Shown piece by piece: positions 1-64,000 of a DNA stretch of 64,000 bases. Under the pieces are notes generated by a model. The model was given only the letters and a program-made list of their open reading frames with translations. It was not told where the DNA came from and did no database searches. The DNA is from Argopecten irradians. Lineage: Eukaryota > Mollusca > Bivalvia > Pectinida > Pectinidae. How positions within the stretch are numbered: position 1 is the stretch's first letter; every line of letters starts with the position of its first letter. The stretch lies in NCBI RefSeq assembly GCF_041381155.1, contig NC_091137.1, forward strand, positions 24,349,655 through 24,413,654, in the 5' to 3' direction. Made by a program: the position numbers and the translations under genes.

Positions 1-468
1 CCTGAAGAGACACCTGATCACGCCTAGCGCGAACACGACTGGGGGTGATAAAGTCATTGTCATTCAATTTTCTGTTAATCGACATTGTAATCAAATTCAC
101 GATAATGTTCACTGAACGAAAGTTTATCACATACTAAAAATATGGCAAATTCCTCTTCGTTTAGATTCTCCACCATCTGCTGTTGTTATGGATTTATAGC
201 TTGCTGTGAGAGGAAACATCAAGATGAAGAATTATAAACGTGACTGGTTCGTTTTATTCTCAAAAACCGGAAAGCATGGTCAGATATCTAATACACAGTG
301 TATAAACCAAACCCGGACGCTATATCCGGAATATACAAAACGAGTCTGGACAAATATCCGGAATAATTACAGAATAATGTGATCTTAATACCAATCAACT
401 AATATAATCAGTATAATCATATTCTCCCTTCCTGACCAGTAAAATTATATATATGTGAATATATAACA
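1..468. other. Left flank of duplicon copy A, no gene seen
   Basis: AT-rich sequence with no supported coding region or recognised repeat. Similarity with the second duplicon copy starts at about 469, matching about 19043, so this is the left duplication breakpoint. Nothing before 469 resembles the sequence just before 19043. Confidence 0.5.
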
Positions 469-641
469 ATGGCATGATGTTAGGTACATTTGCGTTTTTG
501 TGATCAAAGTGACCAGGTTACGATTTTTCGAAACAAACTTGCAGAGTTCAGTAAAATCGTTTGTAACCTATATGAAAAGCTTTGACTTCAGTCAGTTTTT
601 GACTCACATGTTGTTTGGAGAAATCGGTGCCTGGGTCATAT

Positions 642-3600
642 TTAATCCACCTCGTCTATTGTGAAATCCACGGCTGGTGCTGGTCTGGTAGACTTGTTTC
701 CAAGAGTGGATGACGTGTCTCCCCTTCCCTTTCCCCACCCCTTTGATAACCCCTTGGATTTCCGAGGTGCCTTATTCTGAACTCTACCACTGATGAAATG
801 TAATTTCTCATTTCTACAGTGGTTAATTACATCACTATTTAAATTCACAAGACTGGAGACATCACTTTGTAGTAGTGATAGTTTTTCCTCAAACATGTTT
901 TGTTCAATGGATTCTTGACTTGCAATCCAGTCCTTGACTTCTCCACATTTATTCAATACTGTTTGCTTCACATCACCATGTATATCTTTCCCATCCTCCA
1001 CGGCGGCCTCAATGTTTGTGATAAAACTCACAAGCTCCAGTTTTGACGTTACTGTCGACAGGTTCTTTTCGTCAATTTCTTTTGAACTTGTGGCACTCTC
1101 AATGATGTCCTCTAGCTCATTATAGTCGTAAAACGCTAAAAGAGGTAAAGATTTGAGAAAAACCATGAGGTGTTATGATTTTTTTTCATAGCATTTTCGA
1201 AAAGATTATATAAAATATACCAAGTATGTCAAACCCTATGGATTGATGGGTTGAGAAAATGTTCCATTCTCATTTGAATATTTTCACTATCTTGCTTTAT
1301 CTACGACTTCTCCATAAAAATCTATTTGAAATCTTGGTTTATATAATCTATTATAAACCAATTGTTACATATATTAATTGATTCGGTATCGATTAATAAT
1401 CGATTATAACATTTTCACTAAGGGAATCGAATACTTTAAAACAAATTGTGCCCATGCCAGACCTGTTATGATAAAATCACGAGTAATGCTATCATTTCAA
1501 TCATTTTGTCATATCCCTTACATTTAAAATCCGTGAAAGAACATGACTGAGACTTCCTTGAGAATCGGTTTACTGCAGTGACGGTTAGAACGCCATTTGA
1601 GTCAATTTCGAAGGTGACGTCAATCCGAGCCCGTCCTCTGGGTTCAGGCCAAATCCCTGTCATTTCAAACATCCCGAGGTCATTATTATCAACAGAGAAA
1701 CATCTCTCTCCTTCAAACAACCGAAATACCATGGTGACCTGGTCGTCATGGTATGTTGTAAATGCCAGGGTCTTTTTACATGGTATCGTGGCATTCCGTG
1801 GTACCATAACCATCATGACGTTCTCTGCAGTTTCCAGACCTAGCGATAGTGGTTCTACATCTAGTAGTAGTAGCTCGGTTAGTTGTTCGGATTGAGGATG
1901 TCCTGCCAAAATATTTGACTCCATAACTGTAAAATCAAAAATACATAAAGTGGTATTAAAACCTTCATAAAACAATAATGAACAGAGATTTGAAATCAGT
2001 TTAACGTTCTATCTTGTTTTTTTATATCTGAAAATATCCGACTACGTTCCCATATTTGTTTCACATTCTCCTTATACCCATCTTTTTTGTGATCTTATTT
2101 TTGACTCCCCACTCGTATCCATACCGACGCTGTCCTATGTCCATTTCAATCCCCATTTGCGCTACTCTCTTTTTTCATTCCCATTGGTGTTTACCTCCGC
2201 TTTTACGTCTGCTTTTCTCATCTTATTTCCTACCGTTTTCACGTTTCCCTTTTCTACTCTTTCCATGTTTAAATAAAGCTATGATAACCTCGTTCCAATA
2301 CTATGTTTATCATTCCCATGCTCTCCCAACTCCCGCAAACCATAAACTCATCCCATTTGTTTTTTATATTACTTTCGTCCCGTTTTTAAAATGTTCTTCA
2401 CATCTTTCAGTTTCGAAGTGATATATAGACATGCAAAATATCGCTAGTTTAATCAATAGGGGATAGTAACTGAACACAACACAGACATAGACATTAATCA
2501 TACAACGTTTGCCTATTGCTCACCGTAAAAGGTCATATGGTGATAATATTCTGTATTTCATATTACAGGGTTATATGCCCTTGCTGGTATGTATTGGTTG
2601 ACGTCATGTGTTTGCGAGCGTAACGTCATACTTTTTCACAGAACACGACGTAAAATGCACCCACAAAATAATGACGTCACAATGGATACCTACCCTCAAG
2701 GGAGTTAACTCTGAAGAATGTAAAGACGGAATATCTACTATCGGACATGATGAACACTTACCACAGCCATAGGAGACGATATCCTCCGGATCAATGGTAC
2801 CGGGTAAAACCTGTTCCTGGAATTTCTTGGTCAGAATTTCTGATAATTTTGGTATCTTCGTTGAGCCTCCCGCCATCACCACAACGTGTATATCTTCTTG
2901 ACTCACATTCGCATCCTTTAATGTCTCATCAATTAATTTTATTGATTGGTTGAAAAGGTCCATGTTAAGCTCTTCGAATTTGGCTTTTCTCACGCTTGTT
3001 TTGTAGTCTGTATCGTTGTGTAAGTTCTCTATCAATATATTTGTATATGACGATGCTGAGAGGCATTCTTTTGCCTTACAACATGCAGCGCACATGCGTC
3101 GCATGATCCTTGAATCATTCTGAAGGGTTGTCTTGTTTTTCTTATCATATTAATTTAAGAGAAAACCTGCTAAGCGTTCGTCAAATCTATTTCCGGAAAC
3201 ATCTAAATGTGAAGCTGTGTGAAGAATTTCGTATATGCCCTCCTCAATGAGAAGCACTGAAATTTTGAGGGTTTTACCGCCAATATCAACTACCAACACT
3301 TTGATATCCTTATCCAAAGACTGAAATCAGATAAAAAAAATTACACAGACAAATAAGAACTCTAAATGAATTTTGGCAGTACTGCCAAAATCAGATTTAC
3401 GTCTGTAATGTAGTAAAATGAGTACATAATGTCAAACTATGAAGCCACGTTGTGGTCTACAATTTCCTTTCACATTATTGCAGTGTTATGTGTTGTTAGT
3501 AATTATTTGCCTTTATGGAGATCTGTTTTCATCTTAACATACATAAAGCATAAAAACGAAGAACTTTTACCGTGCAAAACGTCTGTGTCGTAACTAATGT

Positions 3601-5821
3601 TTATAAGGCATTATGCATGTTTGTCTATAACTTTGAATGATTTTCACAGACGAATTCATTGAAACATATTGTTTGCAATAGATTACTGACGAAAAAATAG
3701 CATGTCAAAAATTTTGCCCAGTTACGGTAACTTTAAAATGTGTTTATTAAAAGATGAAAATAAATGAAATACATATTGGTAAACAATCAATTATCAAAAC
3801 GTTTTACTTTGTGGTCTTAATTTAATACATTTCTGACTATTAAAGGAACACTACCTTTTCTAAACGGCGTCAGATTTTCAAAATGGAAATATATTACTAG
3901 ATTGATAATTTTGTAGAGTCTAAAAGTCATTAGCTTATATAGCCTTAAACTACATTTACCATCACCTTCTAAACAATTTATTTAAAATAAATTAAATCTT
4001 ATTATGTTTCCCGCTGTCGTCCTAATCATTGTACGTTATGTACTGGACTATCACTACGACAGACGGCAACACAGCGAACTTCACTGTAAACGTACATTAT
4101 GCAGAGAAAAATGCACCTGTTAGGTATTGTAACCTCATCTCAGGCCATCGATATATATATATATATACTTGCGTTGTGTTGTTTTAAAGAAACTTATTTT
4201 TTGTTTCGGAAAGGTCTTAGGCCTTTAAATTGCAATATAAAAGCTGATAATACAACAAATATCGCGCAGTTGAAGAAAACAGATTCCCGATAATATTTAA
4301 ATGCAAAAAAATGAATTCAACAAAAAAATAATGAAGTATAAACCCTATTTATTTACCCAAAATATCCACACACATACAAATATTATTCACTAATCGATTT
4401 ACTACAAGAAGTACATACCTTTCTGTCAAGACTATAAGCAATACACACACTTGTTGGCTGGTTTATAACCCTCAATGTATTGAGACCAACAGCATTGCAT
4501 GCGTCTTTGACGGCCTGGCGACCAGTATCGGTCATCAAAACCGGTACCGCAACCACAGCATTCACAGCTTCCTGGAATGATAAAAAGTAAGGTAAAATGA
4601 ATGTCTGAAACATAATCAAGTATCCGCATAGTCCTCTCATAACTAATATCCAATAACTAGGTTACCAATACTAGCTGGTACCGCAATCAAAGCCTTGTGA
4701 ACGCGGTCTACTGTGAGGATGCAGTTTAACACTTAAGCAATATCGAAGTCATTGGGTGGGTATAATGTCAGTGATAGTAACCCCTGGAGTATCGGGGGTA
4801 GGATTCGTTAGAATATGCTTGAAAGGATTTTGTATAGAAACCGGCAGTTACCACAACATTCGCAATCAATGTTCAGTAGCAAATTAACATGGAAACATGC
4901 ATCGCATCCGTGCGTTCTGGGTTCGATCATGCCATAGGAAATGTTTGACAAAGTAGATCGGAGCTGGACTATTCTGTTAGAAAAATATTTTGATTAAGTC
5001 TCAGAATAAAATAAAAAGAATGGTAGTACCGCACCAACACCGACATTAGTTAGTTTTCTCACCTTGCCCAAATGTCGCTGGACTATGTCCTTGATTTTGA
5101 CCAGTAGGTGGGTGAGAATATCTTTTGGTGAGAGTGTCGTTTCGACACCAGTGATCTCCACTTTAAACCGTTTTTCCTCTGGATCCACTTTCAACAGAGC
5201 TGTTAAACCTACACGTGTTAAATCATAATCTGATGTATGATGTGCTATGTAAGGTTCCTAGGAGTTATCGGGAATGTTCAGTGTGTTTCGATATCGTAAA
5301 GCGCTGCCAATTTGGAAACAAATAGGAATTACGTGAGCGCAAATGTCTCCTCAGAAAAAATGTATTGTAGTCAGCATTAAAATCTAAATATTTTTTTACT
5401 TGAATTTTTCTTAGTTCTTTTTCTCATGGGAACTTCGTATTTGATAAATGTGTTTTGTTGTGTTGTTAAAAAGAATGACGATATCTGCAAGTACTTTTAT
5501 ATTGGGAGGGGGCTCAAAATTGATATTTTGTCTAACCGCCTGCTCGTAAAACGCATTATCCGAACCTGTACCTAAAAAGACGTTGTGAGGATTCCTTGAG
5601 AAGGATGTCAGAGCTTCGTGACCCGCCACCACGCCCACATCCGTAACTGCTACAACAGATGGTATACATTTGTTTCCCAACTCGTCCACCAGTGGTTCTG
5701 GTTTTCCGGATTTTGATGACCACGTACAAGCTCTACAATTAGTGTCCCCAATATCCAGCCCAATAACTCGAGGGGGAGCTGTCTTTCGCTTCTGAGCTGG
5801 CTGCATTTCGCTACCCTACTC
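642..5821 (-). pseudogene. Divergent HSP70-family gene, copy A, decayed
   Basis: Minus-strand homologue of the gene at 19215-26099. Coding exons in order are 5806-5572, 5346-5063, 4571-4419, 3320-2762, 1926-1522 and 1135-642. An acceptor 15 bases before the ATG points to an upstream untranslated exon that I cannot place. Two in-frame stops stand where copy B has a codon: TAG at 5258-5260 (Trp in B) and TAA at 3150-3152 (Glu in B). Splice signals are otherwise kept and the last exon is open to a C-terminal IDEVD. Both stops fall in the nucleotide-binding domain, so no full-length protein is expected. Retained splice sites and about 95% similarity suggest fairly recent loss of function. The exon 1-2 junction is the least certain part of the model. 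Confidence 0.8.
2547..2733. mobile_element. Palindromic MITE in the divergent HSP70-like pseudogene, copy A
   Basis: Long terminal inverted repeats are related to those of the better-preserved element at 18650-18838. Shared features are the outer TTACAGxGTTA block, the CCTTGC..GGTA block and inner TGACGTCA palindromes. It lies in the intron between the exons at 3320-2762 and 1926-1522, and the same insertion is in copy B at about 21132-21318. It therefore predates the duplication. Confidence 0.65.
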
Positions 5822-6211
5822 CTGAAAGCAAACACAAGAAACAGTAAAAATGTTATCAATTTTGACGAATCAAATAAAATGGTTCATCAAAAAATTAGCT
5901 TAATCAATAGGATTAGTAGAAATCATTTAACTAATCATGCTACTTTTCAATGTTTTTATTGAGTCCTTAATATTTTGGCCTACTTGACTCAATTTTATCT
6001 CAGACCAGCCAGAAGCCAAAATGACATTAAAGAAGAAGAAGAAGTTATAAGAAAATGACACCAACCCATCCACAGTAATATTCGACTTTAATGGTTAGTC
6101 ATTGTTATTCCTGTTATTTCCACAAAATGGAGGATTCACTTGCAACTCCTATATGTTTATTTTTTCTATAAAACGAAATAAATATTTTTGTCTTTGTTTT
6201 CACACTAATTC

Positions 6212-6332
6212 ATATTTCTATGAAAAAAAAGTTTATCAGATTTTGAAATAAATTTTGTATGATTATTTTTACGCGGATTCACACAGTTTGCTTAGAAAAT
6301 TCCTTTCATGCCGGGATGAAATTAAAAAAAAG
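6212..6332. repeat. Decayed foldback-element fragment
   Basis: Contains ACGCGGATTCACACAGTTTGC followed by TTTCAT.CCGGGATGAAATT. This is a degraded relative of the near-perfect palindrome at 42534-42687. The same fragment is in copy B (about 26570-26670), so it predates the duplication. Confidence 0.5.
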
Positions 6333-7564
6333 GGCCCAATGGGCCCGAATCGCTCACCTGCAATCATGCATGGTTCATACTTAACAAATAGAGTAAATAA
6401 GAATTCATATCATCCCTAAGCACATTAGAGACCCCTTTGCCTCTTGGTAATTAAAAAAAGAAGTCGTTTAAAGATTTAAGCCTATTTGACCCCTGTCACC
6501 TTGAATGAAGGTCAAGATCATTCTTTTGAACAAACTTGATAGCCCTTGATCCCAGCATGCCACAGGCCCAATATCAGGTCCCTATGCCTTTTGGTTTTTA
6601 AGAAGAAGTCTTTTAAAGATTTTAGCCTATTTGACCCCTGTGACATTGAATCAAGGTCAAGGTCATTCATTTGAACAAACTTGGTAGCCCTTTATCCAAG
6701 CATGTCACATGCCAAATATCAAGTCTCTAGGTCTCTTGGTTATTAAGAAGAAGTCGTTTAAAGATTTTAGCCTTCTTGACCCATGTGACCTTGAATGAAG
6801 GTCAAGGTCATTCATTTGAACAATCTTGGTAGTCCTTCATCCCGGCATGTTACCTGCCAAATATCAGGTCTCTAGCTCGGCCTCTTGGTTATGAAGCAGA
6901 AGTCTTACCAAAATATCTCATCCTAGTTGACCCCTGTGACCTTGAATGAAGGTCAAGGTCATTCATTTGAACAAACTTGATAGCCCGTGATCCCAGCATT
7001 TCACAGGCCCAATATCAGGTCCCTATGCCTTTTTGTTATCAAGAAGAAGTCATTTAAAAATTAAAGCCTATTTGAACCCTCTGACATTGAATCAAGGTCA
7101 ATGTCATTCATTTGAACAAACTTGGTAGCCCTTTATCCAAGCATGTCAAATGCCAAATATCAAGTCTCTAGGTCTCTTGGTTATTAAGAAGAAGTCGTTT
7201 AAATGTTTTAGCCTTTTTGACCCCTGTGACCTTGAATGAAGATCAAGGTCATTCATTTGAACAAGCTTGGTAGTCCTTCATCCTAGCATGTTACATGCCA
7301 AATATCAGGTCTCTAGCTCGGCCTCTTGGTCATGAAGCAGAAGTCTTACCAAAATATCTCAGCCTATTTGACCCCTGTGACCTTGAATGAAGGTCAAGGT
7401 CATTCATTTGAACAAACTTGGTAGTCCTTCATCCCAGCATGCTATGTCAAATTTCAGGATTCTAAGTCTCCAAGTTTTGGAGAAGAAGTTGTTTAAATGG
7501 AAAAGTTGACGCCTATGGCTGCACCATAGCATAAGCTCAATTGCCATTCGGGCATGTGAGCTAA
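6333..7564. mobile_element. Satellite-bearing element, present only in copy A
   Basis: Opens with GGGCCCAATGGGCCCGAAT and GCTCACC, and closes with ATTCGGGC and TGTGAGCT in the opposite sense, so the ends are partly inverted. The core (about 6470-7490) is seven tandem monomers of 144-151 bp. Copy B at about 26670 reads straight from the A-rich left flank into AAGTGACACTG, so it shows an empty site. Related fragments lie at 43140-43405, 45360-46105 and 51297-52090, which marks this as a dispersed family. No transposase is encoded. Confidence 0.75.
6470..7490. repeat. Higher-order tandem repeat, 3 monomers per 440 bp
   Basis: The shared block GACCCCTGTGACCTTGAAT begins at about 6486, 6630, 6776, 6927, 7071, 7216 and 7367. 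Spacings are 144, 146, 151, 144, 145 and 151. Monomers 1 and 4, 2 and 5, and 3 and 6 resemble each other most in their variable halves, giving a three-monomer higher-order unit of 440-441 bp present twice, plus one more monomer. Confidence 0.85.
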
Positions 7565-7829
7565 AAAGTGACACTGTATTACATGACAAGACAAGAACAA
7601 GCAAAACATGCATGTACATTGAAATCTGTAATCAATGAGATTAAACGTAGCAAGCACGTATACAACACTATACTTAAAATATAAATACACCAATATTTTT
7701 TTAAGCATAACATGTAGAATAATGAAATACTGTATTGTAATGTACGATGTCTCACCATCTACCTATTTCCCCTCCCTTACAGAGATTATATAGGCCTATA
7801 GATCTAATACAACATCATATGTATATATG

Positions 7830-8001
7830 CTAGACTGGCCACCAGTCTCTAGGATATTAAAAAAATCACTAAAAATTGGCTTGATTATATTTGTCTCTAC
7901 TAAGTGCCTGATTCTAAGTTTTAAACTAAGGGGAGATAATCTATTAAATAACTCTACTGAGAAAGTCTTATCAGCAACTTAGGGTCTGGTGGCCAGTCTA
8001 G
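7830..8001. mobile_element. hAT-like MITE, 172 bp, copy A only
   Basis: Terminal inverted repeats CTAGACTGGCCACCAG and its complement bound 172 bp of non-coding sequence. They are flanked by an 8-bp direct repeat TATATATG at 7822-7829 and 8002-8009. Copy B at about 26985 has the unoccupied sequence ATGTATATGCCT. An 8-bp target duplication is typical of hAT elements. The family name is inferred from this length only. Confidence 0.75.
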
Positions 8002-8639
8002 TATATATGCCTACATGTAGTATAGCTATGTAGCTAATAAGTACGTGAATTCATCCTTGTGTATACAAACCATGCAGTAAAGAAAACAACGTCGGTGATG
8101 CTATAGTGTCGTAAACATAACATCTTTTGTTTTGCTTACCAGATAATATATATAAATAGATCCTGTCTTTCATTTGTTTACATGTTGTCAGGTGGCCGAT
8201 TACTGTCAGAGTAGCCTCCCTTTACATGTGAAAAAGTTAGAATAGGCCTAGTAAATACACGAAGTAAAAAAATCCTTTTACAAAGTCTCAATCTTTATTG
8301 ATTTCTAGAAACTGGTGCATTAAGCTCATTTTGAATTTGCATTATCAAAGTTTCACCTGCGGATGGTACGCCTACATATATAAGAATCCCCACGCAAAAT
8401 TCTGAACTGCAGTAGATCTAGAGATAATTCACTAACATATGGTAATAAAATGGTAATACTGTTATTTAGAGTTGAAATAAAATTATTATTGTCATGTTTA
8501 AATGTCACATTGGTAGATTTGGTCTACAGTTTTAGGTCCATTGTAATTATACAGCTATAAATTACAATAGACTATATTCATTATTAAGTATTTTATTGAA
8601 ATAGACTACCCTATGGCAAGCCGTTTGGGTTTTTACCAA

Positions 8640-8857
8640 TCGAAAGATATCTGTATTTCTACAACAATTAGAGATATCTGTATTTGAATTAGAGATATCT
8701 TTTATTGAATTATAGATATCTTTAATTGAATTATAGATATCTGTATTTAAAATGAAGACATCTCAATATAAACAAAATTAAAAATATTTTTATTTAAAAT
8801 AGGGATATCTTTAATTCAAATAGAGATATCTCTATTCAAAATAAATCAAGATATCTT
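8640..8857. repeat. GATATC-rich minisatellite before the copy A hsc70
   Basis: About ten degenerate units of 20-24 bp share a palindromic AGATATCT core separated by AT-rich TTTGAATTA-like linkers. It occupies the place where copy B has about 2.6 kb carrying the hsc70 promoter and untranslated exon. It ends about 60 bp before the splice acceptor that precedes the start codon. Confidence 0.75.
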
Positions 8858-8918
8858 TAAAAAAATTGTGAATATTTATTAAAAACCTGCTTTAGTTTTA
8901 TTTCGTTTTTGTTTTTAG

Positions 8919-12377
<3,459 letters not shown>

Positions 12378-14462
12378 AGATCAGGCTTAAGACTCGGGAC
12401 AAAATAAATTACCATCATATACGGAACAATGCTCAAGGAAGTGATCTATTAATTAAAGTTACCAATCATGAATATATTAAAATCTAGTCAAACGTGAAGT
12501 GTCTGTCAAACCAAGACCAATAGAAAATGCTGACTTGCTGCATATGCTTAATGCTTTTAATAAATTGCAGCTTTACGAAGATCAAAACAAAACAAAAAAA
12601 ACAATCCATGCTTTATTTCAAATAAGATTATTATTGTTACTGAAGTTAAATTTTGTTGATTTTAGTTTTCTTCGTTTCCATCCAGTTTAATCTAGCACTT
12701 GTCAGAATAGTAAAATGTATTTATACAAAATGACTTTTTTCATCATTCCATGGCATCAGATCATGAGATGCAATAACAAATACTTGTCAAGCTTAACAAG
12801 ACCCCAAGTAATATGTAACCATCGAGTGGATAAAACTGTAGATGCTTTTTTTCAAACGTTGAATGAAGTATCCATAAATGCTAAGATGTTAAAAAAAGAG
12901 GAAAAAAGAAATGTTAAAAAATTGAATAAAAAGCCATTATTTAATTATCAGCTACCTAGCAATTTCCTGAGGGAAAGAAATTGGGTTTGTAGGCAGACTA
13001 TACTAAGATAATTCTACTTGACATTTCACGTAGTGGCATAATCGCTGATCGTTTCGTGCGGTCTTGTGTTTCGTTTTGGGATAAAAATAAAGCTGTCAAA
13101 GTCAAAATTATGTTATGTAAATAGACTCAGTTATGTAATTCCATTCATGAAACCGGTAGGATATCCGTCGTTGCTATCATCTTATTGTCGGTCGTCTCTG
13201 CCGCAAAAATAGATTACTTCATAAATTAACCTTCAGAATAAACTTAATGTTTCGAATCTCCTAATACGTCGATATCGAGATACCAAAGCGGCTGTTGATT
13301 AGTCCCACGTTCTATTTATTGTAACATCATACTTTGACGTGATTTTTGTGACGTCGCAATTAGCGGAACATCATCTCAGTTTAGGGTAGAATATTTATTT
13401 TTATTTTCTATATGATATACATGTAGTATTGTATTTTCTTTATTGTTTTTGTTGGGGGTTGTTAAGTATTTATTTTTTATTTATTTGTTTTAAAATTATT
13501 TTTACATAAATTTGTATTAAATACAAATCATTACCGAAAAACACTGCAAGGTTTTGAAAGGTTCAGAGTTGAAGATCTTGATCAAGTGTAATGGTTGACA
13601 CCATGATCAAAAGGGGATAGGTTGGACGCCAAGGTTAGTTTGGCTCATATTGAGTGTTTGAGAAAGTGGCATGCACTTGATCTGACCTAGATTGTATAAC
13701 AGGAGTCAAAAGCATTGTTCTTCACCGTCGTACAGTTAAACCTTTTCATAGATTTTTTCTTGCATTATTAATCTACGATAAGGTCAACTGTGAAAAGTAA
13801 AGTTATATTATATAAATGATTGAAAGTACATTGTATGTGTGCATTATTGTAAAATCATTTTGCAAATTGCATTTGACATTATGCGTTATATTTGCTTTTT
13901 ACTGCTTCATTTTATATTGCTTAGTACTATTATATTATGTATTATGCTGTTAAAGGGACTAAATCGCTAAAAAATCATGTAATAAAAGATAAAAAGAATT
14001 ATAGGACTAAAATTAATTGTAAAAGTTCAGTACTTTGTGTTAATAACAATATTTAAAAGTTTGTATAACAATTTTGTTCAAAATGGAGAAAAACTGAAAA
14101 TAAATAGGACCGACCTAGTCACTATTTCATATTATTATCTTTCGGCGAGTGTAAACAACCCCTATGTGCATGCGCGACGCGTGAACATTCCAAACATCCG
14201 ATCGAAGGAAATCTCATCTGTCTAATGGACATATCTGCTATCGACTGAAAACACAAATTTATCGACTACAGGTTCCTGATTACTATGTTAATCTAATAAA
14301 CGTTGAAACGTATGCAAAAGTTTTTTGAAGAGTTTTTAAGTGTAAATAATCCTATACTGTACAGGTTTTTGTAGCCATAAAGAAGGGTTTTCATTATATT
14401 ATATGGTTTTATACTTGCTTCTACCATTATTTTATTTTCATTTGTCATGATATTATGTACTA
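12378..14462. other. 3' flank of copy A, then spacer, no gene seen
   Basis: Up to about 12950 this matches the 3' flank of the copy B hsc70, with AATAAA-like signals (for example near 12402). After that it is AT-rich sequence unique in the window. Open frames at 12499-13011 are short, AT-driven and not conserved in copy B. I see no gene. Confidence 0.6.
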
Positions 14463-14575
14463 TTCCGCTAAACCTGCCAATATTATTAGGCTTTTAAAAA
14501 AATTGGCCTAATATATAGACTTTAAAATAAGGAAAAAATGGGGAAAAACTAATAATATAGGCATGTTTAGCGGAC
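14463..14575. mobile_element. Short MITE with about 25-bp inverted ends
   Basis: CCGCTAAACCTGCCAATATT at the left and its near complement AATATAGGCATGTTTAGCGG at the right flank about 60 bp of A-rich sequence. There is no coding capacity. The flanks hold repeated TA/TACT sequence, so the exact target duplication is unclear. Confidence 0.6.
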
Positions 14576-14625
14576 TAAGTAAGTACGTGTATTTCTTTTA
14601 TCATTATATCAATATTTGACATTCC

Positions 14626-14880
14626 GTATTCATTGTATATCCTTAGTTATAATGTCTATCCGTCTAATTTAATGGGCATTCCCTATATATCTCTAGTTAT
14701 AGTCTTTATCCGTGTAATGGACATTCCTTATATAGCCATAGCTATGATATATATCCGTCTAATGGAAATTCCTTATATAACCTTAGTTATAGTGTCTATC
14801 CGTCTAATGGACATTCCCTATATATACCTAGTTATAGTCTATATCCGTATAATGGACATTCCCCTACATGTCACTAGTTA
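14626..14880. repeat. 45-bp minisatellite, five copies
   Basis: The block AATGGACATTCC recurs at exactly 14671, 14716, 14761, 14806 and 14851. Because 45 is a multiple of three and few stops occur, a 96-aa frame stays open with a 15-residue repeat around LMDIPYI. I regard that frame as a by-product of the repeat. Confidence 0.85.
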
Positions 14881-15060
14881 TTTAACTTTTTTCCATCTGA
14901 TTTACTTAAAACAATCAGCCTAACTATATATCTAAATCTTATGTGTACTTTTATGTATTCAAAGCAAAAATATACCTTACATTGTATACACCTGTATTCA
15001 TGTATAATATATACATATTTCCATCAAATACTCACAGAAGATACAGGGGCGTAGGAAGCA

Positions 15061-15130
15061 GGGGGGGGGGGGGGGGGGGGGGGGGAAGGTTGGGGTCGAG
15101 GTTGGAGGGGGTCGGGGTCAGGGGGGGGGG
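15061..15130 (+). repeat. 25-G homopolymer and G-rich block
   Basis: A run of 25 consecutive G (15061-15085) is followed by several shorter G runs and a run of 10 G (15121-15130). On the plus strand this easily satisfies G-quadruplex patterns. It lies just inside the left end of the hAT-like element. Assembly length errors are likely in such a run. Confidence 0.8.
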
Positions 15131-15584
15131 CAATTGCCTCCCCGTTTCCCAGGACGGGGGCAAACATGCCTTTTTGACATTTTCGTACTTTAAATTTATT
15201 TTAGACAATTTTCCGCTTCGTGGCGCATTTCCTTAAACGTTTATGTATGCATATAAAGTTGAAACGTATAACAGTAAAATTCAATACACATAACTAGACT
15301 AAAAATGTCAATCAAGGGATTCTACGTACTATTTTAAAAAATGTATCTTAAAAGATTCATTTGTTTATATGACATAGCAAGACAATTAATTCATTATTAT
15401 TTTGAGTTAAACAACAATGTGCCGATGGTGTGAAGCCGGTATGTTCAGATCGAGCAGAGTTGCATAATGATATGACGGCATTCACAATTATCATTTCTAA
15501 ATGCAGGTAACTTTAAATAAAAAAAGTATCATGTTAAGAACGCTTTAAAATCATTAATATACATCGTAAAACTCATCACAGCCA

Positions 15585-15910
15585 TTCTAAATCGTAATAT
15601 TTTTACCCGGGGGAGACCCCCGGACCCCCTCAAAGACCAAAATCTCGCGCGTTCGGGCGCTCCCACATTCATCAAAATGCATCGTAAAATTCTAAATCGT
15701 AATATTTTTTCCCGGGGGAGACCCCTGGACCCCTCAAACACCAAATTCTCGCGTATTAGGCGCTCGCAAATTCATCAAAATGCATCTTTAAACTTATCAT
15801 AGCCATTCTAAATCGTATTATTTTTTCTCGTAGGAGACTCTCGGCCCCCCAAACACCAAAATATCGCACCTTCGGCGCTCGCATTGCAATTTGCGTATTC
15901 ATTAATTTCC
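15585..15910. repeat. Degenerate tandem repeat, about 100-115 bp, three units
   Basis: Three units share AATCGTAATATTTTT, then CCCGGGGGAGACCCC-like, CAAACACCAAAAT, TCGCGC..TTCGGGCGCT and CATCAAAATGCAT. The third is the most diverged. It lies inside the hAT-like element. Confidence 0.7.
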
Positions 15911-17078
15911 TTTTATCGACGCCACTGTCTATAAATGTATACATGTATTAGCTTCTCAAAAACCTAAGAAGGCTACCATGCAGCATTATTTATTAGGAAG
16001 CAATAATAGGAAAGCTTGACGAATTGTTCTGTTCACAGTTAGCTGTCATAGTTCTTATGACAATTCATTTTTGAAGAATGATAATTTAAATGCTTTCACA
16101 TTCAATGTAAAAGATAATCAACTTCATGATAATCGTGAAAGGGCCACTAGGCTACCTTTCCGAAACAAAAAATGAAAGTATCTTTAAAACAATTATAACA
16201 TAGTAAAATTGATAATGATGGCCAAAGATGAGGTTACAACACTAACGAAGTTGAAGTTTTACCGCCTGGCGCAGAAATAGTCAACTAACACGACGTCGGG
16301 AAACATAATACGACCTGCGTTATGAAACTTAACGTCTTGTGTATTTTAATAAAGTTGTTCAGAAGGTATAATGGGCCTTTTCCTAATGCTACCAAGTACG
16401 TTTTCCGTCTAATATACACTGTACTGATATACATTGTACTTGGACAAGTTGGTGAAATACTTAATACGCATTGAAACAAGCATAACATTTCGTTTAAACT
16501 GTACTTTACTTTAGCGCATACAGTTCCACATATATCCCCCAATTAAAGCTTAACTTTGTTTTAACATACAGTTTTTACAAGTAGGCCATGATCATCTAGC
16601 TAACAGTACTAGTTAGACTATATAAGATCCTCCATGCGCTCCTGAAAAGTTTCTATTCAGTACGTGTAGCGCCGCCTTGTGTATTTTCTGAGAATAATGT
16701 CCGACAAAAAAAACCATTCGGACTTCTCTGGGTTTATGTAATGATAATTTGTTTGCAATAATTTCCCCACTAGTACACCTTACACACATGAAATCTACAA
16801 CAACAAGTAACCAATCAACACACGTAAATCGTTTTGACCAGCCAATCAAAGTAAACAGAGTATTCATAAACATGTGAAATCCCAACAATATGGCAGGCAA
16901 AGCGACCGATTCTAATAGCTACCATCCTGGGATGATAGCAACAACGAAAAAAGTTTACAAAGTATATATGGTTGTGTGTTGAATTAAAGAATTACATTGG
17001 CGAGGAGGGGGGGTCCAAATATTGAGGACCTTGCCCCCCCCCCTACCCTCAATTACGTTTCATCTTCCTACGCCACTG

Positions 17079-18649
17079 AGATACGCTGTAAATGCACAGG
17101 TGCTCGTTTCTAACATAAGTATAAGTATATATTATACTGACCCAGTATTATACTTACATCTATATTGTATCGGCTATTACGCTTAATCAGGCCAATGTAA
17201 CCGATAAAATATAAGTTGCCTCTTAGTGTTGTTATTACATCTATATCCACTAGCCGGATGAGATTTTCAGCGACCTCGATTTCGAACTCAAATATGCACT
17301 CGGTTCTTTCCGTTGTAAACAGTCAATGCCGACAGATACAATTTCTTGTTGTGTTTGGCGATATTTTAACGTTGATAAACATTGCCAATAGTTCAAATTG
17401 AATGTTGTAATTTTGAAAACTTTCTAATTTCAGGTATAAGAGCGTTTGTAGGAAGTCAAAAACCCTAAAAAATCTATGTAAATCTAATGATTTAGTAACT
17501 TTAAATATTAATTATTGCTAATTCCTTTATCTTTATGCATTACAGTGTCAATGTTTACACCTTCACATCTACGTAATTAATTTACCAATATGATTTCTAC
17601 ATTACCATCTGTCGCTATTGTCTACACCGATATTGTCCTATCTCTGTAACAATGCGTATTTTTCGGGTAAGTAGACCGGGTTACAACACTCTTCGGTACA
17701 CATGAGTTACATCAGAGGCTTTTGATTCTACAGTTATACAGTACCTATATGTTTAATACTGAGCCTGAGTATACTTTAGAATAAAAAGCCTGTGCTTCTG
17801 TTATCGGTACGAATGATATAATACATAGAGGGTTGTTTGAGTTTGTTCCCTTGTCATGTGCAGTTATTTGTGTTTTCATTTTTCAAGGAACAATATTCGA
17901 TATCATCGAAGCGCTTATGCGAGCATTAAGTTGCACAGAATCTTTTTTCTATGTAATATATGATCAATTCAGGTCATATACACTTGAAAATATTTTGTGT
18001 GTATATTGCCCAGCTTGAAATATAAACTTTCATACAACTAATGTAGGAAAGAACATTTGTATATAGTCAACTTATGAAACCTGTGCTAAATTCAGAACGG
18101 GACAAAGGAACTTCATATTAGTTTTTATTTTGTCCTCATGTTTTTGTTAGTTTCTTCCAGAACCATTCACAATATCTTTATGTACCATATCATGACGTAA
18201 TCTTACTATGACGTCATTGTACTATGACGTCATGTTTTACAAATAAAAGAATTCAAACCCCTGAAGACCGGCATGAGCCGAGAAAGCGCTAGGGAGGAAA
18301 AAACTGTTTTATAGTTGTGTTTTCTTTTAATGTATATGGAAACCATCACATGAACATTGTTCTTTTTTACTTAGTTAAATATATATATATACATCAACGG
18401 TATTTTTCCATCAAATTTTATTTAAACATTTCAAAATTAAAACAAATTATTATAAGACTGACATCATTAACAAATATTTATACAACTAATGGCTATTTAA
18501 ACCTATTGTATGCTGTTTATAAGATCATTGTTTGTAATCCACATACCATAATTTCAGATTGGAACAGTTTGGCACATTTCTACTTTATTTCTACTCTAAT
18601 TTATTACTAATTTCCAACACAAAGTCAAAGAATCGTGCGTAGATTAAAA
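17079..18649. other. Spacer between duplicon copies, no gene seen
   Basis: AT-rich sequence with scattered short open frames that lack splice or family support. Direct copies of ATGACGTCAT-like sequence stand at about 18195-18235. Nothing else is recognised. Confidence 0.5.
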
Positions 18650-18838
18650 TATTCCGTCTTTGCATATTACAGAGTTAGCTCCCTTGCGGGTAGGTATCGA
18701 TTGTTATGTCATTATTTTGTGAGCGCAATTCACATCGTTTTCTCCGAAACGTATGACGTTACGCTCGCAAACACATGACGTCACAATCAATACCTACCCG
18801 CAAGTCCAGATAACTCTGTAACATGCAAATTCGGAATA
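18650..18838. mobile_element. Palindromic MITE with long inverted ends
   Basis: The left end reads TATTCCG, TTTGCAT, TTACAGAGTTA and CTTGCGGGTAGGTAT. The right end is the reverse complement with a few changes, giving arms of about 55 bp. The interior has TGACGTCA-like palindromes and TTTGCGAGCGTAACGTCAT. It is the best-preserved member of the family found in introns at 2547-2733 and 21132-21318. Confidence 0.75.
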
Positions 18839-19214
18839 CACTGTATAGCACTTCATAGAGAGAACACCTTTAGGCAATGCCTGCTGTCTAATTGACATTT
18901 GCAAATAAAGTGCATTGTTTGGAATTGAAAATAATTGATAGCACTACATCGATTATTTCACCAAGAGTTATATTTCAACTGTGAATTCATCAAATGTTAG
19001 TATTTTCCATGTTAAATGCGTTTTTATTCATTTGAAGATGTATGGCATGGTGTTAGGTCCATTTGCGTTTTTGTGATCTAAGTGACCAGGTTACGATTTT
19101 TCGAAACAAACTTGCAGAGTTCAGTAAAATAGTTTGTAACCAATATGAAAAGCTCTGACTTAAGTCAGTTTTTGACTCACATTATGTTTGGAGAAATTGG
19201 TGTCTGGGTCGTAT

Positions 19215-22200
19215 TTAATCCACCTCGTCTATTGTGAAATCTACGGCTGGTGCTGGTCTGGTAGACTTTTTTCCAAGTGTGGATGACGAGTCTCCCCTTC
19301 CCTTTCCCCACCCCTTTGATAACCCCTTGGATTTCCGAGGTGCCTTATTCTGAACTCTACCACTGATGAAATGTAATTTCTCATTTCTACAGTGGTTAAT
19401 TACATCACTATTTAAATTCACAAGACTGGAGACATCATTTTGTAGTAGTGATAGTTTTTCCTCAAACATGTTTTGTTCAATGGATTCTTGATTTGCAATC
19501 CAGTCCTTGACTTCTCCACATTTATTCAATACTGTTTGCTTCACATCACCATGTATATCTTTCCCATCCTCCACGGCGGCCTCAATGTTTGTGATAAAAC
19601 TCACAAGCTCCAGTTTTGACGTTACTGTCGACAGGTTCTTTTCGTCAATTTCTTTTGAACTTGTGGCACTCTCAATGATGTCCTCTAGCTCATTATAGTC
19701 GTAAAACGCTAAAAGAGGTAAAGATTTGAGAAAAACCATGAAGTGTTATGATTTTTTTGCATAGAATTTTCGAAAAGATTATATAAAATATACCAAGTAT
19801 GTCAAACCCTATGGATTGATGGGTTGAGAAAATGTTCCATTCTCATTTGAATATTTTCATTATCTTGCTTTATCTACGACTCCTTCATAAAAATCTATTT
19901 GAAATCTTGGTTTATATAATCTATTATAAACCAATTGTTACATATATTAATTGATTCGGTATCGATTAATAATCGATTATAACATTTTCAGGGAATCGAA
20001 TAATTTAAAAAAAAATGTGCCCATACCAGACCTTTTATGACAAAATCATGAGTAATGCTATCATTTAAATCATTTTGTCATATCACTTACATTTAAAATC
20101 CGTGATAGAACATGACTGAGACTTCCTTGAGAATCGGTTTACTGCAGTGACGGTTAGAACGCCATTTGAGTCAATTTCGAAGGTGACGTCAATCCGAGCC
20201 CGTCCTCTGGGTTCAGGCCAAATCCCTGTCATTTCAAACATCCCGAGGTCATTATTATCAACAGAGAAACATCTCTCTCCTTCAAACAACCGAAATACCA
20301 TGGTGACCTGGTCGTCATGGTATGTGGTAAATGCCAGGGTCTTTTTACATGGTATCGTGGCATTTCGTGGTACCATAACCATCATGACGTTCTCAGCAGT
20401 TTCCAGACCTAACGACAGTGGCTCTACATCAAGTAGTAGTAGATCGGTTGTTTGTTCAGATTGAGTATGTCCTGCCAAAATATTTGCCTGCATAACTGTA
20501 AAATAAAAAAATACATAAAATGGTATTAAAATCTTCACAAAACAAAATGCAAAGAGATTTTAAATCAGGTTAACTTTTCACCTTGTTTCTTATTTCTGCA
20601 AATATCCGACTACGTTCCATTATTTGTTTCACATTCTCCTTCTACCAAGCTCTTTTTGTGTTCTTGTTTTTGACTCCCCATTCGTATCCATACCACGCTG
20701 TCTTATGTCCATTTTAATTCCCATTTGCGCTACTCTCTTTTTTCATTCCCATTGATGTTAACCTCCGCTTTTCTCTTCTTATTTTCTACCATTTTCACGT
20801 TTCTCTTTTCTACTCTTTTCATATTTAAATAAATCTATGATAACCTCGTTCCAATACTATGTTTATCATTCCCATGCTTTTTCAACTCTCGCAAACCATA
20901 ACCTCATCCCATTTGTTTATTAGTTAATTTCGTCCCGTTTTCTTTCTTTTAAAATGTTCTTCACATCTTTCAGTTTACTAAATGACCACTTTGATCTATT
21001 CGAAGTGATACATAGACATGCAAACTATTACTAGTTTAATAACTAGGGGATAGTAACTTAACATAACGCAGACATAGAAATTAATCATACAAAGTTTGTC
21101 AATACGCTCACCGTAAAAGGTCATATGATGATAATGTTCTGTATTTGTAAATCACAAAGTTATCTGTCCTTGCTGGTATGTATTGGTTCTGACGTCATGT
21201 GTTTGCGAGCGTAACGTCATACTTTTCATGGAACGCGACGTAAATTGCTCCCACAAAATAATTATGTCAATGGATTCCTATCCGCAAGGGAGCTAACTCT
21301 AAAATATGCAAAGACTGAACTTACCACTTACCACAGCCATAGGAGACGATATCCTCCGGATCAATGTTACCGGATAAGACCTGTTCCTGGAATTTCTTGG
21401 TCAGCATTTCTGATAATTTTGGTATCTTCGTTGAGCCTCCTGCCATCACCACAACGTTTATATCTTCTTGACTTACATTCGCATCTTTTAATGTCTCATC
21501 AATAAATTTTATTGATTGGTTGAAAAGGTCCATGTTAAGCTCTTCGAATTTGGCTTTTCGCACGCTAGTTTTGTAGTCTTTATCGTTGTGTAAGTTCTCT
21601 ATCAATATATTTGTATATGACGATCCTGAGAGGCATTCTTTTGCCTTACAACATGCAGCGCACATGCGTCGCGTGATCCTTGAATCATTCTGAAGGGCTG
21701 TCTTGTTTTTCTTATCATATTCATTTAAGAGAAAATCTGCCAAACGTTCGTCAAATCTACTTCCGGAAACATCTAAATGTGAAGCTGTGTGAAGAATTTC
21801 GTATATGCCGTCCTCAATGAGTAGCACTGAAAGTTTGAGGGTTTTACCACCCATATCAACTACCAACACTTTGATATCCTTATCCGGAGACTGAAATCGG
21901 ATATAGAAAATTTAGCATTTTGAATATACATGTATAAGTATGCTGTAATTTCCTTACTGACGAGTCAACAAGAGTTTTTCATATTTTAATTACTACCAAA
22001 TGTAACTAAGATTTTGAGAATTACGCTACTTGCAATGCATAGTTTTAATTTTACACAGACAAATAAGAACTGTAAATGAATTTTGGCAGTATTTCCAAAA
22101 ATCAAATTTACGTCTATAATTAGTAAAATGAGTACACAAGATCAAACTATGAAGCCACGATGTGGTCTACAATTTCCTTTCACATTTTTGCAGTGTTATG

Positions 22201-25200
22201 TTCTATTAGTAATTATTTGCCTTTATGGAGCTCTGTTTTTATCTTAACATACATAAAAACGAAGAACGTTTAACGTGCAAAACTTCTGTGTCGTAACTAA
22301 TGTTTATAAGGCATTGTGGATGTTTGTCTATAACTTTGAATCATTTTCACAGATGAATTCATCGAAACATATTGTTTGCAAAAAATTACTGACGAAAAAA
22401 TAGCATGTCAAAAAAATTGCCCAGTTACGGTAACTTTAAAATGTGTTTATTAAAATATATATAAATGATATATATCGGTAATCAATCAATCATCAAAATG
22501 ATTTAGTATCTGGTCTTTATTTAATACATTTCTCATTTTTAACGGAATACTCAGATTTTAAAAATGGGAATATATTACGAGATTGATAATTTTGTAGAGT
22601 CCCAAAAATTAGTAACTGACAGAGCCTTAAACTACATTTACCATCACTTTCTGAACAATTTATTTATAATAAATTCATTCTTATTATTTTTAATGTCATC
22701 GTCCTAATAACTGTGCTTTATGTAGTGGACTATCACTGCGCCAGACGGCAAAACAGCAAAATAAAACTTCACTGTTAATGTAGATTCTGCAGAGAAAATT
22801 GCACCGGTAAGACTTCCTTTTGCACCCCGCACTCAAATAGGTATCAACAGGTAACAACCATATATAATCTTCTTCGATTGATTTTAGTTTGATTCTGATA
22901 TTTATTACAAATGTTTATGTGAAAATGATTTATAAGTCATATAAGTGAATAATAGTACACGAAAAAGTTATAATTCTCAGCAAACGCTCTGTGGAGCAGT
23001 GGATAGAGCACCGGGCCAGGAACTGTCAGTTAAGTCGATGGATCGAATCCCACTAGAGGCATATAAATAAATTTGAAATCTTCAAATATGTTATCATTGT
23101 GTTGTGATTTGAGATATGTTGTTGAGTGAAAATAAGTGTGTTGTAGGGAACAGAAAATAGAAACAACATATATATATATATTTAGGTTCAATTTTTAAAA
23201 CCCCCACCAACCCCACCAACCCCCTAAACCCTCCTCCCCCCCCCCCCAAAAAAAAAACAAACAAAAAAACAACAAAAAAAAAATCAAAAAAAAATCAACA
23301 ACATTTTTTTCTCATTGACCCCTTAAAATAAACCCTTTAGACACTTGGGGTACCAAACCCCAGCAAATTTGAGTGGGGTGCCAAAGAAAGTATTTCCATT
23401 TCACCTGTTTGATGTTGTAACCTCTTCTCAGGCCATCGATATATTATACAAATATTTCATGGGCTACTGTGCTCTAGTTCATAATATTTAACCCGAGGTG
23501 ATGGTAATCAACAAATGTTATATTGCACGAGGCCAAAGGCCGAGTGCAATATAACATTTGTTGATTACCATCACCGAGGGGTAAATATTATGAACTAGAG
23601 CACAGTAACCATGGAATATTTGTTTTATTACATAATCACCAGTTTTTCAGTTGAATATTTTTTTTATAAAACGAATACGACAATCACTTAACAAAATCAC
23701 CAACACCGTACCGTACGGAAAAAAACCTTAATATCCTATTGAAGATTGACGTATAGCCCACGTACGTCACGTTGTAACTCCGGTTTGGATGTCTCATTGT
23801 CTGTTTTTACATTATTAGACCTGCTTGCAGCCTTTTGATCTAATACATGAATTCATCGTGTCCGTCCTTTACTCGGTACAGTAAACGTCTACATGACATG
23901 CTTGATTCGAGATCTATAAATCCAGCGCGAAATTGAGCGTGAACCTTTGTGACGTCATAATAACGTGATTCACTGTTACTCGCAATTCCTCGGAAGTTTT
24001 CTACAAAACTAGACAACAACAGCGAGGTGTTCCTAAAGCCGTGCAATATAACATCTCGAACCATGCAATATAACGTTTCCATGGAAGCGTGCAATATAAC
24101 TTCGAACCGTGCAATATAACAAGGTTTTATTGAACGGTCGGTGTAATAGTTGAAAATATTATATTTCTTCATATATAGATTGGTGTAAACAAATTATGTA
24201 ATAAATATATATATATACTTGTTCCTTTTCAGCCAACGTCAATTCCCGGCGAACCATCCTTCATGATTGTTGACGTCTGCTACAAAACTAAAAATAGCCC
24301 CACGCGAATTTGACAGATATGGGAGATAACACCCGTACTTCATCTTGCACAACACAAAAGAGTTCCGATTCTAGTACTAATTTTTGGATCGCGAGGAAAG
24401 AAATTCTAATTACTTCCGGGTATTGAACGACGACGCGTCATAAAATGTGAAAGACTTTTGGCACGACACTGTATATACTTGCGTTGAGTTGTTTTAAAGA
24501 AACTTTTGTTTTTTGTTTTGGAAAGGTAGTTGGCCTTTAAATTGTAATATAAAAGCTGATAATACAACTTATACCGCGCAGTAGAAGAAAATAGATTCCC
24601 GATAATATTTAAATGGAAAAAAAACCCGAACAAAATATATTTTGGTGTTGTACATAGCTTCTTAAATGTAAACAAAATACCAAATAATGAAGTATAAACC
24701 CTAATTATTTACCCAAAATATCAACACGCATACAAATATTATTCACTAATAGATGTACTACATGTAAAGGAGTACATACCTTTCTGTCGAGTCTATAAGC
24801 AATACACACACTTGTTGGCTGGTTTATAACCCTCATTGTATTGAGACCAACAGCATTACATGCGTCTTTGACGGCCTGGCGACCAGTATCGGTCATCGAA
24901 ACCGGTACCGCAACCACAGCATTCACAGCTTCCTGGAATGATAAAAAAGTAAGGTAAAATGAATGTCTGAAACACAATCAAGTATCCGTATAGTCCTCTC
25001 ATAACTAATATCCAATAACTAGGTTACCAATACTAGTTTGTACCGCAATCAAAGCTTTAGGGAGAGAACTTATATAGGCTATGTCTGTTGTTCAACCCTT
25101 TTCAAGTAATATTTGAAATAAAATTTGTTGAAATTGAATCAAAGCCTTGTGAAAGCAAATTAACACGGAAACATGTGTCGCATCCGTGCGTTCTGGGTTC

Positions 25201-26099
25201 GATCATGCCATGGGAAATGTTTGACAAGTAGATCGGAGCTGTATTATTCTGTTAGAAAAATATTTTGACTATCAAGTCTCAGAATAAAATAAAAGAAAGG
25301 AAGCACAGCACCAACACGGACATCGGTAAGTTTACTTACCTTGCCAAAATGTCGCTGGACTATGTCCTTGATTTTGACCAGTAGATGGGTGAGAATATCT
25401 TTTGGTGAGAGTGTCGTTTCGACACCATTGATCTCCACTTTAAAGCGTTTTTCCTCTGGATCCACTTTCAACAGAGCTGTTATACCTAAACGTATTAAAT
25501 CATTATCTGATGTATGGTATGCTATGTAAGGTTCCCAGGAGTTAACGGGAATGTTCAGAGTGTTTAGATATCGTAAAGCGCTGCCAATTTGGAAAAAAAT
25601 CTTAATTACATGAGCGCAAATGTCTCGTCAGAGAAAAGTGTATTGTAGTCAGCATTAAAATCTAAATATTCTTTTACTTGAATTTTTCTTAGTTTTTTTT
25701 TCTCATGGGAACTTCGTATTTGATAAATGTGTTTTGTTGAGTTGTTAAAAAGAATGACGATATCTGCAAGTACGTATATGTTGGAGGGGAGCTCAACATT
25801 GATATTTTGTCTAACCGTCTGCTCGTAAAACGCATTATCCGAACCTGTACCTGAAAAGACGTTGTGAGGATTCCTTGAGAAGGATGTCAGAGCTTCGTGA
25901 CCTGCCACCACGCCCACATCCGTAACTGCTACAATAGATGGTACACATTTGTTTCCCAACTCGTCTACCAGTGGTTCTGGTTTTCCGGATTTTGATGACC
26001 ACGTGCAAACTCTACAATTAGTGTCCCCAATATCCAGCCCAATAACTCGAGGGGGAGATGTCTTTCGCTTCTGAGCTTGCTGCATTTCGCTACCCTACT
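19215..26099 (-). CDS. Divergent HSP70-family protein, copy B, likely intact
   Basis: Exons in coding order are 26085-25851, 25623-25340, 24932-24780, 21890-21332, 20495-20091 and 19708-19215. Phases 1,0,0,1,1 match hsc70 and the frame gives about 709 aa. An acceptor just before the ATG implies an upstream untranslated exon. The N-terminal ATPase-like domain (about 10-405) keeps GLDIGDT (near 16-22), DMGGKT (near 236-241) and AGGSTKIPK (near 375). The equivalents of hsc70 Thr13, Lys71, Gly203 and Asp206 are changed to Asp, Leu, Lys and Lys, so hydrolysis is probably impaired. The linker DLLLLDV, a complete beta substrate-binding domain (about 415-545) and a helical lid follow. The tail is basic (RKSKGLSKGWGKGRG) and ends IDEVD, where hsc70 has GGMP repeats and EEVD. 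Its role is unknown; a holdase or pseudo-chaperone is inferred. The exon 1-2 splice is the weakest call. Confidence 0.75.
21132..21318. mobile_element. Palindromic MITE in the divergent HSP70-like gene, copy B
   Basis: Orthologue of the insertion at 2547-2733, in the intron between the exons at 21890-21332 and 20495-20091. It has the CCTTGC..GGTA and GACGTCATG blocks of the family at 18650-18838. It ends close to the donor of the exon at 21332. Confidence 0.65.
22827..23405. mobile_element. Insertion in intron of copy B with tRNA-like SINE head
   Basis: Absent from copy A, where the flanking sequences join near 4120. About 22985-23062 resembles a tRNA: a box-A-like TGGAGCAGTGGATAGAGC and a box-B-like GGATCGAATCC. 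The acceptor-stem ends do not pair well, so this is a tRNA-derived SINE head and not a tRNA gene. A pyrimidine then A-rich tract (23205-23300) follows and may be the tail. Confidence 0.55.
23449..23622. repeat. Near-perfect palindrome, about 85-bp arms
   Basis: Arms 23449-23534 and 23538-23622 are reverse complements with few mismatches around an AAA centre. The tip sequence GTGCAATATAAC recurs four times at 24041-24120. The block lies in a second insertion of copy B (about 23452-24470) that is absent from copy A. Confidence 0.85.
24041..24120 (+). repeat. Four copies of CGTGCAATATAAC
   Basis: Copies at 24041, 24062 (CATGCAATATAAC), 24088 and 24108 are spaced 21, 26 and 20 bp. The same 12-mer lies at the tip of the palindrome at 23449-23622, which links the two parts of the insertion. 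Confidence 0.8.
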
Positions 26100-27361
26100 C
26101 TTGAAAGCCAACACATGAAATAGTAAAAGTAAAATGTTGTCAATTTTGACGAATCAAATAAAATAGTTCATCAAAACATTAGCTAAACCAATAGGATTAA
26201 TTGAAATATAAACAGTTAACTAATCATGCTACTTTTCAATGTTTTATTGAGTCCTTAATATTTTGGCCTACTTGGCTCAATTTTATCTCAGAACAGCCAG
26301 AAGCCAAAATCATATTAAAGAATAAGAAGAAGTTATAAGAAAATGACATCCACCCAACCATGGTAATATTCGACTATAAGCGTTGGTAAATATGTTCAAT
26401 CATTGTTATTCCTGTTATTTCCACAAAATGGAGGATTTCACTTGCAACTCATATACGTTTATTATTATTTTTTTTATCAAAACGAAATAAATGGGTTTTT
26501 TTTCTTTGTATTCACACTAATTCGACTTTCTTAATAGCCGATTCTTTTTCTTCATATTTCTATGAAAAAGATAATTTCATCGGATTATGAAAGAAATTTT
26601 GTATGAATATTTTTTACGTGGATTCACACAGTTTGCTTAGAAAATTTCTTTCATGCCGGGATGAAATTTAAAAAAAAAGTGACACTGTATAGCAAGACAA
26701 GACTAAACAAGAACAAGCAAAACATGCATGTACATCGATATCTGTAATCAATGTGATTAAACGTATCATGCACGTATACATCACTAGACTAAAATATAAA
26801 TAAAACAATAATTTGTTATAAACATAATATGTAGTATAATGAAATAATGTATTGTAATGTACGATGTATCGCCATCTTCCTATTTCCCCTCCCTGTCTGA
26901 CTTGCGGAATGATACACTTCGATTAATCATAAGTCACCTAAGTAATGGAACCTTTACAGATATATCTAATACAAAATGTATATGCCTATTAGCTAGTGCT
27001 ACATGTAGCTAATAAGTAGATCTGCATGAATTCATCAAGTCCCTGTGTATACAAACCATGCAGTAATGATAACAACGTTGGTGATACTATAGTGTCGTAG
27101 ACATAACATGTTTATCATTTGTCTTTCATTTGTTTACATGTTGTCAGGTGGCCGATTATCGTCAGAGTAGCCTCCCTTTACATATGAAAAGTCAGGGTAG
27201 GACCAATAAATACACGAAGTAAAAAAATCCTCTTGCAAAGTGCTCAATCTTTATTGATTTCTAGAAACTGGTGCATTAAGCTCATTTTGAATTTGCATTA
27301 TCAAAGTTTCACCTGTGGATGGTAGAGATAATTCACTAACATATGGTAGAATCTAATAAAA
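26100..27361. other. Intergenic region between the head-to-head genes, copy B
   Basis: It aligns with copy A 5822-8440 minus the two copy A insertions. It contains the decayed foldback fragment at about 26570-26670. The promoter and first exon of the divergent gene should lie here but I cannot place them. I see no coding region. Confidence 0.5.
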
Positions 27362-28710
27362 TGTTTTTTTGTTGTTGTTGTGTTTTTTTGTATCTTTTTT
27401 ATTTTTAGAAACAACACATTGTACAAAATCATTTTGAAATACATATTATACATTATTCAACTCATTCTTTCATCACCGATTTCAATCTCCTTGGTTTGTG
27501 CTAGTACGTAATCATTCATATTATGACCCATTCATCTTCAATTTCAGTTTTGCCTTTAGCACAAGCATTACTACTGGTTGACATCATATATATATATATA
27601 TATATATTAAGTATGACATCATAATTACTCTCTTTCATACAAACATGCACACTCTTGCTATCGATTCTTACATACTTTTATATTCTTTCATTGTCAGTCT
27701 AATATACAATATAAACCTGACCTGTATTATATATGCGTTATCTTGAGATTACGTAATGAGACATCATACTAAATCAGTTATTTTTAAAAGGAAAATACAG
27801 TGATGTTGTTTTTCTAAAGAAGAGGAGAAAGAAGCGAGAAAGCGAAAGGGTTTGTATAGTGGATAGATAAGAGGGTAGAGAGAAAGGAGAGAGAGTTATA
27901 GTAAGAAAGATCTCAGAAGCCACAGCTAATGTTACATGTGTATGTGAGTTTTTGATTATGATTTACTGGTTGTTAATATTCCTTTTTTAAATTATTGAAC
28001 CAGGGTTACATATTGATTAAGCTATTCCATTTATTCCAATAATTGTCTAATTTGTAAATATGAATGTCACCATTGCTGACTGCAGTATATTTTTCTGTGA
28101 AGTACGCTTCCTTTATAAATTTAGTTAAGGCACATACTGATAAATTCTCTTGATAACATCTTGTGCTATATATGTATTGTTTTAATACTAAAATAATCAT
28201 ATTATCTACCCTATTATGTAGTATTGGTTGATTAAATAATCCAAAAAAGGAATGTTTCTTTGTTAAAGGCGAATGGGATGAGTAATCTATCTAATAGGGA
28301 TTCAAAGTTAATTAAAAAAATTCTGCACATCTATACATTCCCATAATATGTACTATTGTCTCTTTTTCCGTTTTACAACGATAACAATTAGCACTTTCAG
28401 CAAGCCCACTTTTAGACACGAAAGAATTGGATGTTAAAATGTGTTGGTTGATTCTATATTGTAACCAATGTAGTTTGGAGTTTTTAGTTCCGGTAGAGAT
28501 TGTAGCATTTTTATTTAAGAGGTTGTAAAAATCTGGTAATAAAATGTTAATACTGTTATTTAGAGTTGAAATAAAATTATTATTGTCATGCTTAAATGTC
28601 ACATTTGGCTAATTTGGTCTACAGTTTTAGGTCCATTGTAATTATACAGCTATAAATTAAAAAAGACTATATTCATTTTTCAGTATTTTATTGAAATAGA
28701 CTACCCAACA
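27362..28710 (-). mobile_element. LINE fragment (3' part of reverse-transcriptase ORF)
   Basis: Minus-strand frames 28602-28312 and 28200-28006 read like the C-terminal part of a non-LTR retrotransposon polyprotein: LHWLQYRINQHILTSN, then a CYRCKTEKETIVHIM zinc-knuckle-like block, then a Trp-rich end KLDNYWNKWNSLIN. A purine-rich 3' region and an A-rich tail (T-rich on the plus strand, 27362-27400) follow. Only the 3' portion is present and the two frames are not continuous. Copy A keeps the 5' edge of this fragment (about 8440-8620) but lacks 27362-28541, apparently removed between two TAATAAAATG repeats. Exact clade is not determined. Confidence 0.6.
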
Positions 28711-29376
28711 CTTTTTAAAGATATATATTGTAAAAATCGTAGTGTTTGAAACATAATTTTCCCTAATACTACATATAAACAGATGTCTCCATTTTTCATA
28801 TCATGGTTTATTTACATGTCAGAAATGCATATTTCAGCAGGTTCGAGTGTCCACAAAACACGTCCGAAATTAATTTAAATACACGACAGCGCGTTTTCCT
28901 AGCTTTTTGAGATTTTCATCACTTTCTTATTTAAATGGTGACATATTAGGCTATACGGATTGAAATGTCATGTAAAATCATCTCAACTTAATTGTGCACG
29001 TGTTCCATTTTCCTGTTAGGAACGATTTAAATAGCTACTGTAACAGTAGGCTAGGCCAATTAAGTACCAAGTACAAATTGCATAATATCAATATTAAAAG
29101 TCCTTGTTTCTATTTAAACATTTAAATTTTGAATAAAAAAAATATTAGAATCTATCTGTTAGGCCTACATAAATTTACAAATTATTCCAACAATATAAAA
29201 CCGTAAAAAAACATATCTAATACTTTACTAAACTTGTAACGTCAGTAACGTTGTTAAATCTAGAATATTGACATCTTTAACCGATATTCGGTTTTTAACG
29301 TTAATAGTAATATCGTGTGATTTTCTATATTTATCAGTATTATTTACGTACTCTAGTTATCATTGATGAGTTCTTT

Positions 29377-29529
29377 TTCTGGAACTATGTGGAAAATCTA
29401 GAAAGGGGGTGTTATAAACACGTGACTTGTTTTCTCTGCTCTGATTGGCGAATATTGTGGAATGTTCCAGATTTCACGTCATATCCTCAAGTGCGCATAA
29501 ATACTGGTCGCATAACGCCGGGAACCAAG

Positions 29530-29530
<1 letters not shown>
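29377..29530 (+). promoter_or_regulatory. hsc70 copy B core promoter with heat-shock elements
   Basis: GGAATGTTCCAGA at 29459-29471 contains the heat-shock-factor pattern GAAnnTTC with a partial third unit. A second TTCTGGAA stands at 29377-29384. Between them is an inverted CCAAT box (GATTGG, about 29443). A TATA-like CATAAATACT lies at 29497-29506, about 30 bases before the likely transcription start. This arrangement is typical of animal hsc70/hsp70 promoters. Copy A has no counterpart. Confidence 0.75.
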
Positions 29531-36600
<7,070 letters not shown>

Positions 36601-38530
36601 TTTACGAAGATCAAAACAAAACAAAAAAACAATCCATGCTTTATTTCAAATAACATTATTATTGTTACTGAAGTTAAATTTTGTTGATTTTAGTTTTCTT
36701 CGTTTCCATCCAGTTTAATCTAACACTTGTCAGAATAGTCAAATGTATTTATACAAGATGAACTTTTTCATCATTCCATGGCATCAGATCATGAGATGCT
36801 ATAACAAATACTTGTCAAGCTTAACAAGACCCCCAAGTAATATGTAACCATCGAGTGGATAAAACTGTAGATGCTTTTTTCAAATGTTGAATGAAGTATC
36901 CATCAATGCTAAGATGTTAAAAAAGAGGAAAAAAGAAACATTAAAAAATTGAATAAAAGAGCCAGAACAAAAGATGTATTTCTGTTTTCATTTTTAACAG
37001 TGAATTCAGTTTGTAATTGAACAATTAACTAGTGAAGGTTGCAATAATTTACTTTCAGTGTATATTTAGTAGGATATTTTGATTTGGGAAGAGGACCTAT
37101 CAAATTAAAACAAAATGAAATTGAAAACGATTTTTTGGAAACCTATTTTCTTTTCAGATGTTGGGCTATTCCCTTCAGTAGTCCCATGAAGTAACCTGTT
37201 GAAGTTATACAACAGTTGGTTGAATATATATGATCCATACGTGCGGTTGAATAAATTCTCTAATTCTATATGGAGGTTCCTCTATGGCCTTAGTTGTGGA
37301 TCGGTCAGCAAGATGGCCTATAGGATCTCGGATTTTGATAATTGAAGTTTGTTACCGCTTCTCGGGGGAAAATACTGAAGAGTTCTTTCTCAAATTTTAA
37401 AAATGTAACTCGTATAACGTGTTACACATAATTGGATCCTAGTTGTGCATAGGGCATCTTGGGACTGATCCGTCAACAAGATGACTGAAAGTCAGAGAAA
37501 AGATCCTTCTTTCATAATCGCCCAACATTGATCATTCTCTGGGATCACCTTACTTTAAGGTTTCCAGCAACAATGTAGGCGAGATCGTATCGCTTACCAA
37601 AAGTACCTAACTATTGCCCAAGGATTTGTCCTATATCCTTGCAGTGCAAAAAAAGATTATGTCCACAAACTATCAGCGCCACGGTACGCTAATTTGGGCG
37701 TCGTATTATTTGCTATTTCAAAGGTTTTTTTTATCATTATTTGAAACTTTCTTATTTTATATCCATGGAGGTTCCTTTTGAACCCCACGTTCACGTGTCA
37801 AGGAAAGATAATACATTGCACATTCACGTGTCAAAGCAAAGATAATACATTACGCTAGTACTCGTGATCATCGACGTATGTTGGTATCGCTTGGGCCTTT
37901 TTCATGCATGTATACATCTAGGGTTCGACCAATCGCAAAACATATCCGTTAAAAGATTATATTTTTTGTGATGCTTGATTTTTTATTTCGACATTTAAAC
38001 AAAGGGTCTTGGGACATGCATATCATGAAGTTGCTATTTTCCATCCAGAAAGTTCCGATGTTTGTGCAGATTTTATCTTGCAATAATGCAAGGGTGTAGC
38101 TGCAATATATACGCTAATTGATATATTCTAATATTGTAGTCTGACTTCTACACGCTTTCTGCGATATCGATCGCGCAGTGTCTTTCCGAAAATACATGTA
38201 CTTTTAATTTTTAAAATGGGAATATGAAACGAGATTGATAATTTTGTAGAGTCGCACAATTTATTCAAGTTACATATAACCTTATGAACAGTTAAATGAA
38301 AATAAATTAAATATGAATTTTCATGACACTGGCCGCCTTATCGTTCATTCTCCACTAATTTGCATATTTTCAGAAATGAAAACATAAAATATGAAAATTG
38401 AAAACAAAGTTCTTATGTATTGTCATTTGTTTGGCAAATATCTCTACTTTTTAAATCCAAAAGGGCTGGCTCCTATCTTTACTCAAAGAAAAGTTATAAT
38501 TGTTACAGTCAACCATCATAATTTGGTAAA
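36601..38530. other. Downstream of hsc70 B, no gene seen
   Basis: Duplicon similarity ends near 36957. Beyond it is AT-rich unique sequence. A 34-bp direct repeat containing CACGTGTCAA and AAAGATAATACATT occurs twice at about 37789-37854. I see no exon-like structure. Confidence 0.5.
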
Positions 38531-38533
38531 GAA

Positions 38534-40535
38534 CAGATACGTGACTTTGTTAAAATGAACTAAATTGAGGTTTGTCATTAGAAATGCCACAAAATATACA
38601 CTTTAACTGAATTTTTGCTTTGGTTTTGGACTTTTCTTTCCATTCAAAGCCATTTGTCCGTCTCAAAAGCAACTTGTCTTTATCAATTGCAGTTATGAAA
38701 AGTTCATTTGTGAATATTGGTTTGTATGATTCATAAGTGTGTTCGAATAGTTACATATAAAAATAGTACAAAAGTATTTTGTTTCTATATTTTTCCTTAT
38801 TATCAAACTGTACCTTTATCTGCATCAGTACATGTCAGTAATTTTGTATTCGTATAAATCACAAATTACTGTATAGGACATTAAAATCCTGCTTTAAACA
38901 GTAACGTATATGTTACAACATACTTAATATATGACTGTAGAAATCTGACAGGATTATTATGTTTTTCTATTTCATAAATTCGTCAAAATGCATCAAAGAA
39001 AACGTACTTATCAGCGGTTTCACTTCTCTGCAATACTTTAGATGATTTTTGCCTAAATTAGCAGCGATAACGTATCTGTTCTCTTGGTATATGTCTTTAT
39101 GAAGTATTAGAAAATAAATGAATTCAATAACACGAATCTGCTTCAAAACTTGTAGTCAAAACTACAACATCGAAATTATCAAACGATAGATCAAAACTAT
39201 TGAAAGTGGCGTCGATGAAGGGATGATTATGTTTGTACCATATTGGTAACGTATCTGTCTACACCGATTCCCATTGACTGCGGATGGTTTCAGCGTTCTT
39301 GTCATTTAATTGGGAAAAAACGACCCGCACGGCTGACAGGTAGATGTGATAACTCAGGATAAACAGTTCGTCTGATATTATTGGCCAACGAAACCTCACT
39401 TGTCCTTTGTTGATGTTTTGTGACATGAGGAAAAGGAATAATTCATTCTCATTGTCCTCGCCTTCCTTCACCTGAGAAACGTATCAGTCTCCGTCATACT
39501 TGAGTGCCACAAACAACCCTAAACTTACATTTTCTGACCATATCTAGTCTGAAACAAATTGCTATAAATGAAACCAAGTTCACTCAAATTAGGTTTACGT
39601 ACAAAAGTACAGATCCGTTACCAAATATGACAGGTACGTTACCAAATAAACAGATACGTTATTTCATGTTTATATATCACATTACCGTATCATTAGTATA
39701 GCAAACATTCTAACAATATCTGGCTATAAAATGTATTTGAATTAGTCGATGTAACAGTATTTTTATTGGTTTTACACTAAATATTAGAGTTAACGGTACA
39801 TCTTTCATCAAACAGATACGTGATCGTTTATACCAGATACGTTATTATTTTGGTATGTGATTTATACATTTAACAATTAATTATATACCTAATAGCTTAA
39901 TAAATACAGCTAACTAGTGTTAGAAATCACGTAATTATTATCAGAAATGTATATATATGTTACTATGTACAGGTATATACTAAAGGAAAGTAAAGGTTTT
40001 TCTTATTTCGAGTTTCCCAACACTGGCAACACAACGAATCTTCCCGCTTGTAAACTATTGACAAACTCTCAGACACTTGCCACGTGGTTAAGCTAATTTC
40101 GAATGTTTTATGACAAGCGTGAGAATTTCTGTCGATATGGGGTATTTTTCCATAACGTATCTGTCGGTAACGTACTGACCGACACTAACCCCTCTCATCA
40201 TTTAAATGACACCGTGTGACTTGTCGACCAAACCACAAACATTGTAACACTTAGTATTATATACTTTTCAAACTGTGATGTGAATTTATCTCTGTGGGAA
40301 AGTGGCATCTTAGGTAATCAAGTACATAGTAGTAACGTATCTGTTGATGTCGTTGCGTAACATGTATATTTTCAAGATTAGATCGCACCTGTTAATTTAA
40401 TTGTTAATGGATGTGTCCTTGTCATGAAGGTAAAAGTTAGTATACATATTAAAGTTCATTATCACGAAGAGAACGTGGACATTTAATAATACATTAATTG
40501 TGTACATGATTTTATTTGTTTGTAACGTATCTGCC
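38534..40535. repeat. Cluster of the motif AACGTATCTG in both orientations
   Basis: Plus-sense copies start near 39069, 39248, 39478 (one change), 40153, 40168 (variant), 40333 and 40523. Minus-sense copies (CAGATACGTT) start near 38534, 39610 (variant), 39631 (variant), 39651, 39813 and 39834. That is about 13 in 2 kb, where a random 9-mer would be expected about 0.02 times. Sequence between copies is not repeated. Several neighbours are 20-21 bp apart. The function is unknown. Confidence 0.75.
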
Positions 40536-41930
40536 AGCATAGTTTGTGACAATGATAAAATGAGTTATATAAAAAATATCTAAGCATTTTGTGTGCCAAT
40601 ACTTGTCTATTCTCATTGCGTATGATAATATCTATGATATGATAGAAAAAAATGTAACATTTACCCATTTCCTTAGTCACAGTTGATTTATGAAATACAT
40701 TATAGCTTAAGAGGACAGTCGAAATTCGTCACGAGAGCCATATTTAATGTGATGATGAGAAAAATCTTAATTGGTCAGAGGAACAACACTTGATTATTTT
40801 CGAAGATCAATCAATATATTTTACGTGTGAAACAAACATGATATACAAACATGGTTTTTAAGTCCCGATATTGATAGAGGACACTTAATAATGGAATTTG
40901 TACATTTAGTGGAGAATGAACGTTATATGCTTCCCAACGTCATTTTATTTATTGCGTTAGTTGATAAATTAATAACTGCGTCAGACGGCAATTGAATCTT
41001 TGGCAATAGACATAAATTCCTTATGATCGTACGGTCTTTTAACATTTGTTTTTTTGTTTTCTTTCGGAAAGGTACGTGTATTGTGGCATACATTGTAGCG
41101 AATCTTTGAGGAACCTTTCTTAACTTTTGTAATGCGATGATATTTTAATGCCTATATAAAAGACAAAGGGATCAGGCATTGCGACTTATACAAGCTTTCC
41201 CTTAAAGTTGTATTGCTGCTAATTTCACTGTAACGATGAGTAACTTAAACATTTGATATTTAAACATTGACATGCAACTTGATGATTTAGCTCCCCAAAA
41301 GCATATGTCGGCCTATAAGAGAGCCGAAATCTAGGAATCATATATTCCTGGTTTTGAATAAAGCGCCTTCAATCACCGCCATGTTCAGTGACTTCGGGGT
41401 TTTGTCGGATTCCTAATCGTATCACGTGACTGACGTTCGACACGACCTGCACGTGGTGAGCCAGGTAACTAGCGTAAGCACACGTGTTTGTTTACGTTTT
41501 CCTTCTGGCCTATATGAGCAAATCATTAGGGCTGAAACGATTAGTAATTTTTGTATTCGATTAATCGGTCACATGTAATCGATTACTAATCGATTAATCG
41601 TTTGAATTGAAGGCAACTATATTGTTTCACTACTGACTACTGAAAACGTCCGCCATGTTTTGTTATCAACTAATAATAACACCTACCGTATAATATGACA
41701 GAGGACATGCCTTATATAATATAAGCCTACCAACAAATAAGAATAGATTTATTGACAAAACAAACGTATTTTATCCCAAATAAGCTCTGAATTCCGTTCC
41801 TGTATTGTCTTCCGTAACATCATTTAAATCAAGTCTGCTAACCCGCTGTTTTGACGCGACCTTCACACGTACGACTAATCAACCAAATCCGGATCGCCCC
41901 ATAGTATGGCATGTGAAACGTTGCAATATT
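40536..41930. other. AT-rich stretch, no gene seen
   Basis: No supported exon. A short patch at 41530-41605 is rich in ATCGATTA palindromes, similar to one near 1390-1405 and 19960. Confidence 0.45.
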
Positions 41931-41935
41931 CATTA

Positions 41936-42262
41936 AATTTATATTTTTGTTCTAAAAAATAAATATTTGTTCTTAAAAAAATAAATATTTGTTCAATAAT
42001 ACAAAATATACATTCAAAAAATAAATATATGTTCATAAAGAATAAATATTTATTCAAAAATTGAAATATATGTTCATAAAAAAATATATTTATTCAAAAA
42101 AATAAATATCTGTTCATAAAAAATAAATATTTATTCAAAAAATTAAATATATGTTCATAAAAATAAATATATGTTCATAAAAAATAAATATATGGTCAAA
42201 AAAATAAATACATGTTCATAAAAAGTAAATATATGGTCAAGAAAAATAAAAATATTTGTTCA
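41936..42262. repeat. AT-rich minisatellite, about 20-bp unit
   Basis: About 15 degenerate units of AAATAAATATATGTTCATAA with variants TTTATTCA and TGGTCA. A single unit reappears at about 42706-42727 beyond the foldback element, so the array may have been split by it. The minus-strand frame through it encodes a NIYLFFM-like repeat and is a by-product. Confidence 0.8.
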
Positions 42263-42533
42263 ATCTGTATTTAGGATTATTGAATATATATTTATAATTA
42301 ATTTTTCTTTGTTTTCATACCAAATCTGGCTTTCTGATTGGCCAATATTTTTTTTGCATACCACTATGAAAAAAAAATCCGAGAATGGCGCGAAACCCCG
42401 ACGTTAACGTGACGTCACAATAGAGACATTGACGTTGCGTATTGATTCGGAAAAAAGAATCCCTTGAAAAAACACTATAATGTTACATTTAAACATACTT
42501 CATTTTATCAAATAGAGTATAAAATTAATTATA

Positions 42534-42687
42534 AGTATTGATGTCACTATTTTTTAATTTTATCGGGTTATGAAAAAAAAATTGTTTGCAAACTTATGTG
42601 AGAATCCGCTACGCGGATTCACACAGTTTGCAAACAATTTTTTTTTCATACCCCGATAAAATTAAAAAATAGTGACATCAATGCTTA
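42534..42687. mobile_element. Foldback element, near-perfect 75-bp palindrome
   Basis: Arms 42534-42609 and 42613-42687 are reverse complements with few differences around TAC. The tip GAATCCGC/GCGGATTC and the T/A-rich stem resemble decayed relatives at about 6212-6332 and 26570-26670. Confidence 0.8.
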
Positions 42688-42725
42688 AATACATTCAATG
42701 TGCCAAAATAAATATATGTTCATAA

Positions 42726-42889
42726 ATGTTGCATTGTGGGACAGTATGTAATGACACCAAGGGCTTTCGTTACGGCGTATTTGATTGGATAAATGAAAAC
42801 GAAAGTAGTCTTGATCATGGAAGTGTTTGTTTTCAAATGAAGGCTGCAGACGATTTGACGATGGAAGTGGAAATGCTATTTGTTTTGGT
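42726..42889 (+). other. Possible orphan exon
   Basis: An open frame with non-repetitive composition (VCNDTKGFRYGVFDWINENE near its start) runs to TTTTG followed by GTGAGTAAAC, a good donor. No family is recognised and no partner exon is placed. It sits just outside the inverted repeat that starts at 42910. Confidence 0.25.
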
Positions 42890-42909
42890 GAGTAAACTAA
42901 GTAATACCT

Positions 42910-43405
42910 ACGTGTACATCTCAATTAAATGTAACTGTGTGACAGGGCACATCGTTTGCAATTGGCGTCCGACCAGAAACATATATAACGTTACGTAACC
43001 TCCCGTCAAATAGTTCAATAAACCACAACATGTCATGTAAGACCAAGACCGTTTTCGTTTATTCGGAACAACCAGTTCGACCGTTTGTTATTGTCATTAT
43101 CTAAAATGTAAATCCTGACGGACCTGCAGTTTTTTTTTTGACCGAAGGGTGATGACCTATAGTCATCATGCACCGTCCGTCGGCGTCCGCCGTGCGTAAA
43201 CTATTCATTCAAACGACTTCTTCTCAATAACCGTAAGGCCTAAAGTACTCATATTTGGCCTGTAGCATGCTGGGATGAAGAACTACCAAAGTTGTGAAAA
43301 TGAATGACCTTGACCTACTTTCAAGGTCAAAGGAGTCAAATAGGCTAAAATCTTTGAACAACTTCTTCTCAATAACCGTAAGGCCCAGAGTACTCGTATT
43401 TCTAA
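42910..43405 (+). repeat. Inverted repeat, left copy (partner 51815-52310)
   Basis: Reverse complement of 51815-52310 over about 495 bp, with high identity by eye. The outer 230 bp is unique to the pair in this window. The inner part (from about 43140) begins GACCGAAGGGTGATGACC and carries monomers of the AGGTCAAGGTCA tandem-repeat family. It is cut off near 43405, just before a reversed hAT-like fragment. Confidence 0.85.
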
Positions 43406-43449
43406 AATGAAGTATGCAAAATGTGCAGGAGGACCCATTTTTCTTTCAA

Positions 43450-43580
43450 ATGTGCATTTTTAGAACATTTCAGTCGGCTAAAATGGGGGGGGGGGCAAAA
43501 AGACATGTTTGGCCCTGTCCTGGGTAACGGGGGTGGGGAGGCGATTACCCCCCTGCCCCCCTCTTCCTACGTCCCTGCCA
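43450..43580 (-). mobile_element. hAT-like end fragment
   Basis: Reverse-oriented piece of the family at 15044-17078: CTTCCTACGTCCCTG end, C/G runs, and the shared internal CCAGGACxGGGxCAAACATG and CTTTTTG. Confidence 0.65.
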
Positions 43581-43924
43581 AGGACGTATACTTATAAATC
43601 CTTGTTATGACGGATAGAGGTCGGTGTCTAAAAAAGCGGTCTTTTTCGGCGATTCTGGCCAATGTCATAGCAAGTACCGTACAGTACAGTAGTCCCCCAT
43701 TATACAGATTGGGGACACTCCCGTATATATACGCAGAATAGTCCTGCATTTGAGTAATAGTCCTGTATTTGAGGGAGTGTCCCAACCTGTTATACCGCCT
43801 ATTTCCACCCTGCTGATGTACAGCTAACTCCACAGATTCACTTTACAGCTAGTATACAAGTAATTGATCATAGAGTTAAAACATTTTTTAGGATGTTGAT
43901 GAATGTTTAAGAGACTTTGTTATC

Positions 43925-45170
43925 CAACTATTTATGCTCCAATTTTATTTTACAGAAATAAACCCAGTATTCCTTCCAAAGGCATTGAAGCAGGTATAAA
44001 CGAATTGAAAGGCAGGATCCACATGTTCGACAAACAAGAAATAACAGTAAAACTTAGAGACATTCTTGGTAGTGTTTTCAATGGTTTGCAAATTGTAGTA
44101 AAGTTCAGCGGAGAACTGGAGATGAACTACGGTGGACTTACATTGTATAGGTATATATGGCATATCCCAATTGTAAAAAGCTTCATTTAATTTATCATTA
44201 TTTTAGATAAAATAAGTTTGCTTGATCAAGTTACTAAAATTAATTAGAAAGTTTCACAAATTTATTTTCGGGACAATAACTTGAGAACACAACAACAGAA
44301 TTTGTTCAAACTTCATAAATTTAATTAATGGCAGGGTACATGTGTTGCTTGCAACACTTATTGTAAGCTTGTTTTGTGATAAATTTAATATAGTACTATA
44401 AAATGTTTAATAATTTTGCATAAAGCATTGGAGGTTAAGATTTAATACATGTAAGTTAGATAAAATATCTTTACGGTAGATGAGCATCTAAAAGCAATTG
44501 ACCGATCGCCAGGTGTAATATAGCTACGCCTCGTGCTCACAAACGCACGTGTTTCTATTCAATGTCGGAGCAAACATCATAGCACACACAATACAAAGTC
44601 ATGTGCGGTTTGATTGACAGCTTGCGATCCGTCAATTATGTAATGACTATAGAAGCGTATACAAATACGGGGCTTACAAGACTTCAAAACAATGTGAGTA
44701 AAGTACAATTTACTGTGGATTAGTCCCAGCATCCGGTTATTATGATATCATGAGTTTCGCGATGTTGTGAGTAATGAACGGTAAATTGTACTTTACTCGC
44801 GTCGTTTTGGGATCTCGAAAACCCTGTATTCGCATGTTGGTTAAGTGTTGAGTGTTTATATTGAGAACCAGATTTATTTCCAAAACATCCATTTTTGTAT
44901 GATTTTTTTCCCCATTTCAGTTGACATCACATTTGGAGAACTACTCACATTTATAACTGGAGCGGATGAGATACTTCCTGCAGGCTTCTCAACAAAATTC
45001 CACTACTCTTAGAACCACCTGTTTTCAGATTACCTTAAACATCAACTGACAACTTGCACATTGAACTTTCATATTCCCAGGGATTATGATGTAGATCAAC
45101 TGAAACATCTTATGATGAGAGCATTGAAAGAATGCCAAGGATTTGGGAAAATTAAATCAGTTTGAGCATG
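43925..45170 (+). pseudogene. HECT ubiquitin-ligase-like remnant
   Basis: Two exon-like blocks have splice-like borders: about 43956-44151, with VVKFSGELEMNYGG matching the start of the HECT N-lobe (V.F.GE...D.GG), and about 44921-45165, with TFGELLTFITGADEILPAGF and a later TTCTLNFHIPRDYD block ending in GFGKI, as in the HECT C-lobe around the catalytic cysteine. HECT enzymes transfer ubiquitin through that cysteine. The reading frame is broken and most of a normal 350-aa HECT domain is missing, so I treat it as a remnant. G2E3-like HECT genes are, as I recall, abundant in fish and molluscs. Family assignment is from motifs alone. Confidence 0.55.
44690..44815. repeat. Small inverted repeat (MITE-like)
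   Basis: GAGTAAAGTACAATTTA at 44696-44712 and its complement at 44793-44809 flank about 80 bp, within the apparent intron of the HECT-like remnant. Confidence 0.5.
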
Positions 45171-45359
45171 TCATTCCTGTAACAAATAATACTTTTGTTA
45201 TAAAATCAATTTTTAATAATGTGACACATTTCAAATGGACTGTTATAATAAAGTTTCATGAAGCAATACCATTTACATGAAATTTCATGAAATAAAAACA
45301 AACAAAAATAGAATATTTTTAATAACGGTCAATTCAATCAATTTAGTAATATTTTCTTC

Positions 45360-46105
45360 ATTCAGGGTCACAGGGGTCAAATAGGCTAAAATCTTTAAAC
45401 AACTTTTTCTGAATAACTAAGAGGCCTAGAGTCCTGATATTGGGCATGTGACATGCTGGGATGAAGAGCTACCAAGTCTGTTCAAATGAATGACCTAGAC
45501 CTTCATTCAAGGTCACAGGGGTTAAATAGGCTTAAATCTTTAAACAACTTGTGTATAGCTAAGAGTCCTTGAGACCTGTTATTGGACTTGTGGCTTGTTT
45601 GTATGAAGGGCTAACATGTATATTAAAGATATAGACCTTGACCTTCATTCAAGGTAAAAAATTTCATCAAATATATCAGAAACTGAACTTCTTCTATTAA
45701 AGAGTTTGTTGCATTGCCTTGTTTGTCACTACTATATTCTTTGAGGTGTTGTATTGTGCCAATAGTCAGATGACCATCAAGGCCAAATTAGCCTCTTGTT
45801 TTAAATTAGTGACCTTGACCTTCATTCAAGGTCTAATTCATCAAATGTATCAGAAAATGAACTTCTTTTGTTAAAAGAGTGTTTTGTATTGCCTCAATTT
45901 GTTTACCACTACTATTTTCTTTGAGGTGTGGTTTATCCTGCCAATAGTCAGATAACCGTTAAGACCCATGGGCCTCTTGTTATATACAATGAGTCTTAAT
46001 TGTAAATTGTAAGTTGCAGAAGAGGTAGGCATTTTCATCCAATTTGGTGTGTTGTATTGTACCAATAGTCACATGACCATTCAGCCTCTGTGCCTGTAAT
46101 TATTT
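45360..46105. mobile_element. Fragments of the tandem-repeat transposon family
   Basis: Two monomers with AAGGTCACAGGGGT(C/T)AAATAGGCT are followed by three tail-like blocks. Each tail has GTATTG, CCAATAGTCAGATGACC, and an end like GCCTCTTGTT (about 45670-45805, 45815-45985 and 46020-46105). The terminal GACCCATGGGCCTCTTGTT is close to palindromic. Related to 6333-7564 and 51297-52090. Confidence 0.65.
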
Positions 46106-46698
46106 ACAGCACATCTTCATCCTCAAAGCAGCTTTCATAGCATGGTAGATGTAATGTCATGAGGAGCAAAACTATAAATACATGTATAACTTGTTTTCCT
46201 ATGACTTTGGATATTGAAAAAAATCAAAAGATCACAATATTTGGAGTAAATTCTGTTATGTTATAAATGGTATTATTTTGTGAGCACATGTATTCAAGTT
46301 GTTTAATGAAATGAGCTATGTACAACTGCATTTACTGTGTTAGGGTGGAGATTGGATTACAAAATAAGATTTATAATTCCTTCCTTTGATTTCATAAATA
46401 AAGATTTTCATAGTCAGTTTATACTTGTGTTTGCATTCCTTTATAAAACGATATTTCTTAAAGTATGCAAATTACAAATTTTAGCTTAATACATAATTGT
46501 AACTATAAGAAAAGCATGTGCTGTAGTATGTCGTCCATCAATTGCAACATCTCCATAACTATGACAGAAAAAAAATGTGATATATGGCTAGTAGTATGCT
46601 GAATAATGCACTGCCTCACGTTTGGCCTTTGGTAGATCTAGAGTGTTCGCCCTTGTGAGGAAGCTAGAATTTGGGTTCTGTCCCCTGTCAGAGACGTA

Positions 46699-46916
46699 CC
46701 AATTTTTTAGTTTGATTAGTTTAACGTCCTATTAACAGCCAGGGTCTTTTAAGGACGTGCCAGGTTTGTTGGTGGAGGAAAGCCGGAGTACCCGGAGAAA
46801 AACCAGCGGCCAGTACTTGGCAACTGCCCCACATGGGATTCGAACTCGCAACCCAGAGGTGGAGGGCATGTGATAATATGTCGGTACATCTTAACCACTC
46901 GGCCACCGCGGTACTA
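46699..46916 (-). mobile_element. tRNA-derived SINE
   Basis: Read on the minus strand, it opens with CCGCGGTGGCCGAGTGGTTAAG (class II tRNA-like box A, Ser/Leu type), then GAGTTCGAATCCC (box B). A central domain with CCGGGTACTCCGGCTTTCCT follows, and it ends AGGACGTTAAACTAATCAAA. This central sequence is, from memory, common to SINEs in molluscs and other metazoans. GTACC/GTACT flanks may be a target duplication. It is not a functional tRNA gene. Confidence 0.8.
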
Positions 46917-48380
46917 AAGTCTGTAAATCTGGTACTACTCCTTCTTAACGCTCAGCATAATAGGTGTTGCTTGCAAGGCTTAAGGACTAAAAATGATATT
47001 AAATGATTGTGGAAAATTTGTTTTAATGGAAAATATAAGGACACAGTTCTTACTATAATGTTGTTGATAAACATGTACCCTGGTACCTATACACCTCGCA
47101 TAATCATGCAAAAATAAGTTCTTTGATATACATCTGTAATACAAAACTGTAATTTTAATACGGATATTAAATTATAAGTAAAATGATATTTTTTTTTACA
47201 AATTTAGGGCACTTGCATTTTTTAGCAAGTGACAAGAAAAATTACAATTCAAGTCCTGAATAAGCTAATGTGACTCTTCTGGTACATAAACCAGGGACAG
47301 AAGGTAACCTTCATATGAAATTTGAGAAAGATCAATAAAACATGAAAGGTGATAAACTGTCAATGTCAAAATTCAAAATGGTTGAGTGTCGGACATTTTG
47401 CTTAAAACTCCTGATCAGTCAATAAAGTGAATGGGCTTTCTAAAACTTGCAACAAAGAGAAAAACAAAATTGTATATTTCCTCCATTATTAAGGCAAATT
47501 CATAAATATATAATAGTAGGCTAAAAATATCAGAAAACTTTCAAGTTAATGCAAACTTTAAATTTTCTCACATAATAGATGTGTCTATATCTGAAAATCG
47601 AAATATGAATCTGAAAGGATATGAATCTGAAAGGGTAAATTTTAGCAACAAACATTATTAACAGTCCTTTACTGTGTACTATTTCAAATTACTTAGATTG
47701 TTTATTCATTTAACATTTCACATGAAATTCTTTAATTACAGACTTTAGTAATGAATGCTTTAATAATTGATTAAACTTCATCAGGTATACTGCTGTCCAC
47801 AGTTATAGTGTAACTGGGTTTGGTTAAGTCCCAGATGAAGGTGGGAGTGTTGGGATGTAATAGAGGACACAATCCGTCTTCTAAGTCATGATGGTTTATT
47901 GACAATACATGTAAGTGTGTATGTCTGTAACAAAATAAAACAAGCTCATTAAATACATGTTCACAATGCAATAATACATAATAACATTCATACTAATCAT
48001 ACATCCATCCATACATACAAGATCCCTAAGTAGCCTACAGTAAATTAGCATCAGATGTGAAATATCTATTTAACATACAGTAATACAGTAATACAGTTAT
48101 ATTATAAGTAACTGTAGAACAAGACATTTATGAACCATTTATAATACATGTAATAGATATTATGATAAATACAAGGGGAGACAATATTTTCCCGGAGACA
48201 ATGTCTTCTCTATACTATGCTATATCAGGGTGAGAAAATTCGCCCCTTTACAACTATACAATAAAATACTCTAGTCTAAGGGGAGATAATCTACCCACTT
48301 AGACACTACAACATAATACACTATCAATGCATTACATACACTTTATCTGTTTCATTCGACCAAGGGTCCTATACATTGTA
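46917..48380. other. AT-rich stretch with one weak exon candidate
   Basis: Mostly non-coding. On the minus strand 47931-47782 follows a TTTTGTTACAG acceptor and reads to a stop through NTPTFIWDLTKPSYTITVD, which has ordinary protein composition. I recognise no family, so this is only a candidate terminal exon. Confidence 0.3.
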
Positions 48381-48381
48381 C

Positions 48382-48518
48382 ATGAATAAAATACATAATG
48401 TTACAAAAAGGTCTAAACTAATATAACATCTTCATATAAAACACGTACATGAATAATGAATAAAATACATAATGTTACAAAAAGGTCTAAACTAATATAA
48501 CATCTTCATATAAAACAC
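48382..48518. repeat. 63-bp direct repeat, two copies
   Basis: 48382-48444 and 48456-48518 are essentially identical (ATGAATAAAATACATAATG ... TATAAAACAC), separated by 11 bp containing a partial TACATGAATA. This is a recent local duplication. Confidence 0.85.
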
Positions 48519-49350
48519 TAGTTTTCGATCTCTATACTAATAATGCTAGAGATCCAAATATATACTCCTTTACATCAAATGGTCCATATAAATAGACAAT
48601 TACACTTAAATTCAAATATATACTTATACTTTTACACTTTCAAGTTAATTTAACTTGTTCAAAAATACATTCTGATAATTTTACCAAAATAAGACAAATA
48701 AATATACATAGTTTTCTTTATGAACATTGCACAGGATATACAATATTGCTAAGAAATATAAAAAGATGACTTACAGAAGTAGAAGAATTATATTCCAATT
48801 CCACAAAACAGTCAAAAGGTCTAAGAGCTAGACCAAAAACACAACTGCATGCTCTCATTAAAACCTTTCTGTGAACTGTCCACAGACAAAGGAAAGTGCT
48901 CCAAAGATAGAAATTTGGAAGGAAAGTTTGACCAATAAAATAACACATTATTATATCTATTACCCAATAAAATCAATCAGCTGACTAGCCAGGTGAGTCA
49001 ACTGACTGGTACCTACCCTCACCTATAATTAAATAATGCACTCATGCATCCATCCATGCACTCACTCATTCCAGGTAACATACAGGTATACAGGTAAACA
49101 AGACGGTGACATATAGACAGTATTGGGACAAGCAGGGGTGCATCTTAATTTATAACCATACATAAATACACTAATACTAATTACATAACTAATTAGTTAC
49201 TTAATTAATTACATAATTAATTACCCTACCACAATAGCTTTATTCCTGTTGTTTAAAAACATTACTTCCTTACAGTATCTCTCAAAAAAAAGAGTAATAA
49301 TTCTTCAGTACAACCAAACACTACAATTTTGCAAGGCTATAAAAAAATCA

Positions 49351-50205
49351 TTACACCAACTGCTGCAAGGAAAGAAGATATTGTCTGACAATTAGGTAAA
49401 TATCTATGCCAAACTCTGGACCGTTGCTCATTGGATTAACATTTGTTCTCAAGTCATTGAGGATTTCCTCTCTTTGTCTACCTGTAGGTAACTGTAATTC
49501 CACTTCTGGAAAATGTGGTGGAAACATGTCTCCATTATTGGTGTACACTTCAAAGGGGTCTATTCCAAATGATTGAATGTTAGCTGACTTCATGACATCT
49601 CTTACAGCAACACTGTTCTGTCTATGTAAGTTTAATCAATATATTCATCCACATTATGTACGGACTCCAACGTTCACCATGTTTTGTTCTAATACTATGT
49701 TGACTGTAGGCTTCAGAAAATTAACCGAGAGGCTGGAGCAGCATTAATCCATGGTAAGAAGACATAATGGAGACAGAAAAGAACATTTTTATCCTCGACA
49801 TTCAAAACATTTGCATATTCTAAAAACATTGTTATAAAAAAAGGCTATAAAAAGTTTTTATCACTGAATAATAAACATCCCTCCATAGTCGTTTATTGCG
49901 ACTGTTCAGTTGTGTACTGATCTTCCTCCAATATAACTGCCTCGGTTCGATCCTCTTTAGTTTTCCATAAACTCTTCCACTAGCACATTTTCCACTCAAC
50001 GATCACCTCTTACGTTGATATCCTTGATGGTAATCCATACCTCTCTACTGCTTCCGAAAATAAGCTGAGCGTAGTTTCTGCACGCTTGTCTCCAGAAACA
50101 GATAAGTGTTTCTGACAATCTCTAAATTTAAGGAAAAGGTTCAGCCAATTTTCTGAGTTTTCTTTCATGTCTGTCACAATTTCTATTAGGAGATCTACAA
50201 AATAT
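49351..50205 (-). pseudogene. Integrase-core-like gene remnant
   Basis: The 5' block (about 50205-50040) follows a TTTTGTAG acceptor and ends in EAVERYGLPSR. Downstream pieces include a block like RGSNRGSYIGGRSVHN. The final exon-like block (49611-49351, after a CATAGACAG acceptor) ends in GIDIY...QQLV with its own stop. Order and motifs match integrase-core (DDE-type) genes found in many copies in fish and molluscs. The element is decayed with several breaks and is treated here as a fossil. It lies tail-to-tail with the HECT-like remnant inside the same inverted-repeat interval. Confidence 0.5.
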
Positions 50206-50385
50206 AGAATATCAACACATATACTAATTTTGATAAATATACTCTACCAAATATATATTCAAAATGAAAGATTCAAGAAATTTATTCAAAGTTGTATATT
50301 CGGATAATGCAAATATTACCACTGTTTACAAAATATAATACTATATAACAAATAGCAGGGATTTTTATGTACATTTATGGCTGAA

Positions 50386-50453
50386 TCACAGGGCCTCGTT
50401 CCTAATGATGCGATATATATAGGATAGGTCACGTTTATTTACATACTAATGTA
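50386..50453. repeat. Single arm of the foldback at 50856-50992
   Basis: ACAGGGCCTCGTTCCTAATG, AGGATAGGTCACGT and TTACAT occur in the same order as in the palindromic element 400 bp downstream, but the second arm is missing. Confidence 0.65.
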
Positions 50454-50838
50454 ACAGGGCGAGAGTAGTGTGCCACCAGATGGGCTCGAACCTTCGACCT
50501 CTGACTTACTGGTCCACCACTCTACCGACTGAGCTAAAGGGAAATTCCCCCTAGCGCGAACTAGAAGGCGACGATATCACTATTTACAACACTAATACTC
50601 CCCCCTTCAAACGTGTTCACCCCCGAACACAGAACAACCCAGGTTCTCTCTCCAAAAAAGGCTCTCAATCTCATATGGAGTGGTCTACGGCACAAAATGT
50701 AACAGGGCGCAGAGTAGTGTGCCGCCAGCCAGACTCAAACCCGCGACCCCAGACTTACTGGTCCGCCACTCTATTGACTGAGCTAAAGGGAAATTCACCC
50801 TAGCACGAAGCTAGAAGGCAACCGTAACACTATTTACA
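50450..50838 (-). repeat. Two direct copies of a tRNA-like SINE unit
   Basis: Copies at about 50450-50590 and 50698-50838, 248 bp apart. On the minus strand each has TTTAGCTCAGTCxxTAGAGTGG (box A) and a box-B-like block (GGTTCGAGCCC in the first, GGTTTGAGTCT in the second), then TGGC.CACTACTCT. The second copy has lost more of box B. They are bracketed by foldback arms. Confidence 0.65.
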
Positions 50839-50855
50839 ATTCTCTGTCCGAACAC

Positions 50856-50992
50856 AGGGCCTCGTTCCTAATGATGATATATATATATAAGATAGGTCAC
50901 ATCTATTCACATTTGTGTAATGTATGTAAATAGACGTGACCTATCTTATATATATATATCTAATCATTAGAAACTAGGCTCTGTGGCTGAAT
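50856..50992. mobile_element. Foldback element with 65-bp arms
   Basis: The left arm (CAGGGCCTCGTTCCTAATGAT ... ATAAGATAGGTCAC) and the right arm (GTGACCTATCTTAT ... AATCATTAGAAACTAGGCTCTG) are inverted copies around TGTGTAATG. No coding capacity. Confidence 0.75.
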
Positions 50993-51296
50993 ATTTGCTG
51001 CATTTTCCCAATTTTATGTTAACATTTTCCCCGCATTAAGAAAAACTCTCAGAAATATAAGTTTTAATAAAGCTGCAGTGTATTGTTTTCTCAACTGTCA
51101 AAGGTACAAGCCCCTGAGCAGGGTTAAAAATCACAATACCTATGAACCTTCAAAGTCATTGGCCGTTTTTCGATTATACGGTTTTGAGTGTTTTTGACCT
51201 AGGCTACGTTCGTTTATGAATTTCAGAGGGACCTGCTAATCTGATATTGTTTTCAGACGAGCCTTAACAAAGCCCTCACAGGCCTGTATAAAAACA

Positions 51297-52090
51297 AAAG
51301 GCCCAAGGGCCTTAACGGTCTTCGGACTACCTTGGCAATAGCCGTATAGGAAATTAATTAGATATGGTGTCATGGTTAAAAAATAAAAACACTTTGTCGG
51401 GACAATGTAAGGATCATTTCATGCAAGTTTCAGCCAAACTTAGAACAATAGAAGAAGTTCAAAATATATTTTCAAGATGGCAGGTGTGGTGGCCATCTTG
51501 GATTTCGGATCAACATTAAAATATAACAACACTTGGTCGGGACCATGTCAGGCTCATTTCATGCAAGTGTCAGCTAAATTACACTGGCAAGAACTTGATA
51601 AGAAATTCAAAATTCAAGATTTTAGAATATTTGACCCCCGTGTCCGTTATCTCATCATGCTACTGGCTAAAGATGAATACACTGGGCCTTTCGGCTAGTT
51701 TGAAGAAGTACTTAATATATATTAGCCAAATAGACCCCTGTGACCTTAAAAGAAGGTCAAGGTCATTCATTTTCACAGCTTTGGTAGCCTTCATTCCAGC
51801 ATGCTACAGGCCAAATAAGAGTACTCTGGGCCTTACGGTTATTGAGAAGAAGTTGTTCAAAGATTTTAGCCTATTTGACTCCTTTGACCTTGAAAGTAGG
51901 TCAAGGTCATTCATTTTCACAACTTTGGTAGTTCTTCATCCCAGCATGCTACAGGCCAAATATGAGTACTTTAGGCCTTACGGTTATTGAGAAGAAGTCG
52001 TTTGAATGAATAGTTTACGCACGGCGGACGCCGACGGACGGTGCATGATGACTATATAGGTCATCCTGACCCTTCGGTCAGAAAAAAAAC
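51297..52090. mobile_element. Tandem-repeat transposon copy ending GGCCCAAGGGCC
   Basis: The left end AGGCCCAAGGGCCTTAACGG matches the family terminus. Inside are two direct copies of TCATTTCATGCAAGTxTCAGC about 135 bp apart, then two monomers with AGGTCAAGGTCATTCATTTT (near 51755 and 51898). Then comes the GCACGGCGGACGCCGACGG block and TGACCCTTCGGTCAG. It continues into the inverted repeat that ends at 52310. No protein-coding gene. Confidence 0.65.
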
Positions 52091-52310
52091 TGCAGGTCCG
52101 TCAGGATTTACATTTTAGATAATGACAATAACAAACGGTCGAACTGGTTGCTCCGAATAAACGAAAACGGTCGTCGTCTTACATGACATGTTGTGGTTTA
52201 TTGAACTATTTGACGGGAGGTTACGTAACGTTATATATGTTTCTGGTCGGACGCCAATTGCAAACGATGTGCCCTGTCACACAGTTACATTTAATTGAGA
52301 TGTACACGTA
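51815..52310 (-). repeat. Inverted repeat, right copy (partner 42910-43405)
   Basis: Reverse complement of 42910-43405. Together they bracket 8.4 kb with the HECT-like and integrase-like remnants. The right copy is the more complete one, being continuous with the transposon that starts at 51297. It ends about 30 bp before the large palindrome begins. Confidence 0.85.
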
Positions 52311-54525
52311 CACTGGTAGCCCTGTTCTGTTAATTTTCGTTCTTAAACTGTTATTTTAACCATATTCGTGATTTTATAAATATTTATGTTGGTTATATCT
52401 GTTTTACTGTTATTATCAAAATTTTAGTTATCTTAAACTAAAAGCATGTTATTATTTTCTAGCACACGTTATATTTTTGCTGCTGTGTTATCTCTATCTT
52501 TGCATGCGTTTGTCTTTTTTAAATGATGTTAGATTTAGTGGCTGATGTTATTATTTATTTTGCATTGTTATTCATTTCATTTCACGTGTTAGTGTCAGCA
52601 ATGATTGTTAATGATTTTGTTTCCCATGTTATTGCCAGAATGTTACGTGATTTTTATGTGAAACTTTGTTAGCATCAACAGAACATGTGAGTATTTACGT
52701 GACCACGTTACAAGTATCGTTGGAAACGTTATTTTTTTTGAAAGCGTTATTTTTTTTCGTGGAAATACCACTGCCTATTGTTCTCATTGACCCCCCTACG
52801 GCGACAGCGCAGTGAGCCGGCGGGCGAGCTTCGCTAGTGCGTTGACCACTCACCCATAACGAGAGCACGGCTCCCAAGATATAGTCGACTGGCGGTATCG
52901 CTGTCACTGTATCGCTACCGTATCGCATGTGCTGTGCAACTGAGCATGGAATATACACATGTATATAGTTTTCAGTTACTATATTTACAGTTCTTTTTCT
53001 CCAAAGTTTGCATTCACTGTATAAATTTATTGAAAATTCCTTACATATTAGGGTTGTGTTGGAATCGACAAGGACGTTTAAATCCTTCGAATCGGTCATA
53101 GTTTAACTACACTGTACAAAGATTTGATGTTTTTTTAACATATTGTGTATTTCAAGTTTATTGATTATTACGTTATAACTATAATATATAGATATGTTTC
53201 TGATAACGTACGTAATCTGTTTTGATAAACGAAATTGTGTACATTTCTTGAATGGCTGATTAACAAAATTATTTGTCGAAGTTATGCATATTATGGAATC
53301 TGTTTTGATTAACGAAATTGTGTACATGTCTTGAATGGCTGATTTATATATATCACAACATTATTTGAGGCATATTTTGGAACAAGTGCTATACATGTAT
53401 ATTCAAAATGAACATTACAAAATCTACTATACCGACGGTAATTCTATATGATATGTCGTATCGTACAGGGAAGACACAAATAAATATCAAATGCACGTCC
53501 CTTGAATACAGTTACAATACGCATGATGCAAACTGACATGCATTTATTTAATTAAATACACTGTATTGTACGTTTTGTCTACGTTATGAAAAGTGAAATA
53601 TATATTCAAGTTCATGCTAAAATCACTGTCAAAACAAACTCCATTGTATCCGACTTGCTACCGCGCACGGACATGTAACATGCGCAGCGACCCGTGAAAA
53701 TTGCCCGCGGGTCAAGCAGTCGTGGATCTTTTATTTTTTGTCAAGTATTATTATCTACGCTAATTTGTATGTACTGTTTGGAATCGGCTTGTTAACTTAA
53801 GCCATTAACTTTTAACTTCAACAAAGATTATTGAAAAATGGTACCATGACATAGAGTCATCTAGCTAAAGGAAAACTATACTCTACTATCAAAGAATTTG
53901 TGTCACGATAAAATGAGGTGTGTTCTCCTTTCAAGACACTCGGAGTCATTAGTTGCCGGACACCTAGATATCCGCATTTCGGTGTCAGGACATGTATTGT
54001 GGTAACGAGACTTATTTGGTGCGTGATGTAATCGACTCTATGCGAGGCAGCGCAGCTCATCACTATCAATGCTTGCATACGGCGCTCGACACACCTACCT
54101 GTGATTTTCAAAAACGTATTTTCAGCGATTTGGGATTGTTGCTACGTTTCTTTGATTTTTTTAATTATCAAATAGCATTGTCATGAACTTTAGTTTTCTT
54201 ATAAAATGTTAAGCAATGCGGGACGAAAGCGTAATTGTGAGAACCGCGATGAACAACGTAACCCTGTACAATTTCACCTGGATGCGGAGGCTGGTGGATA
54301 ATTATGTATATTTAATGAGTGTAAAACTTTCGTGTAGATTTCTTACCTTTTTTCAATGATTTATGCATTCTTTCTAAAGACTGTAGTAAAAATTAACACA
54401 TACTTGTATTCATCGTAGCGATTAACATTTTTCTACATATTTAATTCTCCCTTTCTCTTTCTTTCTTTCTCTCCCTCCCTCTCTGAGTGACAGGTCACAG
54501 CACTTACAGGTTCTCGCCATGTCTG

Positions 54526-54564
54526 CTAGTGTGATTATCCTGTTTAGACAGGAATTCACACTAG
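54526..54564. repeat. Short hairpin within palindrome arm
   Basis: CTAGTGTGA and TCACACTAG with inner CCTGT/ACAGG form an imperfect 17-bp stem around TTAG. The mirror copy is at 61742-61780. A CT-rich microsatellite (54451-54485) lies beside it. Confidence 0.6.
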
Positions 54565-56047
54565 ACCTATACACGGTGGAGAAGGTTAACGGAATCGTGA
54601 TGCGCCCTGACTTACGAGGCTAGACTTACTGGGCGCTTATATTTCATTGTATTTAGGCGGCACTAGTAGGAGCACGAAGCGAGAAAATGGCCGACAATAA
54701 TTGTATACACTTTATAGACAAAGATATTGAAAGGGAACATTAACATTGAAAGTTGCTAGTAGACGTAAAAAAATCTCTTTTATGAGTTGCAAATTGGTTG
54801 AAATCTTAGCGAAGTACGGGATTAGCTGGGCGGGTGGTTACGTTATGTATAGTAATCTTCAGAATGTGCACACAAGTCATCTACAAGTATTTAAACCAGA
54901 GACTTAAAGGATTTGTGCATTCAAAAATAATAATTTCAGTTTATGCTGGCAATGGCTTTAGTTTCAGATTTCAGATTTTTATTTCACTCTCAGACATACA
55001 AGTATGTAACAGGAGGTCACTATACATAATATAAACATGCAAGTATATTGGGCCCATAGTGCAACAGTGCATTACAATATGTATTAGTGATGTACATGCT
55101 CTTTATCAGACCTCGTAGAAACCTCTCCGTGCCGCGCGCGACCGGAATAACCTGTAAACCGCCGATATCGAGGTCAAATTTTCTGACCACCCGATCCCGC
55201 GCGATCATGCATATTTTCTAGCTCTAAACCGTGTGACGTCATAATAGTCCGTGGCTTATAGCTGTACTATAACTGATGTGCTATCACTTACATCGACGGT
55301 CACAGGAAAAGCCGATCAAAGATTTTTTTTATGATTAATTTTGAGCGAAGTTAATCGTACAATAACGTTGGCTCTTATATAAATAACTAAAAGAGTGAAA
55401 TTCGATGTTTCAAATACTCTAATTTATGCTCTAATAGCAGGTATCTTCATGTAATTTTTTGTCGAGGAGTTCAGCAACGAATAAGCTTTAATTAGATAAC
55501 ATTTTCCTGTAGTCTGTATCTTTGATACATTGTGAATTGCAAAGTTTGTGACTGTAAAATGAAATTTTATGTTACAATTTAAGAAATCCTCGATTAGAGC
55601 ATCAAGGATATGATGCTTGACATACGTACGCACCGATGTTTGATCATTACAAACACTGTGTTTTGTGTTGCTAACCGAATAAATCGAGATACATTTATTG
55701 CAATACCGTAAAACGTTTCAACATGTGGTAGAAAGAATTTACTTTTGATATTATAAAAGATCATATAATTGAGATATTAAGCAAAACAAACTATTTTTTC
55801 AGACCGTGCGGTCGCTTTCAATTTTTAATCGATATACGGGTAGATACACCGATATTATAGATATATAATTAGCCATGCCTTTGGTTTGATGGTTATGTAA
55901 TACCTTGACCAGGATGTTGTTTACCTGTACACGCCGCCATTCATCGAACTCACCTGCAATTACCTGGCCGCGGGCAATTTGCTATTCGGTGGACTATATC
56001 GGGTATTTGCTATTGTCTTACTGTCAATCAGGTTAGGACATCCGTTA

Positions 56048-58582
56048 ATTTGTTATAGTATTAATTACAGCTCAAAATTATCTAAAATATAAGTATTGTT
56101 CTAATGTATTAATATATATACACATATGAATAAGTCAATTATTACTATACTCAATACATGTATATTAATATCTCCTATGTTACCAATTTTAAAGTGTACA
56201 CGGAATGGTTTGGTATATAAGGCTAAATAAATGTGTCATTGTATAAAATTTAGAATGGAGAAAGTACGAGTTTCATAGCGAATACGGTATTAGAGATAAT
56301 GCGACTTTTCTCTAGAACACACCTGAAGCCCAAAGCCATTGACCCCGATTCGGGACCCCTGACCTGTGACGTCACGAGGACAACGGGACCTACTCTACTC
56401 GCATAAGATAGAGTGGCGATTTTCTGTGTCTGCCATCTAATATAAACAATCTGTTTGACTTTGACTCGCACCCCATGCTACATCAAAGGCTGCGGCGGCG
56501 GATATCAAAGGAAATCAGTCGTCGCCCAACGTCACGGTCAGTGCACAAACACAAAAGCGCCTGCGTTGTCTTTGCCCAAAACTCAGTGTGACTTATCCTT
56601 CTCATATACGTCCTTGGTTATCCAAAACCCGACTCGGGTCGTTGTACTGGTCAAACCCGCTTCACAAATTTCTGACTTTTTCATATAACCTACCCATACG
56701 AATTAAATTATGATTCTAAACAGAATTTTTTGCATATATGTAAATGCATCTACTAATTGCGTTATATCTGAAATCGATCCAATTTTTTTGACGAATTTAT
56801 ACATTCAGCTTTCATATAATACAATACATCCGACGACTTGTTGATATTTCGCTCAAATTCATTTATTAGTGTCTTCAATTGAAAAAATAAATCATGCACG
56901 AGTCAGACAAAAAAAGACTGAAGATGTCTATGTATAATCCAAGTTGCAGATATCAAGTACAGAACTGTACTTCCGAAAAGCCAATGTCGTGCTGCGTTTA
57001 TCTCTTTACCTGTAAACTGCAGTAACTAAAACGCGTGGTCAACCGAGACTAATGAGGGGGCTAATAACCAGATTACGTAAGAAAGGTGTTTAGTGACCTG
57101 TCACGCTTCGTTGATTAGCTCACGTCAGGTGTCAAAAGTAAGATCACAGGTAAGTTAGCGATGGACCATCATTTAATTGTTGTATAATGTCATATTTGTT
57201 TACACTTATAGATCCTTGGTTTACAGTAAAATATACCGTTCGAACATAACATATAACAAGAGTATAAATCACTAGATGTATACATAATTGTATATTTCAG
57301 AATGACCAATGTATACATTTGTCTCGTATATATATTTCTAGTTATGTATATGTATTCTTATAACAGAAACTACAAAATTATTTACAAATGGCATGTCGAG
57401 AAAGAACAATGCAAATATGATGCACAATGTCAGAATTTTGATATTTCTGGTAGTTGCTAGATTTTGGATATCCAATTCTTTGTGAATTTTGTTCAATATC
57501 GATCATTATATAATACTAATAATGATAATCTATATGACCAATAAATGTACTGTTGAATATTGTTAAAATAACACATGTTCTCATACATGTACTCGTACAT
57601 GTAGCTATAAAAGGAAGATAGACTCGTTACAGCTATAAATGAATTATGTATTTTAAATTCAATTTCTCAGATGGTTTATTTTTTTACCCCCTCCCAATTT
57701 ATGTCTATGATATTTACGTGTATTGAACTATGAAATACATTTAACACCTTTTCTTTTCGTTATGCTGATTCTTGAAATCCATAGGCCAAGTGAATTTTTA
57801 TTTATACAGAAACATATTCAAATGGATAATTATATGACCATCATTTTTCAAATTCGTCTCTTTTTATATGACATTATGAAAATTGAATATTCCCCAGGTT
57901 TGAAAATTTAGTAAGCTGTTAAAACAGAGATAAGATCTCTACTTAAAAGTTTTTACACAAGGTACACCTGGCTTATACCAGAAACATAAATAACTTATAA
58001 TTTCCGCTAATCTGCTTATGTATTTGGCATGATTTCAGTTGCAATATTTCCTATTTTATATATGATTAAATTTTCACCATAACTGTATACTGTATATATA
58101 TCTGTAAAATTCTCGTAACCCCATTTTAGGAATACATATGTCCACCTTTGTGCTATAACCCCACTACCAAACACCTCACTGCCGTTGTCCTCGTGACGTC
58201 ACGTCCGGTTATTCCCCAAATCAGCGTGAGCGGCCGATTCCCTGATTAGCAGTTGATATACAGGTAAAAATCGAGCACTTCAGAGGGCGGTATCTCGGTA
58301 CTGAAGCGGCCGATTTTGATGCGGTTTTCAACATTCTTGTCAGGAGATCAAACAGAATAACATATCTAAATATCATTTTCCATTCCGTGTACACTTTAAA
58401 GGTGAAACAATTTGTTGGAAAAAATGTTATGACACACTGAATTTTGTTTGTAAAAGTTTGAATCTTTATACAAATAATGCATCTAATTTTGCCTGTCATG
58501 CTTTAAAATTCAATTATATATGTATGACCTCTTGTTATACACAATAGTGTATCTGAGTGTAATAAAAGAATTGAATTGAATT
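56048..58582. mobile_element. 2.5-kb insertion in the left palindrome arm
   Basis: The right arm (about 60264) reads straight across the site, joining CCGTTAATT to GGATTGTGATT. The insert ends in AATAAAAGAATTGAATTGAATT, a short microsatellite tail of the kind left by LINE/SINE retrotransposition. Near its two ends are related blocks in opposite orientation: CCATTCCGTGTACACTTTAAA (56197 minus, 58379 plus) and GTTGTCCTCGTGACGTCAC (about 56370 minus, 58184 plus). No long reading frame is present. Either it inserted after the arms formed, or the right arm lost it. Confidence 0.7.
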
Positions 58583-58904
58583 GAATTGGATTGTGATTTG
58601 AATTATGGAAACCCAGTACATCTATGCACTAGGTTTTTTATTGTCACCTCCATTTTTAAAATGAAGATGTAAAAGCAAATGGAAATAAAATATACCTGAT
58701 CATACCTAGGAATATATATTACATACACATATATATATATGTCGTACACAGGTAAAACAAAAATGGAATGTGACTTATTCAGAAACAAAAATGGTTCTAA
58801 GAACTATTTCAACTAAAGGTTTAACCTAAAATTATTCCAGTCTAGTACTGTAATTACGGAATCGTCGCATATAGCAATCTTCCGTAATTTCTAAGGTATT
58901 AGTA

Positions 58905-59946
58905 TTTACTGCATTGTATCTTAACGAAAATTCCAAATATCTACATCACACTAGCGCTATCTGTTGGTTTTGGTCGTGATTTACGGGTAGAGTCGACTAC
59001 GGTTCAAAGATAATGAGCTAGGCGGTCTCGTGGTCTTGTGATGTCAGAGTAGTCCGCGGCTACACAAGGTAAGCCTATAGTACTATACATGTATACAGCA
59101 TATATACGTATACGTATACGAGTTTTTCGAGTAAATGGTTATTCTAGCTTTGTGATGTAGATATTTTCAGTTTCAAAACATTCCATTTACACCATTTCAA
59201 AAATTCAAACAAGCATATATCTTACTTATGATTAGATAATCAGTCCAATTTGATAGCGATATCAAAATGATGTTCGGATCAGTCTGGACTGAGATTTAGA
59301 TAGCTATGATGTGAATTTCAGTGTAATAAAAAAACAGTATAACGTAACACTATCTTTTTACGAGTAAAATCCCAAAATTTAGCATGAATATATCTAGAAT
59401 CCGTGTTTTTATTTCAAACTTCTGCCATAACGATGCAAACATGGCACAGTTTTGAGTAAAAATAAAATGTGGACGGTTATCAGTTATGTGATATTGGAGT
59501 AACAGTACCGAACTTATACCGAAAATTATATGTATATCTATATTGTTGCCTTTGAAACTTTATCCATAACGTTTACTAAAAAGCAGAAATACATCAATGG
59601 TATTTCTGATATATGTTCCTAAATTACAGTTTAAATGTAGATTTTATAAATTTATTATTTCAAAATCATACTTAATCCTTAAAATAGTATATTCATTGTC
59701 GACCATTTTGTATATCATACCGAGATTTAATAGTATGATATATGAACATTTATCGTATGTTCAAATGAAAATTGAAATTACCTGTATACAGGGATTATAA
59801 CTAGATATAATATCTTGTACCTTTTATAAAATATACTTAGTGATATTTAGATAAGTATATTTAGATTGATAATGTTGTAACCCTTCTTGTATGACTATAC
59901 ATGTACATTTAGATTCGAAACTGTGAAAATACATGCTTAGAATTTT
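58905..59946. other. Spacer of the large palindrome
   Basis: 1,042 bp of AT-rich single-copy sequence at the symmetry centre (axis near 59425). A 67-aa frame at 59597-59800 is AT-driven. No gene is supported. Confidence 0.7.
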
Positions 59947-62900
59947 TACTAATACCTTAGAAATTACGGAAGATTGCTATATGCGACGATTCCGTAATTA
60001 CAGTACTAGACTGGAATAATTTTAGGTTAAACCTTTAGTTGAAATAGTTCTTAGAACCATTTTTGTTTCTGAATAAGTCACTTTCCATTTTTGTTTTACC
60101 TGTGTACGACATATATATATGTGTATGTAATATATATTCCTAGGTATGATCAGGTATATTTTATTTCCATTTGCTTTTACATCTTCATTTTAAAAATGGA
60201 GGTGACAATAAAAAACCTAGTGCATAGATGTACTGGGTTTCCATAATTCAAATCACAATCCAATTAACGGATGTCCTAACCTGATTGACAGTAAGAAAAT
60301 AGCAAATACCCGATATAGTCCACCGAATAGCAAATTGCCCGCGGCCAGGTAATTGCAGGTGAGTTCGATGAATGGCGGCGTGTACAGGTAAACAACATCC
60401 TGGTCAAGGTATTACATAACCATCAAACCAAAGGCATGGCTAATTATATATCTATAATATCAGTGTATATACTCGTATATCGATTAAAAATTGAAAGCGA
60501 CCGCACGGTCTGAAAAAATAGTTTGTTTTGCTTAATATCTCATTTATATGATCTTTTATAATATCAAAAGTAAATTCTTTCTACCACATGTTGAAACGTT
60601 TTACGGTATTGCAATAAATGTATCTCGATTTATTCGGTTAGCAACACACAACACAATGTTTGTAATGATCAAACATCGGTGCGTACGTATGTCAAGCATC
60701 ATATCCTTGATGCTCTAATCAAGGATTTCTTAAATTGTAACATAAAATTTCATTTTACAGTCACAAACTTTGCAATTCACAATGTATCAAAGATACAGAC
60801 TACAGGAAAATGTTATCTAATTAAAGCTTATTCGTTGCTGAACTCCTCGACAAAAAATTACATGAAGATACCTGCTATTAGAGCATAAATTAGAGTATTT
60901 GAAACATCGAATTTCACTCTTTTAGTTATTTATATAAGAGCCAACGTTATTGTACGATTAACTTCGCTCAAAATTAATCATAAAAAAAATCTTTGATCGG
61001 CTTTTCCTGTGACCGTCGATGTAAGTGATAGCACATCAGTTATAGTACAGCTATAAGCCACGGACTATTATGACGTCACACGGTTTAGAGCTAGAAAATA
61101 TGCATGATCGCGCGGGATCGGGTGGTCAGAAAATTTGACCTCGATATCGGCGGTTTACAGGTTATTCCGGTCGCGCGCGGCACGGAGAGGTTTCTACGAG
61201 GTCTGATAAAGAGCATGTACATCACTAATACATATTGTAATGCACTGTTGCACTATGGGCCCAATATACTTGCATGTTTATATTATGTATAGTGACCTCC
61301 TGTTACATACGTGTATGTCTGAGAGTGAAATACAAATCTGAAATCTAAAGCCATTGCCAGCATAAACTGAAATTATTTTTTTTTTGAATGCACAAATCCT
61401 TAAGTCTCTGGTTTAAATACTTGTAGATGACTTGTGTGCACATTCTGAAGATTACTATACATAACGTAACCACCCGCCCAGCTAATCCCGTACTTCGCTA
61501 AGATTTCAACCAATTTGCAACTCATAAAGAGATTTTTTTACGTCTACTAGCAACTTTCAATGTTAATGTTCCCTTTCAATATCTTTGTCTATAAAGTGTA
61601 TACAATTATTGTCGGCCATTTTCTCGCTTCGTGCTCCTACTAGTGCCGCCTAAATACAATGAAATATAAGCGCCCCGTAAGTCTAGCCTCGTAAGTCAGG
61701 GCGCATCACGATTCCGTTAACCTTCTCCACCGTGTATAGGTCTAGTGTGAATTCCTGTCTAAACAGGATAATCACACTAGCAGACATGGCGAGAACCTGT
61801 AAGTGCTGTGACCTGTCACTCAGAGAGGGAGGGAGAGAAAGAAAGAAAGAGAAAGGGAGAATTAAATATGTAGAAAAATGTTAATCGCTACGATGAATAC
61901 AAGTATGTGTTACTTTTTACTACAGTCTTTAGAAAGAATGCATAAATCATTGAAAAAAAGCAAGGACGTATATGATAAATCCTTGAAAAAAAGTAAGAAA
62001 TCTACACGAAAGTTTTACACTCATTAAATATACATAATTATCCACCAGCCTCCGCATCCAGGTGAAATTGTACAGGGTTACGTTGTTCATCGCGGTTCTC
62101 ACAATTACGCTTTCGTCCCGCATTGCTTAACATTTTATAAGAAAACTAAAGTTCATGACAATGCTATTTAATAATTAAAAAAAATCAAAGAAACGTAGCA
62201 ACAATCCCAAATCGCTGAAAATACGTTTTTGAAAATCACAGGTAGGTGTGTCGAGCGCCGTATGCAAGCATTGATAGTGATGAGCTGCGCTGCCTCGCAT
62301 AGGGTCGATTACGTCACGCACCAAATAAGTCTCGTTACCACAATACATGTCCTGACACCGAAATGCGGATATCTAGGTGTCCGGCAACTAATGACTCCGA
62401 GTGTCTTGAAAGGAGAACACACCTCATTTTATCGTGACACAAATTCTTTGATAGTAGAGTATAGTTTTCCTTTAGCTAGATGACTCTATGTCATGGTACC
62501 ATTTTTCAATAATCTTTGTTGAAGTTAAAAGTTAATGGCTTAAGTTAACAAGCCGATTCCAAACAGTACATACAAATTAGCGTAGATGATAATACTTGAC
62601 GAAAATAAAAGATCCACGACTGCTTGACCCGCGGGCAATTTTCACGGGTCGCTGCGCATGTTACATGTCCGTGCGCGGTAGCAAGTCGGATACAATGGAG
62701 TTTGTTTTGACAGTGATTTTAGCATGAACTTGAATATATATTTCACTTTTCATAACGTAGACAAAACGTACAATACAGTGTATTTAATTAAATAAATGCA
62801 TGTCAGTTTGCATCATGCGTATTGTAACTGTATTCAAGGGACGTGCATTTGATATTTATTTGTGTCTTCCCTGTACGATACGACATATCATATAGAATTA

Positions 62901-64000
62901 CCGTCGGTATAGTAGATTTTGTAATGTTCATTTTGAATATACATGTATAGCACTTGTTCCAAAATATGCCTCAAATAATGTTGTGATATATATAAATCAG
63001 CCATTCAAGAAATGTACACAATTTCGTTAATCAAAACAGATTCCATAATATGCATAACTTCGACAAATAATTTTGTTAATCAGCCATTCAAGAAATGTAC
63101 ACAATTTCGTTTATCAAAACAGATTACGTACGTTATCAGAAACATATCTATATATTATAGTTATAACGTAATAATCAATAAACTTGAAATACACAATATG
63201 TTAAAAAAAACATCAAATCTTTGTACAGTGTAGTTAAACTATGACCGATTCGAAGGATTTAAACGTCCTTGTCGATTCCAACACAACCCTAATATGTAAG
63301 GAATTTTCAATAAATTTATACAGTGAATGCAAACTTTGGAGAAAAAGAATTGTAAATATAGTAACTGAAAACTATATACATGTGTATATTCCATGCTCAG
63401 TTGCACAGCACATGCGATACGGTAGCGATACAGTGACAGCGATACCGCCAGTCGACTATATCTTGGGAGCCGTGCTCTCGTTATGGGTGAGTGGTCAACG
63501 CACTAGCGAAGCTCGCCCGCCGGCTCACTGCGCTGTCGCCGTAGGGGGTCAATGAGAACAATAGGCAGTGGTATTTCCATGAAAAAAAATAACGCTTTCA
63601 AAAAAAATAACGTTTCCAACGATACTCTTAACGTGGTCACGTAAATACTCACATGTTCTGTTGATGCTAACAAAGTTTCACATAAAAATCACGTAACATT
63701 CTGGCAATAACATGGGAAACAAAATCATTAACAATCATTGCTGACACTAACACGTGAAATGAAATGAATAACAATGCAAAATAAATAATAACATCAGCCA
63801 CTAAATCTAACATCATTTAAAAAAGACAAACGCATGCAAAGATAGAGATAACACAGCAGCAAAAATATAACGTGTGCTAGAAAATAATAACATGCTTTTA
63901 GTTTAAGAAAACTAAAATTTTGATAATAACAGTAAAACAGATATAACCAACATAAATATTTATAAAATCACGAATATGGTTAAAATAACAGTTTAAGAAC
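59947..64000. repeat. Large palindrome, right arm (runs off window)
   Basis: Uninterrupted arm matching 58904-52340 in reverse complement. Its only notable difference is an extra stretch of about 32 bp near 61955-61988 between copies of TGAAAAAAAG. The last bases of the window (GTTTAAGAAC) still match the left arm, so the true arm end lies outside. Confidence 0.9.

Follow-up and report, generated by a model that had tools for sequence, protein, structure and literature searches.

In a 64,000-nucleotide stretch of the Argopecten irradians genome (the window), we found a divergent HSP70 homologue, which we tentatively read, at a little under even probability, as a fast-evolving, ATPase-dead pseudo-Hsp70 acting as a holdase or as a competitor of Hsc70. 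The gene occurs twice in the window. The copy that is open throughout (copy 2) lies on the minus strand at 19215-26085, and its six exons, separated by GT-AG introns, encode 670 amino acids with no stop. The features of the locus are as follows.

25851..26085, minus strand: copy 2 exon 1, from the ATG to a phase-1 donor (CAG/GTACAG); D10 kept, T13 changed to D, insertion in phosphate loop 1.
25507..25580, minus strand: 74-nt former start of exon 2 (ALRYL..., carrying Leu71), which does not stay in frame when joined to the hsc70-like donor and is probably now intronic.
25340..25506, minus strand: copy 2 exon 2 with its preferred, candidate start (cag/ATAATG), lacking the segment homologous to hsc70 residues ~69-85 (K71).
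24780..24932, minus strand: copy 2 exon 3; E175 changed to Q; D152, R155, R171, N174 and T177, which we take to be J-domain docking positions, kept.
21332..21890, minus strand: copy 2 exon 4, NBD lobe II; D199 and T204 kept; G203 and D206 changed to K, G229 to S, E268 to C, R272 to E.
20091..20495, minus strand: copy 2 exon 5, linker DLLLLDV and SBD-beta; V438 changed to M, I440 to F.
19215..19708, minus strand: copy 2 exon 6, helical lid, basic tail and C-terminal FTIDEVD; no Pfam match on its own.
642..5806, minus strand: copy 1 of the divergent gene (exons 5806-5572, 5229-5063, 4571-4419, 3320-2762, 1926-1522 and 1135-642), with TAA at codon 242 in exon 3320-2762.
31380..36406, plus strand: neighbouring intact hsc70 (h2), six exons, intron positions and phases matching copy 2, ending in IEEVD.
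8923..12377, plus strand: upstream copy of hsc70 (h1), whose codon 615 is TGA, ahead of the GGMP/EEVD tail.

Five intron positions, together with their phases, are common to copy 2 and h2, and the divergent gene was thus born from hsc70 by DNA duplication; it is paralogous to the cytosolic Hsc70 gene that contains introns. The exon-1 donor is identical in place and phase to that of hsc70, and only the exon-2 acceptor lies 74 nt downstream in our preferred model. Four other HSP70 stretches of the genome, unlike these intron-bearing genes, hold long single ORFs (five ORFs). Copy 2 and the neighbouring hsc70 share about 38% identity (228/597 aligned residues; 55/111 in SBD-beta), and the best sequence matches of copy 2 in the PDB are to Hsc70/Hsp70 (HSPA2, HSPA1A and Hsc70; E 8e-124 to 4e-118). 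When exons 1, 4, 5 and 6 were scanned singly against Pfam, the first three scored above the PF00012 cut-off.

The first-pass annotation had claimed that Thr13, Gly203 and Asp206 were replaced by Asp, Lys and Lys, and all three changes are present in alignments with hsc70. Beyond that claim, the general base E175 is changed to Q, and on the adenosine side E268 to C and R272 to E. K71 is absent (or Leu), G229 and E231 are both changed to S, D366 to E (as in five of the genome's other Hsp70 loci) and Y15 to N or R, depending on the alignment used, and phosphate loop 1 carries a two-residue insertion. Copy 2 retains D10, D199, T204, G338/G339/S340 and I343. The earlier reading was therefore right about the first three of these, about the linker (DLLLLD) and about the presence of a substrate-binding domain, to which a lid can be added; its adenosine-side GGSTKIPK keeps the glycines, Ser and Ile, but the motif carries R342 changed to K. 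Copy 1 also went unnoticed in the earlier reading; at nucleotide-contact positions it differs from copy 2 only at 71 and 231. In the genome's other Hsp70 loci (20 columns, aligned loci only, with h1 included and the query h2 and both divergent copies left out), T13 is kept in 10/10, K71 in 15/15, and G203 and D206 each in 18/18, while E175 is E in 14/15 and D in one. The catalytic residues lost in copy 2 are also intact in all three bacterial DnaKs checked (13 fetched).

Glu175 and Lys71 are described as forming the catalytic salt bridge (PMC9438496), and the PDB holds, by their titles, structures of Hsc70 mutants at T13 (2bup/1bup), K71 (1kaz/1kay), E175 (1qqo) and D206 (1qqn). Laboratory ATPase-dead mutants of Hsc70/Hsp70 (K71M/S, E175S, D206S and T13G) are altered at the same catalytic positions as copy 2, for which an inability to cycle is likewise predicted; copy 2 differs from them in being natural, in bringing many substitutions together and in its changed substrate pocket. 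Loss of ATP hydrolysis, already proposed by the first-pass annotation, is strongly predicted from these residues, and we regard it as highly probable that copy 2 is ATPase-dead. It is improbable, by comparison, that the protein still depends on nucleotide, binding or slowly hydrolysing ATP in a rearranged site in which K203/K206 and D13 swap charges. The retained D10, D199 and T204 and the glycine loops on the adenosine side would allow it, as would the 11/20 invariant nucleotide-contact positions that are kept and a lobe II whose fold is predicted to be intact; nevertheless, neither E175, the general base, nor K71, with which it forms the salt bridge, is left, E268 and R272 are gone too, and the charge of D206 is reversed.

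These losses are not concentrated at the active site. At positions that we take to contact the nucleotide, invariants are kept as often (11/20) as elsewhere in the NBD (55/128; P = 0.34), and an active-site-targeted loss is thus rejected statistically. The whole NBD has drifted and is relaxed, SBD-beta less so, as 37/55 invariants are kept in SBD-beta and linker vs 66/148 in the NBD (P = 0.0045). Structure prediction was done on single exons 4 and 5 of copy 2. The AlphaFold model of exon 4 (pLDDT 81.8, from 7 sequences) has Hsc70/Hsp70 NBDs as its best PDB matches (TMq about 0.9); that of exon 5 (pLDDT 57.9, from 8 sequences) is too poor for pocket geometry, albeit Hsp70 SBDs are still ranked top by Foldseek.

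Position 71, previously read as a change of Lys to Leu, depends on how exons 1 and 2 are joined. The Leu comes from an exon-2 start at cag/CGCTTTACG, which is out of frame with the hsc70-positioned exon-1 donor in both copies and runs into a stop within six codons in copy 2 and nine in copy 1; furthermore, the alignment of the two copies places a TAG in the Leu frame of the copy-1 exon-2 start. For these reasons Leu71 is not preferred. If exon 2 instead starts 74 nt downstream, at cag/AT(A/T)ATG, both copies stay in frame and the K71 segment is left out. The 74-nt segment differs between the copies at 6/74 positions vs 70/2013 in exons (Fisher P = 0.0496; cf. 18/268 in upstream intron 1), and hence diverges at an intron-like rate and is probably now intronic. 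For this junction copy 2 has 70 frame-keeping donor/acceptor pairs and copy 1 has 62; the five ranked highest in copy 2 by a crude splice score retain Leu, via GAG or AAG acceptors, and no Lys at the homologous codon 71 appeared among the 25 pairs listed for either copy. The loss of Lys thus stands under every listed pair. Our preferred model is that the K71-bearing segment is spliced out of copy 2, with a Leu-keeping splice being possible there.

The claim that the substrate-binding half was kept holds for sequence and linker, less so for the pocket (V438 changed to M, I440 to F) and the lid, in which 28/102 residues are identical to hsc70 and 7/20 invariants are kept. V438F in Hsc70 is reported to lower polypeptide affinity (PMC7360973). 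The C-terminus ends in IDEVD, a feature absent from the earlier reading, after a basic tail: the final 65 residues include 13 K/R and 7 D/E. GGMP repeats are absent. Copy 2 shares with Hsc70/HSPA8 the linker, SBD, lid, EEVD-like end and five introns, and differs from it in the loss of T13, K71, E175, G203, D206, E268 and R272, in IDEVD instead of IEEVD and in a basic tail instead of GGMP.

Hsp110/Grp170 have a long SBD insertion; no insertion relative to hsc70 was seen in SBD-beta of copy 2, and none of the best 60 of 164 matching chains was named Hsp110 or Sse1. STCH/HSPA13 consists of an NBD with no SBD, whereas copy 2 has both SBD and lid. HSPA12 is expanded in bivalves, but copy 2 is nearest to HSPA2/HSPA1A/Hsc70, and four loci at 21-26% identity that we take to be HSPA12 (L039-L042) are absent among its 44 listed protein matches. 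The lidless form of Ssz1/HSPA14 does not apply, as exon 6 aligns to the lid. Among the matches listed from a protein search of the assembly, no third copy of the divergent gene was found, the next full-length matches being HSP70 ORFs at 35-37%; single hsc70 exons reach 52%. Exon 4 matched 13 loci in prokaryotic contigs, all in records titled as bacterial (36-38% identity), and none in viral contigs. Among the open-access papers listed by our literature searches, none was seen to describe a full-length Hsp70 that combines these residues and domains.

The main rival to our reading, albeit an unlikely one, is a dying gene, in which constraint on the paralogue has relaxed, with copy 1 already broken and copy 2 going the same way, perhaps already disabled by an original exon-2 acceptor that is out of phase in both copies. 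Both genes of the upstream block carry a nonsense codon (TAA at codon 242 in copy 1, TGA at codon 615 in h1), and 18/19 polarisable differences between h1 and h2 (of 23, stop included) fall on the h1 side; this upstream block is in decay. Neutral decay was looked for within the genome, and, taken together, the two divergent copies show purifying selection: ω between the copies is 0.44 (bootstrap 0.28-0.75) or, by other estimates, 0.46-0.56 (P 0.0007-0.008 for <1), and neutral decay of both copies is therefore rejected. The SBD exons give 0.33-0.41 (P 0.009-0.028); the NBD exons give 0.54-0.65 (P 0.035-0.12) and are not clearly under selection alone, as a dying gene would allow. One stop was observed, where neutrality of both copies would predict 3.8-5.5. 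The stem of the divergent gene is 1.55 substitutions/site vs 0.06 for hsc70, i.e., about 25x faster evolution; neutral simulations at 0.5-2 substitutions/site (200 each) gave means of 19-29 in-frame stops and a minimum of 7, against zero in the 670 codons of copy 2. We consider it likely that copy 2 is a functional protein. Heat-shock elements were not in excess (27 near-matches vs 23.4 expected; 27 vs 25.2 expected).

An assembly artefact, with two haplotypes set in tandem and the odd residues being errors, is very improbable. In their alignable pieces the blocks share about 85-94% identity, and the nonsense codons sit together in the copy-1 block, as such an artefact would have it; yet the copies agree at all contact positions except 71 and 231, so that random errors do not explain the substitutions, intron 3 is 1098 bp in one copy vs 2889 bp in the other, and the divergent gene persists even if the blocks are alleles.

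Returning to the pseudo-Hsp70 reading, the paralogue would have lost the machinery that hydrolyses ATP, namely T13, the E175-K71 pair, D206 and, on the adenosine side, E268 and R272, and kept the predicted lobe-II fold, J-domain docking positions, linker, SBD and EEVD-like tail. Unable to cycle, it would bind polypeptide through its altered pocket with no ATP-driven release, as a passive holdase, and/or occupy J-proteins and TPR co-chaperones and so modulate the adjoining canonical Hsc70. The latter mode resembles ATPase-dead K71 mutants acting as dominant negatives; the K71S mutant of Hsp70 is described as being held in the high-affinity state, as dominant negative and as behaving like a passive holdase (PMC3520893). 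A holdase or regulator role, as first suggested, is plausible, and if copy 2 is functional, the holdase or competitor mode is somewhat favoured. Points against the pseudo-Hsp70 reading are the lack of preferential active-site loss, the V438M/I440F pocket, the diverged lid, the unclear NBD ω, the copy-1 stop, the first-ranked Leu-keeping pairs in copy 2 and the missing heat-shock-element excess.

A non-hydrolysing regulator in the style of Ssz1/HSPA14, locked, via the new basic tail, to a J-protein or ribosome/RNA and without general holdase activity, appears rather improbable. Atypical Hsp70s are described as evolving fast and modulating canonical partners (PMC3879978), and Ssz1, another natural, fast-evolving relative, as binding nascent chains without hydrolysing ATP (PMC7083937), a loss that is predicted for copy 2; the replacement of GGMP by a basic tail would also suit such a role. 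Nevertheless, Ssz1 is described there as having no lid and a detached linker, whereas in copy 2 the lid is present, the linker sequence is canonical and the end is EEVD-like.

It is conceivable, though doubtful, that copy 2 represents a lineage-specific class of full-length pseudo-Hsp70s, born head-to-head with hsc70, in which lid, linker, J-domain surface and EEVD-like tail are kept and the catalytic centre is abolished, partly via splicing out of the K71 segment, and that it has been retained so that hsc70 has a dominant-negative regulator or holdase of its own. Ssz1, the natural ATPase-dead Hsp70 compared here, also lacks a lid and normal linker. If the pseudo-Hsp70 reading is true, a natural Hsp70 with lid, linker and TPR-type tail would test whether selection can act on peptide-holding and co-chaperone docking in the absence of the ATP cycle, and whether an inactive twin can regulate Hsc70.

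The HSP70 homologue placed by the first-pass annotation at about 19215-26099 was borne out as a six-exon gene on the minus strand, termed copy 2 here. The whole block, a divergent HSP70 gene head to head with an hsc70, is duplicated in tandem (window 1-12800 and 19000-36900); matching 300-nt pieces lie 18.6-24 kb apart and share 91-100% identity. The genes in the two blocks are as follows.

26085 to 19215, minus strand: copy 2, divergent HSP70; 670 residues, six exons, GT-AG introns, no internal stop
31380-36406, plus strand: h2, the intact hsc70 neighbouring copy 2, with an IEEVD end
5806-642, minus strand: copy 1, the upstream divergent gene, with TAA at codon 242
8923-12377, plus strand: h1, the upstream hsc70, with TGA at codon 615 removing the GGMP/EEVD tail

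Of the four copy 2 exons scanned singly (1, 4, 5 and 6), the first three passed the Pfam HSP70 cut-off, and exon 6 gave no Pfam match; the closest solved chains were HSPA2, HSPA1A and Hsc70. Copy 2 and h2 have five intron places and phases in common, bar a putatively shifted exon-2 acceptor, whereas four other HSP70 stretches of the assembly (846 Mb, 1508 contigs) carry long single ORFs (five ORFs). These common introns mark the divergent gene as an hsc70 duplicate that arose at the DNA level. By general impression the hsc70 protein is that of a mollusc, probably a bivalve. A 13-sequence tree clusters the divergent gene with hsc70 against the remainder (support 82), and the stem to the divergent pair measures 1.55 substitutions per site, as opposed to 0.06 for hsc70.

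As first annotated, T13, G203 and D206 (bovine Hsc70 numbering) are replaced in the copy 2 alignment by D, K and K, respectively, and D10, D199 and T204 are retained. We also found E175 changed to Q, G229 and E231 to S, E268 to C, R272 to E and D366 to E, Y15 altered to N or R depending on the alignment, and phosphate loop 1 lengthened by two inserted residues; G12, T14, G201, G202, K271 and S275 are present. The GGSTKIPK segment, previously regarded as kept, preserves G338, G339, S340 and I343 but has R342 changed to K. In a comparison with the genome's remaining HSP70 loci, which counted h1 but not h2 or either divergent copy, T13 is retained in 10/10, K71 in 15/15, and G203 and D206 each in 18/18 of the loci aligned at the position; at position 175, one of the 15 aligned loci has D and the other 14 have E. 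D366 to E, among the milder changes, also occurs in five other loci. All seven residues checked were canonical in the three bacterial DnaKs examined of 13 fetched. T13, K71, E175, D206, E268 and R272 are each, by PDB titles, a mutant site with solved structures, and a salt bridge with Lys71 is reported to hold Glu175, which acts as general base (PMC9438496). With T13, E175, D206 and others substituted, the earlier proposal that ATP hydrolysis was given up is supported as a strong prediction from sequence.

Position 71 needs a more cautious reading. Its Leu was taken from ALRYL, coded directly after a good-looking acceptor (cag, then CGCTTTACG), and the exon-1 donor of copy 2 lies at the hsc70 position and phase. 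Joined to that donor, the ALRYL acceptor shifts the frame, with a stop within 6 codons in copy 2 and 9 in copy 1; a TAG was also read off the alignment in the ALRYL frame of copy 1. A CAG acceptor 74 nt downstream regains the frame in both copies, deleting the segment homologous to ~residues 69-85. Between the copies, 6/74 sites of this segment differ, a rate close to that of upstream intron 1 (18/268) and above that of the exons (70/2013; P = 0.0496). Copy 2 has 70 frame-keeping donor/acceptor pairs and copy 1 has 62; among the 25 listed for each, none gives Lys at the homologous codon, and the five top-scoring pairs of copy 2 keep Leu via GAG or AAG acceptors. Since many pairs keep the frame and the top-scoring ones keep Leu, the exon-2 start is putative: Lys71 is missing with every listed pair, and the route to Leu through the ALRYL acceptor with an hsc70-like donor breaks the frame.

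Loss targeted at the active site was rejected statistically, as, of the positions invariant among the reference loci, copy 2 keeps 11/20 nucleotide contacts and 55/128 others in the nucleotide-binding domain (NBD) (P = 0.34). By such counts the NBD is broadly relaxed and the peptide-binding half better kept, because 37/55 invariants persist in the substrate-binding domain (SBD)-beta plus linker, as against 66/148 in the whole NBD (P = 0.0045). D152, R155, R171, N174 and T177, presumably J-domain/allosteric positions, are all retained. Exon 4 (NBD lobe II) was predicted with pLDDT 81.8 from seven sequences, and its fold matches Hsc70/Hsp70 NBDs (TM ~0.9); exon 5 was predicted poorly (pLDDT 57.9), Hsp70 SBDs nonetheless being the top-ranked structural matches. 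The supposed keeping of the substrate-binding half holds for SBD-beta and linker, but the lid keeps 7/20 invariants and the pocket has V438 changed to M and I440 to F. As V438F is reported to lower polypeptide binding by Hsc70 (PMC7360973), ordinary substrate binding by copy 2 cannot be taken for granted. The C-terminus is IDEVD, and a basic tail stands before it instead of the GGMP repeats, the final 65 residues containing 13 K/R. GRGDS, an integrin-binding peptide sequence, lies in this tail (exon 6, 19215-19708), with GRGDT in copy 1; no signal peptide is apparent, so it is probably a coincidence.

The upstream block is decaying, because each gene carries a nonsense codon and 18/19 polarisable hsc70 differences fall on h1 (23 listed, stop included). 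Between copy 1 and copy 2, dS is 0.062, dN 0.027 and omega 0.44 (bootstrap 0.28-0.75); omega is 0.25 for h1/h2. A second counting gave 27.5 synonymous and 41.5 nonsynonymous differences, one stop, and omega of 0.46-0.56 by assumed transition bias (<1, P 0.0007-0.008); were both copies neutral, 3.8-5.5 stops would be expected. Omega is 0.33-0.41 in SBD exons (P 0.009-0.028) and 0.54-0.65 in NBD exons (P 0.035-0.12). Polarised on hsc70, copy 1 has 8 changes (stop included) and copy 2 has 4, with 29 unplaceable. Neutral drift simulated at 0.5-2 per site yielded a mean of ~19-29 stops. Omega below 1, the long stem and this simulation trace copy 2 back to a gene that was long under selection. After the duplication, selection probably continued on one member of the pair or on both, and it may still act on copy 2 today.

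A long palindrome around TGTTATATTGCAC (window ~23460-23610) in intron 3 of copy 2 is without match in copy 1 and looks like a small transposon. A large inverted repeat (52339-56050 and 60262-64000; listed arm pieces 99-100% complementary, spacer ~4.2 kb) extends to the window end; a single ORF within the repeat (52698-53099) was checked and had no Pfam match. Tandem arrays at 6438-7497, 45356-45655 and 51642-52002 have similar-looking units of ~142-145 bp. Elsewhere in the genome, the long single-ORF HSP70s (loci L043-L046) do not end in EEVD: three ORFs have EEVY there, and the others IDELD and EEMD. L044 contains a head-to-head pair of almost identical copies. Four tandem HSP70 genes (contig C4, 18.875-18.914 Mb), 61-65% identical to hsc70, differ from it in exon boundaries by profile matches and are perhaps BiP copies. 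A partly degenerate HSP70 (contig C2, 32.78 Mb), matched in several pieces, lies ~13 kb from an intact one.

We favour the reading, each functional step of which we infer, that copy 2 would be a non-cycling Hsp70, retaining peptide with no ATP-driven release and/or occupying J-proteins and TPR co-chaperones. The K71S mutant of Hsp70 is reported to be locked in its high-affinity state, to act as a dominant negative and to hold clients passively (PMC3520893), and Ssz1, a non-hydrolysing relative, to bind nascent chains and serve a canonical partner (PMC7083937); fast evolution is reported for atypical Hsp70s (PMC3879978). Copy 2 is paralogous to Hsc70 by descent but fails its catalytic tests. 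Identity with Ssz1/HSPA14 was rejected, copy 2 having a lid and a normal linker, as were Hsp110 (a name borne, like Sse1, by none of the 60 chains listed of 164 matched), STCH and HSPA12-like identities. HSP70 expansion in bivalves and hsc70-like expansion in a gastropod are on record (PMC4759782; PMC10969875), and a divergent duplicate is therefore expected ground; what is new, as a variant, is a predicted dead site combined with full Hsp70 architecture.
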